Below, piece after piece: positions 1 to 64,000 of a stretch of DNA of 64,000 bases. A program made the translations under genes and the position numbers. Origin of the DNA: Blastomonas fulva (lineage in GTDB: Bacteria > Pseudomonadota > Alphaproteobacteria > Sphingomonadales > Sphingomonadaceae); assembly GCF_003431825.1 (NCBI RefSeq), contig NZ_CP020083.1, forward strand, positions 930,001-994,000, in the 5' to 3' direction. The notes under the pieces were generated by a model, which searched no databases, was not told the DNA's origin, and saw only the letters and a program-made list of their open reading frames with translations. Position 1 is the stretch's first letter; each line of letters opens with the position of its first letter.

Positions 1-76
1 CGCATCGCCTTGCCCTCCCTCGAACAGCGTTCACCAGCCATAGCCGCGATTGCGGCCCGCCGATTGGACAATCGCG

Positions 77-1267
77 TCACCTCTTCGCCGCGACGCGCTC
101 CACCTCGGCCATCACCCGCAGCACATTGCCGCTCCAGATCTTCTCGACCTCGGCGGGCGTCAGCCCGCGCGCGAGCAGCGCCTCGGTGATCCGGGGAATT
201 TCGCTGATCTGGTTGAGCCCGATCACCCCGCCACCACCATCCCAGTCCGCACCGATCCCGACATGATCAACACCGACGAGGTCGATGCAATGGAAGATCG
301 CCTGCATGTAGCGGTTGAAATCGGTGTTCGATCGCGGCTCGGCAGCGTTCGCTGCGGCCCATCGCGCCATCAGCGCAGCGCGTGCCTCGGGTGCTAGGTC
401 AGCTGCGGCTGCCATCTGCGGGAGCAGCGCCTCGACCGTCGGACGCGGCTTGTCGGGCGAAAGGAACAGGCTGTTGATCTGGATCACCCCGCCCTTCGCC
501 GCGAGCGCCTTGAGCCGGGCGTCGTCGAGATTGCGCGGATGATCGTGCAGCGCCTTCGGGCCCGAATGCGACAGGATGATCGGCGCCTTTGAAAGCTCGA
601 GCATCTGATCGAAGCTGCTGTCGGCCGCGTGGCTGGCATCGATGATGATGCCCAGCCGGTTGGCCTCGCGCACCCACGCCTTGCCCAGTTCGCTCAGCCC
701 CCCGTGCACCGCTTCGCCATTGGTCGAGTCGGCAAGCTGGTTGGTGCCGTTGTGCACCGGACCCGCCATGCGCAGGCCGAGCTGATGGAAGGCCTCCAGA
801 TTGGCAAGATCGGTGCCCAGCGGGTAGCTGTTTTCCATCGAGATATAGACGATGCGCTTTCCGGTCGCGGCGATAAGGCTGGCATCGGCGGCGGTGGTGG
901 CGATGGCGAAGCTCTGCGGATTGGCGGCGACGAAATCGTGGATCTGGTGCAGCCGTTTGAGCGCATGCGCCAGCGCGCGGGCATAGCCCTCCGCGTCATT
1001 GGGCCCCTGGTCGGTATAGATCACCCAGAAGCCGCCATCGAGCCCGCCCTCGATCATCCGGGGCAGATCGACCTGGGTGCTGTCGTGCAGCACATCGTGC
1101 CGATCGGTGATCCGCCAGCCGGGCCGGTCCAGATTGGCGGGGCTGTCGAGATGGGTGTCGAGCGTCAGCACGCTGTCGTGCACGCGCGCCGCATCGGATG
1201 CGTCCTGCGCGGCAAGCGGCCCGGCCAGACAGGCCAGCGCCAGTAACGGGAGGGTTCGCAGCGTCAT
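77..1267 (-). CDS. Exported membrane-dipeptidase family protein (peptidase M19)
   Basis: Predicted zinc dipeptidase of the renal dipeptidase (M19) family, 396 residues, hydrolysing dipeptides or related amide bonds, probably in the periplasm. The start at 1267 is chosen because it gives a clean signal peptide (MTLRTLPLLALACLAGPLAA, cleavage near residue 21); the open frame continues upstream without a plausible N-terminus. Zinc-ligand motifs of the family are visible: HLD at residues 39-41, a Glu in YISMENSYP, and downstream His residues in DASHAAD and LSHSGPKAL. It ends 9 bases after the MOSC gene on the same strand, so the two may be co-transcribed. Family assignment is firm; the natural substrate is not known. 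Confidence 0.9.
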   Translation of the reverse strand: MTLRTLPLLALACLAGPLAAQDASDAARVHDSVLTLDTHLDSPANLDRPGWRITDRHDVLHDSTQVDLPRMIEGGLDGGFWVIYTDQGPNDAEGYARALAHALKRLHQIHDFVAANPQSFAIATTAADASLIAATGKRIVYISMENSYPLGTDLANLEAFHQLGLRMAGPVHNGTNQLADSTNGEAVHGGLSELGKAWVREANRLGIIIDASHAADSSFDQMLELSKAPIILSHSGPKALHDHPRNLDDARLKALAAKGGVIQINSLFLSPDKPRPTVEALLPQMAAAADLAPEARAALMARWAAANAAEPRSNTDFNRYMQAIFHCIDLVGVDHVGIGADWDGGGGVIGLNQISEIPRITEALLARGLTPAEVEKIWSGNVLRVMAEVERVAAKR

Positions 1268-1275
1268 GGTCCCTT

Positions 1276-1941
1276 TCAATCCGCCAGCGCCGCGGCACGC
1301 TTGCGCCAGTCTGCCGCCAGCTGCGGCAGATCGGCGAGCGCGCGCACCGCTTCGGGCTCTGCCTTGTACTGCCCGCCGACGAGCAGCTTGAACACCCGGT
1401 CGACGGTCCACGCAGACGGGCCCTGCTCGACCAGCCGCATGACGTCGCCCGACTGCACCCGCCCGGGCTCAAGCACGCGATAATAGAAGCCGCAGCGCGC
1501 GGTGCGCACGATCTCTGCCATCACCGATTGTTTGCCCGACACGCCAAAGCGGTGATCGAGCTTCCAGCAGGGCTGGCGTCCCTTGGTCAGCTCGACCAGC
1601 GCCTCTCCCAGCCGAAACCTGTCGCCGATACGCATATCGGTTTCGACCAGCCCGCGGGTCGAGATGTTCTCGCCAAAGGCGCCGGGCTTCTGCAGCAATT
1701 TGTGCGAATCCAGCCGCTGCTGCCAGAAGCTGTAGTGATCGAAGGGATAATGGTGGATCGCCATGTCCGGACCGCCATGGTGGACGGTGTCGGCGACCGC
1801 ATCTCCGACAAATCCAAGCTCGCCCAGCATTACGGGGCCGGTGACTGGTTGACGCGCGATGGCGCTCATCGTGCCGTCTTCACGAAAGGGGCGGGGCGTG
1901 CCGGTGAGCAGCGCCAGGATGCGGACCGCGTGCGAACTCAT
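1276..1941 (-). CDS. MOSC domain-containing protein (YiiM-like)
   Basis: A 221-residue MOSC-domain protein. The domain is the sulfur-carrier C-terminal domain of molybdenum cofactor sulfurase; stand-alone YiiM-type members are implicated in molybdenum-cofactor-dependent reduction of N-hydroxylated compounds. The sequence shows the HHGGPDMAIHHYP block typical of the family and the conserved cysteine in KGRQPCWKLDHRFG that is thought to carry sulfur or contact the cofactor. Length matches YiiM-like proteins (about 220). It lies just upstream of the dipeptidase gene and diverges from the RcnB-like gene. Function beyond the family is inference. Confidence 0.85.
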   Translation of the reverse strand: MSSHAVRILALLTGTPRPFREDGTMSAIARQPVTGPVMLGELGFVGDAVADTVHHGGPDMAIHHYPFDHYSFWQQRLDSHKLLQKPGAFGENISTRGLVETDMRIGDRFRLGEALVELTKGRQPCWKLDHRFGVSGKQSVMAEIVRTARCGFYYRVLEPGRVQSGDVMRLVEQGPSAWTVDRVFKLLVGGQYKAEPEAVRALADLPQLAADWRKRAAALAD

Positions 1942-2147
1942 GCAGCATCCAAGCTAACCCCGTGCGCGGGGGGACGCAACGCAATTCAACCCCCGATGTG
2001 ACGGGGTTTTACGATGCTGAACCTGTGATCAATCGATCGGTTAAGCTGGGGGTCAGCAAGAGGCTGATAGATGGGCAACATCACAACCGTCCTGTGCCGC
2101 GTGGTTGCCGACACGATTGCCCAGGCCATTTTCGAAAAAGGTCGACT

Positions 2148-3239
2148 ATGGTCATGTCCAGTTCCCCAACCACACATCCGCCCTCTCCGGCGATTGCCCC
2201 TGCCGAATATGCGCGCCCGCTGGGCCATCGCCTGTCGGGCAAGTTTCACCGCATGCCCCTCGTGCTCGCGGGGCTTGCCATCGCCAGCCTGCTGCTCCCG
2301 CTCGCGCAGGCCGACGCGGCGGTCATCGAGCCGATCGCGCAGGATGCCGGCATCGCGGCACACGCCGGGCTGCAGCCGGTTGCGCAGCAGCGCGAGGGAC
2401 GGCGCGGCGGCGGCGAATTTCGCGGCAATCGCGGTGGCGGCGGTCGCGAGTTGCGGGGCGGCGGCGGTGGCGGCGGACGCGAGTTCCGCGCGCAGAACCG
2501 CAGTGCCATCGGCAGCGCGCGCATCGACACCCCGCGCGAATTTCGCCAGGAACGGCGCGGCGACCGCCAGGACTTCCGTCAGGAACGTCGCGGCGACCGC
2601 CAGGATTTCCGTCAGGAGCGCCGCGGCGACCAGCGCGACTTCCGTCAGGAACGCCGCGCCGATCGTCAGGACTTGCGCCAGGGCGAGGTCACACGCCCCG
2701 AGTTCCGCGCCGACCGGCGGGACGATCGCCGCGAATTCCGTCAGGACCGGCGGGGCGACGTCCGCGACTTTCGCACCGACCGCCGCGATGATCGCCGCGA
2801 CTTCCGCCAGGACCGCCGCGCCGACAACCGTGATTTCCGCGACAACCGGCGTGGCTGGGACGACCGCCGCGGCTACAGCAATCGCGGCTGGGACAACCGG
2901 GGCTGGAACAGCCGCGGCGGGCGCGGTGGCAACTGGGATCGTGGATGGCGCAACGACCGGCGCTATGACTGGGTCGGCTTTCGCAACCAGAACCGCAATT
3001 TCTTCCGCGCGGGTCGCTATTATCCGCCGGTGCGGGGATGGGGCTATCGCCGGCTGGGCATAGGCTTCACGCTGGGCGCGCCGTTCTTTGCCAACAACTT
3101 CTGGATCAACGATCCATGGGCCTATCGCCTGCCGCCCGCTTACGGCCAGCTGCGCTGGGTCCGCTATTTCGGCGATGTGCTGCTGGTCGATATCTATACC
3201 GGTCAGGTCGTAGACGTAATCCCCGACTTCTTCTGGTAA
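2148..3239 (+). CDS. RcnB-like exported protein with Arg/Asp-rich decapeptide repeats
   Basis: Predicted periplasmic protein of 363 residues. A hydrophobic signal segment (residues about 37-57, MPLVLAGLAIASLLLPLAQA) is followed by a Gly/Arg-rich stretch, then a run of about ten near-identical units of the form FRQERRGDRQD, then a C-terminal domain with an Arg/Trp/Gly-rich linker and a tail (GQVVDVIPDFFW) typical of the RcnB family, whose E. coli member affects nickel/cobalt homeostasis. The start is uncertain: ATG 2148 follows AAAAAGG, whereas ATG 2253 would place the signal peptide at the extreme N-terminus. The repeat block is highly charged and probably disordered. RcnB membership rests on the C-terminus only; the metal role is inferred. 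Confidence 0.7.
   Translation: MVMSSSPTTHPPSPAIAPAEYARPLGHRLSGKFHRMPLVLAGLAIASLLLPLAQADAAVIEPIAQDAGIAAHAGLQPVAQQREGRRGGGEFRGNRGGGGRELRGGGGGGGREFRAQNRSAIGSARIDTPREFRQERRGDRQDFRQERRGDRQDFRQERRGDQRDFRQERRADRQDLRQGEVTRPEFRADRRDDRREFRQDRRGDVRDFRTDRRDDRRDFRQDRRADNRDFRDNRRGWDDRRGYSNRGWDNRGWNSRGGRGGNWDRGWRNDRRYDWVGFRNQNRNFFRAGRYYPPVRGWGYRRLGIGFTLGAPFFANNFWINDPWAYRLPPAYGQLRWVRYFGDVLLVDIYTGQVVDVIPDFFW
2535..2850 (+). repeat. In-gene tandem repeats coding (F)RQ-x-RR-x-DR-x-D units
   Basis: Roughly ten imperfect copies of a 27-33 bp unit encode FRQERRGDRQD-like peptides inside the RcnB-like gene. Early copies are almost identical at the DNA level (cgcggcgaccgccagga recurs), later copies diverge, which suggests recent expansion by slippage or unequal recombination. 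Confidence 0.8.
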
Positions 3240-3270
3240 GCACCTGACCCTTCGAGGCTGCGACACACCC

Positions 3271-3297
3271 CGCCCGCCGGAGCAATCCCGGCGGGCG
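3271..3297 (+). terminator. Stem-loop after the RcnB-like gene
   Basis: CGCCCGCCGG and CCGGCGGGCG form a 10-bp perfect stem with a 7-base loop, 31 bases after the stop codon. There is no T-run after it, so intrinsic termination is only a possibility. Confidence 0.45.
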
Positions 3298-3368
3298 ATG
3301 TCGTCTCCTCACCCTGGCCTGGCCCATGCGACTTGACTTGCCCGTAAGGCTGCGCACAACGACACGGC

Positions 3369-4049
3369 ATGATCGCGGACTTTTTTCATCGCAGACAGCT
3401 GGCCCGGATCGGGCGCGAGGTCGGCGCCCGGCTGGATGCGCACCCGCGCGTGCAGCGCATCACCTTCGACGACGTCAAGGTGCCGATGCAGGTCTATTGC
3501 TATCAGGACTTTCTCAGCAAGGCCGAATGCAGCGACCTGATCCGCATGATCGATGCCGATGCGGTGCCATCGGAGCTCTATCGGTCGGACCAGGAGAACG
3601 ACAGCCTGTTCCGCACCAGCTACAGCTGCAATCTCGACCGCTGGCATCCCGATGTGCTGCGAATCGACGACCGCATCTGCGGGCTCACCGGCATCGATCC
3701 GCGCCGTGGCGAAACGCTGCAGGGCCAGCGTTATGCCAAGGGCCAGGAATTCAAGCCGCACCACGACTATTTCCACACCACCCAGTCCTATTGGCAGCGC
3801 GAGCGCAAGTCGGGCGGGCAGCGCAGCTGGACCGCGATGGTGTTCCTCAACGAACCCAAAGGCGGCGGTGAGACCGGATTTCCGCACCTCAGCTTCAAGA
3901 TGATGCCGCGCACCGGCATGCTGCTGATCTGGAACAACATGGCGCCCGACGGGACCCCCAATCCGAACCTGCTGCACAGCGGCAACCCGGTGACCGCCGG
4001 CACCAAATACATCATCACCAAATGGTTCAGGCGGGGATTCTGGATGTGA
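3369..4049 (+). CDS. 2OG-Fe(II) oxygenase, prolyl 4-hydroxylase-like
   Basis: A 226-residue 2-oxoglutarate/Fe(II) dioxygenase of the prolyl-4-hydroxylase alpha-subunit type. The iron facial triad is visible: HxD at H131/D133 (KPHHDYF) and the distal H203 (LLHSGNP). K213, ten residues after the distal His, fits the 2-oxoglutarate carboxylate ligand. It is a compact cytosolic enzyme with no signal peptide. Bacterial members hydroxylate prolyl or other residues in proteins or peptides; the substrate here is unknown. It stands alone between a stem-loop and the cytochrome c gene. Confidence 0.85.
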   Translation: MIADFFHRRQLARIGREVGARLDAHPRVQRITFDDVKVPMQVYCYQDFLSKAECSDLIRMIDADAVPSELYRSDQENDSLFRTSYSCNLDRWHPDVLRIDDRICGLTGIDPRRGETLQGQRYAKGQEFKPHHDYFHTTQSYWQRERKSGGQRSWTAMVFLNEPKGGGETGFPHLSFKMMPRTGMLLIWNNMAPDGTPNPNLLHSGNPVTAGTKYIITKWFRRGFWM

Positions 4050-4266
4050 CGCGCGCCCGCCGTGGCTGGAACCATCGCGCAACGGATTGTCGTAAAAGCC
4101 CGGAAACTGGCCCCGATCTGCGGTTTTTTTGTCACGCGGGCGGCAATCGGTGAACAAAATTCTTCATCTGGCGTTCACAAATTGGCTTGCCTACTTTTCA
4201 ACCTGTGCAGTCCGTCTATATTGTCGGGTGCTTGAGGGCGAATGTCGCCGAGCAAAAGGAGAGTTC

Positions 4267-4782
4267 ATGTCCAGATTGAATGCACTGCGCTATTCCGGCG
4301 CCTTTGCCGGTCTCGCGCTGCTGGCCGCCTGCTCGGGCGGCAGCGAAACCCCCAAGGCAGAGGAAGAAGCCGCCGCACCGGCTGCTGAAGCCCCCGCCGC
4401 GACTCCGACGCCTGCTGCTGCCGAAGCACCGGCTGCTGACAACACCGATACGCTGGACGGCAAGAAGTTCGCCGACATGACCGGCAATGCTGCTGAAGGC
4501 GAGAAGGTCTTCATCCAGTGCAAGACCTGCCACGTCAAGGAAGCCGGCCAGAACCGTGTCGGCCCCTCGCTCGCTGGCATCGTCGGCCGTGCAGCCGGAA
4601 CCGTCGAAGGTTTCAACTACTCGCCCGCCAACAAGAACAGCGGCATCACCTGGACCCCGGAAAAGCTGTTCCAGTATCTGGAAAAGCCCGCCCGCGTCGT
4701 ACCCGGCACCAAGATGGTGTTCGCAGGCCTTCCCGATGCGCAGAAGCGCGCGGACGTGATCGCCTATCTGCAGCAGCCCTGA
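4267..4782 (+). CDS. Lipoprotein cytochrome c (class I)
   Basis: A 171-residue class I cytochrome c anchored by a lipid. The N-terminus is a lipoprotein signal with lipobox LLAAC (Cys22), followed by an Ala/Pro/Glu-rich linker of about 40 residues and one c-type heme domain with CKTCH (residues 85-89) and a C-terminal axial Met (M150 in GTKM). ATG 4267 has the Shine-Dalgarno AAAAGGAG seven bases upstream. It probably carries electrons at the periplasmic membrane face. Because it converges on hemA at the end of the photosynthesis operon, a role as electron donor to the reaction centre or link to a terminal oxidase is a reasonable inference, not shown. Confidence 0.88.
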   Translation: MSRLNALRYSGAFAGLALLAACSGGSETPKAEEEAAAPAAEAPAATPTPAAAEAPAADNTDTLDGKKFADMTGNAAEGEKVFIQCKTCHVKEAGQNRVGPSLAGIVGRAAGTVEGFNYSPANKNSGITWTPEKLFQYLEKPARVVPGTKMVFAGLPDAQKRADVIAYLQQP

Positions 4783-4812
4783 TCGATCCGATCAAGGCAT
4801 CTGCCGACAGAC

Positions 4813-4843
4813 AAAAGGCCGTCCCTCGCGGGGCGGCCTTTTT
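4813..4843. terminator. Rho-independent terminator after cytochrome c gene
   Basis: AAAAGGCCG(T)CCC / GGG(G)CGGCCTTTTT forms a strong hairpin followed by a T-run on the plus strand, 30 bases after the cytochrome c stop. The A-run on the left makes it potentially bidirectional with hemA, which converges from the other side. Confidence 0.85.
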
Positions 4844-4871
4844 CTTTGGGCAGCGTCGCAACCACGTCAAT

Positions 4872-4953
4872 CGTCACCCCCGCCAAGGCGGGGGTCCCGC
4901 TCGCTGGCGACGTTGGCGCCAAGGCAGGATTCCCGCGTCTGCGGGAATGACGA
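4872..4953. repeat. Two adjacent REP-like palindromes
   Basis: Two short palindromes (CACCCCCGCC-aa-GGCGGGGGT and GATTCCCGCG-tct-GCGGGAATGA) sit between the convergent cytochrome c and hemA genes. Their form matches dispersed intergenic REP-like elements common in sphingomonads. Confidence 0.55.
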
Positions 4954-4971
4954 TGCGGGTAGACTACCCAA

Positions 4972-6192
4972 TCATGCCGCCACCGCACGCCGGGCCAGCT
5001 CGCATTGCGACCAGATGTCGCTCAGCGCGTGGATCAATTTGTCGATATCGCCATCGCTGTGCACCGGCGATGGCGTGATGCGCAGCCGCTCGGTGCCCTT
5101 GGGCACGGTGGGATAATTGATCGGCTGCACATAGATGCCGTGGTTGTCCATCAGCCAGTCGCTGATGCGCTTGCACTTGTGCGGATCGCCGACCATCACC
5201 GGGATGATATGGCTGGGGTTGTCGAGATGGGTGATCCCCATCAGGTCCAGCCGCTTGCGGACCTTGGCGACGCGATCCTGATGGCGCGCGCGTTCCATCT
5301 GGCTGGTCTTGAGGTGACGCAGGCTGGCAGTGGCTCCGGCTGCAAGCGCAGGCGGCAGCGCGGTGGTGAAGATGAAGCCGCTGGCAAAACTGCGGACAAA
5401 ATCGCACAGCGCCGACGAGGCCGCGATATAGCCGCCCATCACGCCGATCGCCTTGCCCAGCGTGCCTTCGATCACCGTGATCCGGTCCATCAGGCCTTCG
5501 CGCTCGGCAATGCCGCCGCCGCGCGGACCATAGAGGCCCACCGCGTGGACTTCGTCGATATAGCTCATCGCACCATGCTTTTCGCAGACGTCGAGGATCT
5601 CGGCGATCGGCGCGATGTCGCCGTCCATCGAGTAGACGCTTTCGAACGCGACCAATTTGGGACGGCCCGGCGCGATGCCGGCGAGCAGCCGGTCGAGATC
5701 TTCCGGATCGTTATGCTTGAACTTGAGACACTCGGCGCGGCTGTGGCGGATGCCCTCGATCATCGAGGCATGGTTGCCCGCGTCCGACAGCACCACGCAA
5801 TTGGGCAGCTTGGCCGCCAGCGTGCCCAATGCCGCCCAGTTGGAGACATAGCCCGAGGTGAACAGCAAGGCCGCTTCCTTGCCGTGCAGATCGGCGAGCT
5901 CGGCTTCCAGCAGCACATGGTGGTGATTGGTGCCCGAGATGTTGCGCGTGCCGCCGGCGCCCGCGCCGCACTGGTCGAGTGTGTCGTGCATCGCCTTCAG
6001 CACATCGGGGTGCTGGCCCATTCCCAGATAGTCGTTGGAGCACCACACGGTGACTTCGTCGGTGCCTTCTTCGGTATAGCGCGTGGCGTGCGGAAAGCGG
6101 CCGCGATGGCGTTCCAGCTCAGCGAAAATCCGATAGCGTCCCTCATCGCGGATCGTATCGATTTCGCTCTGGAAAAAGCCCTCATAATCCAT
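4972..6192 (-). CDS. hemA: 5-aminolevulinate synthase
   Basis: Pyridoxal-phosphate enzyme of 406 residues that condenses glycine and succinyl-CoA to 5-aminolevulinate, the first step of heme and bacteriochlorophyll synthesis by the C4 route of alphaproteobacteria. The PLP lysine is K247 in [10 protein letters not shown]; the FTSGYVSN and YIDEVHAVG signatures are also present. The start at 6192 has the strong Shine-Dalgarno AAGGAGAG; an upstream extension of the frame is not needed. It begins 17 bases after puhE stops and is the last gene of the bch/puh operon, so tetrapyrrole precursor supply is tied to pigment synthesis. A second housekeeping hemA may exist elsewhere. Confidence 0.97.
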
Positions 6193-6209
6193 AACCACTC
6201 TCCTTCTTC

Positions 6210-6998
6210 TTATCCTTGCTGGTTGCCGGGAAGTGCCCAGCGCCACAGCGCACCGTCCCTGAACGGCAGCGCGAGAAACAGGTGCTCGAGCGAACCCAGC
6301 GCTGCGAGCGTGAACACCAGGGTGGCACTGACCGCAGCGAAGCTGTCCGCCGGAGCAGCAAGCGAGCGCATCCCCAGATACATAGACAGCGCGAGCAGCG
6401 CCACAAGGCTGAATGCCAGCGCGCCATGCAGGCGGCGCGGGCCGAAATAGGTCTTCAGATACTCCAGATGCCCCGGCATGATCTCGTCGCTCATGTTGGG
6501 CACCCCGACAAACAGGTTGAGCTTGGCCGAAAGCCGAAGCGCGAACAGCAGCGTGAAGATCACCGTGCCGGTCGGGTTGGCGCTGTTCCAGGTCAGCGAA
6601 ACCAGGATGATCATCACCGCGGCGATCGCCAGCTCGTGATAGATCAGCGTCGCCGCCGCCTCGGAAAACCGCCGCCAGCCGCGCGCCAGCGGATCGCTGA
6701 CGGTCCGCCGGGGCCCGGCGACGATGCCGGTGAGGAAGGTCAGCTCAAGCCAGCCCCAGATCACCAGCGCCGCGCCGAAGCTGATATAGGCGTCCATCGC
6801 ATCGGGACCGGACGGGCCATGACCGTGCCCGACATAGACGATCACGCACAGGCAGATCCCGGCGGCAAAGCCTGCCCAGGAGATGCTGCGCGCAAAGGTC
6901 TGCTTGCCGCGGTTGGCCAGCCAGGCAACGACGCCCGTGCTGCCGAACCATGCAAACAAAACCACCAGAGCGGGCAGGATATGGCCGTACAGGCTCAT
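6210..6998 (-). CDS. puhE: Putative photosynthetic complex assembly protein PuhE
   Basis: Integral membrane protein of 262 residues with about seven to eight hydrophobic segments, matching the DUF3623/PuhE family that occurs only in photosynthesis clusters and affects reaction-centre/bacteriochlorophyll levels in Rhodobacter. It begins three bases after acsF ends and is followed by hemA, the standard puhE position. No catalytic motif is visible; the role is from the family and context. Confidence 0.93.
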
Positions 6999-7001
6999 GC
7001 C

Positions 7002-8090
7002 TTACCAGGCCGGCTGCAGGCGGATGGTGGCAGGCAGACGGTTGGGCTTGCCGGGCATGAAGTACATCCGCGCGAACGCCGTGCCCGCACCGATCATGCC
7101 GCCGGCGCGCTGGACGAGGCCGCCCAGGCCGCCCTTGGCCTTGCCTTCCGCGATCCGGTCCGATGCCATGCGCAGCTTTTCCATCTGTACGCGCAGCGCC
7201 GGATTGTCGGTGTCGATCTCCACCGGGAAGACCTGGCGGCTGATCGCGGTGCAGATCTTGAACACCTCATAGTCATATTCGGTGGGTTTCACGCCCAAAG
7301 CGGCGTGGAACACTGGGCGGCTGTGATCGCGCACGTACATCGTGGCATAGACCGACAGGATGAAGAACTTGATCCAGTACTTGTTCATGCCCTTGAGCAG
7401 CTTGGGATCGGCGTGCAGCAGCATCGCGAACGCCTCGCCATGGCGGAACTCGTCGTTGCACCACTGCTCGAACCAGTTGAAGATCGGGTGGAAGCGGTTT
7501 TCCGGATGCTTGGCCAGATGCCGGAAGATCGCGATATAGCGCGCATAGCCGATCTTCTCCGACAGATAGACCGCGTAGAAAATGAACTTGGGCTTGAAGA
7601 AGGTGTACTTCTTGGTCTTGGTGAGGAAGCTCAGGTCGATGCCGATCCCGGCGTCCTTGAGCACCTCGTTGATGAAGCCGGCGTGGCGGCTTTCATCGCG
7701 TGCGAGCAGCTTGAACAGCTTCTTCACATCGGGGTTCTTGGTCCGCCGCGCGATTTCCGCATAGAGGATGCAGCCCGAAAATTCCGAGGTCAGCGAGCTG
7801 ACGAGAAAATCGATGAACTCGCGGCGAAGCTCGGGTTCGAGCGATTCGATGACGCCATCGAACGATTCGCTGCGGCGGAAATGCGCCTTGTTGGGGTCGC
7901 CTTCCATGTCGGCCATCAGCTGGTCCCACTCGGCGCGCACCAGGCTGACGTCGATCGCGTCGAGCGCGTCGAAATCGGTGGTGTAGAAACGGGGGCTGAG
8001 CACAGTCTCCTGCGTCGCCAGCTCCATCGTATCCGGAACATCCGGCAGCGACGCCCGTCCGGCCGCCCTGACCTTTGCCTGCATGTTCAT
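7002..8090 (-). CDS. acsF: Mg-protoporphyrin IX monomethyl ester oxidative (aerobic) cyclase
   Basis: Diiron monooxygenase of 362 residues that forms the isocyclic ring E of bacteriochlorophyll using oxygen. Diiron ligand motifs are visible (RDESRHAGF and DEFRHGEAFA, both ExxH-type with preceding Glu residues in EIARRT and elsewhere). The enzyme replaces the anaerobic BchE, which fits an aerobic phototroph; no bchE is seen here. It lies in the operon between the 97-residue conserved orf and puhE. Confidence 0.97.
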   Translation of the reverse strand: MNMQAKVRAAGRASLPDVPDTMELATQETVLSPRFYTTDFDALDAIDVSLVRAEWDQLMADMEGDPNKAHFRRSESFDGVIESLEPELRREFIDFLVSSLTSEFSGCILYAEIARRTKNPDVKKLFKLLARDESRHAGFINEVLKDAGIGIDLSFLTKTKKYTFFKPKFIFYAVYLSEKIGYARYIAIFRHLAKHPENRFHPIFNWFEQWCNDEFRHGEAFAMLLHADPKLLKGMNKYWIKFFILSVYATMYVRDHSRPVFHAALGVKPTEYDYEVFKICTAISRQVFPVEIDTDNPALRVQMEKLRMASDRIAEGKAKGGLGGLVQRAGGMIGAGTAFARMYFMPGKPNRLPATIRLQPAW

Positions 8091-8121
8091 TGCACCACTC
8101 CCGTTGTCATCTGAACAGCGC

Positions 8122-8415
8122 TCACCACCGGCTGGTGGTAAAGCTTACCTCGTAAAGTTCCTTGAGCTCGCCCATGGCGGTCAGCTTCGTCCATGCGCGC
8201 AGCAATGGACCTGCTGGCTGCACCGTTGCCATGCGCTGGATCAAAATGGATTCGCCAAAACCGACTATTATCGGTGCACCATGCACGCGGACCTTGTCGC
8301 CCGGCTGGATGGCGACATCGCCCTCCAGCTCGACATGCGCGTGAAAATGCGCCTCGCTTTGCTCCACCGCGATGCGGCAGGGCGTATCGAACGAAGGCTC
8401 GCGGAGCAGTCCCAT
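8122..8415 (-). CDS. Conserved photosynthesis-cluster protein, 97 residues
   Basis: Small soluble protein of unknown function (97 residues) between puhC and acsF. It starts at ATG 8415 (MGLLREPSFDTP), 13 bases after puhC ends. The middle part (FHAHVELEGDVAIQPGDKVRVHG) looks like a compact beta-rich, barrel-type fold, and there is no signal peptide or membrane segment. A short orf is regularly found at this place in alphaproteobacterial photosynthesis clusters, so it is likely a real gene linked to complex assembly or to the cyclase; this is inference. It may be an accessory subunit of AcsF, some of which need a small partner (BciE/Ycf54 types). Confidence 0.8.
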   Translation of the reverse strand: MGLLREPSFDTPCRIAVEQSEAHFHAHVELEGDVAIQPGDKVRVHGAPIIVGFGESILIQRMATVQPAGPLLRAWTKLTAMGELKELYEVSFTTSRW

Positions 8416-8428
8416 CAGTTGGCGCCCC

Positions 8429-8938
8429 TCACTTGAGCAACGCTTCGAACGTGGTGCGATTGGTCGGCCCGAACGCGCCCAGTTCGACGATGCGGTTGGT
8501 CGCGGTGTCGGTGAGCGAGAGAGATCCGTCGCTCCAGTGGTTGAGCTCATAGGGCGCCAGCATCGGGATCGAGCGCTTCTGCCGCTCGCGTCCCATGCCG
8601 CGCAGAACGCCGCGAATGAAACCGCTGCCTTCCTCGCCATAGACGTGCACGGTAGCGCCACTGGTCGCATCGGTGACCACCACGGTGCCCTTGGGGCCAT
8701 CGGCGAACTGCAGCACGCGGCTCGACAGCGCGGTCGCGGCTTCCGCCGAACGTACCTCACTGGCCGATGGCGACGGCGCGATCCAGCCGAGCTGGGTCGC
8801 GCTGGTCAGCGCCAGGGTCACCAGCACCACGCCGCACGCCATCACCAGCGCGCCTTTGGGCACGGTGTTTTCATGGCTGTGCCCATGGCCGTTGTAGTTG
8901 TTGGCAGCACTGGGGGCGCTGTGCGGTGCGGTGGTCAT
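8429..8938 (-). CDS. puhC: Photosynthetic complex assembly protein PuhC
   Basis: Membrane-anchored protein of 169 residues with one N-terminal transmembrane segment (about residues 30-50, GALVMACGVVLVTLALTSAT) and a periplasmic domain. PuhC is required for normal assembly of the reaction-centre/LH1 core. The start at 8938 is set by a 4-base ATGA overlap with puhB; the longer open frame upstream overlaps puhB in another frame and is not coding. A His/Gly-rich N-terminal tail (NGHGHSHEN) precedes the membrane segment. Confidence 0.93.
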   Translation of the reverse strand: MTTAPHSAPSAANNYNGHGHSHENTVPKGALVMACGVVLVTLALTSATQLGWIAPSPSASEVRSAEAATALSSRVLQFADGPKGTVVVTDATSGATVHVYGEEGSGFIRGVLRGMGRERQKRSIPMLAPYELNHWSDGSLSLTDTATNRIVELGAFGPTNRTTFEALLK

Positions 8939-9567
8939 GCGATGGCTCCCTGAAGCCCGGCGGGCATCGTTTCGGCAGATTTCGACGGGGCTTCGGCCGC
9001 GCGATCCACCGGTGCGATCGCAGCGACCGCGCGGGCAAGCCGCTCGCCGACCACGGCAGCATCGGGCAGCGCGCGCAGCATCGGCTGCGGGTTGCCGAGC
9101 TTCCACGGACGGGCATGCGGCCAGAGCACCAGATAGCCCAGTTTGTGCGGGCCGATCAGCTGCAGCGCCAGATCGCCCTCCACCGGACCCAGCGGACGCA
9201 GATTGGCGCCACCGATCTTGGCCAGCGGTAGGTTGATGCACATGTTGAGCGCGACGCCGACGCGCAGCACGACGCGCCTGCTGGTCAGCGTGTACACCGT
9301 GGTCCGCGCGACCGCCCAGGCATAGAGCATCAGCAGACCGATGCCGACCGCGCCCGCGATGATCGTCGCGATCACGCCGCTGGTGCTGCCGTTATAGATC
9401 GCCAGAGCCACCAGGACCGCGAAGTACAGGCCGACGATGCGGGTGAAGAACGCGCTGCGGGCAAGCAGCCGCCATTCGGGCGAGCCCTGCCAGAGGAGCG
9501 TTTCGCCCTCCGGCAGCTCTCCGGGCAGACCCCGGACCGGCTCGTCATCATATTCGGTGATGATCAT
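8935..9567 (-). CDS. puhB: Photosynthetic complex assembly protein PuhB
   Basis: Membrane protein of 210 residues with a bacterial PH-like fold and two to three transmembrane segments (about residues 38-90). PuhB helps reaction-centre and LH1 assembly in Rhodobacter. The N-terminal LPEGETLLWQGSPEW signature and the TTVYTLTSRRVVLR block are typical. It overlaps puhA and puhC by four bases each (ATGA), indicating translational coupling. Confidence 0.94.
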   Translation of the reverse strand: MIITEYDDEPVRGLPGELPEGETLLWQGSPEWRLLARSAFFTRIVGLYFAVLVALAIYNGSTSGVIATIIAGAVGIGLLMLYAWAVARTTVYTLTSRRVVLRVGVALNMCINLPLAKIGGANLRPLGPVEGDLALQLIGPHKLGYLVLWPHARPWKLGNPQPMLRALPDAAVVGERLARAVAAIAPVDRAAEAPSKSAETMPAGLQGAIA

Positions 9568-10337
9568 ATCAGCGGCTCCTGCCGGGCGCGGTTAGCGTAG
9601 AGGTAACCGCCGCCGAAATATCCGGAGATCTTGTCTTCCTCATAGCGGCTGATCTGCCCGGGGGTCTCGACCTGCGGGCAACCGGCGAACTGCCCGGCGT
9701 TGATCGCGTCGACCACGATCTGGCGTGCGGACTTGCGGATCTTGGCCATCGGCATCGGGGCGAGCGCGTGCACACCCTCTGCGGTGACGACTTCAAGATA
9801 GCGCACCTGGTGCTCGGAGCGATCGACCCAGATTTCCGCCACGGTGCCTGCGACCGCGCCATCTGCGCCGATCACGGTCATGCCGCGCGGATCGGGATCG
9901 CCGCGTGCGATCGAGAAGCTGGGTTCAAGCGCCATCGGAACGATGCGGTTGTTGCCGAAGGCGTCGATGTCCGGAAGGCGGCTGCGCTCGGCATAGGCCG
10001 ACGGGCCGATGCAATCGGTGAGCGGGTTGCCGGTGGGCACATAGGGTGCTCCGGGGAACGGGCTCATCCGGCGTCCGGCGATCTCGAACGGCTCCTTGCC
10101 GATGGTCGGCGTGCTGACCGTGCCGCGGCCGAAAGGCAGCTTGAAGGTCTTGGGGGAGGCGTGCAGCAGCGGCCCGCCCATGCCCAGCGAACGCCCGGTC
10201 AGGTCGTCCTCCAGTGGAAAGCCCTCTCGCCGGTCCTCTCGCCGAAGATAATAGATCAGACCGATGAAAAAGAGCACGAACGCCCAGAAAGCGATCGATG
10301 CGACATCGATATTGCCCACGATATTGCCGTTAAACAT
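9564..10337 (-). CDS. puhA: Photosynthetic reaction centre H subunit
   Basis: H subunit of the type II reaction centre, 257 residues, close to the family's usual 250-260. A single N-terminal transmembrane helix (residues about 12-31, SIAFWAFVLFFIGLIYYLRR) is followed by a large cytoplasmic domain with the PRC-barrel fold. It stabilises the L/M core and conducts protons to QB. The L and M genes (pufL, pufM) are not in this window, so the reaction centre must be completed from genes elsewhere. A Shine-Dalgarno GAGAGGTAAG precedes ATG 10337. Confidence 0.97.
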   Translation of the reverse strand: MFNGNIVGNIDVASIAFWAFVLFFIGLIYYLRREDRREGFPLEDDLTGRSLGMGGPLLHASPKTFKLPFGRGTVSTPTIGKEPFEIAGRRMSPFPGAPYVPTGNPLTDCIGPSAYAERSRLPDIDAFGNNRIVPMALEPSFSIARGDPDPRGMTVIGADGAVAGTVAEIWVDRSEHQVRYLEVVTAEGVHALAPMPMAKIRKSARQIVVDAINAGQFAGCPQVETPGQISRYEEDKISGYFGGGYLYANRARQEPLI

Positions 10338-10364
10338 GGCGCTTACCTCTCTTCTTCAAAACCT

Positions 10365-11794
10365 TCATGTCGGAAACTCGGTGAGACCGAACCGCGATTG
10401 CGGAGCGGCGGTATCGACCTGTTGGCCCCCGACAAGCGGGCCAAGCACGATCATGGTAACAAGCAGCAGAATGATCTCGATCAGGTACACCGTGCCATAG
10501 CCGGTGGCGCGATAGGCCAGGGTCGCACCGATCTGGTCAGCCAGCGCGAGCGCGGAGACCCCGTCGCGGATCAGCCCGCCCGCCGCGATCGCCAGACCCG
10601 ATGCGCTGGCCTGGACCGCGCCCCAGGCACCCAGCGCGAGGCCAGATCCCTTGTGCTGGCCGCTGCCGGCGATGGCCATGATCGCGCTGAGCGTGCCGAC
10701 CGAAAACAATCCCGAACCCATGCCGATGGCAAGCGCGCCTGCAAACACCAGCGCGCTGGCATCGAGCGGCGCTGCAAACAGCAGCATCGCGAAGGCCAGC
10801 ATGCCGACCACAGCGCCAAAGCCCGCGAGCCGAAGCGGATCCGCGCCCGCGCTGAGGCGGCGCGCGGCAAAGGCGAAGCTCAACAGCATGCCGAACGCCC
10901 ACAGCCCGGTGAGGATCGTGGTGGCGCCCACCGACATGCCCAGCACCTCGCCGCCGAACGGCTCGAGCAGCACGTCCTGCATGCTGAACGCTGCGGTACC
11001 GCAGCCGATCGCGACCAGCAGCCGGGCGTTGCGGGCCTCTGCGGTGAATTCGCGCCAGACCACCGAGAATTTGGGGGTCGGGCGATCGGGCCGGGTGGTC
11101 GATGGCGCACGCGCCTCCTGCTTCCACAGCGCGATGATGTTGAGCGCCATGGTGAACATCGCCGCGCCCTGGACGATCGCGACCAGCCGGGTGGCCGAGA
11201 AATCGGCGAGCAATGATCCCATGATGAACGCGGCCATCATCATGCCGACCAGCAGCATCACGAACATCAGCGCGACGACGCGGGGCCGTGTTTCTTCGGG
11301 AGCCAGATCGGTGGCGAGCGCAAGGCCTGCGGTCTGCGTGGTGTGCATGCCGAGCCCGGTGAGCAGGAAGGCCAGCGCGCCTGCGATCAACCCGACGGTG
11401 AACGTATCGCCGCGCGACAGCAGCAGCAGCGCGAACGGCATGATCGCAAGCCCACCGAACTGGAGCAGGGAGCCGAACCAGATATAGGGCACCCGGCGCC
11501 AGCCGAGCATCGACTTGTGGTTGTCCGACTTGTGGCCGATCAGCGCGCGGAACGGGGCGACCAGCAACGGGATCGCGATCATCAGCGCGACCAGCCAGGC
11601 GGGCGTGCCCAATTCGACGATCATCACGCGGTTGAGCGTGCCGTTGAGGAGCACCGTCGCCACGCCGACCGTCACCTGGAACAGCGACAGGCGCAGCAGG
11701 CGGCCCATCGGCAGCTCCGCGCTCGCCGCATCGGCGAACGGCAGGAACTGCGTCCCCAGGCCCGCGAAGAACCGTGTCGAGGCGCCGGCAAGGC

Positions 11795-11798
<4 letters not shown>
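10365..11798 (-). CDS. lhaA: Light-harvesting 1 assembly protein LhaA (PucC-family MFS)
   Basis: Twelve-helix membrane protein of 477 residues of the LhaA/PucC branch of the major facilitator superfamily, which brings bacteriochlorophyll to LH polypeptides during LH1 assembly. Family blocks visible include LNRVMIVELG near residue 57, FRALIGHKSDNHKS and YIWFGSLLQFGG. It starts by an ATGA overlap with the bchM stop and is followed 27 bases later by puhA, the standard order. A second PucC-family gene lies at 25827-27170. Confidence 0.95.
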
Positions 11799-13398
<1,600 letters not shown>

Positions 13399-16300
13399 TC
13401 ATTCTGCTGCGATCAGGCCTTCCAGCCTGTCTTCGATATCGTCCGCGGCGGCGCGAAGCGCTGCCAGGGTTGCGGCATCCGGTTCCCACAGCCGGCGGTC
13501 GCATGCTTCCAGAAGGCGTTCGGCAACGCGTGCCGAGGCCTTGGGATTGAGAGTGGCCAGACGCGCGCGCATGGCATCGTCGAGCACATAAGTTTCGCTG
13601 ATCTGCTGATAGACCCAGGGCGCGACCTGGCCAGTGGTGGCCGACCAGCCCATCGTCGTGGTGACATGGCCCTCGATCTGGCGCACGCCCTCGAAGCCGT
13701 GCTTGAGCATGCCTTCATACCATTTGGGGTTGAGCATCCGGGTGCGGGTTTCGCGGTCGATCTGTTCGGACAAAGTGCGCACCTTGGCCGGGCCTTCGGT
13801 CGCATCGACGATGTAGACAGGCGCTGCCTTGCCGCCGCGAGCGCGGGTGACCGAGCGGCTGACCCCGCCCAACGCATCGACATACTGGTCGATATCGGTG
13901 ACGCCCAGTTCCACCGAGTCGAGGTTCTGATAGGTGAACTCGACCGAGGACAATGCGCTTTCGAGCAGTTCGCGGTGCTTCACCGGTGCGCCCGAGCGGC
14001 CATAGGCATAGCCCTTGTGGGTCTCGAACGCTTCGGCAAGCTCGTCGGGATCGGCCCAGGCACCGCCGTCGATCATCATGTTGACCTGCGCGCCATAGGC
14101 ACCTTCAGCGTTGGAAAACACGCGCAAGCTCGCGGTTTCCATGTCGCAGCCTATCTTGGCGGCATGCGCCAGAGCATGCTTGCGCACGAAGTTGAGCGTT
14201 TCGGGCTCGTCGGCGGTGGCAGCCAACCACGCTGCCTCGGCGATCATCCGGGTCTGAAGGGGTAAAAGATCGCGGAAGACGCCGGACAGCGTGGCTATCA
14301 CGTCGATGCGGGGACGGCCGAGCTCGGCCAGCGGGATCAGTTCGGCCCCTGCCAGGCGGCCGTAGGAGTCGAAGCGCGGGCGCGCGCCGAGCAGGCACAT
14401 GACCTGCGCGATCTGCGTGCCCTCGGTCTTGAGATTGTCGGTGCCCCACAGCACCATCGCGATGCTTTCGGGCACCGGATCGCCCGCTTCGGCATGCCGC
14501 GCCAGCAAAGCTTCGGCCTGGACCGTGCCGGTGGCGCAGGCAAAGGCGCTGGGGATGCGGAAGGGATCGAACCCATGGGTGTTGCGCCCGGTGGGCAACA
14601 CCTCGGGGTTGTGCAGGATGTCGCCGCCAGGAGCGGGACGGACATAACCTCCGTCGAGTGCATGAACCAGCGCGCCGAGCTCGTCATTGGCCGAGAGCTT
14701 GGCATCGAGCTCGGCGCGAGTGGCGCCGTTGTCGGCAGCTGAGAGCGCATTGAGGAACGCCTCGCGTTCCTCGCCTTCGAGCTGGCTGCCCAGCACGTGC
14801 AGGCCGAAAGGGATCAGCGCACGTTCGAGTTCATAGAGGTTGCCCGCAAGTGCTGCGATGTCAGACCCATCGATATCGAGCGCGGTCGCCGCATCGCGGA
14901 TCATGATCTCGAGCGCGGCGCGTTCGACGCCCTCGCCTGCCAGCGCCCGCCAGCGCTCGACCAGCGCCTTCAGATCGGCAAAGCCCTTGTACAGGCCTGC
15001 TTCGGCGAGCGGCGGGGTGAGATACGACACCAGGGTCGCACCCGAGCGGCGCTTGGCGATGATGCCTTCCGAAGGGTTGTTGGCGGCGTAGAGGTAGAAA
15101 TTGGGGACGGTGCCCAGCAGCCGGTCGGGCCAGCAATCGCCCGAAAGGCCTGCCTGCTTGCCCGGCATGAACTCGAGCGCGCCGTGGGTGCCGAAGTGCA
15201 GCATGGCATCGGCGCGGAACTCTTCGCGGATCCAGCGATAGAAGGCGGCAAAGGCGTGCGTCGGCGCGAAATCGCCATCGAACAGCAGCCGCATCGGATC
15301 GCCTTCATAGCCGAAGCTGGGCTGGACGCCGACGAACACGTTGCCGAACTGCTTGCCGAGCACATGGATCGACCAGCCATCGCTGTTCAGCTTGCCGGGC
15401 GCGGGGCCCCACTGCTTTTCGATCGCGCGCAGGTGCGGCTCGTTGGTGACATGGTCGTCGGTCGAGATCCGCACCGCGACATTGGCGTCCGATCCGAAGC
15501 GTTCAGAATTGCCCTTGAGGATCGCATCGCGCAGGCCATCGACGGTCGCCGGCGGCGCACAGTCGTACCCTTCTGCCGCCAGCCGGTGGAGCGTGGCGTG
15601 CAGCGATTCGAACACCGCAAGGTGCGCCGCGCTGCCGGTGGCACCGGCGTTGGGCGGGAAGTTGAACAGGATGATCGCCAGCTTGCGCTTGGCGCGCTGA
15701 GACCGGCGCAGCGCCACCATCCGCTCGACCTTGGCGGCCAGCATCTCGGCGCGCTCGGGACAGCTCTGCATCGCGCGCATCGCATCGGGGGCGGTGAACA
15801 GGCAGTGGCGTTCGCAGCCATCGCAGGGCTCGCCCGCGCCATCCGAGCGGCCACCGAAGACATGCGGCATCACCGCACCATCGAGCTCGGGGATGGCGAC
15901 CATCATCGTCGCTTCGAGTGGCAGCAGCCCCTGGTGGCGGTTGCCCCATTGCTCGAGGCTCTGGAACTCGATCGGATGCGCCGCGATGTACGGCAGGTCC
16001 ATGCCTGCGAGCACTTCCTCGGCAGCAGCGGCATCGTTATAGGCGGGGCCGCCGACCAGCGAAAAGCCGGTGAGGTTGATCACGGCATCGACCACGGGCT
16101 TGCCATCGCGGACCAGGAACCGGTCCATCGCCGGGCGCGCGTCCAAGCCGCTTGCAAACACAGGGACGACATCGAGCCCGCGCGCTTCCAATGCTGCGAT
16201 CACGCCATCGTAATGCGCGGCATCCTTGCCCAGCAGATAGGAGCGCAGCAGCACCAGCCCGACCGTTCCGGTCGCCTTGGGGTTGCGCGGCAGCGCTCTG

Positions 16301-17031
16301 GCATCCTCGGTGATCCGTTCCGCGATTGCGGGGTGATAGAGGCCAAGCTCGGGATATTCGCGCGGCGCCTGTGCGGGCGTGGTGCCCTTGAGTGCAGCGC
16401 GTTCGCCTGCGGCATAGCGGTCGATCAGGCCGCGGATCATCGAGACGACATTGTCGTCGCTGCCCGCCAGCCAGTATTGCAGCGTCAGGAAATAATGCCG
16501 CACGTCCTGCGCGGTGCCGGGGATGAACTTGAGGATCTTGGGCAGGCGGCGCAGCATCTTCATCTGCCCCGCGCCCGAGCTCGCACCCGGCTTGGAGGAG
16601 CCGCGCAATTTCTTGAGCAGCGCCAGCGGGCCGCGCGCGGGCGCGTCCATCCGATAGCCGCCCATGCGGGTCAGCTTGACGATATCGCCTGCGGACATCA
16701 GCCCGAGCATCGCATCGCACTGCTCGCGCCGGGCTTCCAGCGCGGGGTGGATGGCGCGGACATGGTCCTCGAGGAACAGCATGGTGGCGATGACGATGTC
16801 GGCGCGGGCAATGTCGGCGCGCGCGGCATCGATCGCACCGGGGTCACGGTCCCAGTCGGCGGCGGCATGGAAGCCGATCGACAGTCCCGGCATGTCCTTG
16901 ACCAGCACCGCCTCGGCCCGGTCAACCGCGCCCGACAGATGGTTGTCGAGCGTGATGAACACCACGCGGATCGCGGCGGAGCGGCCGTTTGCATGCTGAG
17001 AGGCCGCTGGGGGGTTGGCTCTACCGGGCAT
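13399..17031 (-). CDS. bchH: Magnesium chelatase subunit H
   Basis: Large porphyrin-binding subunit (about 1210 residues) of magnesium chelatase, inserting Mg into protoporphyrin IX with BchI and BchD, neither of which is in this window. CobN/BchH family sequence runs end to end. Start ATG 17031 (MPGRANPP) is preferred because AAAGGCGC lies just upstream; an in-frame alternative sits five codons earlier at 17046. Either way the start overlaps the 3' end of bchB. BchH binds protoporphyrin and commits it to the bacteriochlorophyll branch. Confidence 0.97.
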
Positions 17032-18658
17032 AATGCGCCTTTGCATCGTACAGCGTGTCTATCGTGATGGAGGCCAGCCCACGCTCAGCAGCATAAGCCT
17101 CAGTGTTGCGTCGCGCCTTGCCACGCACAAAGAAGGGAATTTTCTTGAGTTCGGTCTCCGCCTCGGCGGTCCAGCGGGTCAGCTCGAGCACGTCTCCATG
17201 GGCAGCAGGGCCATGGGCGGCGGGTATCGACGCTGCAGCTGAAGCCAATACCGGTTCATGGGCAGGTTCAACGTGACGGTCTTCCTTAGGAAGCGAAACG
17301 ACCGGGGCATTCTCGACAGTCCCATGCGCCAGATGGCTCGCGCCAGCGCCATCATGGAACTCCGGATCATCGCGGAACATCGTCAGCAGATGCTCTTCCA
17401 GCCCCATGACCAGCGGATGCACCCAGCTGTCGAACAGCACGTTGGCGCCTTCGAAACCCATTTGCGGGCTGTGCCGGGCGGGGAAATCCTGGACATGCAC
17501 TGGGGCCGAGATCACCGCGCAGGGGATCGACAGCCGCTTGGCGATGTGGCGTTCCATCTGCGTGCCCAGCACCAGTTCGGGGTGCGCGGCGGCGATGGCG
17601 TCCTCGACCTCGAGATGATCGTCGCTGATCAGCGGCTCGACGCCATGTTCGGCGGCGGCAGCGCGGATATCGCGAGCGAATTCGCGGTTGTAGCAGCCCA
17701 GGCCGCAGACCACGAAGCCCAGCTCGTCGCGTGCCACGCGGGCAGCAGCGATGGCGTGCGTCGCATCGCCGAAGATGAAGACGCGCTTGCCGGTGAGATA
17801 GGTCGAGTCGACCGAGCGGCTCCACCACGGCATCCGGGCTTCAGCCAGGTTCAGCGCGGGCGCCGGATCGACCTTGGCGAGGCTTGCGACTTCGCGGATG
17901 AAGTCGAGCGTCGCGCCATGGCCAATGGGGATGGTCTTGGTGAAGGGCTGCTTGAAGTTCTTCTCCAGCCAGCGCGCGGCGGTATCGGCGATTTCCGGAT
18001 ACATGACGATGTTGAAATCAGCCTCACCGATCCGGGCTATGTCAGCCGCGCTCGCCCCCATGGGCGCGGTGACGTTGATCTCTATGCCGAGCGCAGCCAG
18101 TATCTTCGCTATCTCGACGATATCGTCGCGGTGGCGAAAACCCAGTGCGCTCGGCCCAAGCAGGTTCGCTTTGGGACGCGGAGAACCTGCCTGGCACGGT
18201 GCGGGGCGGGAGGAATCCCCGACCGCGAGAGTTCTGACAATCTGGTAGAAAGTCTCCGAGGCGCCCCAGTTCTCCTTGCGGGAGTAGCTGGGCAGCTCGA
18301 GTGGAATGACGGGAATGGGCAACCGCATCGCCTGGGCCATGCCGGCGGGGTCGTCCTGGATCAGTTCGGCAGTGCACGACGATCCGACCAGCAGTGCCGC
18401 CGGATTGAAGCGCGCCACGGCATCGCGCGCGGCGGACTGGAACAGCTCGGCCGTATCCTTGCCCAGATCGCGCGCCTGGAAGGTGGTGTAGGTGACCGGC
18501 GGGCGCTTGCCGCGGCGCTCGATCATCGTGAACAGGAGGTCCGCATAGGTATCACCCTGCGGCGCGTGCAGCAGATAGTGCACATCCGTCATGCCGGTCG
18601 CGACCCGCATTGCCCCTACATGAGGAGGCCCTTCATAGGTCCAGACCGATAGCTGCAT
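17021..18658 (-). CDS. bchB: Light-independent protochlorophyllide reductase subunit B
   Basis: 545-residue BchB, the NifK-like half of the catalytic BchNB complex that reduces protochlorophyllide ring D. Asp36 (HAPQGD), the unusual fourth ligand of the NB [4Fe-4S] cluster known from crystal structures, is conserved here. A C-terminal region unique to BchB ([17 protein letters not shown], then a short helical domain) is present. An Ala/Pro/His-rich insertion near residues 440-500 lengthens the linker before it. The gene begins four bases after bchN stops and overlaps bchH. Confidence 0.97.
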
Positions 18659-18662
18659 CGCC

Positions 18663-20521
<1,859 letters not shown>

Positions 20522-20554
20522 AAGCGCCGTTGCGTCTCCCGTCTCAAGAACTGA

Positions 20555-20584
20555 AACCTACCCCTCGCCCCGCAAAAGTGTCAA
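20555..20584 (-). promoter_or_regulatory. Candidate sigma70-type promoter of the bchF operon
   Basis: Read on the minus strand: TTGACA (20584-20579), 18-base spacer, TAGGTT (20560-20555). Transcription would begin near 20548, about 27 bases before the bchF ATG. The -35 box lies within the PpsR-type site, as expected for repression by occlusion. Confidence 0.5.
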
Positions 20585-20596
20585 GTTAAATTGACG
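20579..20596. promoter_or_regulatory. PpsR/CrtJ-type operator, bchF side
   Basis: TGT-N12-ACG, one base off the PpsR/CrtJ consensus TGT-N12-ACA, with an extended dyad (TGTCAA ... TTGACG). It overlaps the -35 element proposed for bchF. ppsR itself is encoded 1.2 kb away. Confidence 0.65.
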
Positions 20597-20621
20597 TATA
20601 GTTTTCTTGACAAAATGACGG

Positions 20622-20650
20622 TTGTCAGGCCCACTGGACAGGCGTAGGGT
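20622..20650 (+). promoter_or_regulatory. Candidate promoter of ppaA-ppsR
   Basis: TTGTCA (20622-20627), 17-base spacer, TAGGGT (20645-20650). The -35 box coincides with the second PpsR-type operator, which would allow PpsR autoregulation. Confidence 0.4.
20623..20640. promoter_or_regulatory. PpsR/CrtJ-type operator, ppaA side
   Basis: Exact TGT-N12-ACA match (TGTCAGGCCCACTGGACA). It lies 27 bases from the bchF-side site, a tandem arrangement typical of PpsR/CrtJ cooperative binding. Confidence 0.7.
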
Positions 20651-20734
20651 TAAGGCCTGGCGAGGGAACGGTCCAAGAAGTCTCCAGCCCGCGAGGCCGA
20701 TGCACGATGTATCGACAAGACCAGGAGAGTCTGA

Positions 20735-21796
20735 ATGGCCTCAGTTTTTGGCATCGATTTGATCAAGTCGACGACAGGACTGTTCCGCAACGCGCGTTTG
20801 CGTAAGAAGGCGTCGCCTTGGGATGGCGAGCAGACCGGCTATGCCCGGTTTGCCCGGCAACGCCCGAGCGACGATGTCGGTCGCCTTGTGGAAGATGAAA
20901 TCATCCCGCGGCTGCTGATGGTGCACCAGGATGATCCACGAATGAGCCACTTCCCTGCCGAGACCCCTGCAACGATGACCCCGGGCGCAATGTCTGGCCA
21001 TGGCGCAGGGCCGGACAACAATGGCTTTCGCGATGCGACCGGCGCCCAGTCCAACGACAATGTGCGCGAGCAGGCGGCAGCGCCGAAGACCGCGGCTGCG
21101 CCTGCGCTGGTCCAGATTTTCGACGAAGCGGCGATCCGCGATTTCGCTTCGCAAGTGCTGATCCATGAAGTCGACGTGCTCGCCGACATGGTGAACACCT
21201 ATCTCGACCAGAATGTTGCCCCCGAAGCGCTGTTCATCCAGCTGATCGCGCCGGCTGCGCGCGAACTGGGCGAGAAGTGGAATCGTGACGAGTGCGATTT
21301 CGTCGATGTGACCATGGGCCTGTGGCGGCTGCAGTCGCTGCTGCGCACGATCGCGGTGTGGGCACCGCCCTCGCCCGGCTGGAACCTGCGCACCAACAAG
21401 GCGCTGTTCACCACCATGCCGAACGACCAGCACAGCCTGGGCACATTGATCATCTCGGAGTGCTTCCAGCGCGCCGGATGGGATGTCGAGACGCTCATCG
21501 AGCCGCAACAATCCGACATTTTGCAGGCTTTGGACGAAATATCTTATGATCTGGTTGGATTGACAGTCACCACCGACTTTTCTATCGCGGCGGTTCCCAA
21601 GCTGCTGACGGCGATGAGAAGCGTGTCCTGCAATCCCAATCTGGCAATCATGATCGGCGGTCCGGCCCTTGGCTATGATCCCGTGCGTGCGCGCGAGCTG
21701 GGTGCGGATGGAACCGCTGCCGACGCTGAAGCTGCGCTGCAACTGGCCGACGAACTTGTATCTTCCGGGGTTGAGCGCGCTGCTCTGACGCTTTGA
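20735..21796 (+). CDS. ppaA: B12-binding photosynthesis regulator PpaA/AerR
   Basis: 353-residue member of the PpaA/AerR family, cobalamin-binding antirepressors that act on PpsR/CrtJ. A divergent N-terminal part (residues 1-125) is followed by a helical cap and a Rossmann-type B12 domain. The cobalamin-ligand motif DxHxxG is present as D231-Q-H233-S-L-G236, so the lower-ligand His is intact. The stop overlaps the region where ppsR starts, in the usual ppaA-ppsR order. Known members bind adenosyl/hydroxocobalamin in a light-dependent manner; that property is inferred here. Confidence 0.94.
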   Translation: MASVFGIDLIKSTTGLFRNARLRKKASPWDGEQTGYARFARQRPSDDVGRLVEDEIIPRLLMVHQDDPRMSHFPAETPATMTPGAMSGHGAGPDNNGFRDATGAQSNDNVREQAAAPKTAAAPALVQIFDEAAIRDFASQVLIHEVDVLADMVNTYLDQNVAPEALFIQLIAPAARELGEKWNRDECDFVDVTMGLWRLQSLLRTIAVWAPPSPGWNLRTNKALFTTMPNDQHSLGTLIISECFQRAGWDVETLIEPQQSDILQALDEISYDLVGLTVTTDFSIAAVPKLLTAMRSVSCNPNLAIMIGGPALGYDPVRARELGADGTAADAEAALQLADELVSSGVERAALTL

Positions 21797-21816
21797 AGTC
21801 CGCTCCCGGCGCGGCA

Positions 21817-23247
21817 ATGAAAAAGGACGAGCTTTCCGCGATCCCCATGCCTTTTCGCGACCTCAAAGGCGTCGTCGGCACACTTGAAATCGGCGCGGCA
21901 CTGTCACTGGTGCTGGCCGCAGGCGATATCGCCCTGGCGCTCGATTCTGATGGCGTCATCAGCGATGTTTCCGTGAGTGCCGAGGACATGCCAGATCTGA
22001 GCGCCTGGATTGGCAGGCGCTGGGAGGATACGGTTGCGCTCGACAGCAAGCCGAAGATCAACGAAATGCTTACCAGCCAGCCGTCGGAAACCCCCGATCG
22101 CTGGCGCCAGGTCAACCACCCCGGCCCCGATGGCAACCTGCCGATCCATTACCGCCTGGTAGACCTCGGCGAAGGCAATCCGCGCATGGCGATCGGCCGC
22201 GATGTCCGCGCCTGGGCCAGCCTGCAGCAGCGTCTGCTGCAGACCCAGCAGTCGCTCGAGCGCGATTACCTCAAGCTGCGCCAGACCGAGGCGCGCTATC
22301 GCCTGCTGTTCGACATGATCACCGATCCGGTGCTGGTCATCGATGCCAGCACCCGGCGGATCACCGCGGCAAATCCCGCAAGCTACCGGCTGTTCGCCGC
22401 CAAGTCGGGCTCGCTGGAGAATCGCGATCTTGCCAATGTCATCGGCGGCATCTCGCGCGATGACCTGATCGCCAGCCTGGGCGGCGCGACTGCGACCGGC
22501 GAGCGCTGCGAGATGGAGGTCAGCATCGTTCCTGGCGAACCGCCGATGCTGCTCACCGCCATGCCCTTCCGTCAGGACAGCGGCCGCCAGTTCATGATCC
22601 GCCTGACGCGCACCGGCGATATCGTCGGCGCCGATGGCGATCAGCGTCCGCTGCACGAGCTGATCGAGCGGATGCCCGATGCGTTCGTGCTGACCGATGG
22701 CGCGATGCAGATCATCACTGCCAATTCCGCCTTTGTCGATCTGGTGCACGGCAGTTCCAAGGAAGCGATCACCGGCCAGCCGCTGGGCCGCTTCATCGGC
22801 CGCCCGGGCATCGATGTCGATCTGATGCGCAAGCAACTGGACACCCACGGCCAGGTGCGCAACGCCACCACCATCGTCCATGCCGATGATGCCATCGAGG
22901 AGGCGATCGAGGTTTCGGGCGTCAAGACTGACAGTCAGGGCGGGCATTACGGCTTTGCTATCCGCACCGTCAGCAGGCGTATGCGCGATCTGCCGCCCGC
23001 CGACCGCGACCTGCCGCGCTCGGTCGACCAGCTGACCGAGCTGGTGGGGCGGATGCCGCTGCGCGAGATCGTGCGCGAATCGACCGATTTGATCGAGCGC
23101 ATGTGCATCGAGGCGGCGCTGGCCTACACTTCGGACAACCGCGCATCTGCCGCGGAAATCCTGGGGCTCAGCCGCCAGAGCCTGTATTCCAAGCTCCACC
23201 GCCATGGCCTGGGCAATCTGGTCGGGCGCAAGGACGAATTGAGCTAG
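21817..23247 (+). CDS. ppsR: Photosynthesis repressor PpsR/CrtJ
   Basis: 476-residue transcriptional repressor of photosynthesis genes with PAS domains (about residues 25-130, 155-270 and 275-395), a Gln-rich helix between them (SLQQRLLQTQQSLERDYL) and a C-terminal Fis-type helix-turn-helix (AAEILGLSRQSLYSKLHRHGLG). A cysteine just before the HTH (ERMCIEAAL) corresponds in position to the redox-sensitive Cys424 of R. sphaeroides PpsR. The start is uncertain: TTG 21793 overlaps ppaA, ATG 21817 and ATG 21847 are alternatives. It binds TGT-N12-ACA sites, several of which occur in this window. Confidence 0.95.
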   Translation: MKKDELSAIPMPFRDLKGVVGTLEIGAALSLVLAAGDIALALDSDGVISDVSVSAEDMPDLSAWIGRRWEDTVALDSKPKINEMLTSQPSETPDRWRQVNHPGPDGNLPIHYRLVDLGEGNPRMAIGRDVRAWASLQQRLLQTQQSLERDYLKLRQTEARYRLLFDMITDPVLVIDASTRRITAANPASYRLFAAKSGSLENRDLANVIGGISRDDLIASLGGATATGERCEMEVSIVPGEPPMLLTAMPFRQDSGRQFMIRLTRTGDIVGADGDQRPLHELIERMPDAFVLTDGAMQIITANSAFVDLVHGSSKEAITGQPLGRFIGRPGIDVDLMRKQLDTHGQVRNATTIVHADDAIEEAIEVSGVKTDSQGGHYGFAIRTVSRRMRDLPPADRDLPRSVDQLTELVGRMPLREIVRESTDLIERMCIEAALAYTSDNRASAAEILGLSRQSLYSKLHRHGLGNLVGRKDELS

Positions 23248-23304
23248 GCACGCGCCTGGCGATGTGCGCACGCACCGCCCGCCAACCGCTCCTTTCTTCG
23301 GAAA

Positions 23305-24747
23305 CTATCGGCCGATCAGCCCCAAAGCGTGGCGGATGAAGGCATCGCGATCGAGCACCCAGCGGGCATCGTCCGGCAACTGGGGATCGGCATAGGTCCA
23401 GCCTTCGGGCGAATAAGGCTTGCGAAACGTCCCTCTGCTGTTGAACGCCAGCGACACCATGCGCTGCTGGGCGCGGGTCGTATGCTCGTTGCCCATCACG
23501 GTGGGCGTGCCGGGTTCGACGCCCAGACCCTGGGGGCGAAGCGCGAAGATATAAGGTTCGGTCCTGAAGCTATCGACCACCGTGTTCTGGAAAACCGACA
23601 GATAGACCTGATCGAGCGCGGCCAGCGGCGCCGGCGGCATCCGCCATTCGGGGCTGACCATGATGTTCCAGGGGTAATGATCCGGCGCGCCATAGACGAT
23701 CTCAGTGCGCAGATCGACCAGCGTGTCGCGCACCTGCTGTGCAGAAGGCACGCGCTTCAGCCGGAGGTTGTTCGCCCAGGTGAACCCGAAAGCCGAGATA
23801 TCGACCAGAGGCATCGCCGATGGCGTCGTGGCATTGGGCAGGTTGGCGACGGTGACATCCTCGTATATGCGCAGATACGCCTTGTCTTTCAGCTGATGCC
23901 CGCTGGCGATATCCACCCAGCCCTTCTGGCCGTACCAGACCGAATTGCGGAAATGCGAAACCAGCGTCCCGTTGATATAGGTCGAATGCTCCTGATCGAC
24001 ATTGTCGCCGACATTGCCGCGGATCTCGCTGTCCTCGATGTACATCATCGTCTCGCCGCCGGGCACGAAGATCGCGTTCTTGCCGCCGAAGATTCGCGCG
24101 CGGCGGATCACCGCGGTGATCAGTCCGGGCCGCGTCACATCCAGCACCTCGAGATGCACCGCGCCCTTGGCCTCGCCCGCGCCGGGGAAATCGAGCCCGA
24201 TGTCGCGCATCTCGAAATGCACCCGTTGGGGGCCCAGCTCGAACAGCCGCAGGTTGATCGAGGCCCAGGCATCGTCGGTACGGAAGGTCACCGGGACCCC
24301 GGGCACCGACGAGCGGAAGATGTATTGCGTGCCCTGGGTCGATCCGACGATCTGCGGCATCCACGGCGCAAAGGGATAGACGCAGGGCTGGCCGGCGCTG
24401 TCATAGGCTTCGTAGATGAACTCGAAGCCGCCTTCGACCCGGCCATAGAGCGATTCGGCAGAGGGCCCGGCATAGACCTCGCGCCGCGCCGCCCGCGAGG
24501 CATCGCACCGGATCCGCAATTTCACCGCCGGAGCGCGCAGCCCCTGCATCGGCATGTAGAACGGATAGGACTGATCGCGCTGCGCGGCGTTCGGCGGCTG
24601 CTCCGGCGCCGAGACGCTCTCGGTCGGCAGCAACGCCTCGGTCTCCAGCCGCGGTGCCGATGACAAGGTCGAAGGCCCGGCCGACGACAGCAGCAGCGCG
24701 GGTGAAAACGCCAACAGGATCGCCAATCGGTGCAGAACCATGTCCAT
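23305..24747 (-). CDS. Unknown secreted protein, probable beta-helix
   Basis: Unrecognised 480-residue protein with a Sec signal peptide (VLHRLAILLAFSPALLLSSA). The central part (about residues 150-290) has short hydrophobic strands at regular spacing (INLRLFELG, VHFEMRDIGLDF, AVHLEVLDV, ITAVIRRARIFGGKNAIFV, MMYIEDSEIRGNVGDN), suggesting a right-handed parallel beta-helix as in polysaccharide-active or surface proteins. Three cysteines sit in the N-terminal half. It is transcribed against ppsR and bchG, between two genes that are usually adjacent in sphingomonad photosynthesis clusters, so it may be an insertion. ATG 24747 follows GGGAAAG closely and ATG 24741 is an alternative. No function is claimed. 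Confidence 0.75.
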   Translation of the reverse strand: MDMVLHRLAILLAFSPALLLSSAGPSTLSSAPRLETEALLPTESVSAPEQPPNAAQRDQSYPFYMPMQGLRAPAVKLRIRCDASRAARREVYAGPSAESLYGRVEGGFEFIYEAYDSAGQPCVYPFAPWMPQIVGSTQGTQYIFRSSVPGVPVTFRTDDAWASINLRLFELGPQRVHFEMRDIGLDFPGAGEAKGAVHLEVLDVTRPGLITAVIRRARIFGGKNAIFVPGGETMMYIEDSEIRGNVGDNVDQEHSTYINGTLVSHFRNSVWYGQKGWVDIASGHQLKDKAYLRIYEDVTVANLPNATTPSAMPLVDISAFGFTWANNLRLKRVPSAQQVRDTLVDLRTEIVYGAPDHYPWNIMVSPEWRMPPAPLAALDQVYLSVFQNTVVDSFRTEPYIFALRPQGLGVEPGTPTVMGNEHTTRAQQRMVSLAFNSRGTFRKPYSPEGWTYADPQLPDDARWVLDRDAFIRHALGLIGR

Positions 24748-24879
24748 CTTTCCCGGTGAAGACACTTTGGTGCGCGTCTGTCGCCTTCAAGGCTAACCCC
24801 CGTTGCTTAACATTCAGGCCAATTGAGGCAAGTGCAAGCAGCAGTCGAAGCGCTCGAGCATCTGCGGCACAGCCAAAAC

Positions 24880-24897
24880 TGTCCATTCTGATTGACA
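24880..24897. promoter_or_regulatory. PpsR/CrtJ-type operator upstream of bchG
   Basis: Exact TGT-N12-ACA match (TGTCCATTCTGATTGACA), whose right half is also the TTGACA -35 box proposed for bchG. It lies 30 bases before the bchG ATG. Confidence 0.7.
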
Positions 24898-24920
24898 CTT
24901 CTGCCCGTCAAGCATAGCCT
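24892..24920 (+). promoter_or_regulatory. Candidate bchG promoter
   Basis: TTGACA (24892-24897), 17-base spacer, TAGCCT (24915-24920). A start point seven bases later would fall at the bchG ATG (24928), so the transcript could be leaderless. Confidence 0.5.
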
Positions 24921-24927
24921 CGCCTTT

Positions 24928-25830
24928 ATGGATCGCTCTGCCAACATCGCCCGGCCCGTGCCGATTCCCGCAGCCCGCGACGTGCTTGAGCTGCTCAAGC
25001 CCGTGACGTGGTTTCCGCCGATGTGGGCGTTCTTTTGCGGGGTGATGTCCTCGGGCGCGCCGCTCAATGACCGCTGGCTGTTTCTGCTCGGCGGCGTGCT
25101 GCTCGCAGGTCCCATGGTCTGCGGCACCAGCCAGGCGGTGAACGACTGGTACGACCGGCATGTCGACGCGATCAACCAACCCGAACGGCCGATCCCTTCG
25201 GGGCGGATCGCGGGCCGCTGGGGGCTGTATGTCGCGCTGATCGGGTCGGCGCTGTCGCTGGTATTGGGCGCGGTGCTGGGCTTCTGGGTGTTCATCGCGA
25301 CCATCGTCGGGCTGCTGTGCGCCTGGGGCTACAGCGCACCGCCGTTCCGCTTCAAGATGAGCGGATGGGTGGGACCTGGCGTCGTCGCGCTGAGCTATGA
25401 GGGGCTGAGCTGGTTCACCGGTGCGAGCGTGATGAGCGGCGGGCTACCCGACAGCCGCGTGCTGCTCGTCATCCTGCTCTACAGCATCGGCGCGCATGGC
25501 ATAATGACCCTCAACGATTTCAAGGCGGTCGAAGGCGACACCGCGATGGGCGTGCGCTCGCTGCCGGTGACGCTGGGCGTCGCCAACGCCGCAAGGCTGG
25601 CCTGCGCGGTGATGGCGCTGCCGCAGGTGGTGGTCATCGCGCTGCTGCTAAACTGGGGACTGGCGATCTCTGCCATCGCGGTTACCCTGCTGCTGGCAAT
25701 GCAGCTGGTGTTCATGCGCCGGTTGCTGACCGATCCCAACAAATACGCGCCGTGGTACAACGCCACCGGCGTGTCGTCCTATGTCTTCGGCATGCTTGCT
25801 GCGGCATTGGGCCTGGGGGGCTGGGTATGA
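24928..25830 (+). CDS. bchG: Bacteriochlorophyll synthase (geranylgeranyl transferase)
   Basis: UbiA-family membrane prenyltransferase of 300 residues that esterifies bacteriochlorophyllide a with geranylgeranyl (or phytyl) diphosphate. The diphosphate-binding motif NDWYDRHVD is at residues 72-80, with a second Asp-rich motif LNDFKAVEGD near residue 192. About eight to nine transmembrane helices. ATG 24928 is chosen because an upstream TTG would extend into the operator. The stop overlaps the next gene's ATG by four bases. Confidence 0.96.
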   Translation: MDRSANIARPVPIPAARDVLELLKPVTWFPPMWAFFCGVMSSGAPLNDRWLFLLGGVLLAGPMVCGTSQAVNDWYDRHVDAINQPERPIPSGRIAGRWGLYVALIGSALSLVLGAVLGFWVFIATIVGLLCAWGYSAPPFRFKMSGWVGPGVVALSYEGLSWFTGASVMSGGLPDSRVLLVILLYSIGAHGIMTLNDFKAVEGDTAMGVRSLPVTLGVANAARLACAVMALPQVVVIALLLNWGLAISAIAVTLLLAMQLVFMRRLLTDPNKYAPWYNATGVSSYVFGMLAAALGLGGWV

Positions 25831-27170
25831 CCGCCGCCACAATCGCCACCGGCGCGCGCATCGGGCTGGGCTGGACGGACATCATGCGCATGGGGCTGGT
25901 GCAAGCCAGCATCGGCGCGATCGTGATGCTCGCGACGTCTTTGCTCAACCGCGTGATGGTGGTCGAATACGCGCTGCCCGCAGCTTTGCCTGCCGGCCTT
26001 GTCGCCTGGCATTATGCGGTGCAGCTGTCGCGCCCGATGTGGGGCCATGGATCCGACAAGGGGCGCAAGCGCACCCCGTGGATCATCGGCGGCATGGGGA
26101 TATTGGCGCTGGGCGGCATCGTCGCGGTCAACGCGACGATCCTGCTCCCGGTCTCGCCGATACCCGGCACATTGCTCGCGATCCTGGCGTTCAGCATGAT
26201 CGGCGCGGGCGTCGGCGCAGCGGGCACATCCTTGCTCGCGATGCTCGCCTCAGGCGTGGTGCCCGAACGCCGAGCAGCCGCCGCCGCGATCACCTGGATC
26301 ATGATGGTCGCAGGCATCGTGATGGCCGCGGCCACCGCCGGCAGCCTGATCGATCCGTTCAGCGAGCAGAGGCTCGCGATCGTTTCGGGCGGGGTGGCGC
26401 TCTGTGCATTCGTGCTCGCCTGCGCCGCCATTGCAGGCATCGAAAAGCGGCTGATACCCCCGCCGCACCCCAACGCCGATGCGCCGACAGCCAGCTTTGG
26501 CGAGGCGCTGCGCGAGATCATGGGTGATGCGACGGCACGCCGCTTCACCATCTTCGTGTTCGTCTCGATGCTCGCTTATGCGATGCAGGACCTGATCCTC
26601 GAGCCTTTTGCGGGGCTGGTCTTCGGCATGACCCCAGGCGAATCGACCAAGCTTTCGGGGCTGCAGCACGGCGGCGTGATGGCAGGGATGATCGTTGCAG
26701 GCATCGGCGGCAGCGCCTTTGCCGGGCGGCGGCCATCCGATCTGCGCTGGTGGATTCTCGCCGGCTGCGGCGGATCGGCGCTGGCGCTGGCCGGGCTCGC
26801 GATCGCCGCGACCACCGCAGGCGCGGGCGCCTGGCCGCTCAAGGCCAATGTCGCGGTGCTGGGCTTTGCCAATGGCCTGTTCGCGGTTTCCGCGATCGGC
26901 GCGATGATGGGGCTGGCGGGTGCCGGCCAGCAGTCGCGCGAGGGCGTCAGGATGGGCGTGTGGGGCGCAGCGCAGGCGATCGCCTTCGGGCTCGGCGGCC
27001 TGACCGGCGCGATGGGCGTGGATATCGCGCGCGGAATGCTCGCCAGCGATGGCGCCGCGTTCCAGTTGATTTTTGCTGGCGAGGCGGGGCTGTTTATCCT
27101 CGCTGCGCTTTTGGGGGTGCGCGTGACCATGCGCACTGCCGATCCGCTTATGGTGGCGGCGCCGGCCTGA
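25827..27170 (+). CDS. PucC/BCH2-type MFS transporter
   Basis: 447-residue twelve-helix protein of the PucC/LhaA/BCH2 branch of the major facilitator superfamily (paralogue of lhaA at 10365-11798, sharing LLNRVMVVE, SRPMWGHGSDKGRKRTPWI and LEPFAG-type blocks). In Rhodobacter the gene between bchG and bchP (orf428) is of this family, and this gene has the same place. It probably delivers bacteriochlorophyll or supports LH assembly. Translation is coupled to bchG by the ATGA overlap. Confidence 0.93.
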   Translation: MTAATIATGARIGLGWTDIMRMGLVQASIGAIVMLATSLLNRVMVVEYALPAALPAGLVAWHYAVQLSRPMWGHGSDKGRKRTPWIIGGMGILALGGIVAVNATILLPVSPIPGTLLAILAFSMIGAGVGAAGTSLLAMLASGVVPERRAAAAAITWIMMVAGIVMAAATAGSLIDPFSEQRLAIVSGGVALCAFVLACAAIAGIEKRLIPPPHPNADAPTASFGEALREIMGDATARRFTIFVFVSMLAYAMQDLILEPFAGLVFGMTPGESTKLSGLQHGGVMAGMIVAGIGGSAFAGRRPSDLRWWILAGCGGSALALAGLAIAATTAGAGAWPLKANVAVLGFANGLFAVSAIGAMMGLAGAGQQSREGVRMGVWGAAQAIAFGLGGLTGAMGVDIARGMLASDGAAFQLIFAGEAGLFILAALLGVRVTMRTADPLMVAAPA

Positions 27171-27192
27171 AGGCCAGACAGGAGTAAGAGCA

Positions 27193-28404
27193 ATGGCGGA
27201 TGCGGATTTCGACGTAGCGGTCATTGGTGGCGGCCCATCGGGCGCGACCGCGGCCAACGATCTGGCCAAGCGCGGGCTCAAGGTGCTGCTGCTCGATCGC
27301 GATGGCCGGATCAAGCCGTGCGGCGGCGCGATCCCGCCGCGCGCGCTGAAAGATTTCGAAATCCCCGAATCGCTGCTCGTCGCCAAGGCGCGCGCGGCGC
27401 GGATGATCTCGCCTTCGGGGCGGCAGGTCGACATGCCGGTCGGCGATGGTCCCGAGGGCAAGGGCTTTGTCGGCATGGTCGACCGCGACGTGTTCGACGA
27501 ATGGCTGCGCGCCCGTGCCGGGATCAACGGCGCAGAGCGGATCACCGGGACCTATGAGCGGATCGACCGGGACCAGGACGGCATGGCGGTACTTGTCTAT
27601 CGCAGCGAGCGCGGCGGGCCCGACCGGCGGGTGCGGGTGCGCTCGGTGATCGGCGCGGACGGCGCGCGATCGGCGGTGGCCAGGCAGAACATCAAGGGCG
27701 CCGAGCAGGTCAAGTGCGTGTTCGCCTATCACGAGATCATCAAGGCACCCGAGCCCGCGCTCGCGCACGCGACCGATTTCGATTCCGACCGCTGCGATGT
27801 CTATTATCAGGGCAAGCTCTCTCCCGATTTCTACGCCTGGGTGTTCCCGCATGGCGACACCGCCAGCATCGGCCTGGGCAGCGCCAACAAGGGCTTTCCC
27901 TTGCGCGAAACCACCGCGCTGATGCGCGAGCAGATCGGGCTGGCGGGCTGCGAGACGATCCGCAAGGAAGGCGCGCCGATCCCGCTCAAGCCGCTGAAAC
28001 GCTGGGATAATGGCCGCGATCTGGTGGTCGCGGGCGATGCCGCAGGCGTCGTGGCACCGGCGTCGGGCGAGGGCATCTATTATGCCATGGCCTGCGGACG
28101 GCTGGCTGCCGACGCGGTGTTCCAGTTCCTCGTCACCGGAAAGCCGGCCGCGCTCAAACAGGCCCGCAAGCAGTTCATGGCCAAGCACGGCAAGGTGTTC
28201 TGGATCCTGGGAATCATGCAGTATTTCTGGTACTCGTCGGACAAGCGCCGTGAGCGCTTCGTCAAGATGTGCGCCGATCCCGACGTCCAGTACCTCACCT
28301 GGCAGAGCTACATGCACAAGGAACTCGTCCGCCGCAAACCGGTGGCGCATGCCAAGATTTTCGTGAAGGATATGGGACATCTGCTGGGGCTGTCGCGGGC
28401 CTGA
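27193..28404 (+). CDS. bchP: Geranylgeranyl diphosphate/bacteriochlorophyll reductase
   Basis: 403-residue FAD-dependent reductase that saturates three double bonds of the geranylgeranyl tail to phytyl. The N-terminal dinucleotide-binding motif IGGGPSGATA starts at residue 11, and the family's GDAAGVVAPASGEGIYYAM block is near residue 280. A Shine-Dalgarno AGGAG lies nine bases before ATG. It follows the MFS gene by 22 bases in the bchG-bch2-bchP unit. Confidence 0.96.
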   Translation: MADADFDVAVIGGGPSGATAANDLAKRGLKVLLLDRDGRIKPCGGAIPPRALKDFEIPESLLVAKARAARMISPSGRQVDMPVGDGPEGKGFVGMVDRDVFDEWLRARAGINGAERITGTYERIDRDQDGMAVLVYRSERGGPDRRVRVRSVIGADGARSAVARQNIKGAEQVKCVFAYHEIIKAPEPALAHATDFDSDRCDVYYQGKLSPDFYAWVFPHGDTASIGLGSANKGFPLRETTALMREQIGLAGCETIRKEGAPIPLKPLKRWDNGRDLVVAGDAAGVVAPASGEGIYYAMACGRLAADAVFQFLVTGKPAALKQARKQFMAKHGKVFWILGIMQYFWYSSDKRRERFVKMCADPDVQYLTWQSYMHKELVRRKPVAHAKIFVKDMGHLLGLSRA

Positions 28405-28459
28405 CATGATGGCCGATGTGACGGCTACGTGATTTTTGCAGCTGGGAGGCTGAAGCCGA

Positions 28460-28942
28460 ATGCATCGTGAAGGTTTTCTGCCCGTCATCCTGGCGGCGAT
28501 GGCGGCATTGATCGTGGCCGCGGGCGGCGCGACGATCACCGATCTGGGGCCCTGGTATCAGGGGCTCAACCAACCCGGCTGGGCCCCGCCGGGCTGGCTC
28601 TACGGAGTTGCCTGGACGCTGATCTTCGCGCTCGCCGCATTGGCCTCGCTCGCCGCCTGGCGCGCCGCGCCGACGCGCAATGCGCGCACCAACGTCATCG
28701 GGCTGTTCGCATTCAACGGCTTTCTCAACGTGATGTGGAGCCTGTTGTTCTTCCGCGTGCAGCGACCCGACTGGGCGCTGATCGAGGTTGCGGCGCTGTG
28801 GCTGTCGATCGCGGTGCTGATCGTCTATTGCGGGCGCTTCTCGAAGCTGACCGCGTGGCTGCTGCTGCCCTATATCGGCTGGGTCAGCGTGGCCGCCGCG
28901 CTCAACTATGCCATCGTCCAGCTCAACAGCCCGTTCGGCTGA
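28460..28942 (+). CDS. tspO: TspO/MBR family protein
   Basis: 160-residue five-helix membrane protein of the tryptophan-rich sensory protein family. WYQGLNQPGWAPPGWLYGVAW is its first signature and the Trp/Tyr-rich pattern continues through ALNYAIVQLN. In R. sphaeroides TspO (CrtK) sits in the outer membrane and down-regulates photosynthesis genes, possibly by tetrapyrrole export. It follows bchP by 55 bases and directly precedes a small membrane-protein gene. Confidence 0.95.
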   Translation: MHREGFLPVILAAMAALIVAAGGATITDLGPWYQGLNQPGWAPPGWLYGVAWTLIFALAALASLAAWRAAPTRNARTNVIGLFAFNGFLNVMWSLLFFRVQRPDWALIEVAALWLSIAVLIVYCGRFSKLTAWLLLPYIGWVSVAAALNYAIVQLNSPFG

Positions 28943-28943
28943 G

Positions 28944-29213
28944 ATGGACGCGGTATCCGCCTTTTTCGCCAGCGGGCATGCGGCGGACCTGATCCTTGCC
29001 GTGCTGGCGGCGGAGTTCGTCTGGCTGGTGATGCGCGGCGGCAAGCCGCTCGATGTCGCGCTGGTGCTGGGCCCTGCGGTGTTCATCGTGATCGCGCTGC
29101 GCGGCGCGCTGACCGGCGCGGATTGGCCGCTGATCGCGCTGCCGCTGATGCTGTCGTTCCCGGTGCACATCGCCGATCTGATGCGGCGCGGTATGTTGTC
29201 CAAAAGCACCTGA
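28944..29213 (+). CDS. Small membrane protein downstream of tspO
   Basis: 89-residue hydrophobic protein with three predicted transmembrane segments (about residues 11-31, 36-53 and 57-75). It starts one base after the tspO stop, which points to translational coupling. No known domain is recognised. The place next to tspO in the photosynthesis cluster suggests a shared role, which is inference. Confidence 0.75.
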   Translation: MDAVSAFFASGHAADLILAVLAAEFVWLVMRGGKPLDVALVLGPAVFIVIALRGALTGADWPLIALPLMLSFPVHIADLMRRGMLSKST

Positions 29214-29221
29214 CCCTCACC

Positions 29222-29325
29222 GGTCCCCTGCGCAGGCAGGGGCCCATCTCCTGCTGCCGCACAACGCGCACCACTGGCTGATCGTGGAGGGGTCCAGTGA
29301 TGGGCCCCGGCCTTCGCAGGGGACC
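29222..29325. repeat. MITE-like inverted-repeat element
   Basis: A 104-base element ends in GGTCCCCTGCG and CGCAGGGGACC, with inner arms GGGGCCCATC and GATGGGCCCC. It is non-coding and lies between the tspO unit and crtD. A related element is at 36725-36814. Confidence 0.65.
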
Positions 29326-29356
29326 AAGAATGGACCAAGGCACGCCCTTTGGTACA

Positions 29357-29374
29357 TGTCCATTGACCCTGACA
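29357..29374. promoter_or_regulatory. PpsR/CrtJ-type operator 1 upstream of crtD
   Basis: Exact TGT-N12-ACA (TGTCCATTGACCCTGACA), 73 bases before the crtD ATG. Confidence 0.7.
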
Positions 29375-29380
29375 AATAAC

Positions 29381-29398
29381 TGTCAAACTTTATGGACA
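29381..29398. promoter_or_regulatory. PpsR/CrtJ-type operator 2 upstream of crtD
   Basis: Second exact TGT-N12-ACA (TGTCAAACTTTATGGACA), six bases after the first. A possible promoter, CTGTCA at 29380-29385 and TAGCAT at 29404-29409 with an 18-base spacer, overlaps it. Confidence 0.7.
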
Positions 29399-29446
29399 CC
29401 TGCTAGCATCCCTTCATGACCTGGGTTTCTTCCGACGGGCCGCCAT

Positions 29447-30988
29447 ATGCGGCATGAGCCGATCATTGTCGTCGGCGCGGGCGTCGGCGGGCTGAGCGCG
29501 GCGGCGTTGCTGGCTGCGGCGGGCGAGCCGGTGCTGGTGGTCGAACGCCAACCCACCCCCGGCGGCAAGTTGCGCGAGGTGATGGCGGCGGGCCGCCCGG
29601 TCGATGGCGGGCCGACGGTGTTCACGATGCGCTGGGTTTTCGACCGGCTGTTTGCCGATTGCGGCGGCGATCTGGCGACCGCGATCCCGCTCACCCCGGC
29701 GAGCATGATTGCCCGCCACGCATGGGGCCCCGAAGCTCCGTTTGATCTGCTCGCCGATGTCCAGGCCAGCGAGGCAGCGATCGGCGAGTATTTCAGCGCG
29801 AAGGATGCCGCGGGTTTCCGCACCTTCTGCGCCGAGGCGGCACGCATCTTCAACGTGCTGCGCGAGCCGTATCTGGAGGCATCCGCGCCTACCCCCTTCT
29901 CGCTGGTGACGCGCATCGGTCTCAAGCGCCTGCCCGAGACGATGGCGATCCGCCCCTATCAGGCGATGTGGAAGGCGCTGGGCCGGCATTTTGCCGATCC
30001 CCGGCTGCAGCAACTGTTCGGGCGCTATGCCACTTATTGCGGATCGTCACCCTTTGTCGCGCCCGCGACCCTGATGCTGATTGCGCATGTCGAGCAGGAC
30101 GGGGTCTGGCTTGCCGACAACGGCATGCACTCGATCGCCACCGCCATCGCAGAGCTTGCCCGCAGCAACGGCGCGCAGTTCCGCTATGATGCGCCGATCT
30201 CCGAGATCGTGGTCGAGCATGGCCGCGCTGCAGGGGTCCGGCTCGAATCCGGCGAAGTCATCCGCGCGCGCGCGATCGTGTTCAACGGCGATCCTGCCGC
30301 GCTCAACATCGGGCGGCTGGGCGATGGCGTGCGCCGCGCGGTGCCGCCGGTGCCGCCCAAGCAGCGGTCGCTCTCCAGCATGACCTGGCTGATCAACGCG
30401 AAGACCTCGGGCTTCCCTCTGGTCAGGCACAGCGTGTTCTTCTCGAACGACTACCGCGCCGAGTTCGATTCGATCTTCAAGCGCGGCCAGGTGCCCGAGG
30501 CGCCCACCATCTATATCTGCGCGCAGGACCGCGACGACCATTCGGCGCGCGCGCCGCCGGGGCCCGAACGGCTGCAGCTTATCGTCAACGCGCCAGCCAA
30601 TGGCGACACATTCCAAAGTTCACAGGCGGAGATCGACCAATGCGAGAGGCAAGTTTTCGGCTTCCTGGAGGATTGTGGCCTGACGATCGACCGAACGGCG
30701 GACAACTCGCATTTGGTGACGCCAGCGGATTACGAGGGTTTGTTCCCGGCGACGGGCGGCGCGCTTTACGGCCGGGCGACTCATGGATGGAAGGCGGCTT
30801 TCCAGCGGCCAGGGGCAGCGAGCCGTTTGCCGGGGCTCTATCTGGCCGGGGGTGGAATTCACCCCGGCGCCGGGATCCCGATGGCGAGTCTCTCCGGCCG
30901 CTTGGCGGCAGAGCGGCTGCTTGCGGACCTGCCTTCGATGCGATCGTCCCGGCGGGTGGCTATGCCTGGTGGTACATCGACGCGCTGA
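29447..30988 (+). CDS. crtD: Hydroxyneurosporene (methoxyneurosporene) dehydrogenase CrtD
   Basis: 513-residue FAD-dependent carotenoid 3,4-desaturase of the CrtI/CrtD family. N-terminal dinucleotide-binding motif VVGAGVGGLSAAALLAAAG starts near residue 8; the C-terminal signature HPGAGIPMASLSGRLAAERLL is intact. Assigned to CrtD rather than CrtI from its place beside crtC and the GPTVFTMRWVFDRLF block; a separate crtI starts at the window end. Two PpsR-type sites precede it. The last 18 or so residues after LLADLPS are low-complexity and run into crtC in another frame, so the natural end may be earlier. Confidence 0.9.
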   Translation: MRHEPIIVVGAGVGGLSAAALLAAAGEPVLVVERQPTPGGKLREVMAAGRPVDGGPTVFTMRWVFDRLFADCGGDLATAIPLTPASMIARHAWGPEAPFDLLADVQASEAAIGEYFSAKDAAGFRTFCAEAARIFNVLREPYLEASAPTPFSLVTRIGLKRLPETMAIRPYQAMWKALGRHFADPRLQQLFGRYATYCGSSPFVAPATLMLIAHVEQDGVWLADNGMHSIATAIAELARSNGAQFRYDAPISEIVVEHGRAAGVRLESGEVIRARAIVFNGDPAALNIGRLGDGVRRAVPPVPPKQRSLSSMTWLINAKTSGFPLVRHSVFFSNDYRAEFDSIFKRGQVPEAPTIYICAQDRDDHSARAPPGPERLQLIVNAPANGDTFQSSQAEIDQCERQVFGFLEDCGLTIDRTADNSHLVTPADYEGLFPATGGALYGRATHGWKAAFQRPGAASRLPGLYLAGGGIHPGAGIPMASLSGRLAAERLLADLPSMRSSRRVAMPGGTSTR

Positions 30989-31839
30989 GTGACGACGGCA
31001 AGCATGGTCTGACGATCATCGCGTTCATCGGCAGCGTGTTCTCGCCTTATTACCACTGGTCGGGGCGCGGCGATCCGGACAACCACATCGCGATGAACGT
31101 CGCGCTGTATGGCCCGCGCGGCGGCTGGTGCATGACCGAGCGGGGCCGCAGCCACCTTGCGCGCGATCACGACAATCTGGTGATCGGCCCCAGCTCGATG
31201 CACTGGGATGGCGACAGCCTGCGCATCGATCTGGCAGAGATCACCGCGCCGCTCCCCAAGAAGGTGCGCGGCACCATCCGGGTGTTCCCCAAGGTGATGC
31301 CGCAGACATTGTGGCCGCTCGATGCCCAGGGGAACCACGCCTGGCGCCCGATCGCGCCGCGCGCGGTCGTCGAGGTCAAGCTCGACAACCCTTCGCTCAG
31401 CTGGAAGGGCGAGGGCTATATCGACAGCAACGCCGGTGTCGAACCACTCGAACGCGGCTTTTCCGACTGGCACTGGTCGCGCGCGCATCTGGCACGCGAT
31501 TCGGTCGTGCTCTACGAAGGCCAGCGCCGCGACGATTCGCGCTTTGCCATGGGTCTGCGCTTTGCCGACAACGGCACGATCAGCGAGGTGGAACTGCCCC
31601 CAGAGCGCGTGCTGCCCAAGACCCTCTGGCGCATGCCGCGTATCACCCGCGCCGATGCCGGCGCCCCGGTCGAAATCCGCCGCACCTGGGAGGACACCCC
31701 CTTCTATTCGCGCACCGCGCTCAAGACGCGCCTGTTCGGCGAGCAGGCCGAGGCGGTGCATGAAAGCCTGTCGCTCGACCGGCTGGAAAAGGGGATTGTG
31801 AAGCTGATGCTGCCGTTCAGGATGCCGCGACGGGGGTGA
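30787..31839 (+). CDS. crtC: Carotenoid 1,2-hydratase (hydroxyneurosporene synthase) CrtC
   Basis: CrtC adds water to the 1,2 double bond of neurosporene/lycopene-type carotenoids in the spheroidene/spirilloxanthin route. Conserved N-terminal sequence (GGYAWWYIDALSDDGKHG, then IIAFIGSVFSPYYHWSG) begins at about 30937 and the family sequence continues to the end (PFYSRTALKTRLFGEQ). The start is a problem: the only in-frame ATG near is 30787, which overlaps crtD by 202 bases and adds about 50 residues of unlikely sequence; no ATG, GTG or TTG lies in frame between it and the conserved part. The given start is therefore provisional. The frame is -1 relative to crtD. Confidence 0.85.
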   Translation: MEGGFPAARGSEPFAGALSGRGWNSPRRRDPDGESLRPLGGRAAACGPAFDAIVPAGGYAWWYIDALSDDGKHGLTIIAFIGSVFSPYYHWSGRGDPDNHIAMNVALYGPRGGWCMTERGRSHLARDHDNLVIGPSSMHWDGDSLRIDLAEITAPLPKKVRGTIRVFPKVMPQTLWPLDAQGNHAWRPIAPRAVVEVKLDNPSLSWKGEGYIDSNAGVEPLERGFSDWHWSRAHLARDSVVLYEGQRRDDSRFAMGLRFADNGTISEVELPPERVLPKTLWRMPRITRADAGAPVEIRRTWEDTPFYSRTALKTRLFGEQAEAVHESLSLDRLEKGIVKLMLPFRMPRRG

Positions 31840-31911
31840 AGCCCGCTCTCCAGAAGCAGCGGACGGGCTGAAGCAATCGCGCGAATTGCGGCGCAGACAT
31901 TGCTCGCTGCG

Positions 31912-32430
31912 TTATCCGCCCAGTACCCGACTGCTTTTGTCCGGGAGAGCAATCAGGTCTTCCAGAAACAATGCGATCAACCCAGATCGGGATTCGACCC
32001 CTGCCTTGGAATAGACCTTTGCAAGCTGAGCTCTGACGGTACCAGCGGCTGACCCCCTTAGCCTTGCGATCTCACTAATATCACAGCCCTTCAGAGCGAA
32101 CAGGGCGACATCAGCCTCAGCGGCTGTCAGCTGCCATTCCTCGAACCGCAGGCGGATCAGTTCGCCCAGCGCACCTTGCGCTGTGGCCACGGCAGCCTCG
32201 TCCCGACGTGCTGCGGTGATCAGGCCGCGCACTCGCATCGCGCCCAGGACCACTGCGGCTAATAGGGCAATAGCAGCGATCATCTCGATCGCCAGATGCA
32301 GGCCGATCCCGTCAGTCATTACGTCGCTTGCCAGATCGGCAAGGAAAAACGCACAGGCGAGCGCCTGCAAAGCCACTAGGATGCTGATCCCCGTGGCCTT
32401 GCGTTCGCGTATGCGTGTCCTTGCGCTCAT
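31912..32430 (-). CDS. Membrane-anchored LuxR-type transcriptional regulator
   Basis: 172-residue protein with two N-terminal transmembrane helices (about residues 15-37 and 43-65) and a C-terminal LuxR/GerE-type helix-turn-helix (LTAAEADVALFALKGCDISEI ... GTVRAQLAKVYSKAGVESR). Such small membrane-tethered LuxR proteins lack a receiver domain. It lies nine bases after the cytochrome b561 gene on the same strand, so it may sense membrane or redox state and regulate that gene; this is inference. Confidence 0.8.
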   Translation of the reverse strand: MSARTRIRERKATGISILVALQALACAFFLADLASDVMTDGIGLHLAIEMIAAIALLAAVVLGAMRVRGLITAARRDEAAVATAQGALGELIRLRFEEWQLTAAEADVALFALKGCDISEIARLRGSAAGTVRAQLAKVYSKAGVESRSGLIALFLEDLIALPDKSSRVLGG

Positions 32431-32439
32431 TAGCCTTGC

Positions 32440-33063
32440 CTATCGCCCCAGCGGCGACATGGCCATCACAACCTGCTTGCCGCTGCGCCGTGTCTCGAAC
32501 ACCACGCCTGCCAGATGCAGGAGGATAAGGAGATAGAGCAGATTTGCGGCGGTCTCGTGGATTTCTCCGAGCATGCCCTCTTCGCCCTCTTCGCCCTCTT
32601 TGCCCTCTTCGCCCTCTTCGACCTCGCTCTGCCGGCCGTGCCCCGCAGAAACGCTGTGCTGCTCCTGCTGATACTCGGTGCCAGCCCATGGCACAGGTCC
32701 GGCCAGGGTAATTCCGGTGGCGATAATCGTGAGCAGACAGCCCCAGATTGCAAAGACCATCATCGCGCCGAGCGGATTGTGCGAGGCATGGCGAGTAACA
32801 TTTCCCGCCCGGATATCGCGCACATGTGCCAGCGCTTTGCGGGGACTCGGCCAGAAGGCAGAAAATCGCGCCTCGGCAGGGCCGACAATACCCCACAGCA
32901 GGCGCAGCCCGAGAATGGCCGCAAGACCATAACCCACCCAGATATGCGCGGCGGCGCCTTCCTCTGTCACGATGGCATTGGCTAGCACGGCGATGGCAAT
33001 CGTCCAGTGCGTGATTCTGACGATGGGGTCCCAGCGACGGCCGGGGGCGGCGTGATCGATCAT
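32440..33063 (-). CDS. Cytochrome b561 family protein with Glu/Gly repeat loop
   Basis: 207-residue di-heme-type cytochrome b561 with four transmembrane helices. The N-terminal VRITHWTIAIAVLANAIV signature and the C-terminal EIHETAANLLYLLILLHLAGV carry the heme-ligating His residues. Between helices 3 and 4 is a charged insertion with five EEG/KEG units, not typical of the family. ATG 33063 (MIDHAAPGRRWDP) is preferred over the longer frame. The protein probably moves electrons in the cytoplasmic membrane, perhaps paired with a cytochrome c. Confidence 0.85.
   Translation of the reverse strand: MIDHAAPGRRWDPIVRITHWTIAIAVLANAIVTEEGAAAHIWVGYGLAAILGLRLLWGIVGPAEARFSAFWPSPRKALAHVRDIRAGNVTRHASHNPLGAMMVFAIWGCLLTIIATGITLAGPVPWAGTEYQQEQHSVSAGHGRQSEVEEGEEGKEGEEGEEGMLGEIHETAANLLYLLILLHLAGVVFETRRSGKQVVMAMSPLGR
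32575..32619. repeat. Five tandem 9-bp repeats (gccctcttc) in cytochrome b561 gene
   Basis: Four identical copies and one single-base variant (gccctcttt) in tandem, encoding EEG/KEG on the minus strand. Repeat number can change in steps of three codons without breaking the frame. Confidence 0.9.
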
Positions 33064-33338
33064 GACACTCTCCTTGCTGAAAGGTGTCAGCAACCGCCCT
33101 TCAATTCCGGGGAGCACAGCAAGCCGCTGACCCGCCACATCTCGCAATCGCCTCGCCGCAGCGCCATTGGCTCTCTGCTTATATTGCCGGGCATAAGCGA
33201 CCGCTTAGGATGGCTGGACCCGCCATTGCCTTCGGCAGTCGATACCGAAGCGGCCGACCGATCCCAGCCCGCCGGCCAGCAAGCCTACACGCCCTGGTGT
33301 CTAACCGCCAAAGCGATGAAGACAAATCGTCTCCTGTT

Positions 33339-34142
33339 TCAGATGCTTATCCGTTTCCGCACCCCAGGTGCAGGCGGATCGACGGGCGCACCCGCGAAGC
33401 ATTGCGCGATGGCCATCCACGCGGTGGCATTTGGCCCCATCACCTTGAGCGCCGTATCCGCAATGTTGCGCGTCTGTGTGACCACCTGGCAGAATTCCGC
33501 CGCATCGCCCTCGATCAACTCGCCGTCCGCCGGTTCGCCGAACGTCCAGACCTCGCCCGAAGGCGCGGTGAGGCGCAGCTGCGGGACCGGCTGTGGCGCA
33601 TCCAGCCTGCGGTTCTTGAACGTCCAGCCATAGGTGTTGAGCCCCAGTACGCAGATGTTCTTGATCCCATCGCCATTCTCGCGCTCGACGCCCAGCACAT
33701 CGAAAATTGCCTGCGCGTGCGCCCAGCTTTCCATCAGCCGCGCGGTGATCGACGACCGCGCGCTCATGCTCGGCCCCGCCCAGGGCACGCGCTGCGCCGG
33801 ATCGGCGGTCGCAAAATCGGCGGCGGTGGCGCGGTAGGTCTCGGCCCAGGCGTCAACCAGCGCCTGACCGGCGAGGCCATCAAGCCAGACGCGCTCGAAC
33901 GCATTCAGATCGCCGCCAGACCGGATGATTCCGCCGACCTGCCCCATGAACGCCTTGAACGCGTCTTCATCCTTTAAGGACATCTGCGCCGCCTGGTTCC
34001 AGACATGCAGATGGCCAATGATATCGCCGATCGTCCAGCCCTTGAACGCAGTTGGCGTTGCCAGCGCGGCATCGTCGAGCGGTGCGAGCAGCGCATGGAT
34101 GCGATCGCATTCGGTGAGGAAATCGTCTGCCTGCTGCATCAC
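33339..34142 (-). CDS. TIGR03084-like DinB/maleylpyruvate-isomerase-fold protein
   Basis: 267-residue protein resembling the TIGR03084 family, which has an N-terminal DinB-like four-helix domain of mycothiol-dependent maleylpyruvate isomerase type. The metal-binding pattern begins with GDIIGHLHVWNQA (about residues 38-50), with a further His in SWAHAQAIFD. The enzymatic role is not known. The ATG overlaps the stop of the upstream hydrolase gene by four bases, so the two are coupled. Confidence 0.7.
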   Translation of the reverse strand: MMQQADDFLTECDRIHALLAPLDDAALATPTAFKGWTIGDIIGHLHVWNQAAQMSLKDEDAFKAFMGQVGGIIRSGGDLNAFERVWLDGLAGQALVDAWAETYRATAADFATADPAQRVPWAGPSMSARSSITARLMESWAHAQAIFDVLGVERENGDGIKNICVLGLNTYGWTFKNRRLDAPQPVPQLRLTAPSGEVWTFGEPADGELIEGDAAEFCQVVTQTRNIADTALKVMGPNATAWMAIAQCFAGAPVDPPAPGVRKRISI

Positions 34143-35008
34143 AAGAACCCCTTCAACTCGGCCATGAAGCGGTCGAACTGGTCGTGGTGCAGCCAGTGGC
34201 CCGCATCGGAAAACTTGGCGAGGCGCGCGTTATGGAAAAGCCCCATGCGGCCATCGGCCTCCGGGTCGGACGCCCAGCTCTTCTCGCCCCAGCACAATAA
34301 GGTCGGGCAGGTGATTCGCTGCCACAGCGCCTGCATCTGATCGGTGGTGATGTCGAGGATCGGCCAGACGCGGATGTGCGGATCGAACTTCCAGCTGTAC
34401 GTGCCGTTCTCGTTGCGGATCACCGCATGCTCGCACAGGTGCCGCGCCTGCTCCGCGGTCAGATAGCTGTTTTCGGCGTGCATGCGCTGCAGCGCCTCTT
34501 CGAAGCTGGCATATTCGCGGTGCTTGCGCGCCGCCCGTGCCCGCTTGTCGGCAAACCATTTGCGCCAGTGCTCGTCGATCGGGGTCAGCGCGCGCTCTTC
34601 CACCATCTTGGGGCTGGGGCCGAGGCCCTCGATCGCGACGATCTTGCGCACCTTTTCCGGGTACAGCCCGGCGTAGCGCAGCGCGGTGTTGCCACCCAGC
34701 GAATGCGCGACGATCGTCACCTGTTCATAGCCGAACTGCTCCACCAGCTGCGCCAGATCGTAGACGAAGTTCATGATCGGGTAATTGCCGTCGGCGGTCC
34801 ATTGCGAATCCCCATGTCCGCGCAGATCAAGCGCGATGACATGCCAGTCGGCCATCAGCTCGCCCGCCACCCAATCCCACGATCGGCAGTGATCCTCGCC
34901 GCCATGCACCAGGATCAGCGGCGGCTTGTCCGGGTTGCCCCAATCGGCATAATGCAGCTTGAGCCGCTGCGAGAAAAAGCTGTGCGATGCAGGTCCGGTC
35001 AGTTTCAT
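34139..35008 (-). CDS. Alpha/beta hydrolase
   Basis: 289-residue alpha/beta-hydrolase-fold enzyme. The oxyanion region LVHGGEDHCRSWDWVA and the nucleophile elbow VAHSLGGN (Ser nucleophile) are visible, with a C-terminal His in FSDAGHWLHHDQ. Lid insertion lies between. Substrate unknown; esterase, epoxide hydrolase or haloalkane dehalogenase-like activities are all possible. No signal peptide. Confidence 0.85.
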   Translation of the reverse strand: MKLTGPASHSFFSQRLKLHYADWGNPDKPPLILVHGGEDHCRSWDWVAGELMADWHVIALDLRGHGDSQWTADGNYPIMNFVYDLAQLVEQFGYEQVTIVAHSLGGNTALRYAGLYPEKVRKIVAIEGLGPSPKMVEERALTPIDEHWRKWFADKRARAARKHREYASFEEALQRMHAENSYLTAEQARHLCEHAVIRNENGTYSWKFDPHIRVWPILDITTDQMQALWQRITCPTLLCWGEKSWASDPEADGRMGLFHNARLAKFSDAGHWLHHDQFDRFMAELKGFL

Positions 35009-35042
35009 GCCGCAACCCTAAGCGGGTTTCGCCGCAAATGAA

Positions 35043-35080
35043 AAGGGGCGGGAAAGCACCGTCGTGCTTTCCCGCCCCTT
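35043..35080 (-). terminator. Strong intrinsic terminator of the small exported protein gene
   Basis: AAGGGGCGGGAAAGCAC and GTGCTTTCCCGCCCCTT pair over 17 bases with a 4-base loop. On the minus strand it is followed by a short T-run, ending transcription from the gene at 35121-35396. Confidence 0.88.
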
Positions 35081-35120
35081 ACCTTCCGGCACATGGCCGG
35101 TCGGCGAATGAATTGACGGA

Positions 35121-35396
35121 TCAATCCAGACGCGCGAGTTCCTTCTTGGAAAGCGAGGTCGAAACCTTGCCTTCGTCTGCGGTCAGGGTCGCAGCGCCGA
35201 TGCGCACGACCTTGCCCTTGTAGATGACCAGGGCCGAGCCGTCCTCGAGAACGCGGGTCACCTTGCCGACGCGCTTGCCTTCGGCGTCATAGATGGTCTG
35301 GTTCTTCGAGATCAGGGCATCGTCCTGAGCGAAAGCGGGAGCAGCGGTAGCTGCGAGAAGCACGGCGCCGATCAGGGCGGAAGCACGAATGGTCAT
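35121..35396 (-). CDS. Small exported protein of unknown function
   Basis: 91-residue protein with a signal peptide (MTIRASALIGAVLLAATAAP, cleavage after AFA) and a short mature domain with two beta-like segments (QTIYDAEGKRVGKVTRVLEDGSA, then YKGKVVRIGAATL) reminiscent of a PRC-barrel half. ATG 35396 has AAAGGA nine bases before it; an ATG six codons further up overlaps that Shine-Dalgarno and is less likely. The upstream region is AT-rich with repeated TTGCA words. Confidence 0.75.
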   Translation of the reverse strand: MTIRASALIGAVLLAATAAPAFAQDDALISKNQTIYDAEGKRVGKVTRVLEDGSALVIYKGKVVRIGAATLTADEGKVSTSLSKKELARLD

Positions 35397-35704
35397 GGGT
35401 AGCATTCCTTTCAATCTTGGGGAGGGATTGGCCCCTGAACAGGGCTTTGGTTGGTTACACCCTGTACTTAAGTGCGCGATTGATAGGTTGCAAAGAGAAA
35501 TGTTGCATTTGCGAATGCTATTTTTGCAGCTTCGGTTGCAGTTTATGCATGTTGCAAAAATATCGTGTTATACCAGTGGTTTGAAAAGGACGCAATAATA
35601 TTGCGATGCAACAAAGTTGCGCGGTTTGCCATCAGGGTGCCCCGCGCGCAGCAGCCAGCCCCCGCCTTCGCGAGAGTTGGGTGCCCTACTGTGTGGAGAA
35701 TTGG
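35397..35704. promoter_or_regulatory. AT-rich intergenic region with repeated TTGCA motifs
   Basis: No gene is seen in this 308-base stretch. It is notably AT-rich between about 35460 and 35610 and holds TTGCA at 35488, 35503, 35524, 35536 and 35552 plus TGCAA at 35607, and the palindrome ATGCAT at 35545. It is upstream of the small exported protein gene and downstream of the MDR gene, so it is most likely a control region of the former. Confidence 0.5.
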
Positions 35705-36703
35705 CTAGAGCTTGAGCATCTGCTTGCCGCGATTGGCGCCGGAGAACAATCGCTGCATCGTCTGCGGCGCGTTCTCGAAGCCGTGCTGGATATCCTCGCG
35801 ATAGTTCAGCCTGCCATCCTTGACCAGCCCGGCCAGCCGCTTGCGGATCAAGGGAAACTCCGCCGCCCAGTCGAGCACGATGAACCCGGTCATCGTCGCA
35901 CGGCGGAAGATCAGGTTGAAATAGTTCTGCGGGCCGGCGGGCATCTGCCCGGTCTCGTAGCGGCTGATTCCGCCGCAGATGACAACGCGCGCGTTCGTCG
36001 CGATATGGGCCAGCATGTCATCGAGGATCGCGCCGCCGACATTGTCGAAGATGACATCGACACCGTTCGGGCAATGCTGCTTGATCGCGGCCTTGAGGCC
36101 ACCTGCCTTGTAGTCGATCGCGGCGTCATAGCCCGCTTCCTCGACCAGCCAGGCGCATTTCTCGGGCCCCCCCGCGATGCCGATGACACGGCATCCCGCG
36201 ATCCTGGCCAGCTGGCCGACGATCGATCCGGTCGCCCCTGCCGCGCCCGAGACCAGCACGGTATCACCCGCCACCGGCTTGCCGATCTTGAACAGCCCGC
36301 AATAGGCAGTCAGCCCCGTGGTGCCGAGCACCGACATCATCGCGGTGGGCGGCAGCGCAGGATCGCACGGCACCAGCCCCTCGCCATCGGAGAGGTGATA
36401 TTCGGTCCAGCCGGTCGACCCTATCACCATCGTTCCGACCGGGAACTTGCCGCCATTCGATTCGATCACCTCGGAAATCGCAGAGCCGCGCATGACCTCG
36501 CCGATCTCGGTCGGCGCGACATAATCGGCGATGTTTTCCATCCAGCCCTTCTGCGCGGGATCGAAGGCGAGATAATGCGTCTTGAGCAGCATCTGGCCGG
36601 GGCCGGGCGCGGGCAGGTCCTTGGTCACCAGTTCGAAGTCGCTGTCCTGTACCGGGCGACCGCGCGGGCGGCCTGCGATCAGCCATTGGCGGGTGGTGGT
36701 CAT
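35705..36703 (-). CDS. MDR-family NADP-dependent oxidoreductase (paralogue 1)
   Basis: 332-residue zinc-independent medium-chain dehydrogenase/reductase of the CurA/leukotriene B4 12-hydroxydehydrogenase type, which reduces the double bond of alpha,beta-unsaturated ketones. The nucleotide motif GAAGATGSIVGQLA and the family block DPAQKGWM are visible. No zinc-ligand cysteine pattern occurs. It is a clear paralogue of the gene at 46534-47547, and lies downstream of the acyl-CoA ligase gene on the same strand, separated by a repeat element. Confidence 0.88.
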   Translation of the reverse strand: MTTTRQWLIAGRPRGRPVQDSDFELVTKDLPAPGPGQMLLKTHYLAFDPAQKGWMENIADYVAPTEIGEVMRGSAISEVIESNGGKFPVGTMVIGSTGWTEYHLSDGEGLVPCDPALPPTAMMSVLGTTGLTAYCGLFKIGKPVAGDTVLVSGAAGATGSIVGQLARIAGCRVIGIAGGPEKCAWLVEEAGYDAAIDYKAGGLKAAIKQHCPNGVDVIFDNVGGAILDDMLAHIATNARVVICGGISRYETGQMPAGPQNYFNLIFRRATMTGFIVLDWAAEFPLIRKRLAGLVKDGRLNYREDIQHGFENAPQTMQRLFSGANRGKQMLKL

Positions 36704-36724
36704 GATTGTCGTCTCCCAAAAATT

Positions 36725-36814
36725 CCGGTTTCCCGCGACGGCGGGAGCCCATCTCCTAAGCTGTCACCCGGCACAACGGTCGGGAGATGGACCCCCGCCT
36801 GCGCGGGGGACCGG
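36725..36814. repeat. Inverted-repeat element, related to the one before crtD
   Basis: CCGGT ... ACCGG ends, inner arms GCCCATCTCC and GGAGATGGAC, and CCCGC/GCGGG palindromes. It lies between the acyl-CoA ligase and MDR genes and is non-coding. Confidence 0.55.
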
Positions 36815-36845
36815 CTGATCTACGGCATTGCCAAGGCTTCTCGCG

Positions 36846-38399
36846 TCAACCGATCTGCCGTTCGCCCTCCTGCCAATAGAGCTTGCGCAGTTCCTTCTTG
36901 AGCACCTTGCCCGAAGGGTTGCGCGGCAATTCAGTCATGAAATCCACGCTCTTGGGGCATTTGAATCCGGCGATATGCTCGCGCGCGAAAGCGATCAGCC
37001 CCGCCTCATCGGCATTCTCGCCATCCTTCAGCACGACGATCGCCTTGACCGCCTCGCCCCAGCGGGCATCGGGCACGCCGATCACCGCGCAATCGCGCAC
37101 GGCAAGGTGGTGATGCAGCGCGTTCTCGACCTCGGCGGGGTAGATGTTCTCTCCGCCCGAGACGATCATGTCCTTCACCCGGTCGAACAGATAGAGATAG
37201 CCGTCGGCATCGACATAGGCTGCGTCCCCGGTGCGGTACCAGCCATCGACGAACGCCGAGGCATTGGCGTCGGGCAGGTTGTGATAGCCCGCCATCACCA
37301 GCGGCGCGCGCACCCAGACTTCGCCGACCTCTCCCGCCGCGCGGTCCTGCCCGTCCTCGCCGACGATGCGCAGTTCGACATCGGGAAACGGCTTGCCGCA
37401 GCCCGCCATACGCGGCGTCCCTGCGACATCATGGTCTTCAGGCGGCAGATAGACGATCGTGCCGCTGGTCTCGGTCGCGCCGTACATCTGGACGAACTGC
37501 GCATTGGGAAACATCTGCATCGAGCGGCTGAGCACGTCGAGCGGGATCGGCGAGGCACCATAAGGCAGCACCCGCATCGAGCTGAAATCCGCGCCTTGGG
37601 CGTCCGGATGATTGAGGATCATGTTGAGCACCGCAGGCACCGCGAACATCTTGGTGATGCCGTGCTTCTGCACCGCCGCGATGATCACCGCGACATCGGG
37701 CTGAGCGAGGATCACCCCGGTGCCGCCGCCGTTGAGCGTCTGCATCACCCAGGCGGTGCCGCCGATATGGAACAGCGGCATCGCCACCAGCGAGACGTCG
37801 CTTGCCAGCCACGCCGCCCAGCCCTCGCCGATCTTGCGCCCCTGGCTGAGCGAAGCGGTGAGGCTGCCATGGGTGAGCAGCGCGCCCTTGGGGTGACCGG
37901 TGGTGCCCGAGGTGTACAACTGCACCGCGACATCGCCATCGGCCAGATCGGCCAGCGAGCGGTCCGGATCAAAGCCTTGCACCCACTGCCGGAAAGTCGC
38001 GCGACCCTCGAAATCGCCATCGCCCAGCAGGATCGTCGCCAGTCCCGCCTCGGCGCGCACCGCCAGCGCGTTGTCCAGCACCGCGCTCTGCGTCAGCAGG
38101 AAGCGTGCCCCGGCGTCCTTCACGATATAGGCGATCTCGCGCGGCACCAGCCGCCAGTTGACCGCGACCGTCACCGCCCCGATCCGCAAGCTCGCCATCA
38201 GCAGGATCACGTAATCGATGGTGTTGAGGCCCAGAAATGCCACCCGGTCCCCCTTGCCGATGCCGCTGGCCTTGAGCGCAGCGACGCAGCGGCAGACCAG
38301 ATCGTCGAGCTGCGCATAGCTCAGCGTCTCGTCATCCTGGATCAGCGCGGGCTTGTCGGGCGTGGCGGCCGCGCCGCGCGCGACCATGTCGGCGATCAT
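36846..38399 (-). CDS. Fatty-acyl-CoA ligase (AMP-forming)
   Basis: 517-residue ANL-superfamily ligase that activates a carboxylic acid via an acyl-adenylate to the CoA thioester. Motifs: LYTSGTTGHPKGALLTHG (P-loop-like A3), MYGATETSG (A5), YRTGDAAYVD (A7) and a C-terminal catalytic Lys in NPSGKVLKKELRK. ATG 38399 has GAGGG upstream; GTG 38405 is an alternative. It lies twelve bases after the carotenoid oxygenase gene, suggesting it activates an acid derived from the cleavage product; this is inference. Confidence 0.9.
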   Translation of the reverse strand: MIADMVARGAAATPDKPALIQDDETLSYAQLDDLVCRCVAALKASGIGKGDRVAFLGLNTIDYVILLMASLRIGAVTVAVNWRLVPREIAYIVKDAGARFLLTQSAVLDNALAVRAEAGLATILLGDGDFEGRATFRQWVQGFDPDRSLADLADGDVAVQLYTSGTTGHPKGALLTHGSLTASLSQGRKIGEGWAAWLASDVSLVAMPLFHIGGTAWVMQTLNGGGTGVILAQPDVAVIIAAVQKHGITKMFAVPAVLNMILNHPDAQGADFSSMRVLPYGASPIPLDVLSRSMQMFPNAQFVQMYGATETSGTIVYLPPEDHDVAGTPRMAGCGKPFPDVELRIVGEDGQDRAAGEVGEVWVRAPLVMAGYHNLPDANASAFVDGWYRTGDAAYVDADGYLYLFDRVKDMIVSGGENIYPAEVENALHHHLAVRDCAVIGVPDARWGEAVKAIVVLKDGENADEAGLIAFAREHIAGFKCPKSVDFMTELPRNPSGKVLKKELRKLYWQEGERQIG

Positions 38400-38411
38400 G
38401 CTCACGGGCCC

Positions 38412-39872
38412 TCAGTGCGCCAGCGCGCGGGCATAGAGATCGCCGTCTGCGGGGTAGAAATTGCAGTGGAAGCCGCTGGGCACGCGGAACGGCACCAGCA
38501 CGCGGGCGATGGGGCCTGCGGCGATATCGAGCGCATTGAAGATCGCAAGCTCGCTGCCCGGCGCATTGGCGCGGTGGACCAAGGTCATCGCATAACCATC
38601 CGCCTCACCCTCGGGCCCGGTCTTTGCGCCCAGCCTTGGTGCGAAGATCAGCTCGCCCGCCGCTGCACCCTTGCCGAAATGGTAGATGTCCTCCGTGCCG
38701 GTGACGGTGTCGAAGCGCAAGGCGGCATCCAGCCCCTCGACCCGGGCATCGCGCGATTCCAGGTTGATGTTGGCAAAGCTGTGCCGCGTCTTGCGCGTCA
38801 TCAGCCGGTCGTCGGGACGCGGGAACTGAAGGTCGCGCTCGTTGAGCACTTCCTCGCGGATCACATCGGTGTTGGCATTGAGATCGATGGTCCAGCGGCG
38901 CAGGCTCTGGCGGGTACCCGAATGCGTCGCGCGCACCCCGGTTTCGTCGGGGAACAGAGCGGTGCCGTTGGCGGCGGCGACATCGGCGATGATGCGGCCG
39001 TCCTCCTCCCAGACGTTCAGCTCGTGGAACATGTGCCGCGGCTCGTACTCGAACCAGCGCAGGTCATCGGCGCTGCCGTTGCGCGGCATCAGAGCGAGCT
39101 TGGAAGGCCGGTCGTTGACCCAGGCGGTCATCGGCCCGCCGCGCATGAACCGGCCGAGGTCCGTGTCGATCGGCAGCACCGGGAACACCACCCAGTTTTC
39201 GGTAACGAAGAAGGTGTGCATCAGGCTCATGTGCGGCACCGGGATAACCTGGCTGCGGGTGAGCGTGCCGGTACGGTCGATCACGTCGTAGCGGATCTCC
39301 GCAGCCCCCATCGGCCCGTTGATCATCGCGCCGATGTTGATCATCTCGCCGGTCGCGTAGTCGATCTTGGGGTGCGCGGAGAAGGTGGTGGAGATGGTGC
39401 CGCCATAATGATCCTCGCCCAGGGTCGACAGATCGCGCGGGTCCAGCACCACCGGCGGCGCGCCCTCCATCAGCGCGAGCAATTTGCCGCCATGGATGAT
39501 GATGTTGGTGTTGGCGGTGTTGTAGCGCTTGCCCTGCACCGAGGGGTCGGCGGTCATCGGATTGCCGAACACCCCGAACAGGCGCTCGCCTGCGGCCTTC
39601 TCGAGCTCGAACTTCTCGGTCCGCACCCAGCGGTTGCGCATCGAGACGCGGCCCTCTTCGATGAAGAAGCCATAGACCATGCCGTCGCCATCGAACCAGT
39701 GATACTCGTCGCCGCGCGTGGGGTGCAAAGGCTCGGGCCCGTTGCGATAGAACACGCCTGCGAGATCCTTGGGGATTTCACCCTCGATCACCAGATCGGG
39801 CGCGTCGGCCTCGAAACGGTTGGGGGCATGATGGCCGTGAAGATAGGGGTGAGGCGGAAAGGGCTTGGCCAT
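38412..39872 (-). CDS. Carotenoid/lignostilbene cleavage oxygenase family protein
   Basis: 486-residue non-heme iron dioxygenase of the carotenoid-cleavage oxygenase family, which splits C=C bonds in apocarotenoids or stilbenes. The four iron-ligand histidines can be placed in AHPKIDYATGEM, SLMHTFFVTENW, HMFHELNVWEEDG and PSGFHCNFYP. Start 39872 (MAKPFPPHPYL) gives the expected N-terminus. Adjacent TonB receptor and acyl-CoA ligase suggest import and CoA activation of a hydrophobic aromatic or isoprenoid. Whether it acts on carotenoids or lignin-type stilbenes cannot be told. Confidence 0.9.
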   Translation of the reverse strand: MAKPFPPHPYLHGHHAPNRFEADAPDLVIEGEIPKDLAGVFYRNGPEPLHPTRGDEYHWFDGDGMVYGFFIEEGRVSMRNRWVRTEKFELEKAAGERLFGVFGNPMTADPSVQGKRYNTANTNIIIHGGKLLALMEGAPPVVLDPRDLSTLGEDHYGGTISTTFSAHPKIDYATGEMINIGAMINGPMGAAEIRYDVIDRTGTLTRSQVIPVPHMSLMHTFFVTENWVVFPVLPIDTDLGRFMRGGPMTAWVNDRPSKLALMPRNGSADDLRWFEYEPRHMFHELNVWEEDGRIIADVAAANGTALFPDETGVRATHSGTRQSLRRWTIDLNANTDVIREEVLNERDLQFPRPDDRLMTRKTRHSFANINLESRDARVEGLDAALRFDTVTGTEDIYHFGKGAAAGELIFAPRLGAKTGPEGEADGYAMTLVHRANAPGSELAIFNALDIAAGPIARVLVPFRVPSGFHCNFYPADGDLYARALAH

Positions 39873-39917
39873 ATCTTGCGCGGTCGCGATCCCGTGTTGG
39901 TGTGGTCTAAGGACTGG

Positions 39918-39948
39918 GCCCGCCATCCCGTGCAATTGGATGGCGGGC
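39918..39948 (-). terminator. Stem-loop after the TonB receptor gene
   Basis: GCCCGCCATCC and GGATGGCGGGC form an 11-bp perfect stem with a 9-base loop, ten bases after the receptor stop. No T-run follows on the minus strand, so it may attenuate rather than terminate. Confidence 0.5.
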
Positions 39949-39957
39949 GACAGTATA

Positions 39958-42267
39958 TCAGAATTCGAGCATCACTTCAGCGCCCAGCTGACGGGGCGGA
40001 CGGACACCGGCAAAGGTGAACAGACCTGCCACCGGCAGCGTGCTGGACAGGCCGCGATTGTCGAGCAGGTTGCGACCGAACACGCTGAACGTCACGTTCG
40101 CACCGCCGAAGTCGTGCTTGTACGACAGGGTCGAATCGAGGATCTCGCGCTCAGAGGATTCGCAGCGGCGCTCGTTGGTGATGATGCCCTGCGCCTGCAG
40201 CGCCCCATCGGTGACGATGCAGGTCGAGTATTTGTCGACATAGCGGAAGATGGTGCTCCAGCGAAATTCGCCATCACCCACCGGGCGGGTGTAATCGAAA
40301 CCGGCGGACCAGGCATATTTCGGCGCACGGCGCAGGTCGAGATCGGACACGTCGATGCCGCCGCGCACGAAATTCTGGTAGTTGGCATCGAGATAGGTCG
40401 CCGAGAAGTTGAACGCGAGGTCATCGATCGGCAACGCGACAATTTCCAGCTCGATACCCTTGATCCGGGCCGAGGCGGCGTTCTCGACGATGGTTTCCTG
40501 CGCCTGGATGGCGTTGAACGGCGCCAGGGTGGGACGCACCAGCTCTTCCTGCTTGTCCGAATAATCGGTCTGGAAGATCGCGATGTTGGTGCGCAGGCGG
40601 CGGTCGAGCCAATCCGCCTTCAGGCCGATTTCATAGGCATCGACGATTTCCGGCTGATAGGGGCCGATCGCGGTCGGCGTCGCGGCGCGACCGTTGAAGC
40701 CGCCAGAGCGGAAGCCGCGCGAATAGGACGCATAGGCCAGCTGCCCGCCTTCGAACTGATAGTCCAGGCTGGCGCGATAGGTGAACTCGCCAAAATCCTC
40801 CGCCCCGACGCACGATGCTGCAGTGATCCCGGCAAAGCCGACCGGGCAGACGCCGGTGGGGCTCAGCGCAAAGTTGGTGACCAGCGCCTTCTCGTCACGG
40901 GTGTAGCGGCCACCGACGCCGAAGGTGAGCTTGTCGGACAGCTTGAAGCGCGCATCGGCAAAGCCGGCATAGGATTTGGAATCGCCGATCGAAAGCTGGA
41001 AGGCGCTGGCATTGGGGCCGAGAAATCCGAAGAACGAGGTCTGGCGCAGCGTGTACTGGCTGTCGAAATAATAGGCGCCCAGCACGATATCCATCCAGTC
41101 GGTGACGTCGCCGGCAAAGCGGATTTCCTGGCTAAACTGCTCGTACTTCTGGATGCGCAGCGTATCGAAGAAGTTGATCGAGGCGGAGTCGAAATCCTGC
41201 CGCACGCTCTCGTTGTTCTTGCGCCAGCCGGTGACCGAGGTCAGCGTGAAATCGCCCAGCTCGATATTGATCGTGCCGCTGATCGCGTCGGTCTTGTTGC
41301 GCACCGGGGTCTGGATATTGCCAAACACGGTGTAGAGCTGGCGGCTGTTGGTGGGCGTGCGGTTGCACTGGTTGCCCGGGATCTGGAAGGCGCGGACCAG
41401 CCCGACACCCGGCACCGGCACCTGCAGGCAGATCAGGTCGCGGTCGTTGGACACGCTGGCGGTGGCGACCTCGCCGTCTTCCTCCATGTGCTCATAGGTG
41501 ATCACCGCCTCGATATTGTCGCTCGGCGTGATCAGCGCGGTGACGCCCGCGGTCCACACTTCGTATTCGTTGGTGCGGCGGTTGTTCTGCGTCGCGTTGC
41601 GCAGATAGCCATCGGTGTTGTCGTAGAAGAAGAAGCCCTTGAGCGCGAGGAAATCGCCGATCATCGGGGTGTTGACGACAAGGCGTCCGCGGATGGTGTT
41701 GTACTCGGCATAGCCGATCGAGGCGCGCACGCCCCATTCGCCTGTGGGCTTGCTGCGGCGGACGTTGATCACGCCGCCGATGGTGTTGCGCCCGAACAGT
41801 GTGCCCTGCGGTCCGCGCAGGATCTCGATTGATTCCAGATCGAACGCATCGAGCAATTGCCCGGTATTGGTGCCGATGAAGACATCGTCGACCACGACTC
41901 CGACCGCGGGATCGAAGCTCTTTTCGATATCCTCGAAGCTGATGCCGCGGATGGCGATGGCGGCAGCCGAAGGCCCGGCATTGACCGGATCGACCACCAG
42001 CCCGGGGACGCGACCGGCAAAGTCGCGAAGGTCGTCCACCGCGCCGGTGGCAAGCGCCTGCGCATCGATCGCGGACACCGCGACGGGAACCGACTGCAGC
42101 GATTCCTCGCGGCGCTGCGCGGTGACAACGATGGTGCGAAGCCCGGTTTCCTGCGCGACCTCGGCGCCCTCTGGCGCCTGATCCTGCGCCAGCGCAGCCG
42201 AAGGTGCCGCCAGCGTTGCAAGGCCCAGCGCGAATGCCGAAACCGACAGATAGGTTGATACCTTCAT
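39958..42267 (-). CDS. TonB-dependent outer membrane receptor
   Basis: 769-residue TonB-dependent receptor with signal peptide (VSAFALGLATLAAPSAALAQ), a TonB-box-like TIVVTAQRR near residue 45, a plug domain (FAGRVPGLVVDPVN ... ILRGPQGTLFGRNTIGG) and a 22-strand barrel ending in the outer-membrane motif LGAEVMLEF. Shine-Dalgarno AAAAGGGGAGG precedes ATG 42267. The ligand is unknown; sphingomonads use many such receptors for aromatic and hydrophobic substrates. It heads the minus-strand catabolic unit. Confidence 0.95.
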   Translation of the reverse strand: MKVSTYLSVSAFALGLATLAAPSAALAQDQAPEGAEVAQETGLRTIVVTAQRREESLQSVPVAVSAIDAQALATGAVDDLRDFAGRVPGLVVDPVNAGPSAAAIAIRGISFEDIEKSFDPAVGVVVDDVFIGTNTGQLLDAFDLESIEILRGPQGTLFGRNTIGGVINVRRSKPTGEWGVRASIGYAEYNTIRGRLVVNTPMIGDFLALKGFFFYDNTDGYLRNATQNNRRTNEYEVWTAGVTALITPSDNIEAVITYEHMEEDGEVATASVSNDRDLICLQVPVPGVGLVRAFQIPGNQCNRTPTNSRQLYTVFGNIQTPVRNKTDAISGTINIELGDFTLTSVTGWRKNNESVRQDFDSASINFFDTLRIQKYEQFSQEIRFAGDVTDWMDIVLGAYYFDSQYTLRQTSFFGFLGPNASAFQLSIGDSKSYAGFADARFKLSDKLTFGVGGRYTRDEKALVTNFALSPTGVCPVGFAGITAASCVGAEDFGEFTYRASLDYQFEGGQLAYASYSRGFRSGGFNGRAATPTAIGPYQPEIVDAYEIGLKADWLDRRLRTNIAIFQTDYSDKQEELVRPTLAPFNAIQAQETIVENAASARIKGIELEIVALPIDDLAFNFSATYLDANYQNFVRGGIDVSDLDLRRAPKYAWSAGFDYTRPVGDGEFRWSTIFRYVDKYSTCIVTDGALQAQGIITNERRCESSEREILDSTLSYKHDFGGANVTFSVFGRNLLDNRGLSSTLPVAGLFTFAGVRPPRQLGAEVMLEF

Positions 42268-42352
42268 CAATGCCTCCCCTTTTGCTGCGGTTCGTGTCCG
42301 CACCATTTTCTCATGTTGCGCAAAAATGACCGGCGGACAGGTTTGCCTCAAG

Positions 42353-42366
42353 TGTCAAAAATGACA
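42353..42366. promoter_or_regulatory. Perfect inverted repeat TGTCA-AAAA-TGACA between divergent genes
   Basis: A 14-base perfect palindrome in the 213-base region between the TonB receptor and the molybdopterin oxidoreductase. It has the form of an operator for a dimeric regulator serving both genes. The N8 spacing differs from the PpsR consensus. Confidence 0.5.
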
Positions 42367-42480
42367 GTCGCGGCCCTTACGGCATCGGTTAGGGTGAAGG
42401 ACATGAGAGCACGAGGCTGGCCCGCATTGCCGGCCCGGTCCGGCATGCCAGCCGGGCGCGTGCCCAGGGGAGATACCAGC

Positions 42481-44601
42481 ATGCCGGTCCAGCGCAGCTT
42501 CTGCCGTTTCTGCCATGCCAATTGCGCGATCCTGGTCGAGACCGAGGGCGACACGGTCGTGCGCGTGTCGGGCGATCCGGAGGATCCGGTGTTCGGCGGC
42601 TATACCTGCATCAAGGGCCGCCAGCTGCCCGAGGCGCACCATCACCCCGAACGGCTGCTGGCTTCGCAGAAGAAGGGTGCGCAAGGGTTCGCCCCGATCG
42701 CAACGCAACAGGCGCTCGACGAGATCGCAGCGAAGCTCAAGCCGCTGATCGAGGAGCACGGACCCGACAGCGTCGCCATCTATGCGGGCACCTATTCGTT
42801 CCAGAACTCCGCAGGCGTCGCCTCTGCGATGGCGTTTGCGCAAGGATTGGGCACCCGGCATTTCTACACCAGCGTGACATTGGACCAGCCCGCCAAGGTC
42901 TACACCGCGTTCCAGTACGGCCAGTGGCAGGGCGGCGGGCATGTCTTTGGCGAGGCCGATGTCGCGTTCTTCATCGGCAACAATCCCATCGTCTCGCATT
43001 ACGGCCCGCCCGGCGGCCTGCCCCCGTTCTCGCCATCGCGCCGGTTGCGCGATGCGATCGAGGGGGGCCTCAAGCTGATCGTCGCCGACCCGCGCACCAG
43101 CGATGTCGCCGCACTGGCGCACATCCATTTGCCCGTAAAGCCCGGCGAGGACCCGGCGCTGCTCGCGGGGATGATCCACGTGATCCTGGAGGAGCGGTTG
43201 TATGACGAGGCGTTCGTGCAGGCCCATGTCGATGGCCTGGCCGAGCTCAAAGAGGCTGTGTCCGGCTTCCCGCCCGCGATCGCTGCCGCGCGCGCAGGCG
43301 TCAGCGAAGCGGACCTCGTCGCCGCCGCCCGGATGTTCGCAGGCGGCACCAGGGGCTCGGCCAGTACCGGGACGGGGCCGGAGATGGCGGGCAACGGCAC
43401 GCTGACGCAATATCTGGTGAGCAGCCTCAACATCCTGTGCGGCCGCTTCTGCCGCGAGGGCGAGAAGAGCTCGATCCCGCGTATCTTCACGCCCGTCACC
43501 CCGCGCCGCGCGCAGGTCGCGCCGCCGATGAAACTGTGGGGCGAGGGCTTTCCTGCCTCGCGCTTCCGCGGCCTCACCCATCTGATGAGCGAGATGCCGT
43601 GCAACGTGCTGGCCGACGAAATCCTCACCCCCGGCCAAGGCCAGATCAAGGCGCTGATCTCAATTGGCGGCAACCCGATGCTGGCCTTTCCCGACCAGGA
43701 CAAGATGGCGCGCGCGATTGATGCACTCGAGCTGTTCGTCAGCGTCGATATCCGCAGCGAAGGCGTCTCGGCGCGCCGCTCGGACTATATCCTCGCGCCG
43801 TTGATGTGCCTCGAGCGCGACGACATCTCGTCTTTGTCCGAATGGTGGTACGAGATCCCCTACGCGCGCTACACCGAGGCGCTGCTGCCGCGCCCGGGCG
43901 ATCTGCTCGACGAATACGAGATGCTCTGGGGGCTCGCCAAAAGGCTGGGCACCGGGCTGCCGCTGGCAGGCGGCCCCTGCCCGATGAACGTGTGTCCCGA
44001 CAAGCAGACCTTTCTCGACATGGCGGTTGCAGGCTGCGTGGTGCCGCCCAGCCAGGTCCGCGCCGACAGCCCCGATGGCAAGGCAGTGATCTATGACGAC
44101 AAGCACCCGATCGTCGAACCGGCAGAGCCAGGACACGAGGCGCGATTCGATCTGGCGGGCGGCGACATGCCCGCGCAGCTCGTCGCATATGGACGCGACG
44201 ATCCGGCGCGCCAGGGCTTTCCCTTCCGGCTGATCTCGCGCCGCAGCCGCCACCGCTTCAATTCGACCGGCGGGCATCTGTCCGCGCTCGCGGCCAAGCG
44301 CACCACCAACCCCGCGCACATCCACCCCGACGATCTGGCGGGACTTGGCGTCGCCGATGGCGAGATGATCCGCATCGCCTCTCCGCATGGCGAGGTGCAC
44401 GCGCTTGCCAAGGCATCCGATGGCCTGCGCCGCGGGGTGATCTCGATGGCGCACGGCTATGGCGACCCGGACTTCAGCCCGGACGCGGTCCCTATGCGCG
44501 GCGGATCGACCAACCGGCTGGTCAGCGAAACCAGCGGCTTCGATCCGATCACCGGCCAGGCGCTGCAGAGCGCGATTCCGGTCAAGGTGATGCGTGTTTG
44601 A
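42481..44601 (+). CDS. Molybdopterin-dependent oxidoreductase
   Basis: 706-residue bis-MGD enzyme of the DMSO reductase superfamily (formate dehydrogenase/nitrate reductase-like). An N-terminal [4Fe-4S] motif is visible as C-x2-C-x3-C plus a later Cys (FCRFCHANC ... GYTCIKGR). The C-terminal molybdopterin dinucleotide-binding domain (about residues 590-706) is present. ATG 42481 follows AGGGGAGA. No twin-arginine signal, so it is cytoplasmic. The following Rieske ferredoxin gene is probably its electron partner. Substrate unknown; similar enzymes in catabolic clusters hydroxylate or dehydrogenate. Confidence 0.9.
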   Translation: MPVQRSFCRFCHANCAILVETEGDTVVRVSGDPEDPVFGGYTCIKGRQLPEAHHHPERLLASQKKGAQGFAPIATQQALDEIAAKLKPLIEEHGPDSVAIYAGTYSFQNSAGVASAMAFAQGLGTRHFYTSVTLDQPAKVYTAFQYGQWQGGGHVFGEADVAFFIGNNPIVSHYGPPGGLPPFSPSRRLRDAIEGGLKLIVADPRTSDVAALAHIHLPVKPGEDPALLAGMIHVILEERLYDEAFVQAHVDGLAELKEAVSGFPPAIAAARAGVSEADLVAAARMFAGGTRGSASTGTGPEMAGNGTLTQYLVSSLNILCGRFCREGEKSSIPRIFTPVTPRRAQVAPPMKLWGEGFPASRFRGLTHLMSEMPCNVLADEILTPGQGQIKALISIGGNPMLAFPDQDKMARAIDALELFVSVDIRSEGVSARRSDYILAPLMCLERDDISSLSEWWYEIPYARYTEALLPRPGDLLDEYEMLWGLAKRLGTGLPLAGGPCPMNVCPDKQTFLDMAVAGCVVPPSQVRADSPDGKAVIYDDKHPIVEPAEPGHEARFDLAGGDMPAQLVAYGRDDPARQGFPFRLISRRSRHRFNSTGGHLSALAAKRTTNPAHIHPDDLAGLGVADGEMIRIASPHGEVHALAKASDGLRRGVISMAHGYGDPDFSPDAVPMRGGSTNRLVSETSGFDPITGQALQSAIPVKVMRV

Positions 44602-44671
44602 GGGCGGGCAAGTGCATTGCAGGACAAGCGCAGGATTGCGGGCGAACCCGTTCTACGCCATCACAAACGCC

Positions 44672-44983
44672 ATGACCTTCACCCCCGTGACCCCGTCGGA
44701 TATTGCACCGGGCACCACCCGTTTTGTGCAGCATGAGGGTGCAGCATTTCTTGTCGTGCGCGATGGCGATGGCCGGGTCCATGCGCTCGATGGCCTATGC
44801 AGCCACGCGCTGCTGCCGCTGGCTGGCGCAAGGGTGCGGCGCGGGCATGTCATCTGCCCGCACCATGGCGCGCGCTTCGACATCACCACCGGCGCGGCCA
44901 AGGGCCCGCCCGCGCACTGCGGGGTCTCGCATTACCCGGCGCAAGAGAAAGACGGCATGATCGAACTGGATCTGAACCCATGA
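44672..44983 (+). CDS. Rieske-type [2Fe-2S] ferredoxin
   Basis: 103-residue Rieske ferredoxin. The cluster motifs CSHALLPL and CPHHGARFD carry the two Cys and two His ligands. It would supply electrons to the upstream molybdoenzyme, or to Rieske oxygenases such as those at 58-61 kb. A GTG at 44594, overlapping the upstream stop, would add 26 residues; the ATG at 44672 gives the length usual for this family. The stop overlaps the next gene's ATG. Confidence 0.88.
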   Translation: MTFTPVTPSDIAPGTTRFVQHEGAAFLVVRDGDGRVHALDGLCSHALLPLAGARVRRGHVICPHHGARFDITTGAAKGPPAHCGVSHYPAQEKDGMIELDLNP

Positions 44984-45744
44984 CCTTCGACATCAGGAAC
45001 AAGGTGGTGCTGATCACCGGTGCGGCTTCGGGCATCGGTGCTGCCACCGCAAGGCTGGCGGCAGAGCGCGGCGCGCATGTCATCGCCACCGATCTCGATG
45101 GCGCGCGGATGCAGGGCGTTGCCGCCGACTGCCACTGCATCGGCCTCACCCATGATGTCACCAGCCAGGACGACTGGGACAATGCCATCGCCGCGGCCGT
45201 GCACCATTACGGGCGGCTCGATGCGCTGGTCTCCAACGCGGGGATCGTCCACTACGAACGGATCATCGATCTGGACATGGCGCGGTTCCGCAGGCTCAAT
45301 CAGGTGCATGTCGAGGGCAGCTTCATCGGCTTGCAAAAGGCGGTGGCGCAGATGCGCGCGCAGGCCGGGGGCAAACCCGCCACGGGCAGCATCGTGCTCA
45401 CCGCATCGGTGATGGCCAATTGCGCGGCGCCCGCAATCTCTGCCTATGCGGCCGCCAAGGCGGCGATGGCCAACATGGCGCGCGCGGTCGGGGTCGAGGT
45501 CGGGCGCAAGGGCGACATGATCCGCGTCAACGCCGTCTGCCCCGGCCCGACACGGACCCCGCTGCTCGAAGGCGTGATGCCCGCAGGCGCGATGAACGAC
45601 CCCGCGCACCGGGCCGACGTTCCGCTGGGCGTGCCGCAGGAGCCCGAGGACATCGCCGAGAGCATCCTGTTCCTGATCAGCGAGGAATCCTCGTTCATGA
45701 CTGCCACGCAGATGGTGGTCGATGGCGGATGGAGCCTGACATGA
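44980..45744 (+). CDS. SDR-family oxidoreductase
   Basis: 254-residue classical short-chain dehydrogenase/reductase. Cofactor motif TGAASGIG near residue 14 and catalytic Tyr/Lys in SAYAAAKAA. Asp after the second strand (IATDLDG) suggests NAD(H) preference. Coupled to the Rieske ferredoxin and to the next SDR by ATGA overlaps. Substrate unknown. Confidence 0.9.
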   Translation: MTFDIRNKVVLITGAASGIGAATARLAAERGAHVIATDLDGARMQGVAADCHCIGLTHDVTSQDDWDNAIAAAVHHYGRLDALVSNAGIVHYERIIDLDMARFRRLNQVHVEGSFIGLQKAVAQMRAQAGGKPATGSIVLTASVMANCAAPAISAYAAAKAAMANMARAVGVEVGRKGDMIRVNAVCPGPTRTPLLEGVMPAGAMNDPAHRADVPLGVPQEPEDIAESILFLISEESSFMTATQMVVDGGWSLT

Positions 45745-46493
45745 CCCGGACCGCCATCATCACAGGCGCGACATCGGGCATCGGACGGGCGACCGCGCTG
45801 CGTCTCGCCCGCGCAGGCTTTCACATCATCGCCACCGGGCGCAGCCATGAGCGCGGGGCGGAGACCGTCCGGCAGATCAAGGCCGCAGGCGGCAGCGCGG
45901 AATTTCACAGCTTCGATGTGACGGCGGAAGGCGACTGGGCAGCGTTCGCCGACACGGTGACCAAGGCACACAGATCGGTCGACGCGCTGATCAACTCGGC
46001 CGGGTCGTTCTTTTCCAAGCCCTTGCCCGACACCACGCTCGAGGAGTTCCGCGACCTGTGGACCGCGGATGTGGAGAGTGTGGTGCTGGGGACCAAATAC
46101 GGCCTGCGGATGATGCGCGACACCAGGAGCGCAGGCTCGATCGTCAACATCTCCTCGCTCGCCGGGCTGATCGGGCTCGACGATTGCTCGGCCTATTGCG
46201 CGGCTAAGGCGGCGGTGACGCATTTCAGCCGCGTGGCCGCCCTGGAAGGCGCGCAGATGGACCCCAAGGTGCGCGTCAATTCGCTCAACCCCGGCGTGAT
46301 CTACACCGAGATGATCACCGGTGCCTATGGCGACAGCGACGAGGTCAAGGCGTTCGTGATGGACGGCAACGCGCTGCAACGGGTGGGCACTGCAGAAGAC
46401 ATCGCCAGCGCCGCGACCTTCCTCGCCAGCCCCGCAGCGCGCATGGTCACCGGCACCGCGATGCTGGTCGACGGCGGCCGCGGGGCGGACTGA
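45741..46493 (+). CDS. SDR-family oxidoreductase
   Basis: 250-residue classical SDR with TGATSGIG near residue 9 and SAYCAAKAA as the active-site motif; an Arg in IATGRSHERG suggests NADP(H). It is translationally coupled to the preceding SDR. The substrate cannot be inferred; with the MDR enzyme that follows, it may reduce or oxidise a degradation intermediate. Confidence 0.9.
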   Translation: MTRTAIITGATSGIGRATALRLARAGFHIIATGRSHERGAETVRQIKAAGGSAEFHSFDVTAEGDWAAFADTVTKAHRSVDALINSAGSFFSKPLPDTTLEEFRDLWTADVESVVLGTKYGLRMMRDTRSAGSIVNISSLAGLIGLDDCSAYCAAKAAVTHFSRVAALEGAQMDPKVRVNSLNPGVIYTEMITGAYGDSDEVKAFVMDGNALQRVGTAEDIASAATFLASPAARMVTGTAMLVDGGRGAD

Positions 46494-46533
46494 CCTTACC
46501 CCTTATTCCCTTTACCGGAGACATACGCAGACC

Positions 46534-47547
46534 ATGACCAGCAACCGCCAGTTCATCCTCAAGCGCCGCCCCGATGGCGCGCCGGTCGCAGCCGATTTCG
46601 CGCTCGAGACCTCGGCGATCCCTGCGTTGGAGGACGGCCAGTTCCTGATCCGCAACCATTATGCCTCGCTCGATCCCGCGCAGCGCGGCTGGATGTCCGA
46701 TGCGGAAAGCTATATGCCGCCGATCCCGCTGGGCGCCCCGGTGCGCGCGACCACGATCGGCGTGGTCGAGGAAAGCCGCGCGGAGGGCTTCGCCAAGGGC
46801 CAATGGGTGCTGGGACTGAACGCCATCGAGGATTATTCGGTCGGCACGCTGGGCGGCTTCACCCAGCCGATCGACCCGCATGCGGTGCCATCGGTGACCA
46901 ACTATCTCTCGCTGTTCGGCGCGGTGGGCATGACCGCCTATTTCGGCTTCATCGATGTCTGCGAACCGATGGTCGGCGATGTCGTACTGATCAGCGGCGC
47001 AGCCGGCGCGGTGGGCTCGCTGGTCGGGCAGATCGCCAAGATCCTGGGCTGCACGACCATCGGCATCGCGGGCGGCGCGGAAAAATGCGCACGGCTCAAG
47101 GATCGCTATGGCTTCGATCACGCCATCGACTATCGCGGCAAGGACATGGCCGCGCTGGATGCCGCGATCAAGGCGGTGGCGCCCGATGGCGTCGATGTGA
47201 TCTTCGAAAATGTCGGCGGCGACATTCTGGACGCGGGGCTGATGAACCTGCGGCATGGCGCCCGCATCGGGCTGTGCGGGCTGATCAGCGAGTACAACGC
47301 GCCCAGCCCCGTGGGCGCGCGCAACATCTGGCAGCTGATCGTCCACCGCGCCTCGATCCGCGGGCTGCTGGTCGCGGACTATGTCGGGCGCTTTGCCGAG
47401 GGTGGCGCGAAGATGGGCGAATGGGCAGCATCGGGACGGCTGGTGGTCGACGAACATATCGACGAGGGGCTCGACAATGCGTTGCCTGCGTTCATGCGGC
47501 TGTTCGAGGGATCGAACCAGGGCAAGATGATCCTCAAGATCGCCTGA
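46534..47547 (+). CDS. MDR-family NADP-dependent oxidoreductase (paralogue 2)
   Basis: 337-residue enzyme of the CurA/prostaglandin reductase-like group, paralogue of the gene at 35705-36703. Shared blocks include DPAQRGWM, GAAGAVGSLVGQIA and GVDVIFENVGG. It likely reduces an alpha,beta-unsaturated ketone or acyl intermediate. Shine-Dalgarno ACCGGAGA is close to ATG 46534. Confidence 0.88.
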   Translation: MTSNRQFILKRRPDGAPVAADFALETSAIPALEDGQFLIRNHYASLDPAQRGWMSDAESYMPPIPLGAPVRATTIGVVEESRAEGFAKGQWVLGLNAIEDYSVGTLGGFTQPIDPHAVPSVTNYLSLFGAVGMTAYFGFIDVCEPMVGDVVLISGAAGAVGSLVGQIAKILGCTTIGIAGGAEKCARLKDRYGFDHAIDYRGKDMAALDAAIKAVAPDGVDVIFENVGGDILDAGLMNLRHGARIGLCGLISEYNAPSPVGARNIWQLIVHRASIRGLLVADYVGRFAEGGAKMGEWAASGRLVVDEHIDEGLDNALPAFMRLFEGSNQGKMILKIA

Positions 47548-47626
47548 CGGCGCGCGACCCGACAGGCTGGACACGCGGCATGGATGCTGCGCAGATGGCC
47601 TGCCTCCAATCCACGAAGGAACGAGC

Positions 47627-48349
47627 ATGAGCAGACTGAACGGACGCAAGGCGCTGGTCACCGGGGCCGCATCGGGGATCGGCGCGGCGACGGTTCGCCG
47701 CCTGCTCGCCGATGGCGCGACGGTTCTGGCCTGCGACATCAGCAGCGAGGGGCTGGCGGGCACATTCAACCACATCGCCAACCTGGCCGACCCCCAGGCG
47801 ATCACGACGCTGGCGGCGGCCGCGCAAAGCCAGCTGGGCGGGCTCGACATCCTGATCAACAACGCCGGGGTGTGCCCGGTGGGCACGCTCGACGAACTGA
47901 CCGATGACCAGTGGCAGTTCGGGCTCGACGTCAACCTGCTCGCGCCCGCGCGGCTATCCAAGGCGTGCCTTGCCCTGCTCAAGGCGTCCAGGGCAGGCCG
48001 GGTGATCAACACCGGATCGATCCTGTCGCGCTATGGCGATGCGGGGCTGGGTGCCTATGCCGCGTCCAAGCACGCGATCCTGGGCTTCACCCGATCGCTG
48101 GCGATGGAGCTCGGCCCCTATGGCGTGACCGTCAACTGCGTTCAGCCCGGCTGCATCGTCACCGGAATGACCCGAGGCATGCTCGAGAACGGCGAGGCAG
48201 CGGATTATTATCGGGACAAGTCGGCGCTCAAGCGTCTCGGCCAGCCCGAGGATATCGCCGATGTCATCGCATTCCTCGCCAGCGACGATGCGCGCTTCAT
48301 CACCGGCCAGGGCATCATCGCCGATGGCGGGGTGATGACGCACAGCTGA
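47627..48349 (+). CDS. SDR-family oxidoreductase
   Basis: 240-residue classical SDR: TGAASGIG near residue 13, NNAG motif in ILINNAGVCPVG and active-site GAYAASKHA. Asp in ACDISSEG suggests NAD(H). It is the last gene of the plus-strand unit beginning with the molybdoenzyme and converges on the toxin-antitoxin pair. Confidence 0.9.
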   Translation: MSRLNGRKALVTGAASGIGAATVRRLLADGATVLACDISSEGLAGTFNHIANLADPQAITTLAAAAQSQLGGLDILINNAGVCPVGTLDELTDDQWQFGLDVNLLAPARLSKACLALLKASRAGRVINTGSILSRYGDAGLGAYAASKHAILGFTRSLAMELGPYGVTVNCVQPGCIVTGMTRGMLENGEAADYYRDKSALKRLGQPEDIADVIAFLASDDARFITGQGIIADGGVMTHS

Positions 48350-48367
48350 GAGGGGCGGGACAAGACA

Positions 48368-48673
48368 TCAGCCGGCCTCAAAATGGGCAATGGTGTCGCA
48401 ACTCGCATGGAGCACGGCCAACACATCGACCGTGTCAGCCGTATAGCGGAATATCAGGATATAGTTCGCCACCGGGGTGCTGCGGATGTCAGGGCCAAGG
48501 TCGGTCCGGGCTGTTCCCAGGGTGCCGGGAAGCGAGGCCAGCCTTCGCCCTTTTTGAACAAGCCTTCGCCTGAAGGCATCGGCCAGACTGCGATGCCCGC
48601 TTTCGCGTGCAATATAGGCCGATATCTCCCGAAGCTGGGCCTGCGCCCTCGCACTGATGCGGAGCGAACGCAT
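48368..48673 (-). CDS. RelE/ParE-family toxin
   Basis: 101-residue protein with the RelE/ParE fold pattern: MRSLRISARAQAQLREISAYI at the start and YILIFRYTADTVDVLAVLHA near the end. Members act on DNA gyrase or ribosomes when released. It is coupled to the upstream antitoxin by an ATGA overlap. The longer open frame upstream lies inside the antitoxin gene. Confidence 0.87.
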   Translation of the reverse strand: MRSLRISARAQAQLREISAYIARESGHRSLADAFRRRLVQKGRRLASLPGTLGTARTDLGPDIRSTPVANYILIFRYTADTVDVLAVLHASCDTIAHFEAG

Positions 48674-48924
48674 CAGACCTTCGCAGCTTTGGCTTCCCAC
48701 GCATCGAGATCGGCCTCAAGCTGCGCTTCGACCTCTTCCATCGTGTACCATTTGTCTTCGGCAATCGCCGCGTCGATCGTCTCGCGCAGCGCCGCAAGCT
48801 TGGCTTCGCGCTCCTCGACCAGCCGCAGCCCTTCGCGGACGATCTCGCTCGCCGAGCCATAGCGCCCGGTCTTCAGCAGAGCCTCGACATAAGTTTCCCA
48901 GCGTTCGCCGATGGATACATTCAT
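48673..48924 (-). CDS. ParD-like antitoxin (ribbon-helix-helix)
   Basis: 83-residue antitoxin: N-terminal RHH DNA-binding part (MNVSIGERWETYVEALLKTG, then SASEIVREGLRLVEERE) and an acidic C-terminal tail that would bind the toxin. ParD proteins repress their own operon. It stands upstream of the toxin and back-to-back with the P450 operon. Confidence 0.87.
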   Translation of the reverse strand: MNVSIGERWETYVEALLKTGRYGSASEIVREGLRLVEEREAKLAALRETIDAAIAEDKWYTMEEVEAQLEADLDAWEAKAAKV

Positions 48925-49096
48925 GCGCCTGTCCCTTGTGCTGTTATCCCACCCATTTTATACCCCGATAACACAAACTGCGCAATTTTCGTTATTGCAC
49001 GCCATTCGCCGCATCCTAGCATTTTCGACTATCGCCGCTCGCTGCAACCGCGGGCTATGACAGGGACATGACAGACCAGAAACGCGGGAGCAGGCA

Positions 49097-50335
49097 GTGA
49101 CGGTGGCGGCAGAGCAGAAAAGCTTTTTCCATCCGGACGTGCTGTCCGACCCGTTCGCCTTCTATCAGGCGATGATTCCCAGCCAGCCGGTGTATCATGA
49201 CGCGGCCAGCGGGCTGTATCTGGTGCTCAGTCACAAGCTTGTCAGCGAGGCGACCGCGCGCACCGACGAGTTTTCGAACAACTTTCAGGCGGTGCTCTCG
49301 GGGGCGCGCTCGGAAGACCCGCAGGTCAAGGCGATCCTCGAGGATGGCTGGCCGCAGGTCGATACGCTGCTGACCGCCGATCCGCCGGTGCACACGCGCT
49401 TTCGCAAGCTGGTCAATCTCGCCTTCTCCGCGCCCAGGGTGAACAAGCTCGAAGCGCATATCCGCGAAATCGCGCGCGACCTGATCGACATTATGCTGGC
49501 CAGGGACGACATCGACTTCGTCCGCGATTTCGCGATTCCGCTGCCGATCCGGATGATCTCCGAGCAACTGGGGCTGACCCATGAGGATGCCGGCACGATC
49601 AAGCGCTGGACCGATGCGTTCGTCGACCGGCTGGGCGGCATGGTGCCGCTCGAGCGAGAGCTTCAATGCGCGCGCGAAGTGGTCGAGTTCCAGCACGCGA
49701 TCAAGGCGCAGATGGACCTGCGCCGCGCCAGCCCCACCGACGATCTGCTCTCCGATCTGGTCCACGCCCAGGTCGATGGCGAGCGGCCGCTGGACGATGG
49801 CGAACTGCTGTCGATCGTCCAGCAGCTGCTGGTCGCGGGCAACGAGACCACCACCGCGACGCTCGCCGAAGGGATCATCCTGCTGGCGCGAAATCCGGAC
49901 GAGCTCGCCAAGGCCAAGGCCGACCCGAAGATCATCCCCAACATGATCGAGGAAATGCTGCGGCTGGCAAGCGCGTCGTCGGGAATCTGGCGGGTGATGA
50001 AGCAGGACGCCGAGCTTGGCGGGGTGACGCTGCCCAGGGGCGCGATGGTGATGATGCGCTATGCCGCCGCCAACCGCGACCCGGAAAAATACGCAGACCC
50101 CGACGCCTTCATCGCCGATCGCGCCAATGCGCGCACGCATCTCGCCTTCGGGCGCGGCATTCATATGTGTGTGGGCAACATGCTCAGCCGCAAGGAAATG
50201 ACCGTGGCCTTCGAGGAACTGCTGCCGCGCATCAGCGCCATCACACTCACCGACGAGGCGGCAATCGCCTATCATCCCAACATGATGCTGCGCGGTCCCT
50301 CCTCGGTGCCGGTGCGCTTCGGGCTGGCCTCATGA
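49097..50335 (+). CDS. Cytochrome P450
   Basis: 412-residue soluble bacterial P450 monooxygenase. The heme-cysteine motif is FGRGIHMCVGN, the I-helix oxygen-activation motif LVAGNETTTA, and the K-helix ExxR follows in MIEEMLRLAS (EMLR). The start is a GTG at 49097 with GGGAGCAGG upstream. It leads an operon of acyl-CoA dehydrogenases, DUF35 and thiolase-like genes, fitting terminal or methyl hydroxylation of an aliphatic side chain. No ferredoxin or reductase gene adjoins it. Confidence 0.93.
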   Translation: MTVAAEQKSFFHPDVLSDPFAFYQAMIPSQPVYHDAASGLYLVLSHKLVSEATARTDEFSNNFQAVLSGARSEDPQVKAILEDGWPQVDTLLTADPPVHTRFRKLVNLAFSAPRVNKLEAHIREIARDLIDIMLARDDIDFVRDFAIPLPIRMISEQLGLTHEDAGTIKRWTDAFVDRLGGMVPLERELQCAREVVEFQHAIKAQMDLRRASPTDDLLSDLVHAQVDGERPLDDGELLSIVQQLLVAGNETTTATLAEGIILLARNPDELAKAKADPKIIPNMIEEMLRLASASSGIWRVMKQDAELGGVTLPRGAMVMMRYAAANRDPEKYADPDAFIADRANARTHLAFGRGIHMCVGNMLSRKEMTVAFEELLPRISAITLTDEAAIAYHPNMMLRGPSSVPVRFGLAS

Positions 50336-51423
50336 ATTTCGATTATGACGAAAGCCAGTTGCTGTTCCGCGCCTCTGTCGAGCGATTTCTGGACGGCAGC
50401 GACATTGCCACGCGCAAGGCGCAGCGGGCGAATCCCGGCGGCATCGATCGTGCACGCTGGCAGGCGATGGCAGCGCTGGGGCTGACTGCGATGGCGCTGG
50501 ACGAAGACAGAGGCGGGCTTGGCAGCAGCCTGATCGACCTCGTCGCCGTCGGCGAGAGCTTCGGCCAGCGCATATCCTCTGACAACTGGCTGGAGAACGC
50601 GGTGCTGCCGCTGGCGCTGGCGGGCAAGGCGTTGCGCGAAGGCGATCCCGTGATCGAGGCGCTGGCATCCGGCGAAGCGGTCGCAGCGCTCGCGGTGTTC
50701 GAGCCCGAGGGACGCCATGTCACCACACCGCGCAGCACCACCGCAAGGCAAAATGCGTCGGGCTATACGCTCAGCGGCGACAAGACCTTTGTGCTGGGCG
50801 GCATGGCGGCGGACTGGCTGCTGGTCAGCGCAGTGCTCGATGGCGAGCCCGCTCTGTTCGCGATCGCAACCGATGCGCCCGGCGTGTTTCGCCGGGGCTA
50901 TCAGGTCATCGACGGCAACATTGCCGCAGAAGTGCAGCTGCGCGGGTGCGAGGTGGTACGCGACGCCCGGCTCGATATCGCATGGGCTGCGGTCGAGCAG
51001 GTGCTGTCCACCGCGCGTCTGGTCGCCGCCGCCGAGATGACAGGCCTCGCCCAGCGGCTGTTCGACGACACGCTTGCCTATGTCCGCCAGCGCGAGCAGT
51101 TCGGCCAGCCGATCGGGCGCTTCCAGGCGATCCAGCACCGGATGGTCGATTGCTATGCGCTGGTCGACCAGGCGAAAAGCGCGCTGATCGCCGCGGTGAC
51201 ATCAGCCGACGCAGCGGCAATCGCGGGGATGAAGGCGATTGTTGCCGAGGCCGCGCTGCAGATCGGGCGCGAGGCGGTGCAGCTGCATGGCGGCATGGGC
51301 ACCACCGACGAGCTCGAGATCGGCCATGCGCACAAGCGCGTTCTGCTGTTGTCGCAATGGCTGGGGGACCCGGCAAGCGGGCTCGACAGCTATGCGCCCA
51401 AGGCCTTGAGGGTGGCGGCATGA
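50332..51423 (+). CDS. Acyl-CoA dehydrogenase (short form)
   Basis: 363-residue flavoprotein of the acyl-CoA dehydrogenase family, oxidising a CoA ester at the alpha-beta position. C-terminal blocks FGQPIGRFQAIQHRMVD and QLHGGMGTTDELEIGH are family-typical. Length and divergent N-terminal half match the smaller partner of heteromeric ACADs used for steroid or cyclic side chains; the gene at 54506 could be the other half. ATGA overlap with the P450. Confidence 0.88.
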   Translation: MNFDYDESQLLFRASVERFLDGSDIATRKAQRANPGGIDRARWQAMAALGLTAMALDEDRGGLGSSLIDLVAVGESFGQRISSDNWLENAVLPLALAGKALREGDPVIEALASGEAVAALAVFEPEGRHVTTPRSTTARQNASGYTLSGDKTFVLGGMAADWLLVSAVLDGEPALFAIATDAPGVFRRGYQVIDGNIAAEVQLRGCEVVRDARLDIAWAAVEQVLSTARLVAAAEMTGLAQRLFDDTLAYVRQREQFGQPIGRFQAIQHRMVDCYALVDQAKSALIAAVTSADAAAIAGMKAIVAEAALQIGREAVQLHGGMGTTDELEIGHAHKRVLLLSQWLGDPASGLDSYAPKALRVAA

Positions 51424-51821
51424 GCGCGCCCGCACCGGTGGCAGTGGGGCTGTGGACCGACGGAGCCGAACCGCAGCTGATCGGCGGGCGACACCGCGTC
51501 AGCGGCGAGATCGTCTTCCCGATGCCGCAGGGCGATGCCGCGCAGCATTTCGATGCGGTTGCGCTTTCGCGTACCGGTACCCTGTGGTCGTGGACCAGCC
51601 AGGATTTCCGCCCGAAATCACCGCCTTATGCCGGGCCCGAAGCGTTCAAGCCGTTCCTGATCGGCTATGTCGAGCTGCCGGGGCAGGTGATCGTCGAGAC
51701 CCGGATAGAGGGAGCCGCACTCGCTGACTTGAAAATCGGGATGGCGATGGAAATGGTTCTGACCGAGTTCGCACCGGGACGGTCGACCTTTGCGTTCAAA
51801 CCCGCAGGAGCAGGCGCATGA
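51420..51821 (+). CDS. DUF35 OB-fold protein lacking zinc-ribbon cysteines
   Basis: 133-residue protein of the DUF35 type, in which a rubredoxin-like zinc ribbon precedes an OB-fold. The fold pattern (GRHRVSGEIVFPMPQ, then LIGYVELPGQVIVETRI and GMAMEMVLTEF) is visible, but there is no cysteine anywhere in the protein, so the usual zinc site is lost. DUF35 proteins bind the thiolase-like/Ltp2 aldolase encoded next to them. It overlaps both neighbours by four bases. Confidence 0.82.
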   Translation: MSAPAPVAVGLWTDGAEPQLIGGRHRVSGEIVFPMPQGDAAQHFDAVALSRTGTLWSWTSQDFRPKSPPYAGPEAFKPFLIGYVELPGQVIVETRIEGAALADLKIGMAMEMVLTEFAPGRSTFAFKPAGAGA

Positions 51822-52963
51822 CCAACGTCCAGATCATCGGCGCAGGGATCCACCCGTTCGGGCGTACCGACGGCAGGTCCGGGCGCGATCAGGGCGTGTT
51901 CGCGGTGCGCCAGGCGCTGGCGGACGCAGGGCTGGACTGGACCGATATCGAATGCGCCTATGGCGGCTCCGAAGGCGCGGGCAATGCCGACATCATGGTC
52001 AATGAGCTTGGCCTTACGGGACTTCCCTTCATCAACGTTTCCAACGGTTGCGCCACGGGCGGCAGCGCATTGTCGTCCGCGCGCAATGCGGTCGCTTCAG
52101 GCCAATGCGATGTCGCGCTGGCGGTGGGGTTCGACAAGCACCCGCGCGGCGCGTTCAACGCCAAGCCCGGCGACTGGGGCCTGCCCGAATGGTATGGCGA
52201 AACCGGCTTGATGCTGACCACGCAGTTCTTCGCGATGAAGATCCAGCGGTACATGCAGTTGCACGGCATCAGCCGCCGGACATTGGGCATGGTCGCGGAA
52301 AAGGCCTTCCGCAACGGTGCCTTGTGCGAGCACGCCTGGCGGCGCTCGCCGGTCGATCTCGACACGATCCTCAATGCGCCGATGGTCAACGATCCGCTGA
52401 CCAAATACATGTTCTGCTCTCCGGCAGAGGGCGCGGTGGCGCTGATCATCGCGTCGGAGAAGAGGGCGCGCGAGCTTGGCGCGGACGGGGTGAAGATCGC
52501 CAGCATCGCGGTGCGCACCCGGCCGCCCGGATCGTTTGAGGTGTTTGCCCCCGCGATCAGCGTCGAGCGCGGCGGCAAACCCACCGAGCTTGCCAGCAAG
52601 GCCGCGTACGAGGCGGCAGGGATCGGCCCCGAGGATATCGATGTCGCACAGTTGCAGGACACCGAATCGGGCGCCGAGATCATGCACATGGCCGAGAACG
52701 GCTTCTGCAAGGATGGCGAGCAGGAGCAGTGGCTGGCGCAAGGGCGTACCGAACTGAATGGGCCGCTTCCGGTCAACACCGATGGCGGATGCCTGGCCTG
52801 CGGCGAGCCGATCGGCGCGTCGGGGCTGCGGCAGGTCTATGAAAACACCGTGCAACTGCGCGGACGCGGCGGCGCGCGGCAGGTTCCGGGCAGCCCCAAG
52901 ACCGCCTACAGCCATGTCTATGGCGCGCCCGGCCTTTCCGCCGTCGCGATACTGGAGCGCTAG
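51818..52963 (+). CDS. Thiolase-like protein (SCP-x/Ltp2 type)
   Basis: 381-residue thiolase-fold protein of the lipid-transfer/SCP-x group. A Cys at the nucleophile position is seen in NGCATGGSAL, but the second Cys motif (CxGGG) is replaced by SHVYGAPG and the usual GHPxGASG His motif reads GEPIGASG. It therefore lacks standard thiolase chemistry, as in Ltp2-type retro-aldolases that work with DUF35 partners. A DUF35 gene is directly upstream. Aldolase function is inference. Confidence 0.85.
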   Translation: MTNVQIIGAGIHPFGRTDGRSGRDQGVFAVRQALADAGLDWTDIECAYGGSEGAGNADIMVNELGLTGLPFINVSNGCATGGSALSSARNAVASGQCDVALAVGFDKHPRGAFNAKPGDWGLPEWYGETGLMLTTQFFAMKIQRYMQLHGISRRTLGMVAEKAFRNGALCEHAWRRSPVDLDTILNAPMVNDPLTKYMFCSPAEGAVALIIASEKRARELGADGVKIASIAVRTRPPGSFEVFAPAISVERGGKPTELASKAAYEAAGIGPEDIDVAQLQDTESGAEIMHMAENGFCKDGEQEQWLAQGRTELNGPLPVNTDGGCLACGEPIGASGLRQVYENTVQLRGRGGARQVPGSPKTAYSHVYGAPGLSAVAILER

Positions 52964-52966
52964 AAT

Positions 52967-53737
52967 ATGGGGATGATGCAGGGCAAGGTCGCATTGATCT
53001 CGGGCGGCGCGGAAGGCATTGGCGGGGCGACCGGGCGGCGGATCGTCGCCGAGGGCGGCAGCGTGGTGCTGGGCGATATCCAGTTCGACAAGGCCAAGGC
53101 GCTGGCATCCGAGCTCGGCGAGCGCGCGATGGCGGTGTCGCTCGACGTGCGCGATCTGGCGCAATGGGAGGCGGCGGTGCAGGCGGCGGTCGCCACCTTC
53201 GGCAAGCTGACCCATCTGGTCAATGTCGCTGGAATTTCGGAGCCCGGAGCCGTGACCGATGTCGATCTCGATAGCTGGGCGCGCACCATCGACATCAACC
53301 TCAATGGCACCTTCAACGGCTGCCGCGCGGCGATCCCCGCGATCGCGGACTCGGGCGAACCCGGCGCGATCGTCAACATCGGCTCGATGCTCGCGCTGCG
53401 GGTCGGTTCGGGCTTTGCCGCCTATTGCGCGTCCAAGGCGGCGGTCACTGCGCTCACCAAGACGATCGCTCTCGATTGCGCCGAAAAGGGGCTGCCGATC
53501 CGCGCCAATACCGTCCACCCCGGCGCAATCCGCACGCCGATGTTCGAACGCTATCTCGAAGCGCTCCCCGGCACCGTGGAAGAGGTCGAGGCGATGTTCG
53601 CCGCCAACCACCCGATGGGCCGCGTCGGTGAAGCGGCCGAGGTGGTTAACGCCATCGTCTTTTTGCTGTCCGATCAGGCCAGCTTCACCACCGGTGTCGA
53701 TTTCACCGTCGATGGCGGTGGCAATTTCCGCAGCTAA
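52967..53737 (+). CDS. SDR-family oxidoreductase
   Basis: 256-residue classical SDR; cofactor motif SGGAEGIGGATG near residue 11, Asp in LGDIQFD, and active-site AAYCASKAA. It sits three bases after the thiolase-like gene. Possible role: hydroxyacyl-CoA or hydroxysteroid-type dehydrogenase in the same pathway. Confidence 0.9.
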   Translation: MGMMQGKVALISGGAEGIGGATGRRIVAEGGSVVLGDIQFDKAKALASELGERAMAVSLDVRDLAQWEAAVQAAVATFGKLTHLVNVAGISEPGAVTDVDLDSWARTIDINLNGTFNGCRAAIPAIADSGEPGAIVNIGSMLALRVGSGFAAYCASKAAVTALTKTIALDCAEKGLPIRANTVHPGAIRTPMFERYLEALPGTVEEVEAMFAANHPMGRVGEAAEVVNAIVFLLSDQASFTTGVDFTVDGGGNFRS

Positions 53738-53752
53738 GGGGCAGATTGAGGC

Positions 53753-54502
53753 ATGGCTGAACGGATCGATGCGCATTTCGTCGCGGCGGGAAAATACCAC
53801 GATATCGACTTTGCCCGGCTCGAGCTGCTCAAACTGCTCGCCGAGCACGACAACATCCGCACCACCGTTGCGCATGACTACAACGGCGTTGCCGATCGCC
53901 TGCCCGCGTGCCGGTTCCTGGTAACCTATACCTGCGACCTGATGCCGTCCGAGGGGGAGGCGCAGGCGATCGCCGCGTTCCTCGAAAAAGGTGGCCGCTG
54001 GCTGGCGCTGCACGGCACCAACTCGATCCTGCGCTTTACCGATGCCGGTGTCGACAGCCCCGAAGAACGCCCCGACGTGATGCAGATGCTGGGCACCCAG
54101 TTCAAGGCGCACCCGCCGATCGGCGCACCGTTCGCGGTTCAGATCGTCGACGGCGACCACGACGTGACGCGCGGGATCGCCGATTTCGATGTGGTCGACG
54201 AACTGTATCTGATGAAACAGGTCAGCGACATCCGCACGCTGGCGCAGACGCGCTTTGCGGGCGAGGCGACCGGCTTTGTCGATGCGAACTGGCCCGAAAC
54301 GGTCGTCCCGGTGATCTACACCCGCGCGATCGGTGCGGGCGGCATCCTCTACAACACGCTTGGCCATTGCCGCGGGCATTACGACCTGCCGGGCATGCAG
54401 GATTTCTACCCGCATCCCGAGAAATGCGCGTGGAACTACCCCATCTATTACGAACTCTTGCGCCGCAGCATCCTCTGGGCGACCGGAACTGGCGGGATTT
54501 GA
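53753..54502 (+). CDS. ThuA-domain protein
   Basis: 249-residue protein with the ThuA-like (trehalose utilisation) class I glutamine amidotransferase-like fold: LVTYTCDLMPSEGEAQAI, GGRWLALHGTNS and YNTLGHCRGHYD blocks. Members occur in sugar and lipid catabolism but the activity is not well defined. It lies between an SDR and an acyl-CoA dehydrogenase in the operon. Confidence 0.8.
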   Translation: MAERIDAHFVAAGKYHDIDFARLELLKLLAEHDNIRTTVAHDYNGVADRLPACRFLVTYTCDLMPSEGEAQAIAAFLEKGGRWLALHGTNSILRFTDAGVDSPEERPDVMQMLGTQFKAHPPIGAPFAVQIVDGDHDVTRGIADFDVVDELYLMKQVSDIRTLAQTRFAGEATGFVDANWPETVVPVIYTRAIGAGGILYNTLGHCRGHYDLPGMQDFYPHPEKCAWNYPIYYELLRRSILWATGTGGI

Positions 54503-54505
54503 CGC

Positions 54506-55714
54506 ATGGACATGGATTTCACCCCCGATGAGCTCGCCTTCCAGACCGAGGTGCGCGCCTTCCTCAAGACGCATCTCACCGACCGGCTGATCGATGGCGC
54601 GCGGCGCACGCCGGGCGTGTTCGTCGAGCCCGACATCGGCCTCGAATGGCAGCGAATCCTGCATACGAAGGGCTGGTTGGCGACGCATTGGCCGGTCGAG
54701 GATGGCGGCACCGGCTGGACCCCGGTGCAGCGCTACATCTTCGAGAAGGAATGCGCTTATGCCGGCGCGCCCGCATTGCCGGTCCTCGGGCTCAAGCTGG
54801 TCGGCCCGGTGATCTGCCGCTTCGGCACGCCGGAACAGAAGGCGCGCTTCCTGCCGCGCATCCTTTCGGCCGAGGATTACTGGTGCCAGGGCTATTCCGA
54901 GCCGGGATCGGGATCGGACCTTGCCAGCCTCAAGACGCGCGCGGTGCGCGAGGGTGACCACTACCGCATCAACGGCTCCAAGATCTGGACCACGCACGCG
55001 CATTACGCCAACTGGATCTTCTGCCTGGTCCGCACCGATCCGGACGTGTCGGCGCAGCGCGGCATCACCTTTCTGCTCGTTCCGATGGACCAGCCCGGCA
55101 TCACCGTCACCCCGATCATCACCATGGCGGGCGACCATGAGGTCAACCAGGTGTTTTTCGACGATGCCGCAAGCAGCATCGACAACCGCATCGGCGACGA
55201 AGGCCAGGGCTGGACCATCGCCAAGTTCCTGCTCGAAAACGAGCGCGGCGGATCGTGCTTCGCGCCCAAATTGCTGGTCGATATCGACCGGCTGATGGTG
55301 GCTGCGGGCGGCGTGCCCAGCGGCACCAACGGCGCGGTCGCGCACGATCCAGTGATCGCGCGCAAGCTTGCCTCGCTGCGGCTGCGCGCGCAGGCGTTCG
55401 AGATCAGCGAGCTGCGCATCCTCGCCGAGATCGCCAAGGGCCGCCCGCCCGGGCCGCAGACATCGCTGGTCAAATTGTTCTCAGCGAACCTCAGGCAGGA
55501 GCTCGACACGCTGGCGATGGAGATCCACGGCCTCAATGGCCTGCAGCTCCCCGCCGAACGCCCGCTCTACGGCAACGAGGCACCCGAGCCGGTGGCATCG
55601 GTCGATGCGCAGATGGCCGCGGGCCGCTACCTCAACTCGCGCGCGTGGACGATCTTCGGTGGATCGGACGAGGTGCAGAAGAACATCATCGCCAAGACCG
55701 TGCTGGGGTTGTGA
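54506..55714 (+). CDS. Acyl-CoA dehydrogenase (long form)
   Basis: 402-residue acyl-CoA dehydrogenase with the FAD/substrate block QGYSEPGSGSDLASL, IWTTHAHYANW and the C-terminal TIFGGSDEVQKNIIAK. Length is typical for the FadE group used for steroid/terpenoid side chains. It may form a hetero-oligomer with the product of 50332-51423. Last gene of the P450 unit; a palindromic repeat block follows. Confidence 0.9.
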   Translation: MDMDFTPDELAFQTEVRAFLKTHLTDRLIDGARRTPGVFVEPDIGLEWQRILHTKGWLATHWPVEDGGTGWTPVQRYIFEKECAYAGAPALPVLGLKLVGPVICRFGTPEQKARFLPRILSAEDYWCQGYSEPGSGSDLASLKTRAVREGDHYRINGSKIWTTHAHYANWIFCLVRTDPDVSAQRGITFLLVPMDQPGITVTPIITMAGDHEVNQVFFDDAASSIDNRIGDEGQGWTIAKFLLENERGGSCFAPKLLVDIDRLMVAAGGVPSGTNGAVAHDPVIARKLASLRLRAQAFEISELRILAEIAKGRPPGPQTSLVKLFSANLRQELDTLAMEIHGLNGLQLPAERPLYGNEAPEPVASVDAQMAAGRYLNSRAWTIFGGSDEVQKNIIAKTVLGL

Positions 55715-55740
55715 GCGAAGGCGGCCAGTTGCAACCCTCT

Positions 55741-55865
55741 CCCCTCCCGCAGGCGGGAGGGGCAGGCCCGGCTTCCCGGGCCGGGGTGGGCCTGAAACGG
55801 CATTGGTACTAGGCCCACCCCGGCTTCGGCTGCGCCTCAGCCACCCCTCCCGCGAGCGGGAGTGG
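55741..55865. repeat. Multi-palindrome intergenic repeat
   Basis: Contains CCCCTCCCGC/GCGGGAGGGG (55741-55762) and the longer inverted repeat CCGGGGTGGGCCT (55781-55793) with AGGCCCACCCCGG (55811-55823), then CCCTCCCGC/GCGGGAG. It is a compound REP-type element between two catabolic genes. Confidence 0.7.
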
Positions 55866-55897
55866 AAAAAGAAAACAACAATTAAGGAGAGACCCCC

Positions 55898-56809
55898 ATG
55901 GACATCACCCAGATCATGTACCGCCGAGGCCTGATGGCAGGAGAGCGCATCCTGGTGACCGGCGGAGGCACCGGGCTTGGCAAGGTGATGGCCGAGGCGT
56001 TCGCATATCTCGGTGCCGAGGTGCACATCTGCGGGCGGCGCGGCGCGGTGCTCGAAGCCACCGCCGACGAACTGATGACCCGGCACGGCGGCACAATCGG
56101 AGCGCATGCCTGCGACATCCGCAAGCCCGATGCAATCGATGCGATGGTCGAACAGATCTGGACGCAGCACGGGCCGCTCACCGGTCTGGTCAACAACGCG
56201 GCGGGCAACTTCATCAGCCGCACCGAAGACCTCAGCGTCAACGGCTTCAATGCGATCTCGGACATCGTGTTTCGCGGCACTTTCTACATGACGCACAACA
56301 TCGGCAAGCGGATGATCGCCGAGCAGATTCATGGCAATTTCCTCGCAATCCTCACCACCTGGGTATGGAACGGCGGGCCGTTCACCGTGCCCTCGGCGAT
56401 GTCCAAGGCCGGGATCAACGTGATGACGCAAAGCCTGGCCACCGAATGGGGCCGCTATGGCCTCAGGTTCAATGCGATTGCGCCGGGCACCTTCCCCACC
56501 AAGGGCATGACCGAGCGGCTGTCGCCTGGCAATGCGCAAGGGATGCAGGGCCGCAACGCCGACCGGTCCAACCCGATGGGCCGGGTCGGCGCAATGCACG
56601 AACTGGCCAATCTGGCCGTGCTGCTGATGGCGCGCGGCGCGGACTATATCAACGGCCAGACCATCGCCATCGACGGCGCGGGCTATCAGGCCAATTCAGG
56701 CAATTTCTACCAGAGCCTGTCGCGGATGGACGATGCGCAATGGGCCGACATGGCGTCGCAGATTCGCGGCGCGAACGACAAGGACAAGGCCGCGCGGACC
56801 ACCGATTGA
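55898..56809 (+). CDS. SDR of the 2,4-dienoyl-CoA reductase type
   Basis: 303-residue SDR with TGGGTGLGKVMAEA near residue 21. The usual catalytic Tyr is absent: the motif reads SAMSKAG in place of YxxxK, which is the pattern of 2,4-dienoyl-CoA reductases. A beta-oxidation role for unsaturated acyl-CoA is likely from the family and neighbours. A Shine-Dalgarno AAGGAGAG precedes ATG 55898. Confidence 0.85.
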   Translation: MDITQIMYRRGLMAGERILVTGGGTGLGKVMAEAFAYLGAEVHICGRRGAVLEATADELMTRHGGTIGAHACDIRKPDAIDAMVEQIWTQHGPLTGLVNNAAGNFISRTEDLSVNGFNAISDIVFRGTFYMTHNIGKRMIAEQIHGNFLAILTTWVWNGGPFTVPSAMSKAGINVMTQSLATEWGRYGLRFNAIAPGTFPTKGMTERLSPGNAQGMQGRNADRSNPMGRVGAMHELANLAVLLMARGADYINGQTIAIDGAGYQANSGNFYQSLSRMDDAQWADMASQIRGANDKDKAARTTD

Positions 56810-56936
56810 CCGCGTGGTGGCACAATATGTCACACTCCGCGCCAAAAGCCGCATGAATGCCAACATTCCGTAGCGTTGTACCCCGGTCTGACATACTCTT
56901 CGGGGCGGAGAGCAGGATCGAATCAGAGGGAAAACC

Positions 56937-57752
56937 ATGATCGAGACACCACGTCATTTCACCGAGAAAGCAGAGGGCCGCAACAACCCGGTCAACACGC
57001 TGGCGCAGCGGGTGACCATCCGCCGGGTCGAAGATATTCACGATGCCGCGGTCGCGCTGCACGAGATGTCGCAGACGCGTGGGTTCAGGGTCGCCGCCTG
57101 CGACGACATCTCGTCCAAGGAACCGATGATCGATGCCGACGGCGCGATCATAAACGGCGAAATCTTCGGCTGGATGGCCGATGGCGAACGCTGGTGGGAG
57201 GATACAAGGCTGGCGCTCAACTCGCCGCTGCCGCGCGCCTGCCGCTACGAGAGCGAGCCGTTCTGGTGCAACGAGCACGGCATGTTCGGGCGCTGGCGCA
57301 ACGAATATCTCGAAGAGATGGACCTTACTGATTTCCGCAAGCGATCGTTGTGCCATGCCGCGATCATGGTGCCGATCCACCTGCCCTTCGGCCAGATCGG
57401 ATCGGTCAGCTTCACCCCGCTCGACAAGGACCTCACCGACCTTTCCGAGCCGTTCGAGAAGCACGCCGACCTGATGGCGGCAATGACGCGGCGGTTCATC
57501 GCGGGCTATGTCATGGTCATGCGCACCAAGCGGCGGATCCCTGCGGACTGCATGCTCTCCAAGCGCGAGGTCGAATGCCTGCGCTGGGCAGCGATCGGCA
57601 AGACCGACAAGGAGATCAGCATGATCCTCGACCGCAGCCACGCCACCATCCGCTACCACATCCACCGCGCGGGCGAAAAACTCGACGCGGTCAACCGCAG
57701 CCAGACGATCTTCAAGGCCGGGCAACTGGGGTATCTGGGCGCGAGCGATTGA
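56937..57752 (+). CDS. LuxR-type regulator with autoinducer-binding-like domain
   Basis: 271-residue regulator: N-terminal domain resembling LuxR ligand-binding domains (RACRYESEPFWCNEHG and later PIHLPFGQIGSVSF) and a C-terminal GerE HTH (LSKREVECLRWAAIGKTDKEI ... TIRYHIHRAGEKL). No luxI-type gene is seen nearby, so it is a solo. Such solos in sphingomonad catabolic regions may sense a substrate or exogenous signal; this is inference. It ends before a perfect bidirectional terminator. Confidence 0.88.
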   Translation: MIETPRHFTEKAEGRNNPVNTLAQRVTIRRVEDIHDAAVALHEMSQTRGFRVAACDDISSKEPMIDADGAIINGEIFGWMADGERWWEDTRLALNSPLPRACRYESEPFWCNEHGMFGRWRNEYLEEMDLTDFRKRSLCHAAIMVPIHLPFGQIGSVSFTPLDKDLTDLSEPFEKHADLMAAMTRRFIAGYVMVMRTKRRIPADCMLSKREVECLRWAAIGKTDKEISMILDRSHATIRYHIHRAGEKLDAVNRSQTIFKAGQLGYLGASD

Positions 57753-57759
57753 GAAACGC

Positions 57760-57787
57760 AGCTCTCTCCCCTGAAGGGGAGAGAGCT
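57760..57787. terminator. Bidirectional terminator between convergent genes
   Basis: AGCTCTCTCCCC and GGGGAGAGAGCT form a perfect 12-bp stem with loop TGAA, eight bases after the LuxR-type stop and six before the VOC gene stop. No T-run is present on either side. Confidence 0.7.
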
Positions 57788-57792
57788 AGGGA

Positions 57793-58344
57793 TCACCCCA
57801 CCACCCTGACCGCATCGCGGCCGTCCCAGCCCTTCGCCGCCTCTGCGATCATCGCAAAGAACCCCTCGCTTCCGCTCGCCGGCTGCAATATCTCGACAAT
57901 AGCCCCCGCATTGGGCCGGGTCGATGCCGGGCCGCAATCGGCATAGACCACCGCGCCGTCCGCCCCCACCTTGCCCTCGACCACCACCAGCCCACCGCCC
58001 GCCTCGACTGCCGCGCGGGCGCCTGCGATGTCGTCGGTCAGCAGGCAGACATGATGCATCGCCCCGCCTGTTGGCAGATAGTCGCCGCGGTAGATCGAGG
58101 GCGCATCATTGTCCTGCCGGATCAGCTCGATCTGGACATCGCCCCATTGCGCCAGCGCGATGGTGAAGCGGCAGTCCGACGGCGCACCCATGAACCGCCC
58201 ATCCTCGAGCACGATGTTCTCCATCACGAAGAACGGGCCGACCCCCATCGTTTGAGTCCAGTGCTTGAGCGCGGCGTCGAAATCAGGCGGCACGAACGCG
58301 ATCTGCATCGGCTTGCCGATGGCGGAGATGGATGGATGGCTCAT
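57793..58344 (-). CDS. VOC-family (glyoxalase-like) protein
   Basis: 183-residue vicinal-oxygen-chelate protein with two beta-alpha-beta-beta-beta modules. It starts MSHPSISAIGKPMQIAFVPP; likely metal ligands are the His in MHHVCLLTDD and a C-terminal Glu in IVEILQPA. Family members are glyoxalases, epimerases or extradiol dioxygenases. It diverges from the Rieske operon, so the two may share a control region (58345-58444). Confidence 0.85.
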   Translation of the reverse strand: MSHPSISAIGKPMQIAFVPPDFDAALKHWTQTMGVGPFFVMENIVLEDGRFMGAPSDCRFTIALAQWGDVQIELIRQDNDAPSIYRGDYLPTGGAMHHVCLLTDDIAGARAAVEAGGGLVVVEGKVGADGAVVYADCGPASTRPNAGAIVEILQPASGSEGFFAMIAEAAKGWDGRDAVRVVG

Positions 58345-58444
58345 GGCGGCGCTGTCTCCACTGACTAAACCAATAGTGTCTTTGCCCTGCCCCTTTCTGG
58401 CATGGTGCCCGCAATTGCCATTGTCCAATTTGGGAGGGCCTTGC

Positions 58445-59662
58445 ATGGCCGAGCGCGATCCGTCCGACAGCCTGACGCCCGACTGGGCGGCGTCGCGCAA
58501 GCTGCGTGCGCGCGAAATCCGCCGCAGGATCGTCGCCAATGTAGCGAACAAGACCACCGACATGGCCGATGGCCCGCTGCCGCTGCACAAGTCGGTCTAT
58601 ATCGATGAAGCCCGCTTCCAGGCCGAGCGCGAGCACCTGTTCCTGGGGCAGCCCTTGGTCGCGGGGCTGACCGGCGACATCCCCGAGCCCGGCGATTATC
58701 TGGTGTTCGACGCTGCAGGCCCTTCGATCCTGGTGATTCGCGGCAAGGACGGGGTGGTCCGCGCTTTCCGCAACCTGTGCACCCACCGGGGCGCCAAGCT
58801 GGTCGAACAGGCCGAGCCGTTCACCGGCAAGGCGAGCCGCATCTCCTGCCCGTTCCACGCCTGGACCTTCGACAACCTGGGCAAGCTCGTCGGCCAGCCG
58901 GGCAAGGCGGGTTTTGCCGATTGCGAGATCGGCGCGCGCGACCTGCTCGAACTGCCCTGCACCGAGCATCTGGGGCTGATCTTTGTGCGCGCATCCGAGG
59001 GCGAACCGATCGATGCCGCGGCGCATCTGGGCGATTTCGCTGACCAGCTCGCGCTGATCGAATTGCACCGCGCGGTGCCGGTGAAGAAGGGCATCTTGCA
59101 CGCTGAGTCCAACTGGAAGTTCGCGCTCGACACTTATGGCGAGGGCTATCACTTCGCCGCCTTGCACGCCTCGACCATCGGCCAGACGCACTACAACGAC
59201 ATATCGGTGCTCGAACGCTTTGGCTGCCACCACCGCATCAGCTTCCCCGACAAGACGGTGGGCGATCTGGTCGGAAGAGACGAGGCCGAATGGCCCGACA
59301 CCGAATATGGCGGGGTGCATTACCTGTTCCCCAACACCGTGATCTTCTTCGGCGCGGTGACCCCCGGGGTGTATTTCACCCAGGTGTTCCGGCTGTTCCC
59401 CGATGGCGTCGGCAAGACCCGCTGCCAGTTCGGCGTCTATGCGCCGTTCGGGATCATCGACGAGGCATATCGCGGCGTCTGCGAGATGGCATACGATGCC
59501 ACTGCCGAGGTGGTGCAGACCGAGGACTATCGCGTCGCAAGCCACGGCTATGCGAACCTGAAGACCGCGCCTGAAGATTTCCACGTCGTGCTGGGCGCCA
59601 ACGAAAGCGCACCGCAGGCGGTCCACCAGCATATCGCCGAGGCTATCGGGATGCCGATTTAG
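58445..59662 (+). CDS. Rieske non-heme iron oxygenase alpha subunit 1
   Basis: 405-residue ring-hydroxylating oxygenase large subunit. Rieske ligands: CTHRGAKL and CPFHAW. Mononuclear iron motif: EGYHFAALH (two His), with an acidic ligand later. ATG 58445 gives MAERDPSDSL as N-terminus. It heads a six-gene operon. Substrate unknown; an aromatic or cyclic compound is likely from the family. Confidence 0.92.
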   Translation: MAERDPSDSLTPDWAASRKLRAREIRRRIVANVANKTTDMADGPLPLHKSVYIDEARFQAEREHLFLGQPLVAGLTGDIPEPGDYLVFDAAGPSILVIRGKDGVVRAFRNLCTHRGAKLVEQAEPFTGKASRISCPFHAWTFDNLGKLVGQPGKAGFADCEIGARDLLELPCTEHLGLIFVRASEGEPIDAAAHLGDFADQLALIELHRAVPVKKGILHAESNWKFALDTYGEGYHFAALHASTIGQTHYNDISVLERFGCHHRISFPDKTVGDLVGRDEAEWPDTEYGGVHYLFPNTVIFFGAVTPGVYFTQVFRLFPDGVGKTRCQFGVYAPFGIIDEAYRGVCEMAYDATAEVVQTEDYRVASHGYANLKTAPEDFHVVLGANESAPQAVHQHIAEAIGMPI

Positions 59663-59709
59663 GCTTCCCTGACGCGCGAAAAGAACAGAACGAACGAGGA
59701 GAGTACCCC

Positions 59710-61095
59710 ATGGAAGATGCGAGCCGGACCTATCCTGCCGACCGCTGCCCGGCGATCACCGTCGACGAGATCCTCGACCTCGACAGCCGCACGGTTCCGC
59801 AAGAGGTCCGCGGCGACAGCTGGCGGGATCTCGGCACCGAGCCGGTCACCGCCGAGCGCTATACCAGCGCCGCGTTCTTCGAGGCCGAAAAGAAGCACAT
59901 GTGGCCCAATGTCTGGCAGATGGCGGCGCGCGAAGACGAGCTGCTGCAGCCGGGCGACTATGTCGTCTACAACAATGTCGGCCGGTCCTATCTGATCATG
60001 CGGCAGGACGACGGGTCGGTGAAGGCCTTCCACAATGTCTGCCTGCACCGGGGCCGCAAATTGCGCACCGAGAGCGGCTCGGCCGACGACCTCACCTGCC
60101 CGTTCCACGGTTTTGCCTGGAAGACCGACGGCGCGATCAAGCACATCCCGTGCGAATGGGATTTCCAGCACCTGAAAGAACGCGACATGAGCCTGCCCGA
60201 GCTGCGGGTCGAGCGCTGGCAGGGCTTTATCTACGTCACCGAAAGCACCACGCAGGTGAGCCTTCGCGACTATATGGGCGCAGAAGTCTACGACCGGTTC
60301 GGCCGCTGGCGGCTCGATGAATGCTATACCGCTTTGTGGATCGGCAAGGTGATCAACGCCAACTGGAAGGCGGTGTCCGAGGCGTTCATGGAGGCCTGGC
60401 ACTCGATCGTCACCCACCCGCAGATCCTGCCCTATACCGGCGATGCCAACACCCGCTATTCGATGTGGGGCGATCATGCGAACCTTGCGCTGACCCCGTT
60501 CGGCCTGCCCAGCCCGCATCTGGCAGCCGACAATCTCAGCGAAGACGACATCATCGCCGCGTTCAGCCGCACATCGGGCCGATCGGCCTCGCTCGAAGGC
60601 CGCAAGCTCGCCGAGGGCGAGACCGCGCGCACCGCAATGGCCGAGACCAACCGCGCCAACTATCTCGACGCCCTGGGCTATGACAGCTCGGACATTTCGG
60701 ACAGCGAGATGCTCGATGCGTTCACCTACAACATCTTCCCCAACCTCTCGCCCTGGGGCGGGTTCGTGCCCAATATCGTCTATCGCTGGCGCCCCTGGCC
60801 CGACCAGAACGCAACGCTGATGGAGGTGCGTCTGCTCGCGCGCAAACCCAAGGACGGGGACATGCCCGAAGCCGCCGAGATGCGCTTTCTTGGACCGGAT
60901 CAGCCCTGGGCGACGGTCACCGAATGGGGCGCATTGGGCGAGGTGTTCGATCAGGACATGGAGAACCTGCCTTATGTGCAGGAGGGCCTGATCGCCTCGG
61001 CGAACAACCGCGTCGAACTCGGCCGCTACCAGGAAGGCCGCATCCGCCAGTTCCACCAGACGATGGACAAGTATCTGGCGGGGCAGCTGCCGTGA
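59710..61095 (+). CDS. Rieske non-heme iron oxygenase alpha subunit 2
   Basis: 461-residue ring-hydroxylating oxygenase alpha subunit. Rieske motif CLHRGRKL ... CPFHGFAW and iron motif EAFMEAWHSIVTH. It is larger than and distinct from the gene before it, so the two act on different substrates or steps. The stop GTGA overlaps the next gene's GTG start. Shine-Dalgarno GGAGAG lies seven bases before ATG. Confidence 0.92.
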   Translation: MEDASRTYPADRCPAITVDEILDLDSRTVPQEVRGDSWRDLGTEPVTAERYTSAAFFEAEKKHMWPNVWQMAAREDELLQPGDYVVYNNVGRSYLIMRQDDGSVKAFHNVCLHRGRKLRTESGSADDLTCPFHGFAWKTDGAIKHIPCEWDFQHLKERDMSLPELRVERWQGFIYVTESTTQVSLRDYMGAEVYDRFGRWRLDECYTALWIGKVINANWKAVSEAFMEAWHSIVTHPQILPYTGDANTRYSMWGDHANLALTPFGLPSPHLAADNLSEDDIIAAFSRTSGRSASLEGRKLAEGETARTAMAETNRANYLDALGYDSSDISDSEMLDAFTYNIFPNLSPWGGFVPNIVYRWRPWPDQNATLMEVRLLARKPKDGDMPEAAEMRFLGPDQPWATVTEWGALGEVFDQDMENLPYVQEGLIASANNRVELGRYQEGRIRQFHQTMDKYLAGQLP

Positions 61096-61505
61096 GCGGC
61101 TTTCGGGGGGCAAGCGAAGATCAGCTCGCGATCCGCGCGCTGATCGACAGCTACACCGACGCGGTGTTCCGCCGTGACCCGCAGGACTGGGGCGCGACCT
61201 GGACCGAAGATGCACTGTGGGACCTGATGGGCACCGAGGTCCGCGGGCGCGAGGCGATCGTCGGTCTGTGGACGCAGGCTATGGCGGGCTTCCCGTTCGT
61301 GGCGTTTTTCGCGCAGGTCGGCAGCATCCTGATCGATGGCGACCGCGCGACGGGCCGGGTCTACACCCATGAATATCTCGAACTCGCCGATGGATCGGTC
61401 AGCCGCCCGATCGGCCAGTACCTCGATGTCTATACCCGCACCGCCGATGGCTGGCGCTTTGCCGAGCGGCATTTCAGCATCCTCAAGGAGACACAGGCCA
61501 AATGA
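61092..61505 (+). CDS. NTF2/SnoaL-like protein, possible oxygenase beta subunit
   Basis: 137-residue cone-shaped-fold protein of the NTF2/SnoaL group: DQLAIRALIDSYTDAVFRRD at the start and GWRFAERHFSIL at the end. It begins at a GTG overlapping the oxygenase stop. Ring-hydroxylating dioxygenase beta subunits have this fold and often follow the alpha gene, so it may be the beta subunit; an isomerase or hydratase is the alternative. Confidence 0.82.
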   Translation: MSGFRGASEDQLAIRALIDSYTDAVFRRDPQDWGATWTEDALWDLMGTEVRGREAIVGLWTQAMAGFPFVAFFAQVGSILIDGDRATGRVYTHEYLELADGSVSRPIGQYLDVYTRTADGWRFAERHFSILKETQAK

Positions 61506-61855
61506 GTATTGTAATTGCTGGCGAGGTCGATTTTCCGATCGGGAACCGCGACACCGCGCTCGCTGGCGCGCGCGACCTGATCGCGATGGCGCTCGCCGAG
61601 CCCGGCTGCCGTCATTACGCCTGGACCGCCGATCCGCACGATCCGGGCCGGGTGCATGTGTTCGAGGAGTGGGACAGCGCCGACGAGTTGCAGTTCCATC
61701 TCGAAGGCCCCGCCTATCAGGGGATGCTGCTGCACCTTTCGCAGTTCACGATCCTGAACGCCGATACCCGCAAGTACCGCTTCGATCTGAAAGAGCCGGT
61801 ATACGGACCCGATGGCGTCGCCACCGCGCGCTTTGTGAGCGAGGCCGCAGCATGA
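61502..61855 (+). CDS. ABM-domain (quinol monooxygenase-like) protein
   Basis: 117-residue antibiotic biosynthesis monooxygenase fold: ALAEPGCRHYAWTADPHDPG and VHVFEEWDSADELQFHL. These ferredoxin-like dimers oxidise phenols or quinols without cofactors, or degrade heme. Coupled to both neighbours by ATGA overlaps. Confidence 0.85.
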   Translation: MSIVIAGEVDFPIGNRDTALAGARDLIAMALAEPGCRHYAWTADPHDPGRVHVFEEWDSADELQFHLEGPAYQGMLLHLSQFTILNADTRKYRFDLKEPVYGPDGVATARFVSEAAA

Positions 61856-62652
61856 CCGACCTGACCGGCAAGACCGCGATCGTCATCGGTGCGGCGGGCG
61901 ACCACAACATGGGCCAGGTGATCGCAAGGCTGCTCGCCGGCGCGGGGGCGAAGGTTATCGTGTCGGGGCGCAAGCGCGAACCGCTGGACGCGCTGGCAGC
62001 CGAGATCGGCGGCGAGGCGGTGACCTGCGACCTCACCAGCCGCGCAGACGTCGACGCGCTGTTCGATGGCGCCGCCGCGCGGCACGGCACCGTCGATATC
62101 GCGATCAACGCCACCGGCTGGGGGCTGATGAAGTCCTGGGCCGATGTGACCGATGACGACCTCGCCCAGATGGTCGCGCTGCAGTTCACCGGCGTCCACC
62201 ACATGCTGAACGCGTGCCTGCGCACGATGACGAACGGCGGATCGGTCATCCAGATCTCGTCTGCCACCACGCAATGCCTGATCTACGATCACGCCGCCTA
62301 TATCGGCACCAAGGCAGGGTCGGAGGCGCTGATCCGCTGCTTTGCCAACCAGTATGGTCCAAACGGCATCCGCGCCAATGTCGTCTCGCCGGGGCTGACC
62401 GCCACGCCGATGGCGGCAAGCGCGGTAGCGACCCCGGGGCTGGAGGCAGCGTTCGCGAAGGAATATCCGCTGGGCCGGATCGGCACCGCGGACGATATCG
62501 CGCACACCGTGCTGTGGCTGTGCGACGATCGCACCTTCGTGACCGGGCAGAATATCCACGCCAATGGCGGGCTGACGCTGCGGCGCAACCCGCGCCCCGA
62601 AGAGATCGGTGCCTCGGTGGGGGCCGCGATGGCCGCGCTGAACCCGCAATGA
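61852..62652 (+). CDS. SDR-family oxidoreductase
   Basis: 266-residue SDR. The cofactor loop reads IGAAGDHNMGQVIA, a less common variant with HNMG in place of xGIG, and the active site is AAYIGTKAG. Arg in VSGRKREP suggests NADP(H). It is translationally coupled in the Rieske operon, plausible as a diol dehydrogenase after ring hydroxylation. Confidence 0.88.
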   Translation: MTDLTGKTAIVIGAAGDHNMGQVIARLLAGAGAKVIVSGRKREPLDALAAEIGGEAVTCDLTSRADVDALFDGAAARHGTVDIAINATGWGLMKSWADVTDDDLAQMVALQFTGVHHMLNACLRTMTNGGSVIQISSATTQCLIYDHAAYIGTKAGSEALIRCFANQYGPNGIRANVVSPGLTATPMAASAVATPGLEAAFAKEYPLGRIGTADDIAHTVLWLCDDRTFVTGQNIHANGGLTLRRNPRPEEIGASVGAAMAALNPQ

Positions 62653-62656
62653 CCGC

Positions 62657-63457
62657 ATGAGCGGCCATCTGCTCTCGCTGGCATCGGGCGTTCTGCCTGA
62701 ATTCTCGCCCGAGCAGACTGCGGCTGCAGCCATTGCCGCGGGATGGCCCGCTGTCGGCATCTGGGTCGAGCCATCGACCTGGACGGCGGCGACCGCCGCA
62801 GAGGTTCGCGCCCGCACCCGGGACGCGGGGACCGTGGTGCTCGATGTCGAGGTCGTCTGGCTGAAGCCCGGCGCGGACGATCCCGATCATCTGCGAATCA
62901 TCGATGCCGGTGCCACGATCGACGCGCGCAACGTGCTGGTGGTCAGCTCCGACCCCGACCCGCAGTCCAGCGCCGACAAGCTGCGGCGGCTGTGCGAACA
63001 CGCCGCCGATCGGGCGATGCGGGTATGCCTGGAGTTTGCCGCCTTTACCGAGATCGCCTCGCTCGCCGCCGCGCTCGATGTCATCAGCCGCACCAACCAT
63101 CCCGCCGCCGGGTTGTTGATCGATCCGCTGCATTTCGCGCGCACCGGGGCCACTCCGGCCATGTTGCAGGGCGTCGATCCGCGCCTGCTGCCCTATGCGC
63201 AGTTCTGCGATGCCGCAGCTTTGGGGCCATTGCCGCAGGATGTGCCCGCCATCATCGAGGAAGCGCTCGACCTGCGGCTCGACATTGCCACCGGAGGCCT
63301 GCCGCTGCGCGCATTGATCGATGCACTGCCATCGGCAATTCCGCTCAGCATCGAGCTGCGGTCCAGGGCGCTCAGGGACGGTTTTGCCGATCCGGCAGAG
63401 CGCGCAGCCGCGCTGCTGGCCGCAACCCGTAGCGGCATGGCGGTGCTGCAACGCTGA
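62657..63457 (+). CDS. Sugar-phosphate isomerase/epimerase-like TIM barrel
   Basis: 266-residue xylose-isomerase-like (AP endonuclease 2) TIM-barrel protein: GWPAVGIWVEPSTW, RVCLEFAAFTEIAS and AGLLIDPLHFARTG place the metal ligands Glu/Asp/His. Related proteins in catabolic operons act as isomerases, epimerases or dehydratases. Last gene of the Rieske operon, 127 bases before crtI. Confidence 0.82.
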   Translation: MSGHLLSLASGVLPEFSPEQTAAAAIAAGWPAVGIWVEPSTWTAATAAEVRARTRDAGTVVLDVEVVWLKPGADDPDHLRIIDAGATIDARNVLVVSSDPDPQSSADKLRRLCEHAADRAMRVCLEFAAFTEIASLAAALDVISRTNHPAAGLLIDPLHFARTGATPAMLQGVDPRLLPYAQFCDAAALGPLPQDVPAIIEEALDLRLDIATGGLPLRALIDALPSAIPLSIELRSRALRDGFADPAERAAALLAATRSGMAVLQR

Positions 63458-63583
63458 CCCGGGCGCAGCGGTCGCAACTTTTGGCCTAAAATCTGCGCAT
63501 CTGCTGGATCATCGGCCACGTAACGTTATAGTGCTGCACAATCTGCCCGCGCATTCGGGTCGCAACCAGGGGCCAATTATCAC

Positions 63584-64000
63584 GTGAAGAAAGCTGCTGT
63601 CATCGGGTCGGGATTCGGCGGGCTGGCGCTCGCCATCCGCCTGCAATCTGCCGGAATTGCCACCACCGTTATCGAAGGCCGCGACAAGCCGGGCGGCCGC
63701 GCCTATTTCTGGGAAAAGGACGGCTTCACCTTCGATGCCGGTCCCACCGTGATCACCGATCCGCCGTGCCTCGAGGAGCTGTGGGCGCTTTCGGGCCACC
63801 ACATCAGCGAGGATGTCGAGCTGATGCCGGTGATGCCGTTCTATCGGCTCAACTGGCCCGACGGCACCAATTTCGATTATTCGAACGACGAGGCGAGCCT
63901 GCGCGCCGAGATCGAGAAGCTCAACCCCGCCGATGTCGCGGGTTACGAGAAGTTCCTGACCTACAGTGCCGGCGTGCACGACGAGGGCTATCTCAAGCTC
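63584..64000 (+). CDS. crtI: Phytoene desaturase (N-terminal part)
   Basis: First 139 codons of a CrtI-type phytoene desaturase, cut by the window end. It has the FAD-binding motif IGSGFGGLALAIRLQ from residue 7, then RDKPGGRAYFWEKDG and DAGPTVITDP. The start is GTG 63584 with GGGG about 12 bases upstream. CrtI desaturates phytoene to neurosporene or lycopene, supplying substrate for CrtC and CrtD encoded 32 kb upstream. No PpsR-type site is visible in the 126 bases before it. Confidence 0.92.
   Translation, partial: MKKAAVIGSGFGGLALAIRLQSAGIATTVIEGRDKPGGRAYFWEKDGFTFDAGPTVITDPPCLEELWALSGHHISEDVELMPVMPFYRLNWPDGTNFDYSNDEASLRAEIEKLNPADVAGYEKFLTYSAGVHDEGYLKL

Follow-up and report, generated by a model that had tools for sequence, protein, structure and literature searches.

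Judging from its sequence, the thiolase-like protein encoded in a tightly packed seven-gene set of Blastomonas fulva represents an uncharacterised branch of its own in which the active site is changed and, because the putative C-C-cleaving enzyme is of this kind, the operon resembles the mycobacterial igr operon for cholesterol side chains only in part. The seven genes are intact and lie on the plus strand at 49097-55714 of the window, i.e. the whole stretch of 64,000 nucleotides that was analysed (Table 1). Gene reading and the Pfam assignments agree with the genes, order and families placed there by a previous sequence-only reading. Three junctions among genes 1-4 are 4-nt overlaps and the remaining gaps amount to 3, 15 and 3 nt, for which reason the set looks like a single predicted transcription unit; the start codons of the first acyl-CoA dehydrogenase (ACAD) gene and of the DUF35 gene were taken from the gene-caller output.

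Table 1. Genes of the operon and neighbouring features in the window. Fractions refer to loci of the module.
Feature	Position	Strand	Basis and occurrence
Cytochrome P450, 412 aa	49097..50335	+	Pfam PF00067 4e-29; alternative start 49103
Acyl-CoA dehydrogenase, beta/small type, PimD-like (ACAD-beta)	50332..51423	+	Pfam; TIGR03203; nearest PDB 6wy8_A; tree
DUF35/OB-fold partner protein, 133 aa	51420..51821	+	PF01796 8e-16, OB_ChsH2_C
Thiolase-like protein	51818..52963	+	PF22691 1e-30; PDB matches; own clade
SDR oxidoreductase, candidate 3-hydroxyacyl-CoA dehydrogenase step	52967..53737	+	PF13561 1.5e-59
ThuA-domain protein	53753..54502	+	PF06283 1e-16
Acyl-CoA dehydrogenase, alpha/large type, PimC/ChsE4-like (ACAD-alpha)	54506..55714	+	TIGR03204; PDB 4x28_A
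TonB-receptor-like gene	39958-42267		
Molybdopterin oxidoreductase, upstream neighbour	42481..44601	+	PF00384; 49/106 full-span loci
NADPH-dependent enone reductase, curcumin-reductase-like	46534..47547	+	NF058644 311 bits, below cut-off 440; 78/106 loci
SDR, possibly linked	55898..56809	+	starts 183 nt past the operon's last gene; cluster in 41/116 loci
LuxR-family regulator, candidate regulator of the module	56937..57752	+	PF00196 9e-14; 73/106 full-span loci
Rieske ring-hydroxylating oxygenase alpha subunit	59710..61095	+	NCBIfam matches all below cut-off; 55/106 loci

Active site and phylogeny of the thiolase-like protein

The alignment reveals that the nucleophilic Cys78 is retained at the thiolase position in the N-terminal half of the protein, while HDCF is replaced by Q280-D281-T282, GHP by G329-E330-P331 and the last loop by Y368-G-A-P-G, so that the histidines of the HDCF/NEAF-type loop and of the GHP motif are absent. 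With these histidines and the second catalytic Cys missing, ordinary thiolysis should not be taken for granted. Cys78, Gln280, Thr282 and Glu330 are invariant in all 129 distinct relatives (members chosen at ≥48% identity), and Tyr126 and Cys200 are strictly conserved as well. DUF35-associated aldolases are marked by a catalytic Tyr and a missing nucleophile Cys, neither of which is found in any of these 129 sequences; in all of them Gln280 takes the place of the YDxx Tyr. PMC12329534 shows the Tyr of the YDCY motif of CtSal to be essential and describes YDHF as its equivalent in TcLtp2, a Gly at the nucleophile position of CtSal and a Gln proposed as part of its oxyanion hole. In our alignment this Gly is present in both CtSal and TcLtp2. 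Glu330 aligns with Tyr344 of TcLtp2, which makes this position a site known to change between classes. The loss of the catalytic His and second Cys motifs reported by the sequence-only reading is real, but the Ltp2-type aldolase expected from it is not supported, as Cys78 is kept and the aldolase Tyr is absent. The retention of Cys78 had gone unmentioned in that reading.

Among solved structures, BbsB (1e-44) and SCP2-thiolase (2e-43) are the closest to the thiolase-like protein, TcLtp2 being further away (1e-23). In the tree its family forms a clade of its own (100/100), separate from that of TcLtp2, CtSal and IpfD (100/100). Placing the protein in the Ltp2 group (AU p 8.25e-5), with CtSal (p 1.4e-4) or with IpfD (p 9e-9) was rejected in each case, these groups having been named after the tree had been seen. 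Topology tests rejected neither a sister position to the whole aldolase clade (p 0.163) nor exclusive groupings with SCP2-thiolases (p 0.101) or BbsB (p 0.108). The best tree puts the family on the SCP2-thiolase/BbsB side, where the supports are weak (88/45, 87/84, 86/51), and phylogeny does not place it inside the true thiolases. In view of the separate clade, the rejected groupings and the missing YDxx Tyr, the assignment as an Ltp2-type aldolase is not supported.

Partner proteins and distribution of the module

In 128 of 132 loci the thiolase-like gene has a DUF35 gene next to it and, accordingly, the association of this core is not due to chance; the pairing of DUF35 with a thiolase-superfamily protein had already been pointed out from the window. 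The window DUF35 protein does not contain a single cysteine in its 133 residues and hence no zinc ribbon. Cys counts, made on 90 clustered relatives and on the 128 adjacent DUF35 proteins, show that 125 of the latter possess no more than two of the four Cys required for a zinc ribbon. The ribbon is kept (at least four Cys in the ribbon region) in the other three, all of them from Rhodococcus.

Each of the two ACADs represents one half of the steroid-type heteromeric group, as the PDB matches and the tree indicate, and here the phylogeny sides with the sequence-only reading, which it does not do for the thiolase-like protein. ACAD-alpha matches ChsE4 (PDB 4x28_A, 2e-53), groups with ChsE4/FadE26 and Tcur3483 (100/100) and carries a Glu246 aligned with Glu247 of ChsE4. 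The nearest PDB chain of ACAD-beta is Tcur3481 (6wy8_A, 2.5e-29), with which it groups at 100/99. Both heteromer halves, also known from PimC/PimD, ChsE4 and Tcur3481-Tcur3483, are therefore matched by the window ACADs. The NCBIfam scores for PimC and PimD, however, lie below cut-off (TIGR03204 359 bits versus 623.85 for ACAD-alpha, TIGR03203 174 bits versus 652.7 for ACAD-beta), and the match means heteromer halves, not orthology to FadE28/FadE29. Branches of at least 100/99 include both an alpha- and a beta-half ACAD from the window, from N. aromaticivorans, from two of the Rhodococcus loci and from the Mycobacterium branderi locus; the single ACAD that was taken from the third Rhodococcus locus (L162) falls into neither half.

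A total of 106 loci are full-span, with more than 8.5 kb on both sides. ACAD-alpha is matched in 94 of these (92 within 4 kb) and ACAD-beta in 92 (88 within 4 kb), 12 and 14 loci, respectively, lacking a match. The SDR profile matched in 85/106; it matched one of four control stretches too, as did the ACAD-beta profile. A P450 is matched in 53/106 and ThuA, whose window protein has no PDB match at E 0.1, in 59/106. The solved chains nearest to the P450 are mixed (6gmf 6e-62, CYP142/steroid C26-monooxygenase 7e-59, EryF 8e-59, the first CYP125, a construct, at 5e-55); these matches do not single it out as a CYP125. An enoyl-CoA hydratase match occurs in only 13/106. The absence of MaoC was rightly stated by the earlier reading for the operon, where gene reading and Pfam find none. 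Pairwise searches with few MaoC-type queries failed to detect it in 105/106 full-span loci, and the sole matching locus is the source of two of these queries. By tblastn matches, all seven genes keep the window's order in 16 of 38 family loci (L032-L069). Within the Sphingomonadaceae the module is patchy (50/249 genomes), and it recurs in Rhodococcus, where two of three loci have the alpha/beta ACAD pair. Among the papers listed by searches of one open-access library, none describes the module.

Relation to characterised systems

Benzoylsuccinyl-CoA thiolase BbsAB (PDB 7pxp) is, like the complex predicted for the window, a heteromer of a DUF35 and a thiolase-superfamily protein with a nucleophile Cys. 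BbsB is the nearest solved chain of the thiolase-like protein and BbsA the sole NCBIfam match of the window DUF35 at E 0.001 (1e-6, below cut-off). In contrast, BbsB has the histidines of HDAF and GHP where the window protein has QDT and GEP, and BbsA has, by alignment, ribbon cysteines which the window DUF35 lacks. BbsA carries a zinc site, and the bbs operon, like that of the window, contains SDR and ACAD genes.

The igr system (ChsE1E2-ChsH1H2-Ltp2; actinobacterial, ORF40-44 in Comamonas) shares two features with the window, the alpha/beta pair of ACADs and the pairing of a DUF35 with a thiolase-superfamily protein. To this extent the igr parallel first drawn from the window holds, but it breaks down at the putative cleaving enzyme, which the AU tests and the residues set apart from the Ltp2 type. 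Unlike the window, igr has MaoC (ChsH1 and the MaoC domain of ChsH2); its DUF35 is zinc-fingered and MaoC-fused, whereas that of the window stands alone without a ribbon, and the window thiolase-like protein lies outside the Ltp2 lineage and lacks the catalytic Tyr. A proteobacterial igr equivalent, with MaoC-DUF35 and MaoC genes, is already known in Comamonas testosteroni according to PMC12502768. The bile-acid aldolase Sal-Shy (PDB 9myr) likewise combines a DUF35 partner with the thiolase superfamily, but CtSal differs by YDCY and the Gly at the nucleophile position (PMC12329534) as well as by the rejected grouping. Finally, the IpfDE pair of ibuprofen degradation (pIBU218) also comes from a sphingomonad, combines a DUF35 with a thiolase-like protein and is encoded in a degradation cluster; PMC9195938 calls it a thiolase. 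IpfD, however, falls into the clade of characterised aldolases, has YDAF and no nucleophile Cys, and its grouping with the window protein was rejected.

Putative reaction and its alternatives

What the sequences establish is the order and families of the genes, their conservation, the separation of the clades and the identity of the residues. From these we infer that the two proteins form a complex, which reaction it catalyses and in which direction, and the class of its substrate. With a confidence just short of even we propose that the seven genes form a catabolic operon whose DUF35-thiolase-like complex would perform a Cys-dependent retro-Claisen cleavage of a bulky 3-oxoacyl-CoA. A bulky acyl-CoA, probably alicyclic or isoprenoid, would be shortened by the operon in the manner of beta-oxidation. 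Oxidation of the compound would fall to the P450 and to oxygenases encoded nearby, while a hydratase and CoA activation would have to be supplied from outside the operon. The two ACADs would combine into an alpha2beta2 dehydrogenase like ChsE or PimCD, and the 3-hydroxyacyl-CoA would be oxidised by the SDR. The thiolase-like and DUF35 proteins would then form the C-C-bond-cleaving complex in which, most likely, Cys78 becomes acylated, with Glu330 as base in place of the thiolase histidine, Gln280 in place of the oxyanion histidine and Tyr368 or Thr282 as proton donor. This reading is favoured because the first four genes overlap, DUF35 adjoins the thiolase-like gene, ACADs of both halves occur, BbsB and SCP2-thiolase are nearest, BbsA is the NCBIfam match of the DUF35 protein, Cys78, Gln280, Thr282 and Glu330 are invariant, a Gln is proposed for the oxyanion hole of CtSal and the SDR gene directly follows. 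Thiolysis needs prior oxidation of the 3-hydroxy group; retro-aldol cleavage does not. Against it count the lost thiolase histidines and second Cys, the weak branch supports around the family with its three unrejected placements, the L162 ACAD outside both halves and the control-stretch matches of the ACAD-beta and SDR profiles. It also counts against it that SDRs are common, their link to the cleavage step being presumed, and that hydratase (13/106), MaoC (1/106) and, in 12 and 14 loci, ACAD-alpha and ACAD-beta matches are rare or missing.

A third catalytic type, in which the Cys78-bound acyl group is passed to a non-CoA acceptor or hydrolysed, or in which a beta-diketone is cleaved or a decarboxylation takes place, appears unlikely, if still to be reckoned with. 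The constant C78/Q280/T282/E330 set differs from the thiolase sequences and also from the aldolase sequences in the comparison, and 27/106 loci have a TPP-dependent dehydrogenase E1beta gene, atypical of plain beta-oxidation, within 4 kb of the thiolase-like gene. However, 56/106 loci are without an E1beta match, and around the window operon no E1/E2 gene was recognised. We consider it distinctly improbable that the protein is an igr-like retro-aldolase which splits a 3-hydroxyacyl-CoA to free propionyl-CoA (or acetyl-CoA) and in which Glu330 fills an acid/base role held by Tyr residues in Ltp2: the steroid-type ACAD pair, the DUF35 partner, the lost thiolase histidines, the class-variable position 330 and the unrejected sister position (p 0.163) are opposed by the rejection of the Ltp2, Sal and IpfD lineages, by Gln for the YDxx Tyr and a kept nucleophile Cys (Gly in TcLtp2/CtSal) in 129/129 sequences, and by a MaoC match in just one of 106 loci. 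A catalytically degenerate pair that only holds the ACADs and the SDR together or carries their substrate would agree with the missing zinc ribbon and the several catalytic residues lost, but is very improbable, as the strict conservation of Cys78, Glu330, Gln280, Tyr126 and Cys200 argues for chemistry there. That the cluster is biosynthetic (secondary-metabolite tailoring), as the P450, Rieske oxygenases, SnoaL-like and ABM-like proteins and the LuxR regulator nearby might hint, is very improbable given the TonB-receptor-like gene, an ACAD pair resembling degradative enzymes and no PKS, NRPS or terpene synthase recognised in the part of the nearby genes covered by the general family scans.

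DUF35-thiolase pairs are known for thiolysis (BbsAB) and for retro-aldol cleavage (Ltp2, Sal); in PhlABC, such a pair performs acyl transfer. We tentatively propose, at somewhat less than an even chance, that DUF35-partnered thiolase-superfamily enzymes include a third catalytic class distinct from both thiolases and retro-aldolases. Its hallmarks would be Cys78/Gln280/Thr282/Glu330 and, in Proteobacteria, a DUF35 that has lost its ribbon. In Sphingomonadaceae, other Alphaproteobacteria and Actinobacteria this class would be the centrepiece of a degradation module that is widely exchanged and carries an alpha/beta ACAD of its own. A residue set without a single exception in 129 sequences points to a type of enzyme whose reaction is not readable from its relatives, and it cautions that a P450-ACAD-DUF35-thiolase cluster should not automatically be called a sterol side-chain module. 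Finding the substrate would explain a module present in about one fifth of the sampled genomes of the family.

Layout and conservation of the operon

All seven genes of the operon, which encode a P450, an acyl-CoA dehydrogenase (ACAD-beta), a DUF35 protein, a thiolase-like protein, an SDR, a ThuA protein and a second acyl-CoA dehydrogenase (ACAD-alpha), are intact, and their family assignments are confirmed by Pfam. The genes overlap by 4 nt at the first three junctions and are separated by 3, 15 and 3 nt at the remaining ones, with two of the seven start codons taken from a separate gene caller. The window corresponds to positions 930001-994000; its contig measures 3.98 Mb and the genome 4.12 Mb. 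Scans for promoters (one site, 1.3 expected) and terminators (eight found, 4.5 expected, sd 2.1) were not used.

Features referred to in the text, with their coordinates
Feature	Location	Strand	Remark
Seven-gene operon	window 49097-55714	+
ThuA-domain protein, first kind	window 53753-54502		63/116 loci
ThuA-domain protein, second kind	L032:4457-5245		38/116 loci
Bacteriochlorophyll and carotenoid genes	window 4972-30988		5-aminolevulinate synthase, AcsF, BchL, BchH, BchB, BchP, CrtD
Genes beside the module	window 35705-42267	-	lignostilbene/apocarotenoid dioxygenase-like (NF053778, 392 bits, below cut-off); CoA ligase; curcumin-reductase-like; TonB-receptor-like
Two small ORFs between SDR and P450	window 48368-48924	-	by eye ParE/RelE-ParD toxin-antitoxin-like; similar ParD-like protein clustered in 10/116 loci
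Distant relative with DUF35-like neighbour	L070:9192-10602		37-38% identity; Cys, QDT and GEP, without YGAPG
Tandem pair of family members	L183 (G286:C2) ~8910-11300		one copy with His at 368
Second DUF35-thiolase-like pair of the genome	L192:10491-12058 (C1:2770490-2772057)		aldolase clade; zinc-ribbon DUF35; YDGF

To describe the neighbourhood we compiled 132 loci whose family member shows at least 48% identity, a partly redundant set (some genomes entered twice) from which the window was excluded. A DUF35 gene adjoins the thiolase-like gene on the same strand in 128 of them, the four exceptions being two contig ends, the locus L183 with its two tandem copies and the Mycobacterium branderi locus L075. 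Within the 106 full-span loci, those with over 8.5 kb of sequence to either side, profile matches were obtained for ACAD-alpha in 94, ACAD-beta in 92, SDR in 85, MDR in 78, LuxR in 73, ThuA in 59, Rieske oxygenase in 55, P450 in 53, E1beta in 50, molybdopterin oxidoreductase in 49, VOC in 47, E1alpha in 39 and E2 in 22, with ACAD-alpha and ACAD-beta located within 4 kb of the thiolase-like gene in 92 and 88 loci, respectively. The control, four 20-kb stretches of the own genome searched at the same self-set thresholds with ten of these thirteen profiles, yielded one match each for ACAD-beta, SDR, MDR (the window's own second MDR) and E1beta, and none for ACAD-alpha, ThuA, LuxR, P450, Rieske oxygenase or molybdopterin oxidoreductase. 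The complete order of the seven genes recurs, as judged by tblastn matches, in 16 of 38 family loci; in the other loci the DUF35-thiolase-like pair is preserved while order and strand of the remaining genes vary. An E1beta gene lies within 4 kb of this pair in 27 of the 106 loci, and in seven loci (L072, L065, L067, L069, L185, L187 and L190) genes for E1alpha and E1beta of a TPP-dependent dehydrogenase, often with E2, are found zero to two genes away from it. ThuA-domain proteins of two kinds recur. From the bacteriochlorophyll and carotenoid genes of the window the host is probably an aerobic anoxygenic phototroph.

The dehydrogenase pair, the thiolase-like protein and its DUF35 partner

The sequence-only reading had likened the two dehydrogenases to the heteromer of the mycobacterial igr module, and this analogy is borne out by a tree of 22 hand-chosen rows. 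The nearest solved chains of the larger ACAD are ChsE4/FadE26 (4x28_A, 2e-53) and Tcur3483, that of the smaller one is Tcur3481 (2.5e-29, ordinary ACADs reaching 2e-23); in the tree, the larger protein falls into the ChsE4/Tcur3483 half (100/100) and the smaller one into the Tcur3481 half (100/99), with the MCAD row apart. The pair would thus correspond to such a heteromer, an identity with FadE28/FadE29 not being established thereby. Glu246 of the large subunit aligns to Glu247 of ChsE4, which we take to be the catalytic base. Both halves are likewise represented, each by one or more ACADs, in the Rhodococcus loci L073 and L074 and in the M. branderi locus, while the sole ACAD sampled from a third Rhodococcus locus, L162, falls into neither half.

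The Ltp2-like identity which had been proposed for the thiolase-like protein does not hold. In a thiolase-superfamily tree of 35 hand-chosen rows the family (14 rows) and a group around the two characterised aldolases (seven rows: TcLtp2, CtSal, IpfD, 4u4e, two plasmid rows and a paralogue from the own genome) form separate clades, each supported at 100/100. Placement of the family with the Ltp2 group (AU p 8.25e-5), with CtSal (1.4e-4) or with IpfD (8.9e-9) is rejected, these groups having been named once the tree was known. As to its sister, the whole aldolase clade (p 0.163), BbsB plus one relative (0.108) and the SCP2-thiolases (0.101) were compared, and none of these placements is rejected. 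The active-site columns read Cys, H-D-C or H-D-A and G-H-P in SCP2-thiolases and BbsB; in the aldolase clade they read Gly, Y-D-H, Tyr (TcLtp2), Gly, Y-D-C, Gln (CtSal) and Gly, Y-D-A, Tyr (IpfD). The family displays Cys78, Q280-D-T282 and Glu330, with Gln280 taking the place of the YDxx tyrosine. Hence, an aldolase reading lacks its hallmark residue, whereas a thiolase reading lacks the histidines. C78, Y126, C200, E204, Q280, D281, T282, E330 and P331 are invariant in 129 distinct sequences, and position 368 is Tyr in 128 of these. Mutations reported in PMC12329534 show Tyr302 and Cys304 to be required in the YDCY motif of CtSal; the paper also describes the TcLtp2 residues and the glycine replacing the nucleophile in CtSal.

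The DUF35 protein of the window contains no cysteine at all. Among 90 clustered members including it, some of which have starts called late, 32 contain no, 49 one, eight two and one three cysteines. Reading the ribbon region of the 128 adjoining DUF35 proteins from stop to stop, with one row (L094) shortened there, we count no cysteine in 96, one in 26, two in three and four or five in three, all of the latter from Rhodococcus; a search for the four-Cys motif picks the same three proteins. These counts indicate that the zinc ribbon was probably lost on the proteobacterial branch. According to PMC12329534 the substrate cleft of CtSal is shaped by its partner's zinc finger; the loss of the ribbon should therefore bear on which substrate is used.

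Distribution of the family

The thiolase-like family is patchy in its distribution, with a sharp boundary. Its nearest named relatives (93-96% identity) stem from Blastomonas, Sphingomonas ursincola and one Sphingomonas sp. The counts that follow are lower bounds, since scoring was confined to a few first-look candidates in each genome. Of 249 genomes from the same taxonomic family (own genome counted), at least 53 match the thiolase-like query at E 1e-60 or better, 50 of them at 66% identity or more and three at 35-39% with nothing in between. With alignment A1 at E 1e-100, the class sample of 337 genomes yields at least 11, the own among them, and the phylum sample of 398 at least two, namely the own genome and a congener. 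Plasmid-borne relatives (50-72%) occur in Novosphingobium, Croceicoccus, Sphingobium, Rhodococcus, Streptomyces and M. branderi. A SAR92 clade genome (L124) carries a relative at 77%, and the nesting of this gammaproteobacterial member among sphingomonad sequences suggests recent transfer or contamination. The distant L070 relative may hint at an older, wider C/QDT/GEP group. The tandem pair of L183 has no adjoining DUF35 gene; its genome and two relatives harbour three family copies each.

Relation to known systems and putative pathway

By sequence, BbsAB is the closest solved pair to the DUF35-thiolase-like pair. In Comamonas testosteroni TA441, according to PMC12502768, gene disruption has defined a proteobacterial igr equivalent that comprises ChsE1E2 and Ltp2 together with a MaoC-DUF35 protein and a further hydratase subunit. 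The absence of a MaoC hydratase from the operon, as stated by the sequence-only reading, is confirmed. Among the 106 full-span loci, pairwise comparison with four queries, three of MaoC type and an OB-fold protein, gave matches in a single one, L075, which had itself supplied two of these queries. Two enoyl-CoA hydratase queries, likewise compared pairwise, match in 13 of the 106 loci. A CYP125 identity of the operon P450 was sought and not demonstrated. The oestradiol edc cluster (PMC7793797) combines a P450 with a ChsH2-like and a lipid-transfer protein, a likeness by gene description. One 3-ketosteroid dehydrogenase profile finds a single near-full-length relative in the own genome (371 bits, cut-off 837) and six short, weak matches; as it matches 14 of 14 control genomes, none above the cut-off, this search decides nothing on a steroid setting. 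About 24 kb from the second DUF35-thiolase-like pair of the genome there is a 3-ketosteroid-dehydrogenase-like gene. Among the matches listed, open-access titles and beginnings of abstracts, with subscription papers mostly outside this coverage, do not describe the module; they deal for the most part with steroids, toluene, ibuprofen and unrelated subjects.

From the observed parts list and its conservation we infer that the compound would most likely be oxygenated first and then activated with CoA by an enzyme encoded outside the operon. The ACAD heteromer would next dehydrogenate the acyl-CoA, an enzyme likewise encoded elsewhere would hydrate it and the SDR would oxidise the product, before the DUF35 complex would perform a Cys78-dependent retro-Claisen cleavage. 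The E1beta genes, the enone reductase and the two kinds of ThuA protein are at odds with a plain side-chain beta-oxidation and leave room for other chemistry. The module is real and conserved; it is igr-like in part, is not an Ltp2 aldolase module and represents a variant of the DUF35-thiolase kind.
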